The notes under the pieces were generated by a model. The model worked only from the letters and a program-made list of their open reading frames with translations. It ran no database searches and was not told the origin of the DNA. Shown here piece after piece: positions 1-64,000 of a DNA stretch of 64,000 bases. Every line of letters starts with the position of its first letter. Position 1 is the first letter of the stretch. A program made the translations under genes and the position numbers. Source of the stretch: Malachius bipustulatus (lineage: Eukaryota > Arthropoda > Insecta > Coleoptera > Melyridae); contig OU342630.1 of the NCBI GenBank assembly GCA_910589415.1, forward strand, positions 14,231,867-14,295,866. The letters are read 5' to 3'.

Positions 1-1650
1 TTAAGGAAAACGGAACAAAGGGTAGATTCTAAAAGTACTGTATTATTAACCACGATGAAAAATGGTTTTGAGAAAGACAAAATATGGTACAATAAGTTTT
101 CCAAATTTTCTAAGATAGTTCGTGTTTTAGCTTGGATAAGGAGATTTTATTTCAACTGTAGAAAGAAAACAGAGTTACGCGAAAAGGGTATATTGTCATG
201 TCTAGAGATGAAAAATGCGGAATCATTTTTGTTAAAATTGATTCAAAAGGAGTGCTTTAATGATGAAAACGACGCGCGCATTAAACACTTCCTGCCTAAC
301 AAAGATGATGATGGGTTGATTCGGATAAAGACAAAAATTATACTACGAGATGATGCATATAATTTTCGCTGTCCTATTATATTACCAGGTGATCATGAGG
401 TTGTTTTGCTGATTATAAAAGAAAAGCACGAAAGTCTTAATCATGCTGGGGTTGAGATTACAATGAGTGCTTTAAGAGAAACATTTTGGATCCTGGGGGG
501 CAGAAAGGTAATCCGATCGGTAATTAGGAAATGTGTAAATTGTCATAGATATGCGGCTAAGCCTTTAGAGTCGGTTCCTACACCTTTACCTTTAAATAGA
601 GTACGGGACGCTGCCGTTTTTGAAGTGATTGGCATAGATTTTGCAGGACCTATCTATCTTAAGGGGGGTCAGAAAGCATGGATTTGTTTATTTACATGTG
701 CTGTGTTTAGGGCCGTGCATCTTGAATTAGTGAACTCATTAAGTACAGCATCCTTTTTAATGACATTGAGACGTCATATTGCTAGAAGGGGTAGACCTAG
801 CATTATATACAGCGACAATGGGACCAATTTTGTAGGGTTGAATAATATGTTCAAGCATATAGATTTTAATAAGTTGGCTGAAATTACAGCTATAGAAAAA
901 ATTGAGTGGAAGTTCAATCCTCCAACTGCAGCGTGGTGGGGAGGATTTTGGGAACGTTTAATCGGAATTCTTAAAAGACTATTGAGACGAACGCTTAAGA
1001 AATCCTGTTTGAATTATGAGGAAATGTTGACTGTACTTTTAGATTGTGAGGCAGTAATTAATTCGAGACCGATAACATTTATGTCGGAAGATAAACAGGA
1101 GATTAAACCTCTCACTCCATCTATGTTTCTGCAAGAAATAAAAGAAATAGGTGTTTTAGATCTAGATCAAATAGAACGTTGCAAAATAGATAAGCGTTAT
1201 TTATATCGCCAGAAAATTAAAGAGAACCTGAGGCAAAGATTCCGTAATGAGTATTTAGGTTCATTAGTTCATAGAGAGCCCAGGTTTAAAACTATTTTTG
1301 ATATAAATGTTGGTGACGTTGTTTTGATCGAAAATGAAAATGTAAAGCGTTTGGACTGGCCTTTAGCTCGGGTAAAGGAAGTTGTAGCTGGTAAGGATAA
1401 TAATGTAAGAGTAGTTCGTTTGACTACGGCCTCTGGTGAACTTGTGAGACCGATTCAAAGAATTTATCCTTTAGAACTTAAACATAAAAATATTGATTGT
1501 AATGTTGACAAAGCTATGATAGATAAATATAAAGATGTATGTGAGCCTCAAAGGTCCAGTCATGTAGTTGCAGATTGTAATAAGACTAAAAATGTAGTGA
1601 CCAGAAGTGGTAGGGAAGTGAAACATCCGGAAAGGTTGATTTATAATTAA
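1..1650 (+). CDS. pol: BEL/Pao pol, C-terminal part (integrase), 5' end outside window
   Basis: The frame is open from base 1; the first ATG, at 55, is internal and not a true start. An H2C2 zinc-binding integrase head is visible (HAGVEITMSALRETFW, then CVNCHRY). The catalytic core follows with Asp in GIDFAGP, Asp in YSDNGTNF and Glu in AAWWGGFWERLIG. A basic C-terminal DUF5641-like domain (NVGDVVLIENENVKR) closes the protein. It would join reverse-transcribed DNA into the host chromosome. This copy reads through TGG TAC AAT AAG near 84, where the minus-strand copy has lost one base and gained a stop. About ten residues differ from the other copy over 520. Confidence 0.93.
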   Translation, partial: LRKTEQRVDSKSTVLLTTMKNGFEKDKIWYNKFSKFSKIVRVLAWIRRFYFNCRKKTELREKGILSCLEMKNAESFLLKLIQKECFNDENDARIKHFLPNKDDDGLIRIKTKIILRDDAYNFRCPIILPGDHEVVLLIIKEKHESLNHAGVEITMSALRETFWILGGRKVIRSVIRKCVNCHRYAAKPLESVPTPLPLNRVRDAAVFEVIGIDFAGPIYLKGGQKAWICLFTCAVFRAVHLELVNSLSTASFLMTLRRHIARRGRPSIIYSDNGTNFVGLNNMFKHIDFNKLAEITAIEKIEWKFNPPTAAWWGGFWERLIGILKRLLRRTLKKSCLNYEEMLTVLLDCEAVINSRPITFMSEDKQEIKPLTPSMFLQEIKEIGVLDLDQIERCKIDKRYLYRQKIKENLRQRFRNEYLGSLVHREPRFKTIFDINVGDVVLIENENVKRLDWPLARVKEVVAGKDNNVRVVRLTTASGELVRPIQRIYPLELKHKNIDCNVDKAMIDKYKDVCEPQRSSHVVADCNKTKNVVTRSGREVKHPERLIYN

Positions 1651-1811
1651 TCTTATGTTTTTAATATGTTTATTCCTAATGTTACTATTTAAGTTATATC
1701 CTGTCTTGTCTTATTATGTCTGAGTTCTGAGTCATTGTTTATTCTATGTATTTGTGTAAAATGATTTATGATTGAGATGAGAAACTATGTATCATCTCAA
1801 TGGTGGGAGAA

Positions 1812-2066
1812 TGTCATATTATGTCGAAAAATAATTGAAAGTAGGTACATTTTTGATGACATTTATTCTGACAGTGCACCTATAGGTATTGTAGAGAGAG
1901 GACGTGTCGGGAGAACGCAGGAAGATAAAACCTGGCACGTATTATATGTACCTACATACCTAAAGAACTAAAACTGTGTTAATTTAATTAAAAGTTAATA
2001 AACATTCATTTTCTATTTGACTAATTGATCACTATTCTTGTTAATCCCGTTCCTGATAATTTGACA
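1812..2066 (+). repeat. 3' LTR of BEL copy 1
   Basis: This 255-bp LTR starts TGTCATATTATG and ends CTGATAATTTGACA (TG...CA termini). A purine-rich tract GGTGGGAGAA (1802-1811) precedes it, as expected for plus-strand priming. It matches the LTR at 3122-3376 in reverse complement essentially base for base, including a block where the LTR at 9010-9265 differs. A 67-residue open frame across the LTR (1768-1971) recurs in the other copies and is not considered a gene. Confidence 0.95.
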
Positions 2067-2816
2067 GAATTTTCAAAGCCCTGGAGACGCCCATACCGGA
2101 CAATCAAACAATCAGCGTATGCACAGACTCCCTCACGTCAGCTAATCTAATACAAAACTTCTACTCTCGACATCCAATTGTCCGGGAAATCCACGAAACC
2201 TGCCACACACTCGCTGCCAGGGGAGTATCCATCACCATAATCTGGGTCCCGTCACACGTCGGCATCAAGGGCAACGAGACAGCGGATCGGGCCGCCAAGG
2301 AAGCCTCAACCCTAAATTCTCCAACAATAAACTTACAGCTTCAGAGCGACCTCAAGCAAGATCTCAAACAAACTATTCTACAGAAATGGCAGAACGAATG
2401 GCATAGAACACCTGACAAATTACGCGCTATCCATCCCTCAATCAAACGCTTCCAGATACCTACCTTAACCAGAAGAAACGGAGTAGTCATGCGAAGACTG
2501 AGGATAGGACGCACCCGCCTCACCCACTCTCACCTTATGTCTGGTACCAATCCTCCCGTATGTGAACATTGCGACAGCCCTCTTACCATCCAGCATATCC
2601 TACTTGAATGTGACTTCTACACGGGCGCCCGAACTCGCTCCGACTTCCAGAGAAGTGAGGGATTGAGAGAACTCTTGGACTCACCCGACAAAGTGGATAA
2701 GATCATCTCGTTCCTCCACAGGACACCAACACATACCATTTAATCTAATCAGTGATGTCTACCAATCGTTCATACCATAACTATTCCAAAATTATACCAG
2801 CAAATATCATTCATAT
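2067..2816 (+). pseudogene. Non-LTR retrotransposon fragment: RNase H and CCHC tail (I-superfamily type)
   Basis: The frame is open from 2069 to a stop at 2741-2743. Reading 2069-2340 gives an RNase H domain (VCTDSLTSANLI, then TIIWVPSHVGIKGNETAD with the conserved His and Asp). Reading 2489-2743 gives the usual C-terminal knuckle CEHCDSPLTIQHILLECDFY. An RNase H at the end of ORF2 fits I, Loa or R1-type elements rather than Jockey. The 5' side is cut by BEL copy 1 at 2066. The 3' UTR begins at 2744, is interrupted at 2816 by the gypsy element and resumes at 19918. RT and endonuclease are not in the window. Confidence 0.85.
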
Positions 2817-3121
2817 TGTTACGGGTCTCACAATAAATAAATCACCACCAAAAAGTCTTACAAATTACTTTATTCACTAATCCAAATTATAACCTCTAAT
2901 TATTATTCTTCTAAATAATCAAAACACAAACAGCTGACTACAACACTACTACTTGCACCTTGCACTTGTCTATTCTTTCTATCTGTCACTACTGGCTCCC
3001 TTACTTCACACTTCACTTCTGCTCTGTCTATACTTCAGTCTTCACTGTTTCACGTTCCGAACTAATCTAAAACACGCAGCCGCGCGGTGGTCCTTTTATA
3101 GTCCCCCGACGCAACAGTAGG
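2817..3121 (-). repeat. 3' LTR of gypsy A, first segment
   Basis: Matches 19320-19624 essentially base for base, starting TGTTACGGGTCTC. Read on the minus strand it contains the TATA box TATAAAAGG (3092-3100) and, further on, an AATAAA signal. BEL copy 2 interrupts it just upstream (in element sense) of the TATA box. The LTR resumes at 9271. Confidence 0.93.
3117..3121. repeat. Target-site duplication GTAGG, left copy (BEL copy 2)
   Basis: GTAGG abuts the left end of BEL copy 2, and the same five bases follow its right end at 9266-9270. The uninterrupted site exists once in the intact LTR at 19620-19624. This proves the insertion and its boundaries. Confidence 0.95.
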
Positions 3122-3376
3122 TGTCAAATTATCAGGAACGGGATAAACGAGAATAGTGATCAATTAGTCAAATAGAAAATGAATGTTTATTAACTTTTAA
3201 TTAAATTAACACAGTTTTAGTTCTTTAGGTATGTAGGTACATATAATACGTGCCAGGTTTTATCTTCCTGCGTTCTCCCGACACGTCCTCTCTCTACAAT
3301 ACCTATAGGTGCACTGTCAGAATAAATGTCATCAAAAATGTACCTACTTTCAATTATTTTTCGACATAATATGACA
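3122..3376 (-). repeat. 3' LTR of BEL copy 2
   Basis: 255 bp, TGTCAAATTATC to AATATGACA on the plus strand. Next to it inside the element is TTCTCCCACC (3377-3386), the complement of the polypurine tract. It agrees with the LTR of copy 1 but differs from its own 5' LTR in a cluster of about ten changes (3196-3229). Confidence 0.95.
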
Positions 3377-3538
3377 TTCTCCCACCATTGAGATGATACA
3401 TAGTTTCTCATCTCAATCATAAATCATTTTACACAAATACATAGAATAAACAATGACTCAGAACTCAGACATAATAAGACAAGACAGGATATAACTTAAA
3501 TAGTAACATTAGGAATAAACATATTAAAAAACATAAGA

Positions 3539-5104
3539 TTAATTATAAATCAACCTTTCCGGATGTTTCACTTCCCTACCACGTCTGGTCACTACATTTT
3601 TAGTCTTATTACAATCTGCAACTACATGACTGGACCTTTGAGGCTCACATACATCTTTATATTTATCTATCATAGCTTTATTAACATTACAATCCATATT
3701 TTTATGTTTAAGTTCTAAAGGATAAATTCTTTGAATCGGTCTCACAAGTTCACCAGAGGCCGTAATCAAACGAACTACTCTTACATTATTATCCTTACCA
3801 GCTACAACTTCCTTTACCCGAGCTAAAGGCCAGTCCAAACGCTTTACATTTTCATTTTCGATCAAAACAACGTCACCAACATTTATATCAAAAACAGTTT
3901 TAAGCCTGGGCTCTCTATGAACTAATGAACCTAAATACTCATTACGGAATCTTTGCCTCAGGTTCTCTTTAATTTTCTGGCGATATAAATAACGTTTATC
4001 TATTTTGCAACGTTCTATTTGATCTAGATCTAAAACACCTATTTCTTTTATTTCTTGCAGAAACATTGATGGAGTGAGAGGTTTAATCTCCTGTTTATCT
4101 TCCGACATAAATGTTATCGGTCTCGAATTAATTACTGCCTCACAATCTAAAAGTACAGTCAACATTTCCTCATAATTCAAACAGGATTTCTTAAGCGTTC
4201 GTCTCAATAGTCTTTTAAGAATTCCGATTAAACGTTCCCAAAATCCTCCCCACCACGCTGCAGTTGGAGGATTGAACTTCCACTCAATTTTTTCTATAGC
4301 TGTAATTTCAGCCAACTTATTAAAATCTATATGCTTGAACATATTATTCAACCCTACAAAATTGGTCCCATTGTCGCTGTATATAATGCTAGGTCTACCC
4401 CTTCTAGCAATATGACGTCTCAATGCCATTAAAAAGGATGCTGTACTTAATGAGTTCACTAATTCAAGATGCACGGCCCTAAACACAGCACATGTAAATA
4501 AACAAATCCATGCTTTCTGACCCCCCTTAAGATAGATAGGTCCTGCAAAATCTATGCCAATCACTTCAAAAACGGCAGCGTCCCTTACTCTATTTAAAGG
4601 TAAAGGTGCAGGAACCGACTCTAAAGGCTTAGCCGCATATCTATGACAATTTACACATTTCCTAATTACCGATCGGATTACCTTTCTGCCCCCCAGGATC
4701 CAAAATGTTTCTCTTAAAGCACTCATTGTAATCTCAACCCCAGCATGATTAAGACTTTCGTGCTTTTCTTTTATAATCAGCAAAACAACCTCATGATCAC
4801 CTGGTAATATAATAGGACAGCGAAAATTATATGCATCATCTCGTAATATAATTTTTGTCTTTATCCGAATCAACCCATCATCATCTTTGTTAGGCAGGAA
4901 GTGTTTAATGAGCGCGTCGTTTTCATCATTAAAGCACTCCTTTTGAATCAATTTTAACAAAAATGATTCCGCATTTTTCATCTCTATACATGACAATATA
5001 CCCTTTTCGCGTAACTCTGTTTTCTTTCTACAGTTGAAATAAAATCTCCTTATCCAAGCTAAAACACGAACTATCTTAGAAAATTTGGAAAACTTATTTA
5101 CCAT
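3539..5104 (-). pseudogene. pol: BEL copy 2 pol, integrase part, out of frame with upstream pol
   Basis: 521 residues with an H2C2 head, the D,D,E core (GIDFAGP, YSDNGTNF, GGFWERL) and a DUF5641-like tail, as in copy 1. The apparent start codon is created by the frameshift. In copy 1 the same region is fused in frame to RNase H. Here TACAATAAG has become TAAATAAG, which ends the upstream frame at 5098 and leaves integrase without its normal fusion. The shift could be a sequencing error, but nothing in the sequence suggests a programmed site. Confidence 0.9.
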
Positions 5105-8100
5105 ATTTTGTCTTTCTCAAAACCATTTTTCATCGTGGTTAATAATACAGTACTTTTAGAATCTACCCTTTGTTCCGTTTTCCTTAATTCTTTATTTATT
5201 TCGTCTTCATTATACAAGGATTCGCTTTTGGGCCAATGTTCATAACTCATACCTAACCAATCGGGACCCTCCCACCATTTTGATAATAATAACTGATCGA
5301 CCGTACACCCTCTAGACGGTAAATCGGCAGGATTTGCTTGTCCAGGAACATGCCCCCATTGTTCTGGTTTCGAATACTTGCGGATTTCTTGGACTCTGTT
5401 CCATACAAAAACACCCCAATTAGACGATCTGTGAATCCATGCTAAAACGGTAGAAGAGTCGGTCCAATAATACACTTTCACATTCTCAATATTTAGAGAA
5501 TTTAAAACAGAAATTGTTAATCTAACACCGATAGTCGCAGCCAAAAGTTCCAAACGTGGAATACTCTGACGAGCATCCGAATTCTTCTTTCTTGCAGGTG
5601 CAACGCGTGTCTTGGCCTGAATTAAATTGACTCTAACCTGCGAACCGCTCTCTACACGAATAAATACAACCGCAGCATAGGCTACCTTACTAGCATCACA
5701 AAACGTGTGTATGGATACATTATCATTTGAATTTACTTTTCCTAAAATGCATCGCCTTACTTGAACTTTATCTAAATCTTTCAACTCTCTAAACCATTTA
5801 AGAAATTTCTTTCTAATATCTTCCCCAACTGCCTCATCCCATGACAAATTTTGAGCCCATGTTTCCTGTAATAGAACTCTTGGACCTAGACTTACAGGGC
5901 ATACCATTCCCAAGGGATCAAAAATACGATGAGCTATGGAAAGAATATTTCTTTTGGTTATTTTTTCTTTATCAAACTGATCTAGAACTGGCACATTTAT
6001 TGATAGAGTGTCAGTCTGTTTGTTCCACACGATACCTAGTACTGACGTCTGATTTTTGACATTAGAGCAATCACCACTATACTCCCACCCACGGAGGTCA
6101 AAACCAGCTAACTCCATCACTGCCTTTGCATCATTAATAAATTCATTTAACTGTTCTATCGAATTTACACTAGTAGCACAATTATCTACATAAAAACTTT
6201 TCAAAAGTCGTTCAATATTTTCTTTTGAAAAGTTCCTTATCAATTCATTATCAATAGATTCAATTACCTTATTTAAATGCATCATAATAACAGCAGCTAA
6301 AATAAATGGACTACAAGTAACACCAAAGACTACTCTACAATGCCTTAAAATTACTTCTTTTCTCTCTTTATCGAACCAAATAAATCTCAAACAATCCCTA
6401 TCCTTTACGTCGATGCTAATTTGCAAAAAAGCTTTTCTGATATCAGAAACTACACCTATGTTACCTGTTCTAAAACGTAACAATACAGATGATATCAGTT
6501 CGATGAGATTTGGTCCTTTCTCCAAGCATTCATTAAGAGACGGTGATTGACGATCTTTCGCTGAAGCGTCGAACACTGGTCTTATTCTTGTAGTGCTGTT
6601 TTCTTTGACGACATGACGATGTGGCAGGTAAAGACCCCAATTGGTCACTTCGTTCTCAGGAACATACTCAATAATTCCTTCTGCTAACCACTCGTCGAAA
6701 ATTGAATCATATTCTTCATAAATACCTTCTGCTTTCAGCTTCTTGACGGTTGATTGGAGACGCCGAACTGCCATTTCTTTATTATCAATCAAAACTGGAT
6801 GATTTTCCAACCATGGCAATTTCACTTCATAACGACCTTCCCCATTTATTCTTACCGTTTCACACAAGGCTTGGTTCACTTCTTTATCATGTTCTTCTTG
6901 TGATTTATTTTCAATGGGATCCTTGATGCCCAAAATATCTAAAGACCACAAATCACAAATATTTTCACTTCTTGTGAACATGGATATTGCATTAATTGTT
7001 CCATCATTACGTTCTTTTACAATAGGAACTTTGCCCATTAGTGTCCATCCCAAATAAGTTTCCACAGCAACCAAACCACACTGCAAAACATGTCGTTTTC
7101 CAGTAAGTAATTTTCCGGCAATATCAGCTCCTATGAGCACTGAAACTCCTTGATCAATATTGTTTACATTTACGTCTGTAATATTAATTTTCAGTTCTCG
7201 CAATTCATTATTCCAGACACCATTCCTGATTGAAGGGATTTCTTTGCAAATCACCTCTTGATCAAGTGCGATAAAATTACATCTATAATTATCATCTAGG
7301 CTGCTCAAATGAATCTTATATTTCTTATGACTTACTGCATCCGTTTTCTTTCCACCAAATAACGAGTGAATCATCAATTGTTCCTCCAATGGTTTATAAC
7401 ATAAGCGAGTGGCAACTTCCTTTATTATGTACGACTTCTGCGACCCGGTATCGATGACAGCACGCACGACGATCTCGGTATCCCCGTTGCGTACTTTAAC
7501 ACGTAACGTTTGCATGAAAACTTCAGGATCGTTGCAATAACTTGCCAAACTGCATTCATTTTTCACCCCGGATTCGTTCTTTCTATTGATTTCACCAACA
7601 GTAGCAGCTGTAGCATCTGGTTTGTTTTTGTTAATCTCTGGACACATAATCATTTCATGTCGACGGGAACACCATGGACATTTCAAAAACTTGCGACATT
7701 TTTTGGAATAATGCCCGCTTCTAATGCAAAGATAGCACACTTGATTTTTCTGAACTACTTCTCGCCTTTCTGATAAATTCATGTTCTTCGCTTGTTCACA
7801 CCTAGAGCTTTCATGTTCACTGCCATTACAAAAAATACACGGATTCGCTTTATTTTTCATCGTGAGTAAACCCATCGTACTTGGAACTTCTTTGCTGTTG
7901 TTCGATGAACGTACTTTATAATTTTTCGACTTCTCCGGATCTCTATCAGAATGCGTTTTCAAATCGAATCCTTTTACGGCCATAGATATTCGCAACTCAT
8001 TTTGTACTTCATTTTCTAAAAATTTTATAAGTTGAGTCAACCTATCTTTCGACTTAGCCGTCGCATTAGCTGAAGAGCTCTGAGATATCTCATTATTCAT

Positions 8101-8922
8101 TGAACTTCGTTGCCATGCACGTAACAATTCTTTGGGTAATGAGGACTCTACGAGAGGAAAAAGCATCGCTGCACACTTATCCGTGGTCACCCCCAGAGAT
8201 TCAAGCGCCCTCAAATGAGACTCTATCTTATCATATAAACTTGACAATGAAATTTGCTTGGTAGGTGTTAAAGCGTTCTGCAATACTAGCTTTAATAATT
8301 CTCTTACATAAACTTCGATTTGTAAATCATCGTTGCCAAATCGACTTTTCAAGCTAGCAATCACTTTATCATAATTTTCACTTGTAGGCGGAAAACTTTT
8401 CACCAACTCATCAGCTCGAGAATGTGGTACCATAGCTTGAATTAAATACTGGAACTTATCTTCCTTAGCTATATCTCGATCTGTGTGAATCTTCTTAAAC
8501 AGACTCCAAAATTGTAGCCATTCACGTAGATCTCCACTAAACTTCGCGAGTTCAATTTTCGGCAACTTGAAAGTCTTCCTTGAATCTCCTTGTAAAGGTT
8601 GAGTGCTTGGCTGTGTAACTTGATTGCTTGAATTCCAAATCTCTTCAAAAGTAACTTTAGCCAACATAAATTTGCCCAAATAATCATCGGCTTCACTGTA
8701 CTCCTTTTGAAGAACTCCATCGGTCGTCTCTGGTACGTCTAATAACAATTCTATGACAGCTTTTGTTGTTTCGTTTAGTTCGTTCATTTTTTCTTCTAAA
8801 ATTTTAAACAAAACCAAAGTCTGCTTCTCATCACGTCCAGCGCCGAGACTATCATTGAAAGAATTCAAAGCTTTTGTAAACAACGCGCGTTGCGTCGTTC
8901 TCTTCTTCTTCGTTCGATCCAT
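5098..8922 (-). CDS. gag-pol: BEL copy 2 Gag-protease-RT-RNase H polyprotein
   Basis: 1274 residues from ATG at 8922. About 105-230 is a DUF1759-type Gag domain (KLPKIELAKFSGDLREWLQFW). Three Cys/His knuckles lie at about 360-430 (CIFCNGSEHESSRC, CYLCIRSGHYSKKC, CPWCSRRHEMIMC). Retropepsin is near 490 (VIDTGSQKSYI). The RT has motif A VVSDIRKAFLQI and a YVDN box (FYVDNCATSV) where most RTs have YVDD. RNase H follows (FCDASKVAYAA, TDSSTVLAW). The YVDN may be a lineage trait of some BEL elements or a loss of a catalytic Asp; alignment would decide. The frame ends early at 5098. Confidence 0.93.
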   Translation of the reverse strand: MDRTKKKRTTQRALFTKALNSFNDSLGAGRDEKQTLVLFKILEEKMNELNETTKAVIELLLDVPETTDGVLQKEYSEADDYLGKFMLAKVTFEEIWNSSNQVTQPSTQPLQGDSRKTFKLPKIELAKFSGDLREWLQFWSLFKKIHTDRDIAKEDKFQYLIQAMVPHSRADELVKSFPPTSENYDKVIASLKSRFGNDDLQIEVYVRELLKLVLQNALTPTKQISLSSLYDKIESHLRALESLGVTTDKCAAMLFPLVESSLPKELLRAWQRSSMNNEISQSSSANATAKSKDRLTQLIKFLENEVQNELRISMAVKGFDLKTHSDRDPEKSKNYKVRSSNNSKEVPSTMGLLTMKNKANPCIFCNGSEHESSRCEQAKNMNLSERREVVQKNQVCYLCIRSGHYSKKCRKFLKCPWCSRRHEMIMCPEINKNKPDATAATVGEINRKNESGVKNECSLASYCNDPEVFMQTLRVKVRNGDTEIVVRAVIDTGSQKSYIIKEVATRLCYKPLEEQLMIHSLFGGKKTDAVSHKKYKIHLSSLDDNYRCNFIALDQEVICKEIPSIRNGVWNNELRELKINITDVNVNNIDQGVSVLIGADIAGKLLTGKRHVLQCGLVAVETYLGWTLMGKVPIVKERNDGTINAISMFTRSENICDLWSLDILGIKDPIENKSQEEHDKEVNQALCETVRINGEGRYEVKLPWLENHPVLIDNKEMAVRRLQSTVKKLKAEGIYEEYDSIFDEWLAEGIIEYVPENEVTNWGLYLPHRHVVKENSTTRIRPVFDASAKDRQSPSLNECLEKGPNLIELISSVLLRFRTGNIGVVSDIRKAFLQISIDVKDRDCLRFIWFDKERKEVILRHCRVVFGVTCSPFILAAVIMMHLNKVIESIDNELIRNFSKENIERLLKSFYVDNCATSVNSIEQLNEFINDAKAVMELAGFDLRGWEYSGDCSNVKNQTSVLGIVWNKQTDTLSINVPVLDQFDKEKITKRNILSIAHRIFDPLGMVCPVSLGPRVLLQETWAQNLSWDEAVGEDIRKKFLKWFRELKDLDKVQVRRCILGKVNSNDNVSIHTFCDASKVAYAAVVFIRVESGSQVRVNLIQAKTRVAPARKKNSDARQSIPRLELLAATIGVRLTISVLNSLNIENVKVYYWTDSSTVLAWIHRSSNWGVFVWNRVQEIRKYSKPEQWGHVPGQANPADLPSRGCTVDQLLLSKWWEGPDWLGMSYEHWPKSESLYNEDEINKELRKTEQRVDSKSTVLLTTMKNGFEKDKIW

Positions 8923-8988
8923 TTTTCTATTATAACTTTAACTTTAAACAACTCACTTTACTATTCAAGTTACACTTAACGACTCCCC

Positions 8989-9006
8989 GTCCTGTCACGG
9001 TCGCCA
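8989..9006 (-). other. Primer-binding site of BEL copy 2 (tRNA-Arg type)
   Basis: Read on the minus strand, three bases after the 5' LTR comes TGGCGACCGTGACAGGAC. It has the TGG start complementary to a tRNA CCA end and resembles the tRNA-Arg primer site of 412/mdg1-type insect elements. The tRNA identity is from memory of that family. Confidence 0.8.
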
Positions 9007-9009
9007 AAA

Positions 9010-9265
9010 TGTCAAATTATCAGGAACGGGATAAACAAGAATAGTGATCAATTAGTCAAATAGAAAATGAATGTTTATTAACTTTAAATCAAACTAGCAC
9101 AATCTTTACTTCTTCAGGTATGTAGGTACATATAATACGTGCCAGGTTTTATCTTCCTGCGTTCTCCCGACACGTCCTCTCTCTACAATACCTATAGGTG
9201 CACTGTCAGAATAAATGTCATCAAAAATGTACCTACTTTCAATTATTTTTCGACATAATATGACA
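9010..9265 (-). repeat. 5' LTR of BEL copy 2
   Basis: 256 bp, same termini as the 3' LTR. It is identical to that LTR except for one substitution near 9036 and a dense block at about 9084-9117 (around ten substitutions and a one-base length change). The block, not scattered ageing, is the odd feature. Confidence 0.94.
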
Positions 9266-9270
9266 GTAGG
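9266..9270. repeat. Target-site duplication GTAGG, right copy
   Basis: Pairs with 3117-3121. Beyond it the gypsy A LTR continues with TACGTTCTACTCCG exactly as at 19625. Confidence 0.95.
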
Positions 9271-9563
9271 TACGTTCTACTCCGTTCTAGCAGGTACATT
9301 CTCGAACGTCGCACCGGCGCACCAGCCGTCGATTCATGGATTCTGGAAATGTCAGATTGTTCGGCGATCCCACTCCAGAAATCCATAGAACTAACGTCTG
9401 TCTGTCGATGTGTCACATGACATGTGACTGGAACTGTCGCGAACATGTCATTGACTAACTCAGTATAAAAAAAGAATGTAAACAAACAAGCAAATTCGTG
9501 GACTAGAATGTTAAAGGTTGAAGAAGCAATTACTAGAATTTTTCCAGAGCGGTGTTCGTTATA
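9271..9563 (-). repeat. 3' LTR of gypsy A, second segment
   Basis: Continues the LTR cut at 3121 and matches 19625-19917. It ends CGTTATA at 9563, where element-internal sequence begins. The complement of the adjacent CTGCCCCCTTT (9564-9574) is the polypurine tract AAAGGGGGCAG that primes plus-strand synthesis. Open frames of 125 and 89 residues over the two LTRs are shadows. Confidence 0.92.
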
Positions 9564-9603
9564 CTGCCCCCTTTCTATTTTCGAGCGTCCCGCTCGAACG
9601 GAC

Positions 9604-10131
9604 TTATTCGCTGTCTCCACAGTAGGGTGCCAGACGATTCAGGTGGACTACCTTCATCTTGCACTTGGGGGCTCCGCTCCGCTGTATCCTATACACCACG
9701 TCGTTTATCCTTTTAATAATTGTGTAAGGCCCTTCCCAGGATGGCATAAACTTAGGCGACAAACCCTTCTTCCTAGTTGGATTATAAAACCACACTTTGT
9801 CTCCTTCTGTGAAGCCGCCGGAGTTTGCCTTCAAGTCGTACCTCGCCTTCATTCGGTCGCTGGCCAACTTGATCTTCCTCCTGACTAGGGAATGCACTTC
9901 TGCCATGGAGTTTCTTAATTCGTCGACATAATTTCTGATCTCCGATGGTGGACTGCTTGGTGAACCGTACACCAAATCACAGGGTAGCCGAATCTCCCTG
10001 CCGAATACAACCTTGGCCGGTGTCTGTCCCGTAGTCTCATGGATGGCTGCCCTGTATGACATCAGCAACAAAGGCAGGTACTGGTCCCAGTCTCTCTGAT
10101 TGTTGCTCACAACCTTCGACAGATGTTCCTC
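9604..10131 (-). pseudogene. pol: Gypsy A pol, integrase C-terminal part, shifted frame
   Basis: About 170 residues continue integrase after a frame break: DWDQYLPLLLMSYRAA, GQTPAKVVFGREIRLPCDL, then the GPY-like chromatin-contact region (GDKVWFYNPTRKKG, WEGPYTIIKRINDVVYRIQ) and the stop at 9604. Comparison with the expected FNRT-x-EEHL junction shows two bases missing near 10132. The protein end lies only 41 bases from the LTR. Confidence 0.88.
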
Positions 10132-13100
10132 CTGTTCGATTAAACCGTTCTACCATACCGTCAGATTGCGGATGGAGAGGTGTAGTCCTAGTCTTGTTTA
10201 TCCCGAGCAGTTTACACATTTCTGCGAAAACTTGGGATTCAAAGTTTCGTCCTTGATCGGAATGCAACTCTAAAGGTACGCCAAATCTGCTAATTAAATT
10301 ATCTACCAAGACTCTCGCAACTGTAGCAGCTTCTTGGTTCGGTATGGCGTATGCTTCAGGCCACTTGCTGAAATAATCCATGGCAACCAGGATAAAGCGG
10401 TTGCCGCTGTCGCTGATTGGAAAAGGACCTGCTACGTCTATGGCTATCCTCTCAAATGGGGCTCCGACGTTGTACTGCTTCATAGCGCCTGTCAGTTTTC
10501 TGCTTGGGCCCTTGCTTGCAGCACATTTCTCGCACTTACGGCACCAGGCTTCGACATCGTCCTTGCAGTTCACCCAGTAGAACCTCTCTCGAACTTTCGC
10601 TAGTGTTTTGTTCACTCCGAAGTGAGCTCCTGATGTACCTCCATGGATTACTTCGAGAATCTTCGAAACTTTACTCCTTGGAACCACCAACTGCATGACG
10701 ATCTTCTTTCCATCGGCACTCTCCCAGGCTCTTTTCAGCAGACCATTTTCGATTCGCAGGGACTCCCATTGTGACCATAGAGCTTTATATTCTGGACTAC
10801 GTGGAGAAACCTCTGCCCACGTTGGTCTCGGTCCATTCTCTTCTTTACGTTTTAAAATGTCTCCGATGTCTTCGTCTTTTTCTTGCTCTTTCCTGCATGC
10901 TTCTATCGTCCATCCTGTATCTGCATTGATCACGATCCTTCGAATGCACTCTTCCTTCTGGCTATCCTCAATCCGCTCACAATGTGAGCATTTCACGCAT
11001 GGCCTCCTTGATAGTGCATCAGCGTTCTGGTGTAATCTGCCTGCACGATGTTTTATTTTGAAGTTGAACTGCTGTAGTCGTTCTATCCACCTAGCAGTCT
11101 GACCCTCTACATTCTTCATTTTCATCAGCCAGGTGAGCGCGCCGTGATCTGTTCTGATCAGGAATTCCTTCCCATGCAGATAATTTTTAAAATGCTCTAC
11201 CGATTTGATAATCGCGAGTAATTCTTTCCTGGTGGTACAGTAGTTCCTCTCAGGCTTTGTCAAGGTCTTGCTGTAGTACTCGATGACTCGCTCTTCTCCC
11301 TCTTGGACTTGCGATAAAACAGCACCTATCCCGATATTACTTGCGTCAGTATCAAGTACGTACTTTCCTTCTCTTCGAGGATATGACAGGATCGGACTAG
11401 AAATCAAAGCCTTTTTTAGTCTTCGGAAAGCGTCTTCACACTTGGCATCCCAGATGAAAGGCGTCTTCAATTCGGTGAGCTTATGGAGCGGAGCTGCTAC
11501 ATCTGCAAATTTCTTGACAAATCTTCGGTAGTATGTACAAAGACCCAGGAAACTTCGGACTTCGTGTCTGTCTTTAGGAGTCGGCCAATCACGAATCGAT
11601 GCTACTTTGCTGTCGCTGGTCTGGATTCCTTCAGAAGTTACGGTATGTCCCAAAAACTCAACCTTCTTCTTAAATAGCGAACATTTTTCTGGATTCAGCT
11701 TCAGGTTGGCGGTTCTGAATCGATCGAAAATTTCCTGAAGGTTGTCGATGTGATTTTGGAAAGTGGAACCCATAACCATGACATCGTCCAGGTATACTAG
11801 GCATGTTTTCCAGGTCAGCCCTCGGAGTACCATCTCCATCAGTCTTTCAAATGTGGCTGGCGCGTTGCAAAGACCAAATGGCATAACCTTGAAATTGTAC
11901 AGACCCGTGCCAGTAGAAAACGCAGTTTTCTCTTTGTCGTTTGGGTGCATGCCAACCTGCCAGTAACCGCTCTTCAGGTCCAAGGTTGAGAACCAGACTG
12001 AGCCAGACAAAGTACATAAAATGTCGTCGATTCTTGGTAGCGGGTAGCTGTCCTTCTTCGTAACATCGTTCAATTTCCTATAGTCGACGCAAAACCTCGT
12101 TGTTCCATCCTTCTTGGTTACTAACACGACTGGCGATGACCACGGACTGTTAGATTCCTCAATCACTCCGTCTTTCAGCATCTGGTCCAGCATGGTTGAT
12201 ACCTCTTCTTGTTTCGCAATCGGCAGTCTTCTTGGGGCTTGTCTTATTGGTTGGGTGTCGCCTGTATTTATTCGGTGTTGCACAATGTCCGTTCTGCCTA
12301 ACTTGATGTTCCCTGTTGCGAAAACGTCTTGGTTCCTCTTCAAAAATTCTTTCGCCAACTTTGTCTCGTCTTTTGACAGTTCTTCGAAGTCAACTTCCGG
12401 CAGGACAATCTTCATCTTCCTTGTATCTGCCTTCTCCTTGCCCTTCATCTTCTCGCAACAGCTGATCTTCATGACTGGTACGCAAATTCCAAGTACGTCA
12501 CCTTCCTTGATCCTTGAGCTACCAGAAAACACATTTGCAACACGTACAGGAATCTCTCGGCTAGTGTTGACTAAGGTCTTGGCGGTTATCAGGTTCTTGT
12601 TACTGTCTGGGGATGGCTCGACTAACCCAACGCAGCTTCCAAGATCTGCTTCCAGTCTGGCCGGGACTATCTGCTCGCTGAACCCTCGGATGGTGGTCGT
12701 TGAACTCGCAATGAGTCTCGTCATTACCTTCTGTGATTTTCTAGAGCTCAGTACCAAGTCTTCTTCACCCAATCTCAGTATACCTTGTTTCGGATCAATT
12801 CGCAGTCCGTGCTGTTGAATGATGTCTAGTCCCAGAATAAACTCGTCTTCAATCTCGGCTACCACAATTGTATGACGCAGTTCCAGGGCTCCAAGCTGGA
12901 TTCGGCCATCTACTTCGCCGATGACATCTGCGATTTCACCTGTCGCTGTCTTCAACTGGACCCGCCTCGATGGATGACGAATTACAGCAGGACTGACCAT
13001 GTCCTTCCTTACCAATGAGATCGATGATCCGGTGTCGAGTACCATGGCAACAGATTTCCCATTTATCTGCCCTTCAACGGCTAGGCTGTCTACGTGGCGT

Positions 13101-13165
13101 TGGAGTGTTCGGATGGAAACGATCTTGGGGGCCTTGTTGTTGTCAGCCAGCATTCGCCCCTTCAC
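10037..13165 (-). CDS. pol: Gypsy A pol: protease, RT, RNase H, integrase core (3' frameshifted)
   Basis: 1042 residues; the initiation shown (GTG at 13165) is arbitrary, because the frame is open upstream in the -1 frame relative to gag. Retropepsin is at about 38-50 (MVLDTGSSISLV). RT follows (FSTLDLKSGYWQVG, then YLDDVMV), then RNase H (YVLDTDASNIGIGAVLSQ). Integrase has an HHCC head (HGGTSGAHFG, CRKCEKC) and core motifs AIDVAGPF, LHSDQGRNFE and HPQSDGMVERFN. Order PR-RT-RH-IN is Ty3/gypsy. The gag stop TAA (13177-13179) directly follows GAAAAC, and pol is open across it in -1, so ribosomal frameshifting is likely but inferred. The last 30 residues are out of frame. Confidence 0.93.
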   Translation of the reverse strand: MKGRMLADNNKAPKIVSIRTLQRHVDSLAVEGQINGKSVAMVLDTGSSISLVRKDMVSPAVIRHPSRRVQLKTATGEIADVIGEVDGRIQLGALELRHTIVVAEIEDEFILGLDIIQQHGLRIDPKQGILRLGEEDLVLSSRKSQKVMTRLIASSTTTIRGFSEQIVPARLEADLGSCVGLVEPSPDSNKNLITAKTLVNTSREIPVRVANVFSGSSRIKEGDVLGICVPVMKISCCEKMKGKEKADTRKMKIVLPEVDFEELSKDETKLAKEFLKRNQDVFATGNIKLGRTDIVQHRINTGDTQPIRQAPRRLPIAKQEEVSTMLDQMLKDGVIEESNSPWSSPVVLVTKKDGTTRFCVDYRKLNDVTKKDSYPLPRIDDILCTLSGSVWFSTLDLKSGYWQVGMHPNDKEKTAFSTGTGLYNFKVMPFGLCNAPATFERLMEMVLRGLTWKTCLVYLDDVMVMGSTFQNHIDNLQEIFDRFRTANLKLNPEKCSLFKKKVEFLGHTVTSEGIQTSDSKVASIRDWPTPKDRHEVRSFLGLCTYYRRFVKKFADVAAPLHKLTELKTPFIWDAKCEDAFRRLKKALISSPILSYPRREGKYVLDTDASNIGIGAVLSQVQEGEERVIEYYSKTLTKPERNYCTTRKELLAIIKSVEHFKNYLHGKEFLIRTDHGALTWLMKMKNVEGQTARWIERLQQFNFKIKHRAGRLHQNADALSRRPCVKCSHCERIEDSQKEECIRRIVINADTGWTIEACRKEQEKDEDIGDILKRKEENGPRPTWAEVSPRSPEYKALWSQWESLRIENGLLKRAWESADGKKIVMQLVVPRSKVSKILEVIHGGTSGAHFGVNKTLAKVRERFYWVNCKDDVEAWCRKCEKCAASKGPSRKLTGAMKQYNVGAPFERIAIDVAGPFPISDSGNRFILVAMDYFSKWPEAYAIPNQEAATVARVLVDNLISRFGVPLELHSDQGRNFESQVFAEMCKLLGINKTRTTPLHPQSDGMVERFNRTGGTSVEGCEQQSERLGPVPAFVADVIQGSHP

Positions 13166-13176
13166 ACTGGCTGAAG

Positions 13177-13479
13177 TTAGTTTTCCTGCCGTCGACGGGG
13201 AGCTTCCCGTTCTCGAGAGACACTTCTCTCTCTGCTCCCGCTCCTGTCCCTGCCTGGTCTTCGTTCCAGGGATCCACCACGTCTCGGAGTCTCACTTTCT
13301 TTACAGTCACGAATAAAATGTGAACTGGATCCGCAACGGTAGCACTGCTTCCTGGTTTCGTCCCTCCTTGGAGTCCAACCTCTTTTCCCATCATTCAACT
13401 GCTCAGAGATCTTATCCATCATCTTATTTAACTTTTCCATTATGGTAGTCACGTCCTCTTCTTTTTCCTCATTGATTGT
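13177..13479 (-). CDS. gag: Gypsy A gag, C-terminal (nucleocapsid) part
   Basis: From the gypsy B insertion point the gag frame resumes at INEEKEEDVTTIMEK and runs to a stop at 13177. It contains one zinc knuckle CYRCGSSSHFIRDC and an Arg/Ser/Glu-rich basic tail, typical for RNA packaging. Removing gypsy B and one ATTGT copy puts it exactly in frame with the N-terminal part at 18241-19269. Confidence 0.9.
   Translation of the reverse strand, partial: TINEEKEEDVTTIMEKLNKMMDKISEQLNDGKRGWTPRRDETRKQCYRCGSSSHFIRDCKESETPRRGGSLERRPGRDRSGSRERSVSREREAPRRRQEN
13475..13479. repeat. Target-site duplication ATTGT, left copy (gypsy B)
   Basis: ATTGT precedes the left LTR of gypsy B and recurs at 18236-18240, immediately after the right LTR. 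A 5-bp duplication is normal for Ty3/gypsy integration. Confidence 0.95.
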
Positions 13480-13672
13480 TGTACTATTATTGATAATAAT
13501 AGTCTTAGAGATTACTCTGTAGAGGAATAAAGAAACGTAACACAATTCACAAGTGATAAATAATAAGTTTTATTGAACAACTTTTAGGAGCATCTCACAG
13601 TCGCCATTACTGTACTTGTGCTGTCAGTCACGCGCCTTGTTGCCAAGACCGTCACAATCTCCTAACAGCACA
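13480..13672 (-). repeat. 3' LTR of gypsy B
   Basis: 193 bp, TGTACTATTATTG to CCTAACAGCACA on the plus strand (TG...CA). The complement of TCCTCCCCTTTTT (13673-13685) is the polypurine tract AAAAAGGGGAGGA, directly adjacent. Confidence 0.96.
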
Positions 13673-13688
13673 TCCTCCCCTTTTTAGT

Positions 13689-15608
13689 CTAATAATCTAA
13701 TACATAATCTTCTAGATATACAGGTTTCTTTCTATTTCTAACAGGTCTACTTTTACATGCTATAGGAGTACTATGAGCACAAGGAGTCTCATTAATTCCT
13801 ACTTCATTATGAACAACGTCAGAAAAGGTAACAATACGTTCTTCCCTCTGACTAATGTCATCGGGAGCATTAGGTGCACTGAAACTCCGTGTCTCGGATC
13901 TAGAAGTCGGAGGTTCAGACGGTGTCGGGGTAATTACTTGTCGAGGAATATGATAAGGTGTGGGAATCAAATGCCATCTGTTCCTACGGTAGGTACCCCT
14001 AGGAGTTTCCACTACATAAGACCTAGGTTCCGGTAATACTGCAATAATTTTCCCGTACTCTCTCACATCAACCACCCAAACACCATCTCCTACATTTAGA
14101 TTACTTAACTCTCTAGACCGGTGTCTTTTATCAAATTGGATTGCAGACTTATTCTTAGCTTTACTCTCTCTTTGAAAAACAGCTCGCGTATCTACAGTCT
14201 CATTAAGTTTTTTAGAAATCATTGGTAAGGGTGACCTCAATTTTCTATTCATTAGTAACTCAGCTGGACTAAACCCGCACTGTAATGGGGTGGTGCGATA
14301 TGCTAATAAAGCCAAATAAATGTCTTTGTTTTTCTTAATCAGGGTTTTGGCTGTCTTTACCGCAGCTTCTACGCATCCGTTTGATTGTGCAAAATAGGGA
14401 CTACTGGTTATATGCCTGAAATCATATTCTCTAGCAAACTGCTTGAATTCCGCTTGGAACTGTGGCCCGTTATCCGATCTTACTATCTCCGCTATACCGT
14501 ATCTAGAAAAGAGTTCTTTTAGTTTACTTATGATTATTGATTCAGTCATTTTGACAAGTTTAAAAATTTCAAAAAATCTGGAAAAGTAATAGGTAACTAT
14601 CAAATACCACGAATCTGTTTTAAATAAGTCGATTGCAATTTTCTGCCACGGTCTTTCAGGAAAATCATCTTTAATAAATGTTTCTTTTGGGTTAGTTCTA
14701 TGTTCTACACATTGCGGACAATTTCTAACCACATTTTCTAGTTGAGTGGAGAGACCGAGCCACCAAACTGATGCTTTTGCTCGTTCCCTACACTTGACCA
14801 CACCTAAATGTCCTTGATGTAGAAATTCTAAACAGCGAAATTGTAAAGATTTGGGTATTATTATTCTAGATCCTCTCAAAAAAATTCCTTCACTAAACGA
14901 TATTTCGTGTCTATAGTTAAAATAAGGTAAAAGGCTCTCATCTAGTTTGTTTTTATTAGGCCAACCTTCGAAGATATATTCTTTTAGTAATTTACAAATT
15001 TCATCTTTCTCTTGTTCGACAATTATTTCTTCTATGAAATATGATTTGACTGGCACATTTCTGATTATTAAGTTTACGTGAGCTTCTACATCTTGAGCTA
15101 ATTCGTCATCTTCGGGTACCACTGAATTTTTTGAAAAATTTCGTGATAAAGCATCAGCTACCACTAGCAGTTTTCCTGGAATATATTCGACTAGATATTG
15201 ATACCTCATTAGACGAATTCTAAAACGCTGCAACCGAGGTGTCAATTCGTCGATTGGTTTACTTTGTAAAATTTGAATGAGCGGTTTGTGATCGGTTTCT
15301 AAAAAGAAGACCAATCCCGTTACATATTCCTGAAACTTGTCAGCTGCCCACGTCAACGCTAAAGCTTCTTTCTCTATCTGGGCGTATCTTTTTTCTGTTG
15401 GAGACAATAGTCTAGAAGCATATGCTACTACTTCTTTATGACCATTCTTAGATTGAATTAAACATGCTCCCAATCCATAAGATGATGAATCAGCTGAAAT
15501 GGATATCTTTTTTGACTGGTCAAAATAGGCTAGACATGGGCTGCACTGTAATACTTCTTTGATTTTATTGAATGCCTCTTCTTGAGAACTATCCCAACTA
15601 TATGACAC
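13689..15608 (-). CDS. pol: Gypsy B pol: RNase H and integrase
   Basis: 639 residues. RNase H is at about 15-130 (ISADSSSYGLGACLIQ, ETDHKPLIQIL, ADALSR). The integrase HHCC head is HQGHLGVVKCRERA plus CPQCVEH. The core has AIDLFKTDSW, RSDNGPQFQ and SNGCVEAAVKTAK. The C-terminus has NVGDGVWVVD and an Arg-rich YRRNRWHLIP segment. The first ATG is not a real start: the frame continues RT from the ORF at 15598-17889 across the A10 run. This style (K02A2.6-like, Mag-type) is common in insect gypsy elements; clade is inferred. Confidence 0.93.
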   Translation of the reverse strand: MSYSWDSSQEEAFNKIKEVLQCSPCLAYFDQSKKISISADSSSYGLGACLIQSKNGHKEVVAYASRLLSPTEKRYAQIEKEALALTWAADKFQEYVTGLVFFLETDHKPLIQILQSKPIDELTPRLQRFRIRLMRYQYLVEYIPGKLLVVADALSRNFSKNSVVPEDDELAQDVEAHVNLIIRNVPVKSYFIEEIIVEQEKDEICKLLKEYIFEGWPNKNKLDESLLPYFNYRHEISFSEGIFLRGSRIIIPKSLQFRCLEFLHQGHLGVVKCRERAKASVWWLGLSTQLENVVRNCPQCVEHRTNPKETFIKDDFPERPWQKIAIDLFKTDSWYLIVTYYFSRFFEIFKLVKMTESIIISKLKELFSRYGIAEIVRSDNGPQFQAEFKQFAREYDFRHITSSPYFAQSNGCVEAAVKTAKTLIKKNKDIYLALLAYRTTPLQCGFSPAELLMNRKLRSPLPMISKKLNETVDTRAVFQRESKAKNKSAIQFDKRHRSRELSNLNVGDGVWVVDVREYGKIIAVLPEPRSYVVETPRGTYRRNRWHLIPTPYHIPRQVITPTPSEPPTSRSETRSFSAPNAPDDISQREERIVTFSDVVHNEVGINETPCAHSTPIACKSRPVRNRKKPVYLEDYVLDY

Positions 15609-17889
15609 GTTTTTTTTTTAATAATGAAGTCAATGGTTCAAGAATCTCTGATTTATTAGCTATAAATCGGCTAGAGAAATTTATCATTCCTAAGAATTGT
15701 AAGAGTTCCTTTTTATTGGTTGGTTTAGGAAATTTTTTTATACTAGAAATTCTTTCTGGATCTACTGCGATTCCCTCTGTGGAAATATGGTGACCCAGAA
15801 ACTTAAGTTCCTGCACCCCTATTATGCATTTTAGTTTGTTTAATGTTATGCCTTCGAGGTCAATTTTCTTTAGTACTTCATTCAGAATTTTATCGTGTTC
15901 GATTTTGGTGGGAGCATGAATTAAAATATCGTCTATATGACTAATTACCCCCTTAATACCCATCAGTGCTTTATTTAAAAGAATTGAAAAATATTCTGGG
16001 GCGCAAGTAATCCCAAAGGGTAGGCGTTTAAATAAGAATCTTCCGTAGGGAGTAATAAATGTAGTCAAATGCTGAGAATCCTTACTGAGCTTAATCTGGT
16101 AAAACCCTGAAGTACAGTCTAATTTCGAAAACCATTTAGAACCTTTTATCTGTGCTAAAATATTTTCAATTTTGCCTATAGGAAAATATGATCTTAACAC
16201 AGCTTTATTTAAATGAGTATAGTCAACACAGAGTCGGACTTTTGATTGTTTTTGTACCACTACTATAGGACTGACCCAGGGAGTATAATAGTCTACTACT
16301 TCTATAATGTCGAGTTTCTGTAATCTATCCAATTCTTCTTTCAGTGGATTCAATAAGGGTATAGGTACAACTCGCGGTGTACTCTGAATATAAGGTTGGA
16401 CCCCTTCTCTAATTTTTATTTCCATCTCAGTCCTGAACGTACCTATGTCACTAAAAATCCTAGGAAATCTCTGTTGAATACCGTCCACACTATCTATATG
16501 ATTGTCTGAATCTACTACACATAAAGAATTATTATTGTGATAATACAAAAGTTTCAATTTAACTATGGATGCCCTACCTATTATTGGCTTAATTAATCCT
16601 TTAATAACATATACTTCTGTCTCAACCGCCATATTACCTTTGTTTAACTTTACTTGTACCGTCCCTGCTATATCCAATTTGACGCCAGACGGACCGGTTA
16701 CAATTTTTGTACAAGGACGTAACTTTTCTAACAAATAGGAATTCAAGAAAGTATTTGGCAAGCAAGTAATATCTGCGCCCGTATCAACTAGGAAGCTTAC
16801 TTCTTTTCCCAACTCAGTTACATAAATATTCACTAACCATTCCTTAGCGTTTGTATATGCAGCTACATGGAGTAACTCTATGGAACCTAAGTAATTATTA
16901 TTTCCTGTTCTATCTACTTTCTCGGTATAGTCGCTTGATCTATCCTGTCCTTCTTCACTATAACTATTATCGCAATACATGGATCTGACCTTTGTATTCC
17001 TGCAGACTGCTGCCCAGTGTCCCCGTTTCTTACAGTTATTACAAACAGACCTATTTGCTGGACAACGTTCACGAAAGTGCCATTGGTATCCGCAAAAGCT
17101 GCACTTCTTATCTACTGGTCTATTATTGTGCCCATTATTTTCTTCATCACTGCGACTTTTCTGATAATATGGCAATTTATCTGCAGTTGGTGCAGCATTG
17201 GCTGATCCAGCAGCACTGGAACTACTTTGCTGGAAGTATCTCCTACGACCTTGACTTTGACCAGCTTGGATCACAGCTGCTGTAACCTCTGAAGCATAGT
17301 TGCTCCTCCCATCTTGTCTCTCCTGTATCTCCCGACTCTGACTAGCTTGCAATTCAGCCTGTTTCGCAATAGTAACGCATTCTTGTAGAGTGAGATCTTC
17401 TTTTAATTGTAATCTTTCGCTGGTTTTAACGTCTCTCATACCGACAACAATTCGATCTCTGATTAACTGTTCTTTCAACGTTCCATAATCGCAGTTTTCA
17501 ACTAAGCTATGTAAACTGGTAATGTATGCTTCAATGGACTCACCCGGCGCTTGAACTCTCGAATTAAATTTGAATCTCTCGAATATGACGTTTCTCCTGG
17601 GGATAAAATGTCTCTCAAAACTTTCCAAAGTTTCTTCGTATGTTACCGGTATTTGTGAAAATTGAAGTAGTATCTCTTCTGATTCTTCTCCCATAATGTA
17701 CATTAAACTGTTGATCTTTTCTTCGTTTGATTTCGTGATTTGTCCAGAGACTGACATATAACGTTCGAAGCGCTTCCTCCATTGGGGCCATGAAACTGGA
17801 TTCACGAAACTAAATTTATCAGGCGGGGAAAACTGAACCGGTACATTTATAATGGGGTTACTTGGACCCGCTATCTCCTCATCCGGCAT
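15598..17889 (-). CDS. gag-pol: Gypsy B Gag-protease-RT
   Basis: 763 residues from ATG at 17889. The Gag capsid-like part is at about 25-185 (WPQWRKRFERYM, FIPRRNVIFERFKF). Two zinc knuckles are at about 262-296 (CSFCGYQWHFRERC, CNNCKKRGHWAAVC). Retropepsin FLVDTGADITCLP is near 365. RT has VRLCVDYTHLN, FSKLDCTSGFYQI and HIDDILIH; His in place of Tyr before IDD also occurs in some related elements. The frame ends RVI just after a run of ten A (15610-15619). Eight or eleven A would keep RT and RNase H fused, so this is an indel, a slippage site or a base-call error. Confidence 0.93.
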   Translation of the reverse strand: MPDEEIAGPSNPIINVPVQFSPPDKFSFVNPVSWPQWRKRFERYMSVSGQITKSNEEKINSLMYIMGEESEEILLQFSQIPVTYEETLESFERHFIPRRNVIFERFKFNSRVQAPGESIEAYITSLHSLVENCDYGTLKEQLIRDRIVVGMRDVKTSERLQLKEDLTLQECVTIAKQAELQASQSREIQERQDGRSNYASEVTAAVIQAGQSQGRRRYFQQSSSSAAGSANAAPTADKLPYYQKSRSDEENNGHNNRPVDKKCSFCGYQWHFRERCPANRSVCNNCKKRGHWAAVCRNTKVRSMYCDNSYSEEGQDRSSDYTEKVDRTGNNNYLGSIELLHVAAYTNAKEWLVNIYVTELGKEVSFLVDTGADITCLPNTFLNSYLLEKLRPCTKIVTGPSGVKLDIAGTVQVKLNKGNMAVETEVYVIKGLIKPIIGRASIVKLKLLYYHNNNSLCVVDSDNHIDSVDGIQQRFPRIFSDIGTFRTEMEIKIREGVQPYIQSTPRVVPIPLLNPLKEELDRLQKLDIIEVVDYYTPWVSPIVVVQKQSKVRLCVDYTHLNKAVLRSYFPIGKIENILAQIKGSKWFSKLDCTSGFYQIKLSKDSQHLTTFITPYGRFLFKRLPFGITCAPEYFSILLNKALMGIKGVISHIDDILIHAPTKIEHDKILNEVLKKIDLEGITLNKLKCIIGVQELKFLGHHISTEGIAVDPERISSIKKFPKPTNKKELLQFLGMINFSSRFIANKSEILEPLTSLLKKKRVI

Positions 17890-18024
17890 TTTTAAACTTC
17901 AATTTACGAACGGTTAATAGTAATTTCAAATAAAAATTCACTTATTTAGAAATGACGCGTCTACTGCGTCATATTACATAACAGCAAGGCGTTAGCGTAC
18001 CTTTCGATTTCGATCATCATTTGT

Positions 18025-18042
18025 ATCCCACCGCTGCCACCA
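18025..18042 (-). other. Primer-binding site of gypsy B (tRNA-Leu type)
   Basis: On the minus strand TGGTGGCAGCGGTGGGAT begins with no gap after the 5' LTR. All 18 bases match the complement of a eukaryotic tRNA-Leu 3' end (acceptor ...CCGCTGCCA plus CCA), from memory of that tRNA. Confidence 0.85.
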
Positions 18043-18235
18043 TGTACTATTATTGATAATAATAGTCTTAGAGATTACTCTGTAGAGGAATAAAGAAACG
18101 TAACACAATTCACAAGTGATAAATAATAAGTTTTATTGAACAACTTTTAGGAGCATCTCACAGTCGCCATTACTGTACTTGTGCTGTCAGTCACGCGCCT
18201 TGTTGCCAAGACCGTCACAATCTCCTAACAGCACA
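18043..18235 (-). repeat. 5' LTR of gypsy B
   Basis: 193 bp, identical by eye to 13480-13672. It would carry the promoter, but no clear TATA box was picked out. Confidence 0.96.
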
Positions 18236-18240
18236 ATTGT
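18236..18240. repeat. Target-site duplication ATTGT, right copy
   Basis: Pairs with 13475-13479. The Gag codons for Thr-Ile (ACA ATT) run into it. Confidence 0.95.
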
Positions 18241-19269
18241 CACTGCTCGTACCTTGGAGAAGTTCCTACCATTGGACGCCTTGATTGCTGCGTCTATCTC
18301 AAGCGCTCTAACTAACGCTTCGCTGGACTTTGTCAAATGTGACATGCGCAGGATCTTCTGTATTTCAGTGTCTCGTATCCCGTTGACAAAGGTTTGCGAG
18401 GCTAGTTGTTCCTTGAAGTTCTGCGGCGAGTCTGGGTAGGCTTGATGGACAATTCTGTTGACATCAGCTTCGAACTCCTGTAGCGACTCATTCGGCTTCT
18501 GCACTCTGCTCATTAACTGATTTTGGAACACCTGCTCCATATGGCGATTACCGAACCGAAGTTCTAATGCTGCACTCAATTGGTTGTAATTCGAGTGCAG
18601 TTCTACCGGCAGTGTTTGCAGCATGTCCACAGCTTGCCCTCGAAGAGCAAGAACCAGTGCCGTTGCCTTCTCTGTGTCGTTCCACCCGTTGGCCATGCAT
18701 GCAGCCTGAAACTGCATCTTGTACGCAGTCCAAGGAGTTGTTCCGTCGTACGCTGGTGGTTTCACTTTCGCGCCAAAACTGCTAGTCGGTACGGCACACG
18801 GAGGATGCTTCACCTCAGAACTTTCGAGAGTTCTGAGTTTATTCTCGATCTCCTCTACCAGCAGTTTCGTTTTCCGTTCTACTCGATTTTCTACCAATTT
18901 CACTTCATCGCGAACACCACCGACTTCATCGCGAACACTGTCAATGTCTTGTTTCACTTTGTTTAGTTCACAAACATAATCGTCTCTTTGCTGCAGGATA
19001 ACTTTTAGCAGCTGCTCCTCACTATCCTTCTGCTGTTGCATCAGCTTCTCTTCTGTGTCTTCAAGCTTCTTAATGATGTTCTTCTGCTCTTCCTGGCCGT
19101 CTTCAAGCTTCTTCATGATGTTCTTCTGCTCTTCCTGGCCGTCTTCAAGCTTCTTCATGATGTTCTTCTGCTCTTCCTGGCCGTTTTTGAGCAGTAACAT
19201 CATATCCGCCAACATTTGCTCAGACATTTTGTCGCTTCCAGTTTCCTTTCCACTTCTTAATTTACCCAT
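18241..19269 (-). pseudogene. gag: Gypsy A gag, N-terminal part, truncated by gypsy B
   Basis: From ATG at 19269 (MGKLRSGKETGSDK) about 343 native residues remain. The last 15 or so residues of the open frame come from the gypsy B LTR. Residues about 25-75 are a coiled-coil-like stretch with three near-perfect copies of GQEEQKNIMKKLED (42-bp DNA repeats, about 19060-19190). A capsid-like region follows (PPAYDGTTPWTAYKMQF, ELRFGNRHMEQVFQNQL, NESLQEFEADVNRIV). The zinc knuckle is in the piece at 13177-13479. Confidence 0.9.
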
Positions 19270-19299
19270 TAACTAATCAATCTTCTTGCTGGAATCCGT

Positions 19300-19317
19300 A
19301 TCCCGCTTCTGACACCA
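19300..19317 (-). other. Primer-binding site of gypsy A (tRNA-Leu type)
   Basis: TGGTGTCAGAAGCGGGAT on the minus strand lies two bases from the 5' LTR. It matches the complement of a tRNA-Leu(CAA)-like 3' end (...CTTCTGACA plus CCA) with one mismatch. The tRNA assignment is from memory. Confidence 0.75.
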
Positions 19318-19319
19318 GT

Positions 19320-19917
19320 TGTTACGGGTCTCACAATAAATAAATCACCACCAAAAAGTCTTACAAATTACTTTATTCACTAATCCAAATTATAACCTCT
19401 AATTATTATTCTTCTAAATAATCAAAACACAAACAGCTGACTACAACACTACTACTTGCACCTTGCACTTGTCTATTCTTTCTATCTGTCACTACTGGCT
19501 CCCTTACTTCACACTTCACTTCTGCTCTGTCTATACTTCAGTCTTCACTGTTTCACGTTCCGAACTAATCTAAAACACGCAGCCGCGCGGTGGTCCTTTT
19601 ATAGTCCCCCGACGCAACAGTAGGTACGTTCTACTCCGTTCTAGCAGGTACATTCTCGAACGTCGCACCGGCGCACCAGCCGTCGATTCATGGATTCTGG
19701 AAATGTCAGATTGTTCGGCGATCCCACTCCAGAAATCCATAGAACTAACGTCTGTCTGTCGATGTGTCACATGACATGTGACTGGAACTGTCGCGAACAT
19801 GTCATTGACTAACTCAGTATAAAAAAAGAATGTAAACAAACAAGCAAATTCGTGGACTAGAATGTTAAAGGTTGAAGAAGCAATTACTAGAATTTTTCCA
19901 GAGCGGTGTTCGTTATA
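19320..19917 (-). repeat. 5' LTR of gypsy A
   Basis: 598 bp, intact counterpart of the split 3' LTR. On the minus strand a TATA box TATAAAAGG (19595-19603) lies about 30 bases before a possible initiator, and AATAAA (complement of 19372-19377) marks a polyadenylation signal. Transcription would run leftward into gag. Confidence 0.9.
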
Positions 19918-20065
19918 ATATATTACCTACAGTAATTTTATACTCACCCCTAATATTTAATTGATATCTTACGATTTATACCCTAGCCCTTAGTTAATCA
20001 ATGTGCATGTCAATGACCTTCGATGTCGAGACACTTGGTTGAATAAATAGAATAGAATAGAATTT
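19918..20065 (+). mobile_element. 3' UTR end and tail of the interrupted non-LTR element
   Basis: Starts with ATAT, also present at 2813-2816, so the sequence continues from 2816 once gypsy A is removed. It ends in a short repeat (AATAG)n, GAATAAATAGAATAGAATAG, at about 20041-20060, like the simple-repeat 3' ends of I-type and related non-LTR elements. Assignment rests on this continuity. Confidence 0.65.
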
Positions 20066-20387
20066 GAACAACGATGCCACATTGAAAAATTTTGTTGAAC
20101 TCAGGGAATAGGTAAACTTTGAATGCCTGTAATTCCGTTCCCGATAATAATAAAAATAAAAAGCAAACGCTATCGTAATTCGTAATATAGTTATGTCAAA
20201 TCATGTGCTTTGCCAGTGGAGGTTGTTTAAATTTGACTGCCGTTTTGATTTAAAGTTTAGAAAAAGGACACCCTATATCTCGGTAACGAAGGCGAGGAAA
20301 CAATTTTTGTTTTAAATTTACAGTCTTTCTGAACATCATCTACAACACCCTGTATACCGTGTCCGCCATTTCGGGATCACCCTGTAT
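20066..20387. other. Intergenic, repeat-end fragments only
   Basis: AT-rich with no coding signal. It contains fragments typical of the CAGGGTG repeat group, for example ACACCCTATATC near 20268 and ACACCCTGTATACC near 20346. Confidence 0.6.
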
Positions 20388-20388
20388 A

Positions 20389-20556
20389 CAGGGTATCCCA
20401 GCTTATTCGAAAGCGGTCTCCGTAGGCCAAACGATGGATTTTTTCCAAAAAAAATTTGCAAATTCAAGTACAGAATCACAATGGCCATTATTTAAAATTA
20501 TTTTGGAGTATATACAGAGTGTGTTCCATATGACAGTGGCATATCAAAGTTATGTT
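20389..20556 (+). mobile_element. Half of a CAGGGT-ended repeat (partner inverted at 31905-32077)
   Basis: Begins TACAGGGTATCCCAGC and ends near ATGACAGTGGCATATC. The same sequence in reverse complement, with modest divergence, lies at 31905-32077. Either the two are separate half copies, or one palindromic element was split. Confidence 0.6.
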
Positions 20557-20692
20557 TTAGTGTATTTTTTAATAAAAAAATACACTATTGAGGACGACAT
20601 CACTTTTCGAAAATCACCCAAACTCATCAAATGTCCACCGATCATGACCCCCAGATCACGAAAAAGTGGTTTTCCAAAATTCACCTGCCCAC

Positions 20693-20716
20693 GATATATA
20701 TATATATATATATATA
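20693..20716. repeat. (TA)n microsatellite
   Basis: About 24 bases of uninterrupted TA dinucleotides beside a cluster of GTGAGG motifs. A second TA tract (29660-29695) also lies beside such a cluster. Confidence 0.9.
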
Positions 20717-20726
20717 CTTGGCCAAC

Positions 20727-21010
20727 TATCAAAGCGAGGACCAACTGTTCTACCCATCAAGTGAGGACCACCAGAAGAAAGCATTCTACAGGCATGGTAA
20801 ATGTTCTGATTGTTAAATCTTGAGATGGGCGATAGATGGCTGAAGAGTATACGCAGGGAAAACAGAACAGAGCCAAGTTATAATTTTCATGTATATAGGA
20901 ACATAGTGAGGACAGTTTGCGTGAATATCAAAGTGAGGTCGGTATATTTATTTATGCTCTCCGCATTTAATGAGGTCCGTATATTACATGATTCGTAGAA
21001 AGTGAGACCC
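20727..21010 (+). repeat. Cluster of GTGAGG(A/T)CC motifs, copy 1
   Basis: Variants of AAGTGAGGACC/GTCC occur near 20731, 20759, 20905, 20931, 20968 and 20999. Some continue into CCGTATATT. The same motif is clustered at 29333-29615 in both orientations. They may be subterminal transposase-binding repeats of an unrecognised transposon. Confidence 0.5.
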
Positions 21011-21033
21011 AGCACTGTTGCCAGATGCCAAGC

Positions 21034-21123
21034 ATAGCGCTTTAGTATGATACACTGAAACACAGTATGACCTGCCGCAGCAGGTTGGCTCCGCATCGGC
21101 AGAACCGTGATGTCACTTGTTCT
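21034..21123 (+). repeat. Dispersed repeat, inverted copy at about 27795-27885
   Basis: TATGATACACTGAAACAC through GCAGAACCGTGATGTCAC is matched in reverse complement at 27795-27885 (roughly 80% by eye). The copies lie at opposite edges of the first palindrome-rich block; whether they are ends of one 6.8-kb element is unknown. Confidence 0.5.
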
Positions 21124-21409
21124 AAAAAATCATCTACGAATCTAATGTAAATAACGTCTGCTTTATCGCAAAATACCCTGAGGTGGGTTACTATTTTGAA
21201 TAAATCTATTTTAAATACCTACTTAAGATAGAATAAACCTATTTGAAATAAATCTATTTAAAATGAAAATAACACAAACATAATTATCAGCGATAGTGCA
21301 CAAGAGGTCAAATCTTACAGTCTTTTTTTTGATATTCGTCTTTTGTTTTTCCTAATTTGTGAAATGATTTTTCCATTTATCAAACGTCAGTGCGTGATGT
21401 TTCAATTGA

Positions 21410-22035
21410 AACTCCAAACCAGAAGTTTTAACTTTTGAGATACAAGGTGGTGAAGTTTATGAAAAATAAATAATTTTTTACATAATATCTGTAATACCCC
21501 TCTCTAGATATATTATTCAAATTTCGTATACCGGTATTACGCTTCAAGAGGCATTTTTTCGTGTACCACATTTCATTTTATTTCTACTGGTGACGATCGT
21601 TTTTTTTTTTTTTTTTTTCTTCAAAGCATTTTTAACGATAATCTTGCGACCATGGAGAGAAATAGATTTTATTTTTTTAGGCGGAAAGCGTGCATCGATC
21701 TGAAAAAATCAAGTAATCAAATTTGCTTAGAAAGGAATGGGCATTTCAAAAATGAATCTATAAAAAAAAATCAGTGGCGTGTGGCGTTTGTACCATCAAT
21801 GTTTATCAATGTCTGCCAAATTATGCAGGTAAAATTCTGCACGAACGTCACTGCTGGAAATAAAATGAAATGGAGGACATGAAAAAATGCCTCTTGATGC
21901 ATAATACCTACCTTCATGTATACGAAATTTCATGAAATATCTAGAGCGGTAGGTATTAAAGATATAAAAAAATTAATTATTTTTCATAAACTTTACCACT
22001 CTGTATCTCAAAAGTTAAGACTTTTAAGACACACG
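21410..22035. mobile_element. Diverged inverted-repeat element
   Basis: The arm at about 21425-21600 (TTTTGAGATACA, then AAGAGGCATTTTTTCGTG) is answered by 21845-22035 (ATGAAAAAATGCCTCTTG, then GTATCTCAAAAGTTAAG). The loop contains poly-T (21601-21619). The inner AAGAGGCATTTT and the CAGTGACGTTC-like motif also occur in the element at 32128-33181, so the two are related. Confidence 0.6.
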
Positions 22036-22119
22036 TTCTCATGAAGTTTTTTTTTTTTAAATTTACCAAAAAAAAATACCCCCTTAAATATTAACATTCA
22101 ATTAGGGAACACCGTATAA

Positions 22120-22371
22120 CAGGGTGTTCGGTAATGGGCCAGCCAAAATTAAACATCATGTATAAAATCGTGTTTTAAACATAAGAAAAGAATAACGTTT
22201 TTTTCAGATATCGGGCTTCGTTGGGAAATATTTCCAAAAAATGTAAAACTAAGGCAGCTCTGAAATTTAAAATAAATCATCCCGATCTGAAAAACGTTTT
22301 TCTATTTTATGTTTCAAATACGATTTTATACATGACGTTTGGTCTGGACTGGCCCGTTACCGAACACCCTG
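22120..22371. mobile_element. Short inverted-repeat transposon (MITE), CAGGGTG ends
   Basis: 252 bp from CAGGGTGTTCGGTAA to TTACCGAACACCCTG. The arms of about 100 bp pair well, with a small central loop. No coding capacity. Confidence 0.8.
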
Positions 22372-22532
22372 TAAATAATATTTATTTCTGGATAACATAA
22401 TGGTCTTATATCTTTACTGAAATTTGACTTGTGTAACCGTGCACGAGCGGGACTTGTCATTAATAAAATAAATAACAGAGTTAACTAGTTGTATTTCGTC
22501 TAATAAGTGATTATTACAGTGATAAATCGAAA

Positions 22533-22904
22533 ATGTGCACTTATGTAAATAACAATAATAAGGGAAAGTCCGTACATGGCGATACAATGGATAATTGCCA
22601 ATATTATGGACAATTTCCAATAACGGAGGAGACAAATGCAGGCCGCGGGGTAAAAACTAGAAAACCCCGATGCGTCAGACTGCTTAGAAATCTCATGGAA
22701 CATGGAATACTTCATAACTACGGATACGGCTACGGTAACTTACTACTACGCTACGGGACGGGTGGTTCGACTGGTCTTGGCTTGGGCCCTAGTCGGTGGG
22801 GCAGCGGCGTGAAGTGTCTGGCACTACCGATCGATGAAATCAGGAGTGAATTAATACCAGCTGGTAGTGTTGCTAATATTTTATACTTGTCATATTCTCA
22901 ATAG
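22533..22904 (+). other. Unrecognised 123-residue open frame, GC-richer than surroundings
   Basis: The start codon is followed by NNNNKGKSV and a Gly/Tyr-rich patch (NYGYGYGNLLLRYGTGG). The stretch 22620-22830 is clearly richer in G and C than its flanks, which suggests a captured or former coding or regulatory piece. I do not recognise the protein and see no splice or domain support; it may be chance. Confidence 0.2.
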
Positions 22905-23086
22905 CCAATGTCCTACTGTCTGATGTTTCAACCTTATACTATTAAATAAAATATTATCATAATAAATAAATATTTATTATATTGTCTAAGGCTCTAAGGT
23001 TTCAACAAACTGTTACTAGAAATTAATTGGAAATAAATATAGCGGAATTGGCGGGAGCAGCATTCTACTCTGTAGCATCTACACTG

Positions 23087-23921
23087 TACAGGGTGATTCA
23101 TTATAATGTTGCCCCCCTTTAACTTTGTTATTTCATGTGTCTCAAAAAAATTAAAAGTAGGGTTATGTAGGTGCTAAAAAAGACTTTTTTATACGTATAA
23201 CAAAAATTTGAAAATAGATCAGTATACAGGGAAAACCAAAAATTTAATTTTTTTTTCAATAGAACACCCTATATATGAATTTATTTTTCGATTCCTCGTA
23301 AAATTCTAAGCATAATTTATAAAACATACCGTATACCTAAATTCAATAGTTTCTGAAATATTCGCATTTGATACTATTTAAAAAACCGTGTGTATATGAC
23401 TACCAAATTGAAAACCTCGATCATCTAAAAGATTTGATACGGATTGAAATTAATAATTTAAATTAAAATAACCCAGAATTCATAACAGGATTCATTGGAG
23501 AAAATGCGAACAACCCTTATAAACCCTTATAAACCCTTATAAAATGTGTTGAAAAAAATGGAGGCCCAGTAGAGCATTTTATTGTTAGATTTCTTGATTT
23601 GCAACAGGTGTTTTATAAAATATTTGATGATGTTTCAAATGCGAATATTTCAGAAGCCTTTGAATTTAGGTATACGGTATGTTATATAAGTTATGCTTAG
23701 AATTTTACGAGGAATCGAAAAACAAATTCATATATAGGGTGATCCATTGAAAAAAAAATTAAATTTTTGGTTTTCCCTGTATACTGATCTACTTTCAAAT
23801 TTTTGTTACACGTATAAAAAAGTCTTTTTTAGCACCTACATAACCCCACTTTGAATTTTTTTGGGACACATGAAATAACAAAGTTAAAGGGGGGCGACAT
23901 TATAATGAATCACCCTGTACA
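23087..23921. mobile_element. Inverted-repeat transposon, 835 bp, CAGGGTG ends
   Basis: TA-CAGGGTGATTCATTATAA begins it and TTATAATGAATCACCCTG-TA ends it. Arms of about 290 bp pair with modest mismatch. The loop (23380-23630) carries three tandem copies of a CCTTATAAA unit at 23512-23542. No coding frame. Confidence 0.85.
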
Positions 23922-24316
23922 ATGAAAATTTATTAAATTAAATTTAAATTATTTCTACTACATTAACTTGGATATAATAGAAAAATAATCTATAAAAAAA
24001 ATTGAGAGATAACTTCCTTAACTCGGGTTGAGTTTGTAGAAAAAATCGTCTCCATCAAGATAAATGAAACAAAATTTTTCGGGTTTTATTTTATTATTGA
24101 AATTAGGTACAATAATTTTCAGTTTTTATTTTTCTTACTATGTTGCTTAAAAATAATCAATAATTATTGTTTGGTAGAAGATTATTACATCCACTTTTAA
24201 TTTGTTATGTTTTGTATTTATTTGTAAATTCTTTTAGTAAGATATCTATTAAACTTCATTTACTATAAGTATTTCTAATTTATTCTCTTTTTTTTGTAAA
24301 AGATAACACTTTGATT

Positions 24317-24800
24317 TCTTATCTGATTATTTATCATTTTAATTTTTTAGTAAAATATTAAATTTAAATTTACTGTTTCTTATTTGTGTATTTATAATAA
24401 ACTGTTTTGCTATACCTATGCTTGCTTTTATTCATCTGTTTATTGTACCTACGAATCCACTAACGAAGGACAGGACCATTTTCCAATTTTACGATACAAA
24501 AAAGAAAATTGGTATTTGAAATTGAAATATAAAATGGTCCTGTCCTTCGTTAGTGGATTCGTAGGTACAATAAACAAATAAATAAAAGCAAGCATAGGTA
24601 TAGCAAAACAGTTTATTATAAATACATTTATAATACATTAAATAAATACATTAAGAGTAAATTTAAGTTTAATATTTTACTAAAAAATTAAAATGATAAA
24701 TAATCAGATAAGAAAATCCACTAACGAAGGACAGGACCATTTTCCATTTTATATTTCAATTTCAAATACCAATTTTCTTTTTTGTATCGTAAAATTGGAA
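24317..24800. repeat. Compound palindrome with a third, flipped copy of its centre
   Basis: Arms TTCTTATCTGATTATTTATC (24317-) and its complement (to 24712) flank a centre of about 107 bp whose ends are inverted copies of AATCCACTAACGAAGGACAG (24453-24559). Directly after the right arm, at about 24715-24800, the centre appears again in the opposite orientation, missing its far end. This looks like a small element of about 110 bp that was duplicated by template switching or used as an insertion target. Confidence 0.7.
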
Positions 24801-25556
24801 AATCTGAAAGTATTTTGTATTTTCCATTTTAAATAGTTTATCAGAAAGAATTTTGTTCTTTCTATTTTAAATACATTTTGAAAACCATTTTACCCATCTC
24901 TGAAAATACCATCAACATAAAAGATGAAATTCTGAAAATTTTACAAGTTTGGGTTTAGGTTGCTACGATATTTAACTGCAATAATTATACATTTCCAGAT
25001 AATATTGCCCAATTTTGGTCACAGAAAATAAGAAACAAACTGGACTGATCATTTCTATAAAATGTGGTTTTAAAGCTCGCCTAAATTCAATAAAAGTAAA
25101 ATGGACGACATTTGAGGCTAATCCAAACCCGTCGATTTTTGTTTTCAGATTATAATTTTTTACAGGGGTAAAAAATTAAAAAAAATTAAAAAAAAAATTC
25201 AAAACCCCTCTGGAATTTTGAAACATTAATGGGGTAGTGTGGTATGTCATTTGATAGGTAATAATATTATATTTTATTGAGACAAAAATATATTTTCTTT
25301 TCATAGTTTTTTTATGAGATTTTTCAAAGATGTGAAAAAATTAGATGCTAAAGAAATTTTGAATTTACACGGGTCATTTTGAAAATTTCATAATTGGGAG
25401 TTTCGATTTCAATGAAATAAAACTGCCATAAGAATATAATTCTACAGAATACTTAACAAACCAATCATTGTTTACCTATAATCATTATTATAATAGGTAT
25501 CTAGTTAATAATATCGTATGTTTCAGCCAGCAATAGCTTATGTTATTTTCGTCGTT
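24801..25556. other. Intergenic AT-rich DNA
   Basis: No open frame, repeat end or RNA gene was recognised. Confidence 0.5.
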
Positions 25557-26768
25557 ATACAGGGTGTCCCATAATATGTGGGCAATCTCTCGGATTTGGG
25601 TAAATTTTGTAAAAATAAATGAAAAAATAGCTATAAAATTAATTCCTCAGAGACACCCCTACAAAGATATTAGCTGTTGAAGTTGAGGGTTGAAAATCAA
25701 TTTTTTGCAATTAGGTACTTTTTTATTTCTTGACCGATTTTGATAATTTTTGGTTTTATTTTGTATTATTTTGAACTGTTTAGAATAGTGTTTCTTAATC
25801 TTTGGTAGCACATACATAGACCTCGGGATGGCATAACCCCCTCATTCACTTGAAAGAAAACAATAAAAATAATAATTTTACAGTTTTTTAAGGTTAATTT
25901 CCTTTTTATTTGACATTTTTTACATAAAAAATGTACCTTTATTTATTTCGATAGAGCGAACCGTTATCGAGATAAACGTCCTTCTAATAGGTGATGCGTC
26001 GCAGGAACTTTCTAAATTTCAAGTAAATTTTAACAAGATGGCTGACCTATGACAGTAAATTGAGCAGGAAACAAAACAATAACTTAATTAAATACACGTC
26101 AGTGTCAAAAGATTTCATTTCATGCAGATTCAATTCTAACTGATTTTCTGCGTATTCAGCGTTTTTGTAACTCATTTTAAAATCAGTTAGAATTGAATCT
26201 GCATGAAATGAAATCTTTGACACTATATGATGTGTATGTAATTAAGTTTTTGTTTTGTTTCCTGCTCAATTTACTGTCAAAGGTCAGCCATCTTGTTAAA
26301 ATTTACTTGAAATTTATAAAGTTCCTGCGACGCATCACCTATTAGAAGGACGTTTATCTCGATAACGGTTCGCTCTATCGAAATAAATAAAGATACATTT
26401 TTTATGTAAAAACTATCAAATAAAAAGGAAATTAACCTTAAAAAACTGTAAAATTATTATTTTTATTGTTTTCTTTCAAGTGAATGAGGGGGTTATGCCA
26501 TCCCGAGGTCTATGTATGTGCTACCAAAGATTAAGAAACACTATTCTAAACAGTTCAAAATAATACAAAACAAAACCAAAAATTATTAAAATCGGTCAAG
26601 AAATAAAAAAGTTATTGCAAAAAATTGATTTTCAACCCTCAACTTCAACAGCTAATATCTTTGTAGGGGTGTCTCTGAGGAATTAATTTTATAGCTATTT
26701 TTTCATTTATTTTTACAAAATTTACCCAAATCCGAGAGATTGCCCACATATTATGGGACACCCTGTAT
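25557..26768. mobile_element. Long near-perfect palindromic transposon, 1.2 kb
   Basis: TA-CAGGGTGTCCCATAATA opens it and TATTATGGGACACCCTG-TA closes it. The two arms of about 580 bp are nearly identical inverted copies around a loop of about 35 bp near 26140-26176. A transcript would fold into a long hairpin, a possible siRNA source. It has no coding capacity, so it would have depended on a transposase elsewhere. Confidence 0.9.
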
Positions 26769-27340
26769 ACAGGGTGTATCTAAAATGAACCGAGAAAATT
26801 CAGGGGGTGATTGATGAGATCATTTTAAGGAAAAAAGTAAGTATAAACGTATGTCCTAAGAGGCTCAACTTTTTAACTACAGGGTGTTGAAGTTTCAAGA
26901 AAAAAATTGATTTTTAATAATATCTTTGATAAGAATCAAGATATTTTCGTGAAAATTTGTGTACACTTAACGGCCCCAGAATTCAGCCCGTTACCTTAAT
27001 GGGCCTTTATAATAATGGCTGTTTATAATTGTGAAAAAAATAGTACGCCATTGCTTTTTTATGAAAATAAAATTATTTTTCAAATCCTCTTTCATTTCTG
27101 AGTAAATATGATCTTTTGACTTTTTTCAACCGAAGCAAGGTTTTCTGATAAAAAAAAAATAGAATACATTTTTAGGTTGCCTCTTTCTGAAATGCGCTAC
27201 AGAACTGCAGAAGTTCGATTCAATCTGTACTCCGATGGAAAAAAACGTGTTCTCATAATAATAATCTTTAAAAAATGGCCTCTGGATAGTAAACGTCGTT
27301 TAACGTAAATAAAAGCGAAACTGTCGAGTTTTGTTATATA
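26769..27340. mobile_element. Half copy of the family at 32128-33181
   Basis: Begins CAGGGTGTATCTAAAATGA immediately after the TA ending the previous palindrome, so the two share the junction. It carries the same GAAAATTCAGGGGGTGATTG segment and ends near AAAGCGAAACTGTCGAG, which is central in the full copy. Only one arm is present. Confidence 0.7.
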
Positions 27341-29332
27341 TATTTCCGTGATAAATTTCATTTATCATACCTATCATGCAGGTTATAATGTAACATTTTG
27401 TAGTAGATATTTAAATTTTACAACTAAAGCTCTCGCAAAAAATAATACAAAAATATAAATATTGCTGAATAGAGCATTTAATTACGTATCAAATGACATA
27501 TCCACATATAAACCGACCCCGTTTAGGTATACATTTGAAAATTCCAGAGGGGAACTACCCCTTCTAAGGGGTGCAAGATTAATAGGAGGGGACTGCAAAA
27601 AAAATTGAAAACAATAATAGAGGAGTTTTTGGATTTAGAGTCAGATTTTATAAAAATGATTAGCCCAAGTTGTATCTTATTTTTTGTCACTAATATGTAA
27701 AATATGTAAAATTTTCAGATTTTAATATTTTATGTTGCGGTATTCTGTGATAAAGCAGATGGTATTTACACGGGATTAAATGGGCAGGACTGTTTTTTTG
27801 TAACAAGTAACGTCACGGTTCTGTCGAAGTGGAGCCAACCTGCGTCCGGACATACCGTGTTTCAGTGTATCGTGACTCGTGACTATGAATATTACTTGAA
27901 AGATTACAAATAAATAGTAGGTACCTATGATGTAAGTCTACCTATTTTCTTCATTTCTCAATAGAATCTCTTTCAATTGGCAATATTATTTAAAGAAAAT
28001 TTGGTTCCAAATGAAAAAAAAGCAGAAAAAGCCTCTTAAGGTTCCCTCTAAAAGGACCTTTGTTTTTATAAATTTCTTTTATCCGTCAAATATTTAATAA
28101 TTGAGTTCCAGCTACTACCTACTTATCGCATCAACAAGCACGCGCAAATCTTCCTAGCCTTTACATCTTTCAATAGATAAGTTTCAGTATTATAAGTAAA
28201 AAATAGGTAGGTACATAATGTCTACAAAAATCTTACAATCATGTACCTTTTGTTAGCTTTCAAATTGATTTTTTATTCAGATACTGAAATGAAAGCCCGG
28301 CAATAATTGTACAGATCTAATAATGATATTTTTGACAGTTCAATTATTCGGCTTAACTTAATTTTAGTGAGTAATTTAGATGGATGTTCCGTGTGTATTT
28401 TAAGTTCCAGTTCATTATGTTTCACTTATACGTACCTAAAAGTCCAATTTTTTTTAATACTCATTTCATTACGTTACCTTAAGCCGTAAGTAGGTACCCT
28501 AAACATACTAAATAATGAAAGGTTGACTTACATTTTGGAATAGTTTTCTTCAAAGTTTTTTATTTCATTGTAATTTTGTTGGGAATTAATACGAAATTGA
28601 CTACATTTAGATATGTTTATCTGTGCATATTTATTTAAAATTTTACTAGGGACGGTTTAAAGAATGTTTTATCTCGTGTCTAACTCATCGAAAGAGAGAA
28701 CATATTAATTTATTACGCGAATAATTAAATGTAGATAGGTAGGTAGGTGCACATAAATTAATAAACCACCAATAAAAAATTGTAGGTACCTACTTACTTA
28801 TTCTACTTGGGTATTATGATTTTACGTTGCAACGCTTGATAATAATTATTGTACCTACTAAAGAATTTAAAAAGTAAAGAAAACGCGTATAGGTAGATAG
28901 TAGAGGTAAGTATGCCTACCTATTAAAATAATGTACTTTTAATTGTTTCCAGTTATTCTATAAGTAGGTATTAATAATTGAAAAAAAGATTTCACATTTT
29001 GGCTTGATTTGAGCATAGTTCACGTTATGTTTTATAATTTTTTCTGTGATTTAACAATAGTAATTCAAAAACAACTAAAATTATTTAAAAATAGTATGGT
29101 TAAAAAGTAAAAATGGTTCAAGGAATACAATATCATTATAGTCATGAAACTGCTCGTCAAAAAACATCGTACTACTCTTCGTCAAAAAGCGAGAGAATAA
29201 GCTACCTATAGTTGTCTAGACCGCCGGGGGAAGCTCCGGAGGAACGATTCCTACGAACTCGAGAACGCCAAGGTCAAATATGGATTTATTGAATCCCAGC
29301 GTTATACGTTATGATGGTTGTACGCAGAGCGA
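27341..29332. other. Intergenic AT-rich DNA
   Basis: No coding frame recognised. Many short TAGGTAGGTACC-type words occur (for example 28735-28790), a background feature of this genome. The inverted partner of 21034-21123 is at 27795-27885. Confidence 0.5.
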
Positions 29333-29615
29333 TAAGTGAGGACCAGCTGCGTTGCCGAGTCTCCGGTCCTCACTTCTACTGTAGTCCGTTTAACGACTAT
29401 ACACGTATTCAGAATATACATCTTACCGGCACGCCACCCACGGTCCTCCTCTGAACTAAAATATACAAATTTTACCGTATCATTCATCAAGTGAGGTCCA
29501 GTCAATTATGTCTAATTTGCATTTTACAGGCCAGTAACAGTCACTGTGGAAGATCTGAAGGCGTTTACAAAGTGGGGTCCGTATATTGGACCTCACTTTG
29601 TCGCGGACCTCACTT
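29333..29615. repeat. Cluster of GTGAGG(A/T)CC motifs, copy 2, both orientations
   Basis: Copies lie near 29333, 29365 (inverted), 29489, 29569, 29588 (inverted) and 29605 (inverted). The pair at 29569-29599 forms a palindrome around CCGTATATTGG. The word GGGGTCCGTATATT echoes TGAGGTCCGTATATT at 20970. Confidence 0.5.
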
Positions 29616-29659
29616 CAACCGTATTTTTTGTGTGGATGGAGCTCACAGTGATAGAAAGG

Positions 29660-29660
29660 A

Positions 29661-29692
<32 letters not shown>

Positions 29693-29695
29693 ATT
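29660..29695. repeat. (TA)n microsatellite with one break
   Basis: TA repeats interrupted once by TTTA. Confidence 0.9.
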
Positions 29696-31110
29696 TCTCC
29701 AAAATCGCGAAATTTCGATTTTCAAAACGCTCCTGTAGCTTTATCTTTCAAGATTAGTGAATGAAATTTTGGATCCTTGTAAAGCTTTGGAACGACGTTA
29801 GATTTTCGTTGAAAAAAATTCCTAAAGTCGCGTTACTTCTACAGGGTGTCCTTTCAAAATTCCCCATATCCCGTTTTTGTCATCTCATTTCAGGTCGCAG
29901 TTTTCAATCTAGGGGACTGAAATTTTTGTGGGAGTAAGATATATATAAGAACTGGTCTGGTATTGTACTTGAGCAAAATCGGCCAAGCCGTTTCAAAATG
30001 GCGGCCATTTGAATTTTTGGAAAAATTGCTTTTTTTTGAACCCCTGTATGAGTAAGATGGAAAAATAACTTTGAAACTAAATCAACATGATTGGAGGAAA
30101 ATTAATTGAAATTTGATTTAATGTTATAAAATTTGCATTACATTTATTAATAAGTCAGTGGCGTGGGTAGGAAAAGGGTAAAAATCGCTAAATTTCTCTA
30201 ACAATTTATGAGCACATTTTTGAAGGAATTAAATTGAAATTTTCACAGTAGGCAACTACACTAATAGCCTCTAGCCCTTAAAAATTTCAAGAAGTAAATA
30301 ACAAAAATGGCGGAGTTATTTGAATTTTTTTTACATGATGTTTATTTCTCTAAAATTTTAAAAACGCTCCTGTAGCTTCACCTTTCAAGATTAATGAACG
30401 AAATTTTTTACTCTTGTGAAACTTAGAGATGACGTTTGATTTTCGTAAAAATAATTTTCCTAAAGTTTTGTTACTTTTACAGGGTGTCCCTCCAAATTTC
30501 CAAAAAAAAACCGGTCATGAGGCACGGTTTCTGGTCGCAGTTTTCAATTTAGGGGGCTGAAATTTTTTTTGTAGTAATATAACTGCAAATAGTCGGTCTT
30601 GAGTAAAATCGGAATAGCCGTTCCAAAATGGCTGCCTTTTAAATTTTAGGAAAAATTGATAGATTTTGAACCTCTAAATAAGCAAGTTAGAAACAAAAAC
30701 TTTTAAGCAAAATTAGCATTATTGGAAGAATAGTTATTGAAATTTGAGTTATTGCAATAAAATTTGCATTTTTTTATTATTAAGCCAGTGGCATGGGTAG
30801 GAAAAGGGTAAAAAAGGCTAAATTTCTATAGCCGTTTATTCTATTTTTCTATTTTTGTACGAATCGAACTGAAATTTTTCCAATAGCTAACTATACTAAT
30901 AACCCTTAACTCTGAAAATTTTCAAGAAGCAAATAAGAAAAATGGCGGAGATATTCGAATAATTTTTAAATTATGTTTATTCCTCTAAAATTTCAAATTT
31001 TCAGTTTTCAAAGCTCCCTTTTCACTTTTTCAGTTCTATTGAAGGTAGTGTAAAAAATAGTATTTTTTAGGTAAAGTCAGCCAGTGGCGGGCAAAGGAAA
31101 AGGGGCAAAA
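29693..31110 (+). repeat. Diverged tandem repeat, unit about 640 bp, just over two copies
   Basis: 29693-30342 and 30343-30980 share the order AACGCTCCTGTAGCTT, ACAGGGTGTCC, GGTCGCAGTTTTCAAT, GGGTAGGAAAAGGGTAAAAA. A partial third copy runs to about 31110. Similarity is about three quarters by eye. Each unit contains one CAGGGTGTCC end but no matching inverted end, so these look like tandem half elements. Confidence 0.65.
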
Positions 31111-31318
31111 TTGTTCAGTTTTACCATTTATTTTGGTTTTGTTAAATTTAAAAATCCATTCTAAGGCACGTTTTCAAACGAAGTGAAATGCAATTTTCAC
31201 AGTAAACCACTACGCTAATATGACCTGACTAGGGAAAATTTCAGAAAGCCAATTTAAAAAGCGGTCAAAATATTCATAAATTGGATCGCATAAAAATACA
31301 CTATTTCTGCGATTGATG

Positions 31319-31905
31319 CGCAAGAAGGTTTTTTTAAATGGAATGCTCCTATGTTATTGCATTTTTAGATTGTCTGAGAAGAGAAAATAAGATTGGCTTT
31401 TACAGTTGGTGTTTAAATTTCAGAAGTTTTTGAGTTATAAACAAGTGAAAATCGTCATTTTTCAAGTTCAAGGCCCTGTACAACGAAAACGGCTGAAGAT
31501 AGAGAAAAACGGCTTACATATGTCCCTATTTTAACTTTTCATGTACCTACTATCCCATGATGCAGATGAAATGTTTATACAGGGTGATAAACATTTGTAA
31601 AATTCTGAGATTTCTCCATGCGCCGCAAAATAAAAAAAAAAACAAACAAAGTACATTGAAAGTGTTTCTATACCATAGGATAGTCCTACATAGAAAAGTT
31701 AAAATAGGGACATGTAAGCCGTTTTTCTCTATCTTGAACCTTTTTCGTTGTACAGGGCCTTGAACTTGAAAAATGACGATTTTCACTTGTTTATAACTCA
31801 AAAACTTCTGAATTTAAACACCAACTTTAAAAGCCAATCTTATTTTCTCTTCTCAGACAATCTAAAAATGCAATAACATAGGATCATTCCATTTAAAAAA
31901 ACATA
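31319..31905. mobile_element. Palindromic element sharing its core with 36229-37883
   Basis: Outer arms (AAATGGAATG...GATTGTCTGAGAAGAG) pair with 31840-31905. The inner part (TCGTCATTTTTCAAGTTCAA, then AACGGCTTACAT) also pairs and is the same as in the larger palindrome at 36.2-37.9 kb, but the outer arms differ. A single, unpaired TACAGGGTGATAAA lies in the loop (about 31573). Confidence 0.75.
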
Positions 31906-32077
31906 ATTTTGATATGCCACTGTCATATGGGACACTCTATATACTCCAAAATAATTTTAAATTATGGCTATTGTGATTCTGTAGCGGTACTTGAATTTTT
32001 AAAAAGTTTTTTGAAAAAGTCCATCGTTCGGCCTACAGAGACCCCTTCGAATAAGCTGGGACACGCTGTATTTATAC
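31906..32077 (-). mobile_element. Half repeat, inverted partner of 20389-20556
   Basis: Reads GATATGCCACTGTCATATGG through AAGCTGGGACACGCTGTA, the reverse complement of the 20389 copy. It abuts the preceding palindrome. Confidence 0.6.
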
Positions 32078-32127
32078 AATATATTTTTTTATATTACACA
32101 ATAATAACCACAACAATAACCTTTATA

Positions 32128-33181
32128 CAGGGTGTATCTAAAATAAACCGAGAAAATTCAGGGGGTGATTGATGAGATCATTTTAAGAAAAAAAGTAAGT
32201 AGGTATGAACGTATGTCCTAAGAGGGTCAGCTTTTTAACTACAGGGTGTTGAAAATGCAAGAAAAAAATCGTTTTTTAATAATAACTTTGATAACAATCA
32301 ATAAATATTTTCGTCAAAATTTGTGTACACCTTCCATGCATCAAGAGGCATTTTCCAACGTATAACTTTTAGTTATTGTAGCAGTGACGTTCATGCAAGT
32401 CGTGTTACAAATAATATTTTTGAAAAAAAGTACTCCACTGCTTTTTTATGAAAGTAAAATTATTTTTTAAATCCCCTTTCATTTCAGAGTAAATAATGAT
32501 CTCTTGACTTTTTTTAACTGATGCAAGGCTTTCTGATAAAAAAATAAATAGCATATGTTTAGACACCTGTGCTTTGAGTAGAGAGAGTTGGATTTTACAA
32601 ATAAATTCACAAATTCGACAGTTTCGCTTTTATTTACGTTAAACGACGTTTTATTATCCACAGGCCATTTTTCTAAGAGTCAGATATTATGAGAACACGG
32701 TTTTTTTCTATCGGAGTACAGATTGAATCGAACTTCTGGAGTTCTGTAGCAGTTTCTATAGGCAACCTAAAAATGTATTCTATTTTTTTTGGCCGAAAAG
32801 CTTGTATATCGGTTGAATAAAAGTCAAATGATCATATATTTACTCAAAAATGAAAGAGGATTTGAAAAATAATTTTATTTTCATAAGAAAGCAGTGGCGG
32901 AGGTACTATATTTTTTCAAAAATATTAAATGTAACTAGACTTGCACGAACGCCACTGCTACAATAACTAAAAGTTATACTGTGGGAAATGCCTCTTGATG
33001 CATGGAAGTTATACACAAATTTTCACGAAAATATCTTGATTCTTATCAAGTTAATATTAAAAAACGATTTTTTCCTTGAAACTTCAACACCATGTTCCCT
33101 AGCTGTAGTTAAAAAGTGATCTCGTCAATGATCTCATCAATCACCCCCTGAATTTTCTCGATTCATTTTAGATACACCCTG
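32128..33181. mobile_element. Palindromic transposon, 1.05 kb, CAGGGTGTATC ends
   Basis: Starts TA-CAGGGTGTATCTAAAAT and ends ATTTTAGATACACCCTG, with arms of about 450 bp. The right flank is CT rather than TA, so that edge has changed or moved. The half copy at 26769-27340 belongs to the same family. Confidence 0.8.
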
Positions 33182-33439
33182 CTGTTATATTGGGCACCGC
33201 AAGCTGAATCATAATCTGCACAGGATGAGTTTTTGTTCCTAGATGTTTCTATTTTTTTTTATCAAGAAACTCGAGTTTTTTTATTCACTTTTTGCACTTT
33301 TATTCAAGTTTCTTATCTTGGACAGTTTTCCAGTAATTAATTTTTTATTGTGGATCTACACTCTGTCTGCATGAGTTCTAAACATTTAATCTAAATTTTA
33401 ATTAAAAATTAAAATCTAAAAAAATATATTTTAATAATA

Positions 33440-33560
33440 ATTTCAACAATAACGATGTTCCACCACTGATTCCTGGGTTTTAAGCAGAATATGACGATTT
33501 AACCGAAACTATACATGTATGTCTAAAATGGCTTCCTCTCGACATACAGCCCTTCAAAAA
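33440..33560. repeat. Fragment of the family found at 60570-61060
   Basis: CCACTGATTCCTGGG, ATATGACGATTTAACCGAA and the following bases align with 60600-60680 and, inverted, with 59345-59456. No ends are preserved. Confidence 0.5.
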
Positions 33561-33600
33561 GAGTCGACTATAAATACCATAATATAATATGGTACTTCTA

Positions 33601-34249
33601 CAGGGTGATCAGTAACTCGCGCACTCCGAATGCAGGGCGATATAGAGTCCATTAAAATTAAGGATATTCTGCAAAAAAAAATTGAATCCAACGGTTGGTT
33701 TTCAAGTTACAGGAGCTTCCCTCATCCGAGTTTAAAGGTAATTTTTTCAATTACCGTGATCAAAATTAATGAAAAATTCAGGTTACTGTAATGTCTGTAC
33801 GCTGTACTAAGCAATAATGACTGTTGTAATTCAAGTACAATAAAGAAATTTGTAATTATAATTGTAATTGTAATTGGATACCATATTAATGCATCAATTT
33901 TATTCCACAAAGATTCAAATTTTCTTTACAGAGGAATTGAGAATGTTGGAAATTGATACCATATCTAAATCTGAACGAAATTTGAAGTTTGGCAGCCGCC
34001 TATAAACTCAACTGAGAATATAAAATATTCAAATGCCTTCGTTGCTATGGAAATAAAAATATTAACAATACCATCTAACTCGAACTTATTCACATGTTCA
34101 GTGCAGTGTTGTCACCTTTATTTTTACAAAAATTGTCATATCTTTGGAAGAAAAGAACTTACAACACTGCAGTAAGAAAATTTACCACTCTTAAAAAGTG
34201 AAGTTTACCGCAGCATATGCTCTGAGTGCGCGAGTTACTGATGACCCTG
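33601..34249. mobile_element. Inverted-repeat transposon, 649 bp, with TA duplications
   Basis: TA-CAGGGTGATCAGTAACTCG to CGAGTTACTGATGACCCTG-TA. The terminal repeats are about 26 bp with one mismatch, and the rest is non-palindromic, unlike most members here. No transposase frame. Confidence 0.85.
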
Positions 34250-34675
34250 TATATTACTAGCGCCCGTAAGTGGAAGTGCCAGGAACACAGTGAGACAGCA
34301 AACGACTATCTCTATCTGTTTTTTAGAATACCTTTAGAATACCTCGACCGGTTGTGCGCAAGCGTCACGAGTCAGGTGGTCGAATCAGTCGAATCTGATG
34401 GCTTATTGTAGGCGTGTTCAATTCTTGGACATGCACGAAGGACTCGACGTACATTGAAGATAGAAAGAATATGTCTGCACCGTCGTATTTCCCTCCATCT
34501 CCAGACCCCCACTAGCAATATACCTAGTGGTATATTATATGTATACTTATAATAATATGATAAATATACATTTTCCAGAATAAATCAAAAATGGATTAAA
34601 TGAGAAACTCTAATTTTACCGCCTACTGCGATTATTCTCAAGACCAATAGATGTGAAAAAATCGGTTCTGTGCTA

Positions 34676-34790
34676 TAAAAAAACCTTCTTGCGCATGTAA
34701 TCGCATAAATAGTGTATTTTTATGCGATTAAATTATGAATATTTTTGCCATTTTTAAATTGGCTTTTTGTAATTTTTCTGTGGTCATATC
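34676..34790 (-). repeat. Dispersed repeat, inverted relative to 31225-31335
   Basis: AACCTTCTTGCGCATGTAAT and TAGTGTATTTTTATGCG match 31225-31335 in reverse complement. A further diverged relative is near 46205-46290. Confidence 0.5.
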
Positions 34791-34945
34791 ATATTTTGTA
34801 TAATTACCTACGACATCGTGTGATCCACAAAATTTTTCATCAACTAGTGCCTTGGAAGAGAGAGATATAGTTATTGCAGTCATGTCTGAGCTCATTGCAC
34901 CTGAGCACACCTACCAATAGTTTGCATTTTATCTGACAGACTTGC

Positions 34946-35238
34946 AAAAAATATGACTCCAAGCTTACATAGACACACTATACACGATATATTAATTTTA
35001 TAGCCCGTTTTCAAAGGAATTGAACTCACATTTTCCCAGTAGACAATTATCGGGTGATCCACAAAATTTTTCATCAACTTAGTTCCTTGGAAAAATGAAG
35101 CATGCTTGAAAATTTTATGGATCACCCGATAGTTGTCTACTGGGAAAATTTGAGTTCAATTCCTTTGAAAACGGGCTATAAAATGAATATATTATGTATA
35201 GTATGTGTATGTAAGCTTGGAGTCATATAGAAAACTTT
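34946..35238. mobile_element. Short palindrome, 293 bp
   Basis: TATGACTCCAAGCTTACAT at the left and ATGTAAGCTTGGAGTCATA at the right enclose arms of about 140 bp with GGGTGATCCACAAAATTTT near the centre (about 35090). It lacks CAGGGTG ends, so it is a different family or an inner part. Confidence 0.75.
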
Positions 35239-35984
35239 TTTACTATCCATCGACCATTAGAGAATCGACCAATGGCGTGCGGATAAGAAACTTCTAGGAT
35301 ATGCAGCGTGCCTTGCACGCTACGTTTTCTTTTTCAAAATTTTAATTCTCGATTTGGAATATTTTTATAAAGTTCAGAAAAGTTATGATTGACTGTACAT
35401 TTTTGCTGGTGTAAGAGGCTGTATTAGGCAAAGATCACGAACGAACATCTGGCGGTCGTTAAGAAATTCTTGCTTTTGTTATTTAAGTAAGACGTAGAAA
35501 ACATGTCTGGTCGATTTTCTGTCCCGGTTCTAGGTTTTCAGAGTTTGAAAAGTATATCATCTTATGCGAATTAATTTTCCGCGTCTAACGAGACCACTCT
35601 CATCTTGCTGCTCTAGATTTCCAATTAGTTATCCAGATAAAACCTAAAATATTATTTCTTTGGGTGTGGGTTAAAAGAAAGGAAGAGGTCGTTGAGAAGA
35701 CCCATAAAGAAACATATAAAAAACTCGCATTTCGTTCCAAGTCATCGCGACAAGCCTCGAAGATATGCGGATTCACGATTGTGAAATTAAGGTTTGGATA
35801 GAGGGAGAACTTGAGAGATTGGTTGTGCTGTCGAGAGTATGCCGACGTATATGGTGAACGATATGACTTCGTCGCGTGCGAGATTTAAGTGTTGCATACC
35901 GTCAATGGTGAGATTTGGATTTGAAATAGGTCAACAGTTTCGGTTAGACAGTAGTTAGGGCGCATGGGTAGCGTCATTTCCCAG

Positions 35985-36228
35985 AAAATTATAAATAGAG
36001 ATAGAGGACGCGTCAAGTTCATTTTTCGGTCTAGATTCGGCAGTTCATGTAGCTTGTCTACAATTCGTGAATTAATAACGGTCCCTTGTGTAAGTATATA
36101 AAGGGTGGAGTTATTTCTGTGAAAGATGCAGTCTTACGTAAATAATCTTCTGAATTTAATTTTGGTCATTATAACTAATGTTCGCTTTCTTGTCTTTACA
36201 GACAAGGGACTAACGACTAACGACTAAC
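35985..36228 (+). promoter_or_regulatory. Possible promoter, 5' UTR exon and short intron
   Basis: TATAAATAG (35990-35998) is followed about 30 bases later by CAAGTTCATTTTTCGGTC. A GT-AG pair follows: donor CCCTTGT/GTAAGTAT at 36090 and acceptor TCTTTACAG/ACAAGGG ending at 36201, enclosing 112 bp. The exon ends CCCTTGT and ACAAGGG are complementary. No coding exon follows because a palindrome occupies 36229-37883. It could be a host gene start, an LTR, or chance. Confidence 0.3.
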
Positions 36229-37883
36229 TAAACTGCTCAACAAATGAAACGTTACATGACCAAATTTGCCCTAAATTTGGCACTGATAAAATTTGGATTG
36301 TTTCGAGCAATTCAATTTTTGTTTCGAGGGTTCACTAGTTCAATCCCTTGTTCATCAGTCCGTATGTTTGCAAGAACTTGGTACTTCACACAAAGTTTAT
36401 ATAGGGTGGTAAATAAAACAGTTCAAAATCTCAGAAAGTTCAGCTTGCTCCCATTTGATCAAAGATTTTTCTTTTTAAATTTCAACACAAAGATCATGAA
36501 GATGGACCTCATATCTCGAAACGGTTTTCGAATTTTCCGATTATTTCTTTTATTTACAGGGTGATCTCAAAATAACTACTTTTTGGTGTGGCAATGATAA
36601 CTTTGTTACCCGTGACTCGATTTTCAAAATGTAGGGCTCATTTTAAAGCTAAAGCTTCAAGCAAGAACACGCAAGTTTGATAATCGACTGAGGACAAAAA
36701 TTGAAAATACAGGGCTGTATTAAAACTAACCCAAATCTGAATGGCTTCCGAAATCTGGTATTAAGGAAAATTTTAAATAAAGTCAAGTTGCTTTCAAACA
36801 AACCATTCATTCTGAATACTTCAAGATGTTCTTCGCTTGCATGAGTTAAGAATTGTTGACATAAGAACAAAATTACAACTTCGTGTTTTCGAAGTGAAAA
36901 TCGTCATTTTTCAAGTTCAAGGCCCTGTACAACGAAAACGGCTGAAGATAGAGAAAAACGGCTTACATGTCCCTATTTTAACTTTTCATGTACTATCCCA
37001 TGATGTAGATAAAATGTTTATACAGGGTGATAAAAAATTTGAAAAATTCTGAGATTTCTCCACGCGTCGCCAAATAAAAAAATCAAAGAAAGTACAAATG
37101 TTTCTATACCATAGAATAGTACATGAAAAAGTAAAATATGGACATGTAAGCCGTTTTTCTCTATCTTCAGCCGTTTTCGTTGTACAGGGCCTTGAACTTG
37201 AAAAATGACGATTTTCACTTCGAAAACACGAAGTTGTAATTTTGTTCTTATGTCAACAATTCTTAACACATGCAAGCGAAGAACGTCTTGAAGTATTCAG
37301 AATGAATGGTTTGTTTGAAAGCAACTTGACTTTATTTAAAATTTTCCTTAATACCAGATTTCGGAAGCCATTCAGGTTTGGGTTAGTTTTAATACAACCC
37401 TGTATTTTCAATTTTTGTCCTTAGGCGATTATAAATCTTGCGTGTTCTTGCTTGAAGCTTAAGCTTTGAAATGAGCCCTACATTTTGAAAATCGAGTCAC
37501 GGGTAACAAAGTTATCATTGCCACACCAAAAAGTAGTTATTTTGAGATCACCCTGTAAATAAAAGAAATAATCGGAAAATTCGAAAACCGTTTCGAGATA
37601 TGAGGTCCATCTTCATGCTCTTTGTGTTGAAATTCAAAAAGAAAAATCTTTGATCAAATGGGAGCAAGCTGAACTTTCTGAGATTTTGAACTGTTTTATT
37701 TACCACCCTATATAAACTTTGTGTGAAGTACCAAGTTCTTGCAAACATACAAACTGATAAACAAGGGATTGAACTAGTGAACCCTTGAAACAAAAATTGA
37801 ATTGCTCGAAACAATCCAAATTTTATCAGTGCCAAAGTTAGGGCAAATTTGATCATGTAACGTTTCATTTGTTGAGCAGTTTA
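36229..37883. mobile_element. Giant palindrome, 1.65 kb, with nested CAGGGTG ends
   Basis: Arms of about 770 bp pair from AAACTGCTCAACAAATG (36229) to CATTTGTTGAGCAGTTT (37883), centred near 37056. Within the arms a CAGGGTGATCTC end occurs symmetrically at 36557 and 37555, and an unpaired TACAGGGTGATAAA sits in the centre (37020). So at least two layers of the same end type are stacked. Frames of 106 residues appear on both arms as mirror images and are not genes. Confidence 0.85.
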
Positions 37884-37889
37884 CTTACT

Positions 37890-38115
37890 TCTAGGTTTCG
37901 ATTTCTAGCTTCAGACTTACTTCTTTTGACTTACTTTTGAGCTTCAAATTCTAGAGTGTTAGGTCCCGACTTCCAGTTTCAATTTTTCAACTACTAATTT
38001 CCGATTTCCAGTTTTTGATCCCGAGCTTTGAATTTCTAAGTTTTAACTTTTGATTCCTGAATTTTAATTTCGAACTTCTAGTTCTGAGTTTTGAGTTCCA
38101 ACTTTTAAACTTCTG
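37890..38115. repeat. Degenerate short-unit repeat
   Basis: Successive phrases such as TTTCGATTTCTAGCTTC, GACTTCCAGTTTCAATTT and CGAACTTCTAGTTCTGAG form a loose repeat of about 12-17 bases. It probably arose by slippage. It starts right after the giant palindrome. Confidence 0.5.
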
Positions 38116-39849
38116 ATTTACATGAAAGTTTACATAAAGATTTGATCATGTGGAGGCTTATGTAGGTACCTACCTATGTAGGTACTAACCTGTGTGAAGG
38201 GTTATATTTGAAGAAGCTTGGAGAAATAAAGAAGAGTGGTGGAGTTTAGTTTGGAGGCATGGGAGGTTTCATCAGGCAGAGGTCCTAGCGCTTTGATATT
38301 TGGTCGTTACAAGGTTGAAGGGGGAGCAGTCCAGCTCATCCGGCACCTGGAGCACCAACCAAGGGGTGCTAACACCAGTACAAAGGCAGTTCCAGTAACC
38401 ATGCCGGCCTATTCTTTGATCATTGCGTTTATGTTAGAGGAACCTTAGTTCATCAGTTTTGAAATGGAGTTTTGAATATTAAGGTATGTCTTTATGAGTG
38501 AATAAACTTTTGCTATTTTCCAACAACCAAGAAAATTAAATAAATTCAAGTACAGTGTTTAATTGATTTCATCACCTATGACTTTCTAAGTGAATCTGAT
38601 TTTTGATAATATGTTATGAACTTTTATTGTGGTCAACAAGTGACTAATGTAATGGTTATGTGTAAAAATAATTTATTAAATTTATCGTGTGTGTTTAGGA
38701 TTTTGAGTTAGAGATGATCATTTTGTAAATTAAATTTTGAATTTCAGATTTTGTAGGTAGATACCTGTTTTTATATTGAAACTTTTGCTTAAGATAAATT
38801 TAAATTTTTGATAGATAACTTCTGATCTAACTCTGAGTTCTATTCAGAACCATACCTATGTGTTATAGTTTAGAAATTGTTTAATAGAATATGAGCTTTA
38901 GAAATTTTATCTGAGCTATTGAAATGATATAGGTACCTATCTTGAATTTTAGTCATGTAAGTTTGATATCATTGGTAATAAGGTAATATTTATGTTTGAA
39001 TGTTTGAATCAGGATTACTGATTTTGATTATTAAATTTATTGTTTATGTGTAAGATCTATTGGTGATTACCAGTCTATTGTACTGATGAAATTGATTTTA
39101 ATAAATCTTTGTATTAAAATTTAACAATTTTAGAGTATTGAGAATCAACCCTCCTCATGTTCTTTTTAAATCATTTATTCAGAAATTAGAGTAACATCAA
39201 GAATAAGGTGATATATTCTGGGATATTTTGGTGAAGTTTATCAATTTTTTGTTATTGTTTTTAAAATTGTTAGGAGTTACTACGGGTCCAGTCTGGTTCG
39301 GTGAATGCTGGATTTTCCAGAGGAAGGCCACATTTATCTGTCCTGGACTGGATAAACACAACGAACCTTTTGATTAAGTTTGGTTTGGTTTGATACTTTG
39401 GAAATTTAGACGATCACTTTTCAAAATTTAAAATTTATTTTCGTTTCGACATTTAGAATATTTGGGTGGGGCATTCGAAATTTGATATGTTCCACTCGAC
39501 AGGCCAATGTGGCTAATGTTACAAATTTGCCTAGTCACATTGAGATCTGTCAATAGCCACCTCCTTCTTTTCTGGGTTAAGGTAAGTGAATTATATTTTT
39601 TTTTATTATTCAAATTTTTGAGTGGGAGTAAGCGAGGGGGAGGAAGGCTCCAGATAAAAAGTGATACCTAAGTGACATTGAAAACAGGAACACCCGATAT
39701 GCCAATGTTTGTATAAGACTATTATTATGTCAGTCCATTATTGGTCTTAAAAGTTATAGTAGGCGGTGAAATTCTGAATTTTTTAATTTAATTCATTTTT
39801 TACTTATTCTGGAAAATCTATCACTTCTTGCCCTTGTATAATAAATATA
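38116..39849. other. Intergenic DNA, partly low complexity
   Basis: No recognisable gene. A 70-residue frame at 38236-38448 and a GC-richer stretch at 38250-38440 have no domain I recognise. 39660-39830 contains an inverted fragment (AAAACAGGAACACCC; TATTCTGGAAAATC) of the 60570-61060 family. Confidence 0.4.
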
Positions 39850-40852
39850 CAGGGTGCACCATGTATCCTTCTCTATATTGCTATCTCATGAACGCTAAGA
39901 GATACAGGTCGGTTAAATTAGAGAAAAGATGCGCAGTATTGTGGCCATGTCTAATCCGTCAAGACATGCAAGATATTTGTGACTACCTACTCGTGAAGTA
40001 TCCTGAAAAAACTGAAAAATCGATATTTCTTATTTTTGCCATATCTTGTTTATTATTAAAAATTAATAAATAATTTTTTGTAGGCTTACATAAGCCGTTC
40101 AGATCTATCCATCTGTCATTACAAAAATTTTCAAGGCCTACTATAGATCCAAGGGTTTTCACAGTCAACTTTCGTTTTTCTTATGGCCGCCATATTATTT
40201 TTTTATGTCGTTCGATATGAAAAAAATAATGGAAACCAAAAATTAATAAACTTCCAAAATTTTAATTTTATTTTTATTATTCTTTTTTCAAAGGAAAACA
40301 AAAAAATCATCTAAAAACGTCAACATTTGTAAAATACGCCGAAATAGTGCTTGTCTTATGGTTTTTTAATTTATCTATGAAATTCGGTCTTAAAAGTTGT
40401 CTTTTTTGTAAAGAAAAAAGAAGAATAAAATTGTTTTTTTATTTTTTTTTGAACTTTAACAATTTTTAGTTTCAATGATTTTTTTTATACCGAACAACAT
40501 AAAAAAACAATATGGTGGCTATAAGAAAAACGAAAGTTGACTATGAAAATCCTGGGATCTAGTCGGCTTTAAATTTTTTTTTGAAATGTCAGATGGGTAG
40601 CTCTTGCCGACTTATGTAAGTCCATAAAAAATTATTTATTAATCTCAAATAATAAGAAAGATATGGCAAAAATAAGAAATCTCGTTTTTTTCAGTTTTTT
40701 CAGGATATTTCAGGAAAGGTCACAGATATTTTGTATGTCTTGACTGATTCGAGATGGCCACAAAATTGCGCTTCTTTGAACTTGTTTTACCGACCCTGTA
40801 TCTGTTAGCGTTAAGAGATAGCAATATAGAGAAGGATACATGGTGCACCCTG
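39850..40852. mobile_element. Palindromic transposon, 1003 bp, same core as 43473-44464
   Basis: TA-CAGGGTGCACCATGTATCC to GGATACATGGTGCACCCTG-TA. Its core (from about 39900 to 40802) is shared with the elements at 43473 and 59081, for example GGTCGGTTAAATTAGAGAAA and CATAAGAAAAACGAAAGTTG. The outer 50 bp on both sides are unrelated to those of its relatives. Confidence 0.87.
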
Positions 40853-40862
40853 TATAGTTTAG

Positions 40863-41036
40863 TTCAAAATTAATTTCATTCAAGAAGCTGCAAATACAGC
40901 ATGCAGAAGTTTGTTGCCGGACAAATCTAAAGACCGGTGCAATCAAACTTATGAAAATTTCAATAAATGGTGTGCAATAAATGATGCTACTACAATAACT
41001 GAAGACGTTTTACTGGCGTTTTTCTTAGAAAAATGA
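40863..41036 (+). pseudogene. Crypton-like recombinase N-terminal fragment
   Basis: 57 codons: FIQEAANTACRSLLPDKSKD, then TYENFNKWCAIND and ITEDVLLAFFLEK. The pattern LLPDKSK-x-RY...F..W......-ENVLLAFF is the SAM-like N-terminal domain of Crypton/KIAA1958-type tyrosine recombinases common in insects. It ends at a TGA and no catalytic domain follows. It starts ten bases after the palindrome at 39850-40852, whose other flank has no matching coding sequence. Confidence 0.55.
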
Positions 41037-41043
41037 AAGACTA

Positions 41044-41467
41044 GGGGAGAGTGGGGTAAGATGACGAGGTGGGTAAGATCACGAAGTTAAAATATTTTAA
41101 ATTCAGTTAAAGAGGCCTGTAAGGTGTTGATGTCATTGTGATCCTGTACATTTTAAGTTTTAAATTTTCCTTATAGATGTCTCCCCTGTTCGACGGAATA
41201 ACGTTACTGGAGATTGTTAAATTACGTGCATGTCGTACCGTACTAAAATTGCGTGCTAAGAAATAAGGAATTTCTCAGTAATTAACGGCGACGGCGAGTT
41301 TCAACCAATAATTTGTCAGCAGTTACTTTAATTCATCTGCTTTAGTTATTTGGACATCACAACCGATTTCAGTCTGGCGCTAATATTTGCCCACAAAAGG
41401 TAGGTTGCATTTAGGCAAGGAGCAAGTTGACGCGGGTAAGTTGACGAATTCGTCATACTTACCCCGC
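41044..41467. mobile_element. MITE-like pogo relative with GGGGTAAG ends
   Basis: Begins GGGGAGAGTGGGGTAAGATG and ends with the inverted GAATTCGTCATACTTACCCC. The ends resemble those of the decayed pogo-like element that starts at 41509. No coding sequence. Confidence 0.55.
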
Positions 41468-41508
41468 ATAATCTAAGAATTTAGGACGGTGTACTGAAAA
41501 TATTATTA

Positions 41509-42370
41509 GGGGAGAGTGGGGTAAGTTGACGATGTTAAGAACAAAGTTGTCTCAATAATTAACAACAAACAAATATATTATTGTTATATTTAAATTATTT
41601 TAATAAACATTTTGACAATGAAAATAAAACGCAACAACGTAGAATAAACTATCATTCTAAAAAAAAACACGGAAAAACTAAACTTATACAATTCTTCATC
41701 TTACCCCAAGAGTAGGACAAGTTGACGAAACTATTGGGGTATGTTGATGAATGAAATTCTCAGGGCTCTTCATTCGCAGAGGTCGTAGATATATGGTCCA
41801 CAGCTATCATAACTGCTACAAGATTCATGCCACCAGGACTTACAGCCATTAGTGTATACGTATTCAATCTTCATCTGGGGGATCGGTGTATGAACTCCGA
41901 CACCCAGGACAGACGACGTTGTTAGAATTTAAACCATTCGAAGTTTCGTTTGTCCTACTTGCCACTTCCGTTTGTGTATTTTGCGTGCAAAAAACATTTG
42001 ACTTTACATTCTTAATTTTCTTATGTTGTTTAGAAAATAAACAAACCTTTTTGCAGATAGACTGCCTAGAATTGAATGCCATATTTTACTTTTATCATTA
42101 ATATAATATGCTTTTGGAAAACTCTATCTGCTCTTGGTCAGTGAATGTGGCACTAAATCTTCCTCCATGAACAGGTAACTCCTTTGTTATAATTGTCGTT
42201 ATATTCTTTTTTATATGTCTTCGCAGTACCTAAGTACAACTTCTGGAATATCCTAAATTATACTTCCCATGTTACAAGACATGCGTTCCTCTTCAACGTC
42301 ATGCATTGCGACAATTAAGCTATCTTCTGTCCAATTTTTCCTATCGGATTTTTTTTTGCAATTTCTGGGA
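41509..42370 (-). pseudogene. Decayed pogo-like (Tigger/jerky) transposase, centre deleted
   Basis: The 3' end has GGGGAGAGTGGGGTAAGTTG (41509-41528). On the minus strand 42350-42140 encodes the helix-turn-helix head: NWTEDSLIVAMHDVEEERMS, then, after shifts, ELPVHGGRFSATFTDQEQIE. 42082-41770 encodes the Cys-rich tail: NNVVCPGCRSSYTDPPDED, then CKSWWHESC and YIYDLC. The DDE core between them is missing and several stops and frameshifts occur. The 5' end is interrupted by the hammerhead element at 42433. Confidence 0.7.
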
Positions 42371-42766
42371 ATCTGAAGAATATAATAACCAAGACATTTC
42401 AAAATTAGACTGCTTAAAGGCATTTATAAATCCCTGTTTGGGACTCTTCAGTACAATGTATCTACCAACACACAGCACAGTTTAGATCACGGATCCCGTG
42501 AGCAGAATGCATAGAAATAAAAATAAAAATAAAATAAAAAGGCACGGTGGGTTAGGCTTGCGCCATAGGATACACCCCAGACAGCCATAATGCATGCCAA
42601 AAATGAGTGCAGTGCCTCCCGATGTGCATGAAGTAGGTAAAGCCCCTACTAGGCGTTGCTAGACAAAAGATGCCCACCGTGCCTTTTTATTTTATTTTTA
42701 TTTTTATTTCTATGCATTCTGCTCACGGGATCCGTGATCTAAACTGTGCTGTGTGTTGGTAGATAC

Positions 42767-42811
42767 ATTGTACTGAAGAGTCCCAAACAGGACGAAACAC
42801 GTGTCTACAAT
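42767..42811 (+). ncRNA. Type I hammerhead self-cleaving ribozyme 1
   Basis: All core parts are present. Stem I is ATTGTA (42767-42772) with TACAAT (42806-42811). The core is CTGAAGA (42773-42779; CUGANGA allows any base at the seventh core position). Stem II is GTCC, loop CAAACA, GGAC (42780-42793), followed by GAAA (42794-42797). Stem III is the short palindrome CACGTG (42798-42803) with a U closing pair. The cleavage triplet is GUC, with cut expected after 42805. Such a short stem III is known in newt and Penelope hammerheads, which work best as dimers. Confidence 0.92.
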
Positions 42812-42847
42812 TTCCGCCTCTGCTCACAGCACAACATTAATGGATGG

Positions 42848-42866
42848 CATGTTGTCTGACAACATG
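42848..42866 (+). repeat. Perfect hairpin downstream of ribozyme 1
   Basis: CATGTTGT-CTG-ACAACATG, an 8-bp stem with a 3-base loop. It is repeated at 43168-43186 in the second copy and sits in the 5' part of the would-be cleaved monomer RNA. Confidence 0.8.
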
Positions 42867-43086
42867 TCATTCATCTTTTGTCTAGCAACGCCTAGTAGGG
42901 GCTTTACCTACTTCATGCACACCGGGAGGCACTGCACTCATTTTTGGCATGCATTATGGCTGTCTGGGGTGTATCCTATGGCGCAAGCCTAACCCACCGT
43001 GCCTTTTTATTTTATTTTTATTTTTATTTCTATGCATTCTGCTCACGGGATCCGTGATCTAAACTGTGCTGTGTGTTGGTAGATAC

Positions 43087-43131
43087 ATTGTACTGAAGAG
43101 TCCCAAACAGGACGAAACACGTGTCTACAAT
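43087..43131 (+). ncRNA. Type I hammerhead self-cleaving ribozyme 2
   Basis: Identical to ribozyme 1, shifted 320 bp; cut expected after 43125. Cleavage at both sites of one transcript would release a 320-nt RNA (42806-43125) with 5'-OH and 2',3'-cyclic phosphate ends, the form that can circularise. Confidence 0.92.
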
Positions 43132-43472
43132 TTCCGCCTCTGCTCACAGCACAACATTAATGGATGGCATGTTGTCTGACAACATGTCATTCATCTTTTG
43201 TCTAGGTAAATTATTTGAAAAGAAAGAAAAGAAAGATTAATCAAATGCTGTGAACAATAATCGTTGAAAGATGTTTATATCCAAATCAAACAAAAATGCA
43301 GTTTATTCAGATTCCTTGAAATATTCTTTGAGAAATTCTTAAAAAAAGCTGAATAATGTAAGTACTATTTGTCTCTATTTGTCAATAAATCTCCTATTTT
43401 CAATATTTTGACAGAAAACTAAGAATAAGGAAGGTCTAATCCTAAATACATAAGATTTATAAGAGTAATATA

Positions 43473-44464
43473 CAGGGTTAGAACTATTTAAAGGGCCACT
43501 CTAGGGATATCCTAAACCATTGAAGATACGAGGTCGGTTAAATTAGAGAAAAGCTGCGCTATTTTGTGGCTACTCGAATCCGTCAAAACATGCAAGATAT
43601 CTGTGACCGTTCCTGAAACATCCTGAAAAAACTGAAAAATCGAGAAATCTTATTTTTGCCATATCTTCCTTACAATTGAAAATTAATGGATAATTTTTCG
43701 TAGGTTTACATAAGCCGTTATGAGCTATTCATCTGACGTTTCAAAAAATTTCAAAGCCCACTAGATCCCAGAGTTTTCATAGTCCACTTTCGTTTTTCTT
43801 ATGGCCTCCATATTATTTTTTTATGTCGTTCGATAAGAAAAAAATAATGAAAACCAAAAATTAATAAACTTCCAAAAATAATTTAATAAAATTTTTGTTC
43901 TTTTTTTTCTAAAAAAAGACAATTTTTTAGACGGAATATCATAGACAAATTAAAAAACTATAAGGCAAGCAGTATGATTTCATATTGACCTATTTCAGCG
44001 AAAAATTTTCTGTTTTTCTTTGAAAAAAGAAGAAAAATTTTCCAAATTTTTTTTCCGAAGTTTATTAATTTTTGGTTTCCATTATTTTTTTCTTATCGAA
44101 CGACATAAAAAAATAATATGGCGGCCATAAGAAAAACGAAAGTTGACTATGAAAACTCTGCGATCTAGTGGGCTTTGAAATTTTTTGAAACGTCAAATGA
44201 ATAGCTCATAGCGGCTTATATAAGCCAACGAAAAATTATTTATTAATTTTAAATTGTAAGAAAGATATAGCAAAAATAAGATTTCTCGATTTTTCAGTTT
44301 TTTCAGGATATTTCAGGAACGGTCACAAATATCTTGCATGTTTTGGCTTTTGGCGGATTCGAGATGGCCACAAAATAGCGCAACTTTTCTCTAATTTAAC
44401 CGACCTCGTATCTTCAATGGTTTAGGATATCCCTGTGGTGGCCCTTTAAATAGTTCTAACCCTG
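43473..44464. mobile_element. Palindromic transposon, 992 bp, core as in 39850-40852 but new ends
   Basis: TA-CAGGGTTAGAACTATTTAA to TTAAATAGTTCTAACCCTG-TA. The core from about 43523 to 44413 matches the element at 39850 segment by segment. The outer 50 bp on each side are mutually complementary yet unlike the relative's ends. Confidence 0.87.
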
Positions 44465-44831
44465 TATAAGCTAGGTAACTTACATTTACAAATGTCTCTA
44501 AGATTTTCCAACTTACCTCTAAAAATTGGGTTTATAGTTTTTCGGATTTTAAATTTTGAAATAAAATGACATTTCATTTAATCGACATAACCTAAATTAA
44601 TTTAGTAACTATTACAGTGACTATTTTAGTAACAACTATCACCATAACCAACCTAATCAGTCTTGTTGCCAATCGCTCCCCTAGAATTTTGACTTGGTGG
44701 AATCCATCTAAATAAAAAATAAGGATAGTGTAATAATTACAACAACAAAGTGGAGAGTGTTATTCGAGCCAAGTACATATTAGTAAAAAGAAGACGTTTG
44801 TTTGGGTTCTAGGGCTCATAGATAATACTGA
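44465..44831. other. Intergenic AT-rich DNA
   Basis: No gene or repeat end recognised. Confidence 0.5.
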
Positions 44832-45054
44832 TCTTAAAGCCAAAAGCAGACAAAAACAATGTTGAAGACATGGATGGCCATTTCGCTCTTATTAGAGCTC
44901 ATCGGCATCGGTATAATAAATATATAGTATCAACTGATCTTTAGCTAGAAGTAGACAATTGCGATTGTTGATATGACATGTCGATGAGCTCTAATAAGAG
45001 CGAAATGACCATCCATGTCTTCAACATTGTTTTTGTCTGCTTTTGGCTTTAAGA
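44832..45054. mobile_element. MITE, 223 bp with 74-bp terminal inverted repeats
   Basis: TCTTAAAGCCAAAAGCAGAC at the left and its complement at the right, near-perfect over about 74 bp, around a loop of about 75 bp. Family unknown. Confidence 0.85.
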
Positions 45055-47129
45055 TAGTGTAATAGATACATTTAATTTTTCTTCTAAATAAACGTTAATC
45101 AAACTGACATTTCTACTTTTCCGTCCATGGTACGAAAGTTTTTCACAGCTAGCAACCACCTAGCGCGACCTATCACCTAGCATGTTTTATTACTTTCGCT
45201 TTCGGTTGCCTTATCAAGACAGAAAGTTACAATTTTGTAAAGGGGAGAATGAAATAACTATTTTTATTAAATCAGTAAATTAAAAACTAAACGTACGTCT
45301 CAAATTGTTTTAGTAACAAAAAGTAAAAAAATATATACATAAGAGTATATTGAAGGCAAAATGTTTCTTGTGCAAGTTCCAATATTAACTTAGGGGTGAA
45401 ATAAAAGTCTTATATAAAAATTTATCCTATTTATTTCTGTTTAATTGATACAATATTTTTCTTTACATTCGAATAAAATAGGTAATAAAAATATTTGTTT
45501 ACAAGGTACAACTATTAGAGTAAATGACCACCTGCGTGAAGTAGTAATTTTATACAAGTGAAGTAGGGTGTCAAACTGTCAACGTTTTAGTTGCGATTCG
45601 TTAAAATACCTATTAAAAGTTGAATAGTCAAACTTTTGGCTTAGGTGAAGTAAATGCTATTTTTCTAGTTAACTGCTCTTCTGATTAACTCGGTTAGACT
45701 CTTCGACAAGCCTTCAACATTTCTAGAAAAACAATAGTTTTAACAATTCACAACTAAAAGTTGAACTAGGGTACCTAATCTTTAGCAACCTCAAACTACT
45801 ACGTACCATTATCGTTGACTGAGAGATGAATAAGAGGTACTACTTAGGTAGGTAATAATATAATATATGAAATTAAATTGTTAATATAGGTATCTACCAT
45901 AGTTCGATGGTAGGGCAACTTTCTGATATAAGTAATTTATGAGAACAAATAGAACAATTGCAAATAAATAAATAAATAAATAAATATAATTTATTTAATT
46001 GCAAATGAAACTCAAGAACACGGAGAAAAACACCTCTATGTTACGTTTTGGATTTCTTTAATCTTTATATGCAATTTTATTTACTATACTAATACAGTTG
46101 TACCTGCACCGTGTTTTAACTCGATTATGGGAACTGGGAGAAGTAGTATAGCCAATTTCATAAGGATGCTATGGTATACAATATTTATTTATTGTCAAAG
46201 CATTCGTAAAAACATTCTTGCCCATCAATAACATAAATAGTGTAATTTTATGCCATTAGATTAAGAATATTTTGACAAATTTTTTGTCACATTTTCAAAG
46301 GAAGTGGACTGAAATTTTTACAGTAGACAGATATAGGTAGGTACTAATACATAGGGATTCAAGAGGAACTTTTTACAGTCCCTTACGGGGAACATCATGT
46401 GATCCTTAAAAAGTGTCAACTCCCCTTCTCTTGTTAGTAGGGTGATTATTGATTTATGAATTTAAAAAAATATTCATTTGGCTACAATATCTATCGGATC
46501 ATTAGAAATTTCGAATTTTTCGGTGCAGCTGAACCTACACTGTTATCAAGCCTGTTTTCTAAACTTTTAAATTCCTGACCGCCATCTAGTTTCAGAGAAG
46601 GTAGAAGGTGGAGTTTTCTAAACTTTAACATTACAAAAAACATGATATTTCGAAAGCTGAACGTGTTTTGCAGGAAATTTGGGCAAGGTTAGATATTCAC
46701 CAAATGCAATATCTGAAATGAAAGAAATGTAATTTTGTTTTTAAAGTTGCAAAAATCTATTATTTTTCAGTACAGGGTAGTATGTACTCTGATGCAGGGA
46801 AAGTTGTAAATAAATGTTTTTATATTTACAATATTCTGTTTACAATATTGTAACAGGTCTGTTAAAATTAGCCAAGTTTTTGGTGTTCTTTTTTATTTTT
46901 TTCCTAAAATTTGAATAAATGCAAAAATGTGGAAATTCGGTCGAATAAAATTTTGTCATTAAGATAATTATCATAGTTCTTTTGTTTATAATCATATAGT
47001 TGAAAATCTGAAGAGAAAAACTTTTTTTTGCAAATTGGGAAAAATAAACAAAAATGCAAGTTTGATAAATTTTAATATGCAGGTAAATTCAAACATTTTC
47101 ATTTCCAATTTTCCCCGCGTTGATCAACG
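45055..47129. other. Intergenic AT-rich DNA
   Basis: An (AAAT)n tract lies at 45961-45985. Around 46205-46290 is a diverged copy of the dispersed repeat seen at 31225 and 34676. No coding frame recognised. Confidence 0.5.
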
Positions 47130-47640
47130 AATATAAGACCTATTTATGCGATCGATGTCCAAGAATGTTTTTAAATCTTGTGATAGCTAAGTCTGAAAAG
47201 TTTACATGTAGAATGATTTTCTTCACATTCTACTGTAAACTTAATATTGGACTGTAATATTGATTAAATTAAGAAAGTTATTTAACTGCCTATAGAAACC
47301 TTCAAAGAATCTACATATACATCTAGAAGAATATCATCTATACATACCGAAATGAAAATTTTATGTTATCTGATTTATCTGAATAGAAATATCTGCTAAA
47401 ATTGGAGAAATTGGACTACCCACAGGCAGACCTTCATTTTGAAAATAAAACCTATTAGGAAAGAAAATGTAATTTTAGAAGAAACAAACGTTGAATAAAT
47501 CTATTATTTCAGTGATGTGTAGTCTGTTAGAAGATTAGATAAGTAATTAGATTCTAATAAATTTTTAAGCGTGGATAAACATTTTGTGGAGGAATTGAAG
47601 AAAACATGAAGGATATGGCTTTGAAAATGATGAAACACGT
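47130..47640 (-). pseudogene. Decayed Penelope-like element reverse transcriptase
   Basis: On the minus strand 47460-47360 reads FPNRFYFQNEGLPVGSPISP followed by ILADIS, the Penelope RT block (FYxQxxGxPMGSPLSPILAD). Next comes FRYV, and after two extra bases DDILLDVYVDS (47361-47300), so the YVDD catalytic box is present but frame-split. Then KFTVECEENHS and NFSDLAIT, matching the IKFT-E-E....FLDL-I segment. Upstream SNYLSNLLTDYTSL (about 47560-47520) may be earlier RT. Several stops and shifts; no GIY-YIG endonuclease seen. Confidence 0.75.
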
Positions 47641-50326
47641 ACAACATCGTTAATATCCACCAATACAAAGTAGCTTTTTAAACATTATTAATGTTTTTTT
47701 ATCATCACCTTGTTATTGTTTATTTTTTGCATCGGTATAATTCTCCTTTGTTAGTTTTTCATTTTTTGTTTCGTTACATACCTAAATATCCTTAGCCTAG
47801 CACCCTAGTCATATATTTTTTCTTCATTTTTTTTTTGAAATCTTCCCAAAGAATGCTTATTATACAATCGATATCAAATTTGTTTACCAGTTGGTATGAT
47901 AATTGCAATTCTTCGTTCACAACACTAATACCTAATAATTATTAATCCTTTGCAATATTTGCAGTATACTATTTCCCCTGTTTCCCATAGTGTTTGTAAC
48001 ACGATACTGACAATTACTTACACTCCATTTATTTTACCAAAAAACCAATTCTGAATTCTCGAAAACATAGGACTATTTTCGTTCCCATGTCTTGATTGAC
48101 ACGATTTTTTTGATTATTTGAGCCCTTTGACATGTCAACTGCTGTCTATGGAATGGCAACTGCAAATTTAGTAGGTACTATAATAAGTGAATTGAATTGA
48201 TTATTAGATCTTGAATTAGATTATTTTGCGTTGAAAAATGTCACTTTTTTAAAAACCTATAAAAAAACAACCATTATTTGCTTCTTTAAAAAAATTAAAA
48301 ACTCATCTTGATTAACATTGACACTCTAATGTTTTTCAGTAAACACCCGTTCTAAATAAGTCAAGGCCTGAAATAACCCATCCAGGAATTTCATTGAAGT
48401 CCTAAGTGGATCACCTCCGAAATATAATCTTTTTTTTTTTTTTATGAAGCAGGTATGTACTTAACTAATTTTTGCATCATCATAAGCGTCTGCAAAATCT
48501 AAAAAGTTTGAATGGCTCCCAATTCTGAAAAGAAAATTGTAGGATATTTGTCAACTTAGGCAAAGGGGTTGTTACACTTATATCTTGGAATAAATGGTAC
48601 CTATACATATAATTTCGCTCATCTTTATTTATAATCTGATGAAAAAATATCTTTTTGGTTTTACATTGTAGGTGTTTTCTTTGTAAAACATTTTTTAAAA
48701 TCTGGGGCTAAACTATAATCTGGAACCTAAGAATATACGGCCAAAAGCGAGATTGATAAAAAGCAAAAATTCTCTGGATGAGGTACCTACATCAAAACGG
48801 ATCCATATTTGAAACACATTCTAAGTTCTGTTTAGAAAAACAGCTTAAAGCAGCTCCAAAAAACCCAAATATTGACGCTAATGCGATTGACGAGTTTCAA
48901 TTCTCGGATTTTTCCTTTGTCGTTGGAAGGTGTGATGATTTTCGAATCGTATAGGTTACTGCGTATTTAGGTTAGCAGCGGGCGCTTCTCATTATTTGGT
49001 TCCGTGGCCGAAAAATGTTTGTCCCACACAAGTGATAAAAGGTTAAAAAAAATAAAAAAAAGGATAAACGTTCAAATAAAGACAGCTGGATTATTGTTAA
49101 GTTATTTTCCCAATCAGAACATCGAAAGTATTTCAGATAAAGATTACTTTATAATTATTAGTATTCCATCCAGAAATTTTGTTTTTATAACTTTAAATCC
49201 CTGGGTTTTTCCGAAACAAAACTCCAAGTGAAACTTGATTTTTTGAAGATATATTAACAAAGAATATAATTGCCACCTAAAAACGATTTTTTTTACATTT
49301 ACAAAAAAAAAAAACATTCCGAAAAGATGTAACAACTTTTTTGCACTATTTTTAAAATTAAAATTTTCGAAAATTTATTTCTCAGAATTAGAAGCTTGCT
49401 TGATCCTTAAGAGATAGCAGACAAGAAGATCTGTTTGAAAATATTCCTGTTTTCTTGAACTCCATTGAAATTTTTGGGTCTGTTTCAAGCTTCGAGTACT
49501 CTAGAAACATAGTTGGTGATGAGGACACGAGGCTCGTTAAACAAATACAATAATTAAGCAATCGTTCCATCTCTATCTCGGTGACATAAATGCAGTCAGA
49601 TTGAAAAGTTTAAATATATTCATCATTACCTACATCATCTTAAAAATGTTTCATTTACATCCTGTCTTAGCGACTTTTAATATGGTGTTAACCTCGAATG
49701 TATTGAAAAGTTGAAGGATATGGCAAAAACATTGCAAAAAAAGCCAGTTGTTAGTTTAACACTGTATTACAAGTTTTATTAAACTGGGTTAGTGTGTTTT
49801 TCAAAAGGTAATTTACACAGACAAATTTTAAAAATATCTTGGTCTTAAGTCCTACGCTCATTGTCATTCTTTGACACTCTACATAATCAAATTGTTGTTC
49901 AAAACATTAAAAATGAATTTGACTTTGATAAAGTATTATTTACAGAATCTACATATACATACCTACATCACATTCGACAAACAACCAATTTGTTACCAAA
50001 ATAACGAATATTTTTTACAATAAATACTCATTTTCTTTGCAATTGATATAATATTAATATTAATCAAAATCGTGACAGTTGTTATTATCGTAAACATTAA
50101 AAAAAAACTCTAGTATCGGGACTCTGAGTGACAAAACTGAAATTCACATTTCGTGATACAATGACATTTAATCACAAGATTTTCGAGGTGAAAACAAGAC
50201 GAGGGGGTTAAAGTTGATACAAGCGACTACATTTTTATTAAAGAAAACGAGAGTTTTTATAAAGGAATGTTCACTTATACACTGGTATATCATACACTAT
50301 GCTAATTTGTTTTTGAGACCTAACGC
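47641..50326. other. Intergenic AT-rich DNA
   Basis: Only short chance frames (for example 49004-49231). No domain, RNA gene or clear repeat end recognised. Confidence 0.5.
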
Positions 50327-50702
50327 TCACCGGCTGCAATAGTGGCACAACTCAAAAATCTTTAAAATCGCACTAACTGTTGCATCAAATGTTAAATTTA
50401 ATACTCTTCCTTGCAACAAGACTGGCACAAAATTAGGTATCATAGATTTCCCGATATGGCGAATTTGTCATTAAAGCATTATAACAATTTGTGCTTCTAA
50501 GTCGGACCAATGCACATTTTCAGTATGCCACTGACTTTGTAGGAGGATGTCTTGTGGTGTACCTACAATAGTGACACTTTTGATTTGTGCCGGTATAGTA
50601 CGAGTTTTATTATTTGATATAAATTTATTTATTTATAAATCTTTAAACTTAAATATCTCCAATATTACTATTTTTGAGTTGTGCCACTATTGCAGCCGGT
50701 GA
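50327..50702. mobile_element. MITE, 376 bp with about 31-bp terminal inverted repeats
   Basis: TCACCGGCTGCAATAGTGGC begins it and GCCACTATTGCAGCCGGTGA ends it. The inner end of each repeat is ACTCAAAAAT. Target duplication is not clear. Confidence 0.8.
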
Positions 50703-50737
50703 TTTCCATAATACTTATTAAGTATTATGGAAATCAC
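50701..50737. repeat. Perfect hairpin beside the MITE
   Basis: GATTTCCATAATACTT and its complement around a short TA-rich centre. Possibly a residue of another insertion. Confidence 0.75.
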
Positions 50738-51229
50738 ATGCTAAATGGAACTTTGGTAAATATCTCCCCTAGATGTTTTATTGAGAGACTCATTTACTCC
50801 CTTATTTTATAACTTCTGTTATAAAAACTACATTACTGTTATTCTGTTGAGTCTCTGTAATTATGTAATATTTCTTGTATTCATTACAAAATCACATTAA
50901 TGTAATATTACATAAGTTGAAGAATGTGTCATTTGTTAATATTGAAAAGTTCATTCTGTCGCTATAATTATATTTCTGTTAAGCCCTTTTACACAAAATC
51001 AGGAAAAAGATTTCGATTTGTGACGTCAACCATAGTTTTTACTTAGACAAATCATATTTATTGAATATTTTTTTAAAGATTTTTAACTCGAGATTTAATT
51101 TTCGTCATTTTGACGGCATTATTAATTACGTCACAAATTGAAAACTTCAGAAGCAGTTTTTCAATCTTAATAAATTAAACATTTAATGTTTCTCTCATAT
51201 TTAGGGAAGACAGAGTTAGGAGTATTTGA
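50738..51229. other. Intergenic AT-rich DNA
   Basis: Nothing recognised. Confidence 0.5.
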
Positions 51230-51660
51230 AAGAAAAATATACTTTTCCGTATCTAAGATATAAGATAGTGTCCCTGTATCTTGTATTTTGTATCTAGATA
51301 CTTTTTAAAGGTATCTTGTACCTATTTTAAGTATCTAAGATTCTTTGTGAAATAATAATAGACACTTTTCTTCTACCCAGGCATTTTTAAGCAGATTATG
51401 TATAGGAGAGTATTAAAAAAACTACTTTGAGTATCTAAGATGATTTTTGGAAGTATCTTAGATACTTTTAGTATCTAAGATAAGTTTTTGGGAGTACCTT
51501 AGATATTTTCAGAATTTATGGTTTTTGAAAGTATTTTAGATATTTGAATATACTTAGTTTTGATACTTTGTATCTTTTTCTAAATGTATCTAAGATACTT
51601 TTTAGCAAGTATTTGTATCTTTTATTTCGGATACTTTGTAAAGTATCTTTCTCAGCAATC
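51230..51660. repeat. Degenerate AGTATCTAAGATAC repeats
   Basis: At least ten variants of AGTATCTTAGATACTTT/GTATCTAAGATA occur in 430 bp. The unit is itself near-palindromic (TATCTWAGATA). Spacing is irregular, which suggests slippage of a self-complementary minisatellite. Confidence 0.7.
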
Positions 51661-53004
51661 CCAGCTCTGGGGGAAGATAATATATTCATCAAAGTTACAT
51701 TACACATGTTATTTCCCTACACAGATTGTCCAAGATTTTTCTACGCAAAATTTATACTTGGATAGTAAATTTTCTTCTGAGTAAAGAGTTTTCTATAAAC
51801 TACGGTACTTCCGTGAAGTTGATCAAAAATATGAGAAACAAGGAAGGCGTTATTGTACCCCCAGTAGGTAGTGTTTCAAAATAAGCCTCGGACAGCAACT
51901 CTAGGCTACGCCTCTGAAATTAAAAGTGGTCACCGTTATTCTGATCGCTTCGATAAGCTGTATTGAATGTAAAACCAATACGAAGGAACGATCACGTTCA
52001 ACAATACTTGATCTCTCTGTAGTAACATTCAAAGGGCTGTCTGGATGATTGCCTCATGTCACGATTTGCTAGAACTATCTTGGGGTTTTACCAGGTTGAG
52101 TAGATTGATTGCAAGGCTTAATTTACTATACGTATTCAAACTTCTACTTTCATTATAAAAATAAAAAGCCAACAGAAGAGGTTTTTGTTCTATAATATGC
52201 ATGGAGATTAATAATGTTTGGTTTTTAACTATCTTAGACAAATGCCACCAGTTGCAAAAGCAATTAAAATGGAAAAAAGCCTTGAATAAGAACATTATTT
52301 CACAAAAGCACTAAAATCTATATGGTACCTACTTCAAAGCTAATTTGCATAGAGAGCAAGACGAAAAAAGAAGGATAATAATATTACTGGATTCGATAAT
52401 AATTAGATACCGGCCTAGGTACTAGGAAATTCATCGGTACTTGGGTCCAGTTTTTCGGATAGTTAATAAAAAATAATAATCAGCTTAACTTTCAATAATT
52501 ATTATTAGTGGCTAGATCTTTAATATTCCTACCTAAATTGGCTAGTTTCCCAGCAGTTTCATGTTTCTTCTAACTACATTAGTAATTGTGAAAGTACCTA
52601 CTCGAAGACGGGCGAAATATTTCATCAGTTTAATTATGTGGGATAATAAGAACTGGCAGGAGATGAACGAAAGAAAAATTCATATTCCGCGAGAATTTTA
52701 GTTATTATGTGCAGTCCGAAAAATAACTCGGACAAAAGAAATATTTTCAAAAAAAACCTAAAAAATAATTATTTTGATCGGAAAAGTTTTTGTTACTCAT
52801 AATATCCTACCTAAATAATTATCCATGGTTACCAATAAATCAACAAGTAATTTCATCTACAAGTAATTATATCTTGTGAACAATAAAATCGGCCTATACC
52901 CAAAATTTTCAGTCTCATTCATAGTGTTTGCTCAGCTCCCTCTTTCTAAAAAAAATTCATCCTTAGATAGCTGACTTCTTGAACTTTCACCCCCTTGACG
53001 CAGT
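51661..53004. other. Intergenic AT-rich DNA
   Basis: Nothing recognised beyond short chance frames. Confidence 0.5.
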
Positions 53005-54156
53005 GTTTACAGGTTCCTCATGTTTGATATACTTGTCGCATAAGGCCCTGCAATTATTTGAAAGCGTAGATAGGTAACTCGTTGTTCTTGAAAAATTGAA
53101 ATTCAATGGAAATTGTTGCACTTCCTCACATTTTGGAAATACATTCGCACATTCCTCGAAACGGCTTATTGTTCTCACAAAAACAAAGAAATTTTCGGTC
53201 CTCCCGTGATGATTTTTTTTCTTGCTGATCTTCTATAAACAGGCTTTATTTAAAAAAAAATCATAGCGACTTCGTTGTGTAAAATTAATAAACGAAGTTT
53301 AACAGCGACGCTAGACCACATGAAGAGCAATATTTATATAGTTAGAAATTTAAATTTTGTGTTACGGGTTATTCGCAAAAAAATCGAATTTGTTAAACTT
53401 CAAAGGGCTATAACTCATTTTTTTCAAGTGGAATGGCACGTTTTTTATTTCGCCGTAGCTTTGTTTCTTCCCTTTAATTTTTACCAAGAGTATCCTATGC
53501 CTAAACTCCGTAGTTGTTGAGATAATATTTAATAGTTTTGATTTTTTTTACATTTTCATGCACCGAAAAAGCTCGCTAGTGTTTACAGGTTCCTCATGTT
53601 TGATATACTTGTCGCATAAGGCCCTGCAATTATTTGAAAGCGTAGATAGGTAACTCGTTGTTCTTGAAAAATTGAAATTCAATGGAAATTGTTGCACTTC
53701 CTCACATTTTGGAAATACATTCGCACATTCCTCGAAACGGCTTATTGTTCTCACAAAAACAAAGAAATTTTCGGTCCTCCCGTGATGATTTTTTTTCTTG
53801 CTGATCTTCTATAAACAGGCTTTATTTAAAAAAAAATCATAGCGACTTCGTTGTGTAAAATTAATAAACGAAGTTTAACAGCGACGCTAGACCACATGAA
53901 GAGCAATATTTATATAGTTAGAAATTTAAATTTTGTGTTACGGGTTATTCGCAAAAAAATCGAATTTGTTAAACTTCAAAGGGCTATAACTCATTTTTTT
54001 CAAGTGGAATGGCACGTTTTTTATTTCGCCGTAGCTTTGTTTCTTCCCTTTAATTTTTACCAAGAGTATCCTATGCCTAAACTCCGTAGTTGTTGAGATA
54101 ATATTTAATAGTTTTGATTTTTTTTACATTTTCATGCACCGAAAAAGCTCGCTAGT
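53005..54156 (+). repeat. Tandem duplication, two 576-bp copies, identical by eye
   Basis: 53005-53580 is repeated at 53581-54156 with no difference found. Both start GTTTACAGGTTCCTC and end GCTCGCTAGT; AGT microhomology is present at the junctions. The last 80 bp (AACTCCGTAGTTGTTGAGAT, TTTCATGCACCGAAAAAG) recur inverted at 55555-55640 across the transposase pseudogene, so the unit includes the left arm of that transposon. Confidence 0.92.
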
Positions 54157-54539
54157 GGAAAATAACTTCCAAATAGTAAGCCAGAGATGATTTGGAATCA
54201 GGATTGATTATTTTTGATGATAAAACGTAAATGCGCTTCTATACGAGATCAATAATAGAAGTAGATGCCACAAGCCAGTGCGTAAACAATAAATAATATT
54301 TGTCAATTTATTGACAGTTTTATTGACAAATAAACTACAACGATTGACCTTTTACAGTAGTTCTAAAATTTGTACAGTTTTATTATACTCCACTCGTATT
54401 TTTTACAGCCAGAGAAAATTAATTAATTAAAAACGGTATCCAGAAAGAAGATATCCGAAAGAAATAAGTTTCAGGAAGCTACTTGATAATTTCACTGTAA
54501 CAGGGAGTGTGAACTACAAAAAAGAAGAAAGAACAAAAC

Positions 54540-55375
54540 GAGTCATGCAGCGAGGAAAACGAACTTTCGGTGCTATTGATGGCAACAGAAAATCCACATA
54601 TCAGTCAAAAAGCAATCGGTGAAACAACCGTTTTAGTGAGATATGTGTGCAACGAATTCTGAAAAAAAAAATCATGTAGTTATTGTAGTTACATGCCTAC
54701 CACATTCAGTTGCATCAAGAACTCAACAATGCTGATTTTCAACTTTTCAACTGCGTTCTGAATTTTTCGACTGGCCAAGACTGGAGGAATCTACATTTTT
54801 CACGTGTCTGTTAGTCACAGATGAAGCTACATTTCGTAAAAATGGATCTGTAAACAGGCATAATTTCCATTATTACAAATCAATAGTCAACATCGCTGGT
54901 CTTTAAATGTATGGGGAGGAATTGTCGGAGAAAATGTTGTAGGGCCGCATTTTTTCAAAGGTCATCTTAATGGACCTATGTATTTAAATTTTTTGCAACA
55001 AGTGTTGTCTAATTTACTAGGTAATGTTTCTCAGCATACAATAAACAGGATGTGGTTTCAGCAGGATGGAACCCGTGCACATTTTTCGCTACATGTCAGA
55101 GCATATCTCGACGAAATTTTTTCCGAACCAGTGGATTGGTAGGAATGGGCCCACCAGGTGGCCGGCTAGATCACCCGATCTGACAAAACTAGATTTTTTG
55201 AGGGGATAATATGTGAAAGAAATGGTGTATAACAATCCACCAACAACACTCATTCTCATAAATATGCAACAAAGAATAGTGGACGCGTTTGCTCGCATTA
55301 CAACTCAAATGTTGAGGAGAGTGGAAACATCTTTTCCGCAGAGAATCATTTTTGTTGCTTGAATGAAATGGAAGA
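54540..55375 (+). pseudogene. Broken Tc1/mariner-superfamily DDE transposase
   Basis: Pieces in all three frames spell a DDE transposase of the type often labelled with DUF4817 in insects. They are ATENPHISQKAIGE (HTH), HIQLHQELNNADFQ, LLVTDEATFRKNGSVNRHNF (first Asp), VGPHFFKGHLNGPMYLNFLQ, MWFQQDGTRAHFSLHVRAYL (second Asp) and ARSPDLT-like remnants. At least six frameshifts or stops occur, so it is inactive. Complementary arms lie at about 54070-54150 and 55555-55640. Confidence 0.85.
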
Positions 55376-55554
55376 TATTTCGAACATTTGCTGTACCTAG
55401 TCATTTTTTATGCTTTTTAATTTTGTTACTTTTTACAGTTTATTAATAAATTTATCAATTTCATCAATTTATCAAAATCCAAAAGTGACACTTGTTCAAA
55501 TTCTGACAGGTATTTGCAGCGCAAGGTTTTGTTATTTTTCATTAAATCATTACC

Positions 55555-55690
55555 GTTTCCTTTTTCGATGCATGAAAATGTAACATTTTTTTTCAAAACT
55601 ATTAAATATCTCAAGAACTATGGAGTTTAGTGATACAGAAACTTGTGCAAAAGTCGTAAATGTCATCAGTTTTAAAGCTCCGCCTAAAGT
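55555..55690 (-). repeat. Right arm of the mariner-like element
   Basis: CTTTTTCGATGCATGAAAAT and CTATTAAATATCTCAAGAAC complement the left arm. The sequence CTTGTGCAAAAGTCGTAAA (55645) is echoed in opposite orientation at 55990-56015, so a small inverted structure adjoins it. Confidence 0.65.
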
Positions 55691-56469
55691 AGTACAGTGG
55701 TCCTAAATATGCCTACTTACAACGTGCATTTTGCTATGAATACCCTTAATATTTAGTGTACCTGACTGTGACAAATGTTTGGGATTTCTGGTTTACCCCT
55801 ATAATCTTAGATATACCATGTTATTGGTTGTTTGCTAAAAGGCCTAAATATATTCCTCTCCTTGTTCTTCATAAACATCTGTATCGCGATTTACCTTTTC
55901 TTCAATATTTTACGACAGTAAAAGCAAATAGTTCTTCTATTGTCCGACGACGACACGCTGGGCCAGAAGATGGGATTACCTGTGACGGGTTTATGACTTT
56001 TGCACAAGTTTCGCTGAAACGGACTTAAAGTTCCTTTCCATTGTAAAGCACTACGACAGGAGATCGTAGTACCTACACAAGGTACCGTTACACCCTCAGA
56101 TATTGTATAGGACAAACCGAGGCAGGGTTGTCAGGTATAATCCCTGCTCCTCAAATACCAGGAAATTCAGTATTCGGAATAAATTTCGATCGTCAATTGC
56201 TATTCCGCGAATAGGGATTCAAAGCAACCAAAAATAAATTAGTCTCGAGTGTGGGAGGAGCCAATCAGGGAAGTCAAGAAACCAAGATATCATTATAAGG
56301 TCGTTCTTCCGAAGTTCTTAAACTCAGATTTTACGCACACCTAAATCTCGTATAATGAGTGTTATTACAATTCTGACTGCACTATCTAATCTCCTTTGAG
56401 GTGATAGGTCAACGTACTCGTATTATTGGTGGACCGGCAGCTGGAACCGATACAAAAGATTAACTAATT
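55691..56469. other. Intergenic; no supported gene
   Basis: A 90-residue frame at 55756-56028 has no recognisable domain and overlaps the inverted fragment at 55990-56015. Otherwise plain sequence. Confidence 0.5.
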
Positions 56470-56775
56470 TGTCCGTAAACAAGCCGAAACACGAATGATA
56501 TAAATAAAAGTCCAGCATTTTCAATCATTGACTCGATTAATGATTAAAGAGCAGTGGTCTGTAGTGTGGTCAGCTAGTGGTCTCCAGTAAACAAGCCGGA
56601 TCCAGTAGGTACCACATTAAAAACTCTAGCATTTCTGTCAGTACTGACTAGATAGGGGTAGAACTGGACCACGGTGGGGTCGATGGCTGGTCTCGTCACA
56701 AAAGTACTTCGTAAACAAGCCGGCTCCAGTAGGTACCAAACTAAAAATTCCAGCATTTCAATTATTATTAACCAG
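56470..56775 (+). repeat. Three diverged tandem repeats, unit about 110-125 bp
   Basis: GTAAACAAGCCG followed by CCAGTAGGTACCA and a segment like TCTAGCATTTC starts near 56473, 56587 and 56711. The second and third are closest to each other. Each holds AACAAGCCGG(A/C)TCC. Confidence 0.7.
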
Positions 56776-57451
56776 GTAGCCCACAGAGGCAATAGGTAGT
56801 CAAAAGGTCAAAACAAACTAAACAAACAAGATATACCAAATAACAATAGAATGAGTTATTATGCAGGTCACGAGTAAAACTAGACGGAGGTGAAATGGTT
56901 CGCTCTCCCAGGTAAATCAACTGTGAAAATAATATCAATAAATAGAAGAGAATAAGAAGAAACGATTTTATAATGGACAAAACGGAAATAGCATTAATAA
57001 GAAATGGCAATACCGCCCTCGAACTAGTAACTGACCTGGGCACTACTGGGCAGACACACAAATAGTCCGAGAACTGAACCTGTTGTCGGTTCGTTTTAGG
57101 TGAAGCATTCAAACTGAGCTCTCTATACAGGGAGATGCCGCTAACTGTACCATATGTACGAGTAATACATATAAATTGTAGAAGGTAAATTTACCCACGA
57201 AATTTTTGTATGTTGAATTAACTTTGTAAATCAGACAAATACTCCCGAAGTAGTCCAGGTCATTTCTAACCAAAGTAATGTAAAACCATTTATTTCTAAA
57301 TAAATAAATAAAGAAAGAAAGACACAGAACAGTGGTGGAGAGAACTGAATTTTGTAGTTATTATCAGTCTGAAAAATCAATGAAACAATAACAACAAAAT
57401 GTCAGTTATTTACTCCGTTTTGCCGTGAGAAATTCAAACCAGTCGAGATAA

Positions 57452-57910
57452 GAGAAATCCAAGTTACAATGGGACACCACAGGTTTCTTACCGCTTTCTG
57501 TTTCGGTGATTCTAATCCTAGCATACCTCAATCAAAGATCAGGGGGGATTACGGTAGACATAGGAAAAAAACACAACGGTCTTATTAAGGGAAACTTAGG
57601 GAAAAGACGATCACCGTTGCTTTTAGGAAGAAATCAACAGGCCTGGGTGCAAAACGTTAAAGTAGGTACCAATAATAGATCTGAAGATACAGTTCATGCA
57701 GTTTCAAAAGTTTTGTTGGGGATAACCCAAACTGTGGGCTTAGCTGAAAATAATGTCCCTCTTCTAAACGAGGATATTTACAACACTTTAATTAAAACAC
57801 GTTTTATACATCTTTTGCTTATCGTAAACTTTTTACAACAATTTAAAATCCCAAAGACTTCTCAGTTTGAGAGCCTTAGACAAAATATTTTGAAATTATG
57901 TTCTAATTAA
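57452..57910 (+). CDS. Unidentified reading frame, possible exon or relic
   Basis: Open from after a stop at 57449 to TAA at 57908-57910, with no ATG near its start. It reads as ordinary protein: a hydrophobic VSVILILAYL segment, then ITVDIGKKHNGLIKGNLGKR, LLLGRNQQAWVQNVKVGTNN and a helical Leu-rich tail RFIHLLLIVNFLQQFKIPKT. CTAATCCTAG at about 57509-57518 could be a splice acceptor. I do not recognise the family. It could be a host exon, a transposon protein or a viral relic; coding quality is suggestive, not proven. Confidence 0.4.
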   Translation, partial: EKSKLQWDTTGFLPLSVSVILILAYLNQRSGGITVDIGKKHNGLIKGNLGKRRSPLLLGRNQQAWVQNVKVGTNNRSEDTVHAVSKVLLGITQTVGLAENNVPLLNEDIYNTLIKTRFIHLLLIVNFLQQFKIPKTSQFESLRQNILKLCSN

Positions 57911-58626
57911 GTATCACATTTGCATTTTGTATATTTGCTACTTACGGTTACTCTATATGACAGACACGAGTAGGTATCTAAGAGTTGGAAAATTTATATT
58001 ATAAAGAATATGCCTTTAGTAAATGCCTTTTGATTTCTGTAATGCAATCATGAGGTTATTGAGATTAAAACTGGACTAATTATTCGGTCTGATATACGTA
58101 AAGATAAATTGCCTTTCACAAGTTATTATTAATCGAATTTTTCCATAACGTTGTAACAGCAGTTGCCTAACCAAAAAACTCCCAGATGACCCGATACTAT
58201 AGTATTAGTTAGTTTTAGTAGTTAGTTGTTAGTTATACTATTTGAATAGTCTGGCCACATCCACGAGTACAATAATCCAGCCCAGTTTTTAAGAAAATAT
58301 TCTCGAGCTGTACTTCTTGTTCAGTGGTATAAGGTATAATATCATATAACTATAATCATAAGTTTTTGATAAATTGATATCACACATTCTGAGATTATCT
58401 CATTATAAACCAGACCATCTGCGCAGATGTTGCCAAGACAGATAATACTTCACTGACCGAATAAGATGCAAATTTTCTCATTCTACAGTCCACCTGATAC
58501 TTTAAAAAACAATGCGAATGTCCCGATACTAGAGCCATCCCTATGATGTCGTTGTGTTTGGTTGAATTCCGGAGCAGTAATCTCCAGGGAGTCCAGGCTT
58601 ATTCTCTAGATAGGGACTCCCGGCGG
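57911..58626. other. Intergenic or 3' UTR of the sushi gene
   Basis: No coding frame seen. If the sushi exon is terminal, part of this is its 3' UTR (minus strand). TTAGTTAGTTTTAGTAG-like short repeats lie near 58205-58240. Confidence 0.4.
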
Positions 58627-58826
58627 TTAGATCTCGGAATAATTGGTGCAGTTGGGCAGCGGCGCGGACCAGGTCCCGTCTGAGAGGCATCGGGGACGAG
58701 CCTCCAGCTTTGATTCGAATCCAGGATTGCAAGTTATCTGTAATTCGTCACCTGGTTCGTAGCTGAATTTGGTAGGAGCGACCAGACCGTTCTCCGGTTC
58801 TCCACGATATGGACATCGGGGTTTGC
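58627..58826 (-). CDS. Terminal exon encoding a sushi/CCP domain (host gene)
   Basis: On the minus strand a TTTTCAG acceptor (58827-58833) opens a frame in phase 2, from KPRCPYRGEPENG to a stop at 58627-58629. It has the four cysteines and Trp of a sushi domain: CPY, ITCNPGF, PRCLSDGTW and PLPNC, with YEPGDEL between the first two. The protein ends NCTNYSEI. It is GC-richer than its flanks and has no indel. Sushi domains occur in secreted or membrane adhesion and synaptic proteins; a C-terminal sushi domain would fit a hikaru genki-like protein, but that is a guess. Upstream exons should lie to the right, beyond the window. Confidence 0.82.
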
Positions 58827-59080
58827 CTGAAAATAATAAAAGTTAATTTAGCGACAATGCGTACTTCAGCTAGTAGAGTTTCTTTGAGATCACAAAACAT
58901 GTCTCAAAATCACAATTTGTTAAACTTTCATCAGTGATTTATTAACTACGTAGGTACTAAGAATTCTAGACGAAAATGTTATTGAAATTTCAAGTCTTTA
59001 GGGACGGAACGATGCGATACGTTTTGCGCGACTACATATTAAATATGAGAATATGGAGTCATATTGACTATTTTATTATA
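58827..59080. other. Probable intron of the sushi gene
   Basis: Follows the acceptor on the minus strand. No further exon was found in the window. Confidence 0.4.
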
Positions 59081-60069
59081 CAGAGTGAGTCATATATCCT
59101 TCTAAGTATGGGGTATCTTCATCTTTGTTACTTGAAAAGTTACAGGCTTGGTTGGATTAGACAAAAATTGCACGTTATACAGGGTACTAAAATGCTGCTT
59201 TGCTAGTTAAATTTTTTCATAGTTCACTAGATAGGTAGGTAGGTACATACGGAGAAAAAACTAAAATTAGTAATTCTTGTTATAAATTACTCTTCCTGTG
59301 TAATATCTAGAGACCTGAAATATTAAACTTTTAATGTTTAAAATGTATCTTGAGAAGGGTGTGCATTTTTGGACATAGATAATTTCAGTTAAATCGTCAT
59401 ATTTTTTACTGAGGAATCTGTGGTAGAGCTTGGTGGTACCTTTTAGCGACACCCAGTATATCTTAGTAATCAGAAAAATAAAATGCGTCAAAAAGGGAAA
59501 ATCCAACATATGGCGGTCATAAGAAAAACGAAAGTTGAGGCGGGTTGCGGAATAACAAAAGACGATTGAGACCTGTCACACACGCTATCTTATTTGTCAT
59601 TTTAATAGCTGTCAAATGAACCGTTTCGGATTTACTTGCGAAAAATGAAATTCACCATTTTCGGTTTTTGGCCGATATTTCCAAAACCAATAGACCGATC
59701 GTAAATCTGAAACCGGTTATCGAATGAACTAAGTTTCCCTTGAAACTTTCCCATTTAATATTTGCTGTAGGTGTAATAGGAACCGAGATTCCTGTATAGA
59801 GAAGCGAATCTTAGACACACTGTATTCAAAAGAGTATAAACATCTAGTTTCAAGTCTCTGGATGCTATTCTGGATGAACAATTATTATTTATAACAGAAA
59901 AATTGACGAATTTAAGTATTTCCCTATATCTAGTGAGCTATGTAAAAATTTTAAATTCTGAAATCAGAATTTTTGTGACCGTTAGTAACCCAGTGTGCAA
60001 TTTAAGCAAGCCTGTCACTCTTAAAATAACAAAGATACCCATGCAAGGAAGGACGTATGGCTCACTCTG
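59081..60069. mobile_element. Diverged palindromic transposon, 989 bp, CAGAGTG ends
   Basis: TA-CAGAGTGAGTCATATATCC to the complementary CTCACTCTG-TA. Inside the ends, ACAGGCTTGGTTGGATTAGA resembles the core start of the elements at 39850 and 43473, and CATAAGAAAAACGAAAGTTG (about 59518) is shared. One end of a different family (CTGGGTGTCGCTAAAAGG, complement of 59439-59456) is embedded. Older than its relatives. Confidence 0.75.
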
Positions 60070-60093
60070 TATAGATTAGTTGTTATAAATAAT

Positions 60094-60305
60094 AAAGGCC
60101 AGACAAACAAAAGCAGCGAAAAATAAATATCACGTTAAAAGTGGCGCCCGAACAGGGACCGGCAACTTGTGCTTGTGCGACTGCGAGAGGAGAAGAGACA
60201 ATAAGTCGAGAGGAGCACTGAGGCGAACCGAGCCATTAAGGACTGCGAACGGTACGCCGGGTGCGCTAGCTTTCGTAGCCAGACACTCTGGAAGACAGAT
60301 TGACG
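60094..60305 (+). mobile_element. LTR-retrotransposon leader remnant with tRNA-Lys primer site
   Basis: AATAAAGGCCAGAC and AATAAATATCACG are LTR-end-like with polyadenylation signals. Next come the primer site and a purine- and GC-rich leader (GAGAGGAGAAGAGAC). No gag frame follows, and the LTR start is not visible, perhaps cut off by the element ending at 60069. It may be a solo-end remnant, a TRIM-like element or a truncated gypsy. Confidence 0.6.
60142..60159 (+). other. Primer-binding site, tRNA-Lys type
   Basis: TGGCGCCCGAACAGGGAC, an exact 18-nt complement of the conserved animal tRNA-Lys 3' end. The same site is used by lentiviruses and by some insect LTR elements; here the context is retrotransposon, with no viral gene. 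Confidence 0.85.
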
Positions 60306-60569
60306 CCATATCATAAGAGTATTTTCTATTATTACCTACTTATTTTGTTGACATTCAACGAGGTGAGACTTATATTATGTAGAAACTATCAATAATAATT
60401 ACTGTTAAACGCAAATTGTTGAGAAAGGCGCATTTAAAATCAACGGGGAGATAAAGATCCATTACGTTCCTCTACACTAAGGCACAATGATTTATTTTCC
60501 GGATAGTTTTGATATTGAAAATATTTTTCTGTCACGATTCGTTTTTATTCATTCGTCTACGTTTTTATA

Positions 60570-61060
60570 CAGGGTGTCGCTAAAAGGTACCACCAACGCT
60601 CTACCACAGATTCCTGAGTAAAAAATATGACGATTTAGCCGAAATTATCTATATCCAAAAATACACCCTTTACAAGATGCAGCCCATAAAAGAGGGTCAA
60701 CCAAAAAGACGTTTTCCAGGATAAGTCCAAAATGGATTAACTGAGAAACTTCAAAATTTAGGGCTTATTACTATTGTTAAAACCAATAAGCTGACATACA
60801 GCGTGTATTATAAAGGCTCATTAAGTTAACGGGCATATTTCTGGAGCCATTTCTGAAGAAGGTATCGAGTCTAAGTGGAAAATATTTAAATTTTTCTATT
60901 CTTGACATGAAAGTAATTACAAAAATGTCGATAAAAGTCATTTGACGTCGATATTAGCTTCAAAAACGAGTACAGAAATCTGCCCGTTAGCCTAATCAGC
61001 CTGTATAATATTGGCTGCAAGTCTTACAAACATTGACATACAGGGTGTTCCTGTTTTTGA
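60570..61060. mobile_element. Element with CAGGGTGTCGC end, diverged
   Basis: Starts TA-CAGGGTGTCGCTAAAAGG. Related sequence is inside the element at 59081 (inverted) and at 33440-33560 and 34550-34650. A second end, TACAGGGTGTTCCTG, lies at about 61040. Arms are poorly matched. Confidence 0.5.
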
Positions 61061-61794
61061 TTTCACGTCTCACTTTTTACTCCAGAACTCTTTCATCTGC
61101 ACGCCACTGATACTTCATCGGCGTCAATTTGGTTCAATATTTACAATTTTCTAATTATCCTCTCTCAGAAGATGTTCACAAATTGGATGACTTTACAACT
61201 TCAACTGCCACACCAGTTCCTTCCTAAGATTTGTGTTCCTGTTTAATTTAGAAATATCTATACATTTTTGTCTCAAAAATTTCACAAATCACCTTTATTG
61301 AGGGTCTAATAAATAACAAAAAATATTATAATGTCTTTTGTAATCTACTAGTTAAATATGCTAAAGTACCTATGTATTGTCTTAGCTTTCCTGTGAATCA
61401 GGAGAAGAGGTTGCTTTGGCTTTCCGTACATCTAAGAAAATTAGGATTAATCTTCATACAGACAGATAAGTATGGTATTCCATTAATCATACAAAGTAAC
61501 CCAAACTCGCTATTTTTCGTCCTAAATAAAACTGGAAATAATAATTATCTTGAAAATCGCTGCGTCACTGGCTGTCGTCGCGGAGGTCTCTGACAGCATT
61601 GCCATTTTCAGCGCAATTCTCTATTTATGCGATCGGTCACTCCTTTTCCCACTCACATGAAGATACAAATTAGATGATGGATTTCGATTATTTCTTATTT
61701 ATGACTATTTTGTTTAGACGTCATTGGTGTCCACCGGCTTTATGAATATTCTTAATTTTTTAATTCTTATAGTATTGTGGTATACATATTATAT
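61061..61794. other. Intergenic; no supported gene
   Basis: The 73-residue frame at 61372-61593 has an FPVNQEKRLLWLSVHLRK stretch faintly like a THAP domain but lacks its C2CH residues in order. Treated as non-coding. Confidence 0.4.
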
Positions 61795-61862
61795 TAATTA
61801 ATATATATTATATATTATATATTATATAATATATATTATATATTATATATTATATATATTAT
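61795..61862. repeat. Imperfect (TATAT/ATTA) microsatellite
   Basis: About 68 bases of TATATTA-type repeats, self-complementary. Confidence 0.9.
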
Positions 61863-62340
61863 GTATAAGCAATCAAATTATTGTTTGTTATTAATTGATA
61901 ATCTATGAGAAAATTCGCTGTTTCATATGTTTTACAGATTACTTTGACTCGATTAAGACCCACTGATTTAATATCTGAAATATTATCTCGTAGACAATGA
62001 TCTACAAGCAAATAATGCCCGACTCGAATTGCAAATAGTCTTCCAATGTTTTTATCCCTATGCTCTAGCATTACAAAGTATGGACCCACGTCTGTGGCCT
62101 GATAATCGGTATATCGTGTAAAAGATAGGAAGATAAAGTATTATATTATTCGTGGCGCTCCGTGATGTATTCAAAGCGGCAACGCTGCGACCGTCGCGTT
62201 GCGCAGGTAAACAATATCGTAATTATTGGCTGTCAATGTTATTAAAATTATTATTAATCTCAAAATCAAAGCGTAAAATTCGAAATTCGAACTTCGCATA
62301 ATAAAAATTACACAGTAGTGAGTAGTGCCCTTTAAACTTG

Positions 62341-62394
62341 ATACTAAAACATGTCTCAGCAGAATAATCTTAGCGACGAAGAGAAAATTTGGTA
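62341..62394 (+). other. Possible first coding exon
   Basis: After TACTAAAAC, an ATG opens MSQQNNLSDEEKI and meets a GTAATATG donor at about 62392 (otherwise TGG TAA stops it). A CpG-richer patch (62150-62210, GCGACCGTCGCGTTGCGC) lies upstream and could be a promoter. There is no downstream exon to confirm, so this is a weak call. Confidence 0.2.
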
Positions 62395-62514
62395 ATATGC
62401 GTAAACAAATAGCAACCTATCTTAACCTTAATGATCCGCAATTGTACACAGGTCATTGTTAAAATATATAATTTTTTAATCTTTTCTATGAAATAAAAAA
62501 GGGTCGTAGAAAAA

Positions 62515-62655
62515 GTAGTGTATGGAACTCGCAGATAATGGCTCTTAATACGCTCTTATGATGGTTAAGACACTCAAGACACTCGCCTACGGTTCGTATC
62601 TTAACCATCATACTCGCGTATTAATAGCCTTCATTATAAGCTCGTTGCATAATAT
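62515..62655. repeat. Imperfect hairpin repeat
   Basis: AATACGCTCTTATGATGGTT (62558-) pairs with AACCATCATACTCGCGTATT (to about 62625), with weaker pairing outside (GATAATGGCTC with AGCCTTCATTAT). Probably a small foldback element. Confidence 0.65.
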
Positions 62656-62820
62656 ACTAATATAGGTACAATTCTTAATATTGTTATTTTAATTGATTAA
62701 TATCCCCATAGGAAGTGTATTAGTTTTCAGTTATTTATCTTATCAGTTATCCGTCGCTCTCACTGCACTACAGCTCGCTTTCGAGTTTGAAGGATGACTG
62801 GAGTATATGTATATACCTAA

Positions 62821-63903
62821 AGGCCCGGTTACACGGTCCGTGGTTCGGCGAACCTGTCTCGACGAGCCGCGAACCACGCACCGTGTGACATAGGTGGCTC
62901 GCTATGGGCTCGCGGTTCTTGGTGTGTGGTTCGCCGTATCCATCGGGAGTCGGTAAATTTGCACAGAACAAAGCGGCCGAACCGATAGGTTCGTGTAGAT
63001 TTGTCGTCGGTTCGTGCTGGTTCGCCATGTTGCGAACCAATGCTCAGTTTTGCAATTTATTTTATCCAATAATTGAGTCTTGTATTGCATGCAGGCGGGA
63101 ATTAAAATGTAATCTTCGATAGTTTGGTATTTGATAGCAAGTCTTCGTACACTGCTTTTTATTGCTATAATCGTACTTGATCCCGGGAACTTGTGCCATG
63201 GTCCATGGAAATTTTCTCCGAATAGACATCATCGACGATTACGTGTAAATTGATAACTAATTCATTCTTGGACATTTATTTATAAATTTTAATAGCATCA
63301 CGATATAAATGGGTGTAGTAGTGTGAAGTAGTGGACATGACTTTCGTTTCTTCAAAACAAATGGCATGGTGATCCTGAAGCACGGCGTACTCCGCGACAG
63401 CTAACTTAAGGAATTAAACTTCCGAGGATTTCGTATCCGGCGTTAAGTCACACTCAAAAAAGTAATCGTCTGATTCAGAAATCTATGACATCATCGGAGA
63501 GATCGGCCGTTGCTACAGTGCAGATAGCTAGTGGAGGGGGTGTGACGTCAGCAGACCATCATCCTATAAATAGTAGCGCTCTCCCAGCTGTCCAGTCATG
63601 TCCACACATGTCCAGCTGTCTACACGTAACCGCTGATGATGTCTAGCGCATCTGTAGACGGAACGTTTCGAGCAAATCTCCACGGACCACGGCACAACAG
63701 CACGGAATCAATTACGATTTCATTATCAAACTTGCTTTCAATAAAACAAACTAGGTTCCATGTTGTCTCGGCGAACCGATTGCGAAAGACAACTAAACGA
63801 TCCACGCACTGTGTGACCACCCCTGGTTCGCTAAAATGCGAGTCTCTGCGAACCATGCACCAGTTCCGTGGTTTGCCGAACCACGCACCGTGTAACTGGG
63901 CCT
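62821..63903. mobile_element. PIF/Harbinger-like element, non-autonomous, TAA duplications
   Basis: AGGCCCGGTTACACGGTCCG begins it and ACCGTGTAACTGGGCCT ends it, a 16-17-bp inverted repeat with one or two mismatches. TAA flanks both ends (62818-62820 and 63904-63906), the 3-bp TWA duplication of PIF/Harbinger. Subterminal copies of GGTTCGGCGAACC and GAACCACGCACCGTGTGAC repeat inside. The 1083-bp interior has only short frames and no DDE or Myb-like protein. Confidence 0.8.
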
Positions 63904-64000
63904 TAATATACCTAATTAATGCATAATAATTATAGTGATGGTTGTTCCCCCAAATGGTGGAAATTCCCTGTAATGTTTCCATTTTATAAAAGCAAATTAC

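Follow-up and report, generated by a model that had tools for sequence, protein, structure and literature searches.

Two complete type I hammerhead ribozymes are encoded on the plus strand of the window, the 64,000-base stretch of DNA that was analysed. The first extends from 42767 to 42811 and the second from 43087 to 43131, which are the places where a first-pass annotation of the sequence had located them. The type I covariance-model search suggested with that annotation was performed using Rfam. Each copy matches RF00163 (Hammerhead_1) along the complete model (positions 1-45) with 58.7 bits, compared to a gathering score of 34, and with an E-value of 7.5e-13. Above the gathering threshold, the Rfam covariance models return these two hammerhead matches only across the window. 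Chance similarity is ruled out by the E-value together with the presence of two copies. A permissive rerun of the covariance models yielded six further weak matches, all of them under their cutoffs. Two of these are HH9 matches at 44963-45035 (30.9 bits versus a cutoff of 52) and 44871-44907 (23.1 bits), which were judged to be artefacts. They originate from a short foldback repeat at 44831-45055 with 78-nt arms that are 97% complementary. Two matches of a sequence-pattern scan, whose spacer was two bases longer than that of the two ribozymes, are close to chance (17 of 100 shuffles give as many) and were disregarded.

In both copies, CTGAAGA, GAAA and GTC as well as stems I-III follow each other in the order of a type I hammerhead, as seen in the sequence and the model alignment. 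Stem I (ATTGTA/TACAAT) offers six possible base pairs per hammerhead, stem II (GTCC/GGAC with the loop CAAACA) four and stem III two, while CTGAAGA and GAAA form the core. Position 7 of the hammerhead core may vary. Cleavage is predicted after the C of GUC, i.e. between 42805 and 42806 in the first copy and between 43125 and 43126 in the second, in agreement with the positions annotated earlier. A transcript cut at both sites would release a 320-nt monomer (42806-43125, plus strand) that is a candidate circular RNA. This part of the first-pass annotation is consistent with the covariance-model matches and with the biology of metazoan retrozymes as presented in the accessible sections of PMC7229834. 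Cleavage by the hammerheads and circle formation by the 320-nt RNA are both predictions made from the sequence.

The two ribozymes are part of a larger element of 773 bp (42433-43205, plus strand) that is delimited by the borders of its direct and inverted repeats. A two-copy repeat with a period of 320 bp had been proposed for this locus. The spacing of 320 holds, but the repeat does not consist of two clean units: 1.67 direct units are found, and an inverted piece of 240 nt is located upstream of them. This inverted segment and the borders of the element had been missed and the class of the element had been left unnamed. With unit position 1 defined as the first base past the cleavage site, the direct part (42673-43205, plus strand, 533 nt) starts at unit 188, runs through a full turn and ends at unit 80. 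The 213-nt stretches 42673-42885 and 42993-43205, spaced by 320, are 100% identical. The inverted piece (42433-42672, minus strand) represents sense unit 67-306 and is the reverse complement of 42872-43111, with 239 of 240 positions identical and the single difference at 42922. Its ribozyme is broken off inside stem II, so that GAAA, stem III and the cut site are all missing from it. The pieces are arranged head-to-head, the inverted one first and the direct tandem second. In unit coordinates, the left end of the element thus lies at 306 (inside ribozyme stem II) and the right end at 80, while at the inner junction inverted 67 meets direct 188. Neither outer end falls at a cleavage site, the 3' end being located 80 nt beyond the cut. 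The near-identity of the parts suggests that the insertion is probably young. In a transcript that spans the element, 42433-42672 could pair with 42872-43111 to give a hairpin of 240 bp, which is a possible source of small RNAs directed against the family.

The window is arthropod-like and rich in transposons. It contains 45 open reading frames of at least 90 aa, nine of which were run through Pfam. Integrase, reverse transcriptase, protease or gag domains were found at 3539-5116, 10037-13291, 15598-17898 and 18187-19272, and an RNase H domain (PF00075) was found at 2060-2743; four of the nine frames tested have no Pfam match. The LTR-retrotransposon frames within 3539-19272 are encoded on the minus strand and, judged by eye, presumably belong to BEL/Pao and Gypsy elements. 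A 42-bp repeat is present in three copies at 19057-19184 inside the gag frame. For the gag frame, 67 relatives are listed, with identities of 31-55%. Among those with a name, most are from the beetle Aromia moschata, and others are from Coccinella, Brassicogethes, Diabrotica and Zophobas as well as from a stick insect, a blowfly and a snail. For the Gypsy pol frame, the best 120 of 7912 relatives share 58-74% identity and, as far as an animal is given, come from various arthropods; among these 120, the top match (74%) is from a source without a name, and up to 71% identity is reached with the pseudoscorpion Cordylochernes. The relatives of these two frames point to an arthropod, perhaps a beetle. 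Among the relatives of gag and among those of Gypsy pol, there are also insect-type retrotransposon proteins recorded as 'Rickettsia endosymbiont of Ceutorhynchus assimilis'. These are probably host (weevil) DNA under the name of the endosymbiont. Foldback elements with long inverted repeats are located at 39843-40859 and 43469-44468. The two are related, with a similarity of about 80-90% where they match, and the latter starts 263 bases after the ribozyme-bearing element. Further downstream, a 92-aa frame at 54864-55142 has no Pfam match at E 0.001; by eye, we take it to resemble the tail of a mariner transposase.

No open reading frame of at least 90 aa (stop-to-stop) is present between 41,010 and 54,863, and the ribozyme-bearing element therefore carries no enzyme. 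The longest frame of the circularised unit comprises 71 aa; neither a Pfam match nor a relative was found for it. Metazoan retrozymes are described as compact and non-coding, with repeats of 150-450 bp, RNAs of 170-400 nt, less than 50% GC and type I hammerheads, and insects and crustaceans are named among their carriers (PMC7229834). Multiple copies dispersed in the genome, circular RNA in tissue and the lack of LTR, PBS and PPT likewise characterise the class. A putative tick retrozyme is given as an example in a figure legend of PMC4918200. The locus analysed here, with a tandem unit of 320 nt, 1.67 units and a type I hammerhead, fits the class range of about 150-450 bp, and the GC content of the unit (0.447) is below the 50% of the class. 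It thus shares the type I hammerhead, the non-coding nature, the low GC content, the tandem units and the compact fold with metazoan non-LTR retrozymes. The element is very probably a member of this class, i.e. a non-coding, non-autonomous retroelement with 320-nt units. The class is a described one that has already been named from insects, and the element represents a further family of it. It differs in its inverted 5' piece, the word 'inverted' being absent from the main text of PMC7229834. Neither an inverted retrozyme insertion nor a named beetle retrozyme is described in the literature surveyed, which comprised chiefly titles and abstract openings, with selected passages.

Viral, prokaryote, phage and plasmid collections were searched as well, and negative results from these say little on animals. 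Relatives defined by the ribozyme pattern numbered 0 in viral contigs and 0 in prokaryote genome contigs. A blastn search with the element gave no match among phage (50,697 records) or plasmid sequences (72,556 records), a result to be expected if the element is of animal origin. A less strict hammerhead pattern is found at 120 or more viral-contig loci, for which the comparison with the 320-nt unit is confined to the ribozyme. Among the matches listed, stem I comprises at least 4 bp in 119 of 136 (105 of 120 loci). The viral contig L055 carries five hammerheads in type I order on one strand within 4.3 kb (at 1892, 2389, 2867, 4170 and 6151). They have the same stem II and loop and four kinds of stem III, and none of them is above the Rfam gathering score.

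The borders of the retrozyme were analysed for traces of its insertion. At the inner junction (reverse complement of unit 67 / unit 188), the two sides share no bases and form no palindrome. On neither outer side does the unit continue into the adjoining sequence, and the right flank shows no homology to the RNA that follows. The pentamer TAAAT is found to the left (42427-42431) and to the right (43207-43211) of the element, each time with one extra base in between. Short and offset as it is, this pair is a weak candidate for a target site duplication: under the same search, 1.42% of 20,000 random flank pairs give an equal match. The window is 65% AT, so that an AT-rich target is little informative. 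An inner junction without overlap or palindrome speaks for two independent retrozyme insertions placed back to back in opposite orientation. The second insertion would, however, have to land exactly at the end of the first, with no flank bases between them and with an identity of 239/240, and this origin is considered extremely improbable.

Old satellite DNA that arose by unequal crossing-over and was later inverted would be another source of tandem units with a ribozyme. A precedent is the pDo500 satellite of Dolichopoda cave crickets, likewise an arthropod repeat, whose hammerhead cuts multimers into monomers (PMC2837043). In contrast to the locus analysed here, pDo500 consists of roughly 500-bp satellite repeats that make up about 5% of one host genome, and no short inverted insertion is described for it in the accessible part of the same source. 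The retrozyme comprises just 1.67 units, its parts are almost identical, and its inverted piece is incomplete and has defined ends. No array is present in the window, and no second copy of the unit is found within its 64,000 bases beyond AT-rich matches of 14-31 nt. A satellite origin is thus very unlikely.

The first-pass annotation had also described CACGTG as stem III. A stem III is present, but its extent was overstated for the monomer: the 8-nt palindrome ACACGTGT pairs over only 2 bp in cis, possibly with an ACGU tetraloop. Stem III is therefore not a self-contained helix, as a longer one needs a second ribozyme. When two ribozymes are cofolded, a continuous 8-bp stem III is formed, resulting in a double hammerhead. 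The cofold of a pair of 45-nt ribozymes reaches -22.9 kcal/mol versus 2 x -6.0 kcal/mol for the single molecules, and that of two 71-nt ribozyme pieces -32.9 versus 2 x -13.5 kcal/mol. Similarly, the axolotl ribozyme HHR_Amex2 has two base pairs and a tetraloop in stem III, and its dimer cuts better (PMC7229834). HHR_Amex2 differs in that it is from an amphibian, belongs to a unit of about 350 bp and has a helix II weakened by a U-U mismatch, whereas stem II consists of four standard pairs here.

The folding of the unit was predicted for the circle and for the surroundings of a single ribozyme. The 320-nt circle has a minimum free energy (MFE) of -90.1 kcal/mol, compared to a mean of -75.2 kcal/mol (sd 4.7) for 200 dinucleotide shuffles (z = -3.2; 1/200 as low). 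The best fold of the circle buries the cut site in another helix, and 2.2 kcal/mol (MFE) or 3.5 kcal/mol (ensemble) are needed to impose the ribozyme. Similarly, unconstrained folding of 42730-42850 does not pick the hammerhead fold and favours a helix in which the cut site is hidden. These predictions speak against a readily active ribozyme. Both stem III pairs have a probability of <0.01 and the stem I pairs one of 0.21-0.50. Imposing the ribozyme on this segment costs 3.4 kcal/mol of ensemble energy in a folding model that leaves out tertiary contacts, and such contacts could repay the cost. Once the ribozyme is imposed, stem I extends beyond an internal loop. A looped stem I extension of such a kind is needed by the monomeric type I ribozymes of newts (PMC6155905). 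Downstream of the cut, an inverted repeat forms a strong hairpin (unit 35-69), which is present on the plus strand at 42840-42874 in copy 1 and at 43160-43194 in copy 2. The hairpin region 43155-43205 folds at -20.2 kcal/mol. The right end of the element is located 11 nt beyond the second hairpin copy, and the inverted piece stops within 3 nt of the hairpin foot (unit 67).

The structure of the ribozyme bears on a further origin, according to which the locus would consist of solo tandem pseudo-LTRs (pLTRs) of a Penelope-like element without its ORF and there would be no independent retrozyme family. The layout is Penelope-like, the hammerheads of Penelope elements sit at the border between pLTR and ORF (PMC11167929), and the rotifer examples of pLTRs have a length of 181-218 bp (PMC3846280). 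However, Penelope ribozymes are minimal and lack helix III or loop-loop contacts according to the accessible text of PMC7761336. The ribozyme found here is not of this minimal kind: a 2-bp stem III with a tetraloop is possible, and the stem I extension is internally looped when the ribozyme is imposed. In addition, the frame that runs through the ribozyme has no Pfam match. Solo pLTRs are thus an unlikely explanation.

A mobilisation cycle can be proposed for the retrozyme. A multimeric transcript would cut itself at every type I hammerhead, probably best when adjacent ribozymes pair via their palindromic stem III, and a host ligase would close the released monomer into a circle. A trans-acting reverse transcriptase would then use the circle, or else an uncut multimer, as template for a copy at a new site. 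The direct part crosses two uncut cleavage sites over 1.67 units, so its template was a circle or an uncut multimer. Its 3' end lies within the unit and does not match the flank, so copying did not set out from the terminus of a cut monomer. Extension of both target strands is suggested by the inverted piece in its head-to-head position. In this copy, both DNA strands were most likely primed, each from an internal position of the RNA. One would have begun at unit 80 and been extended over 533 nt; the other would have begun at unit 306, within the ribozyme, and ended 240 nt further on at unit 67, near the foot of the hairpin. The outcome of such two-strand priming would be a head-to-head inverted piece combined with a direct tandem. 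The ribozymes, the unit, the borders and the inverted layout are features of the sequence itself, and the order of priming and the helper are deduced from them.

The main rival explanation is that the same retrozyme was inserted by a LINE, with target-primed reverse transcription and twin priming giving rise to the inverted 5' piece. In L1 twin priming, the inverted piece is located upstream of the direct piece, which is the order of pieces found here. The RNase H frame at 2060-2743 (PF00075) in the window may be part of a LINE. Repeats in Nematostella have 15-bp LINE-like target site duplications (PMC4918200). The retrozyme, however, has a target site duplication of at most 5 bp, its 3' end is without poly-A or a simple repeat, and its right flank is without homology to the RNA. 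Insertion by a LINE is possible, though less likely than not.

A Penelope-like element is the most likely supplier of the enzyme, an assignment that concerns one locus and is held with about even confidence. Direct pLTRs with an adjacent inverted one are the typical structure of Penelope elements, head-to-head arrangements being the commonest, and foreign sequence can travel with pLTRs, which took along an unrelated gene in one instance (PMC3846280). Both strands are extended by purified Penelope protein, which begins at internal sites that do not match the DNA; its main start lies 111-118 nt into the ORF, and the hammerhead cut is at +26 (PMC11167929). Subtraction of these published figures places the main start about 85-92 nt past the cut, versus 80 nt here. 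Penelope-like elements thus share with the retrozyme a type I hammerhead in the repeat and direct and inverted head-to-head repeats, and they resemble it in that reverse transcription begins internally, some 80-90 nt beyond the cut of the ribozyme. They differ in that they carry an ORF for a reverse transcriptase and a GIY-YIG endonuclease, which the element here lacks. In the rotifer Penelope examples, the target site duplication comprises 8-10 bp or is missing (PMC3846280), versus at most 5 bp here. For the anole element, mutations of the ribozyme had no effect on in vitro insertion, and the ribozyme needed the protein to cut (PMC11167929).

Several observations count against a Penelope helper. 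The two strand starts differ here (306 versus 80), whereas the anole enzyme shows no strand difference (PMC11167929). The palindrome at the inverted junction, which is frequent though not obligatory in rotifer Penelope elements, is absent here, and the rotifer Pen1 family has mostly direct pLTRs only (PMC3846280). No Penelope protein is found near the locus in the ORF list, and the case concerns a single locus, with no further copy of the unit in the window beyond the short AT-rich matches. According to the accessible text of PMC7761336, retrozyme repeats show no conserved motif that reveals the helper, and Penelope and Terminon elements are the likely candidates.

With somewhat less than even confidence, the locus can be read as the footprint of Penelope-type reverse transcription on a retrozyme circle, in which both strands would have been primed from internal starts, one of them ~80 nt past the cut and next to a hairpin that would take the role of the stem-loop at the Penelope start site. 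As a ribozyme finding alone, the locus adds one more arthropod-like family. An inverted-plus-tandem retrozyme insertion makes the question of the helper testable: if the helper is of the Penelope type, copies in the host should share the end at unit 80 and have recurrent inverted pieces. If true, the Penelope-type footprint would be direct sequence evidence for a helper that has so far been proposed from co-occurrence, tandem copies and shared hammerheads.
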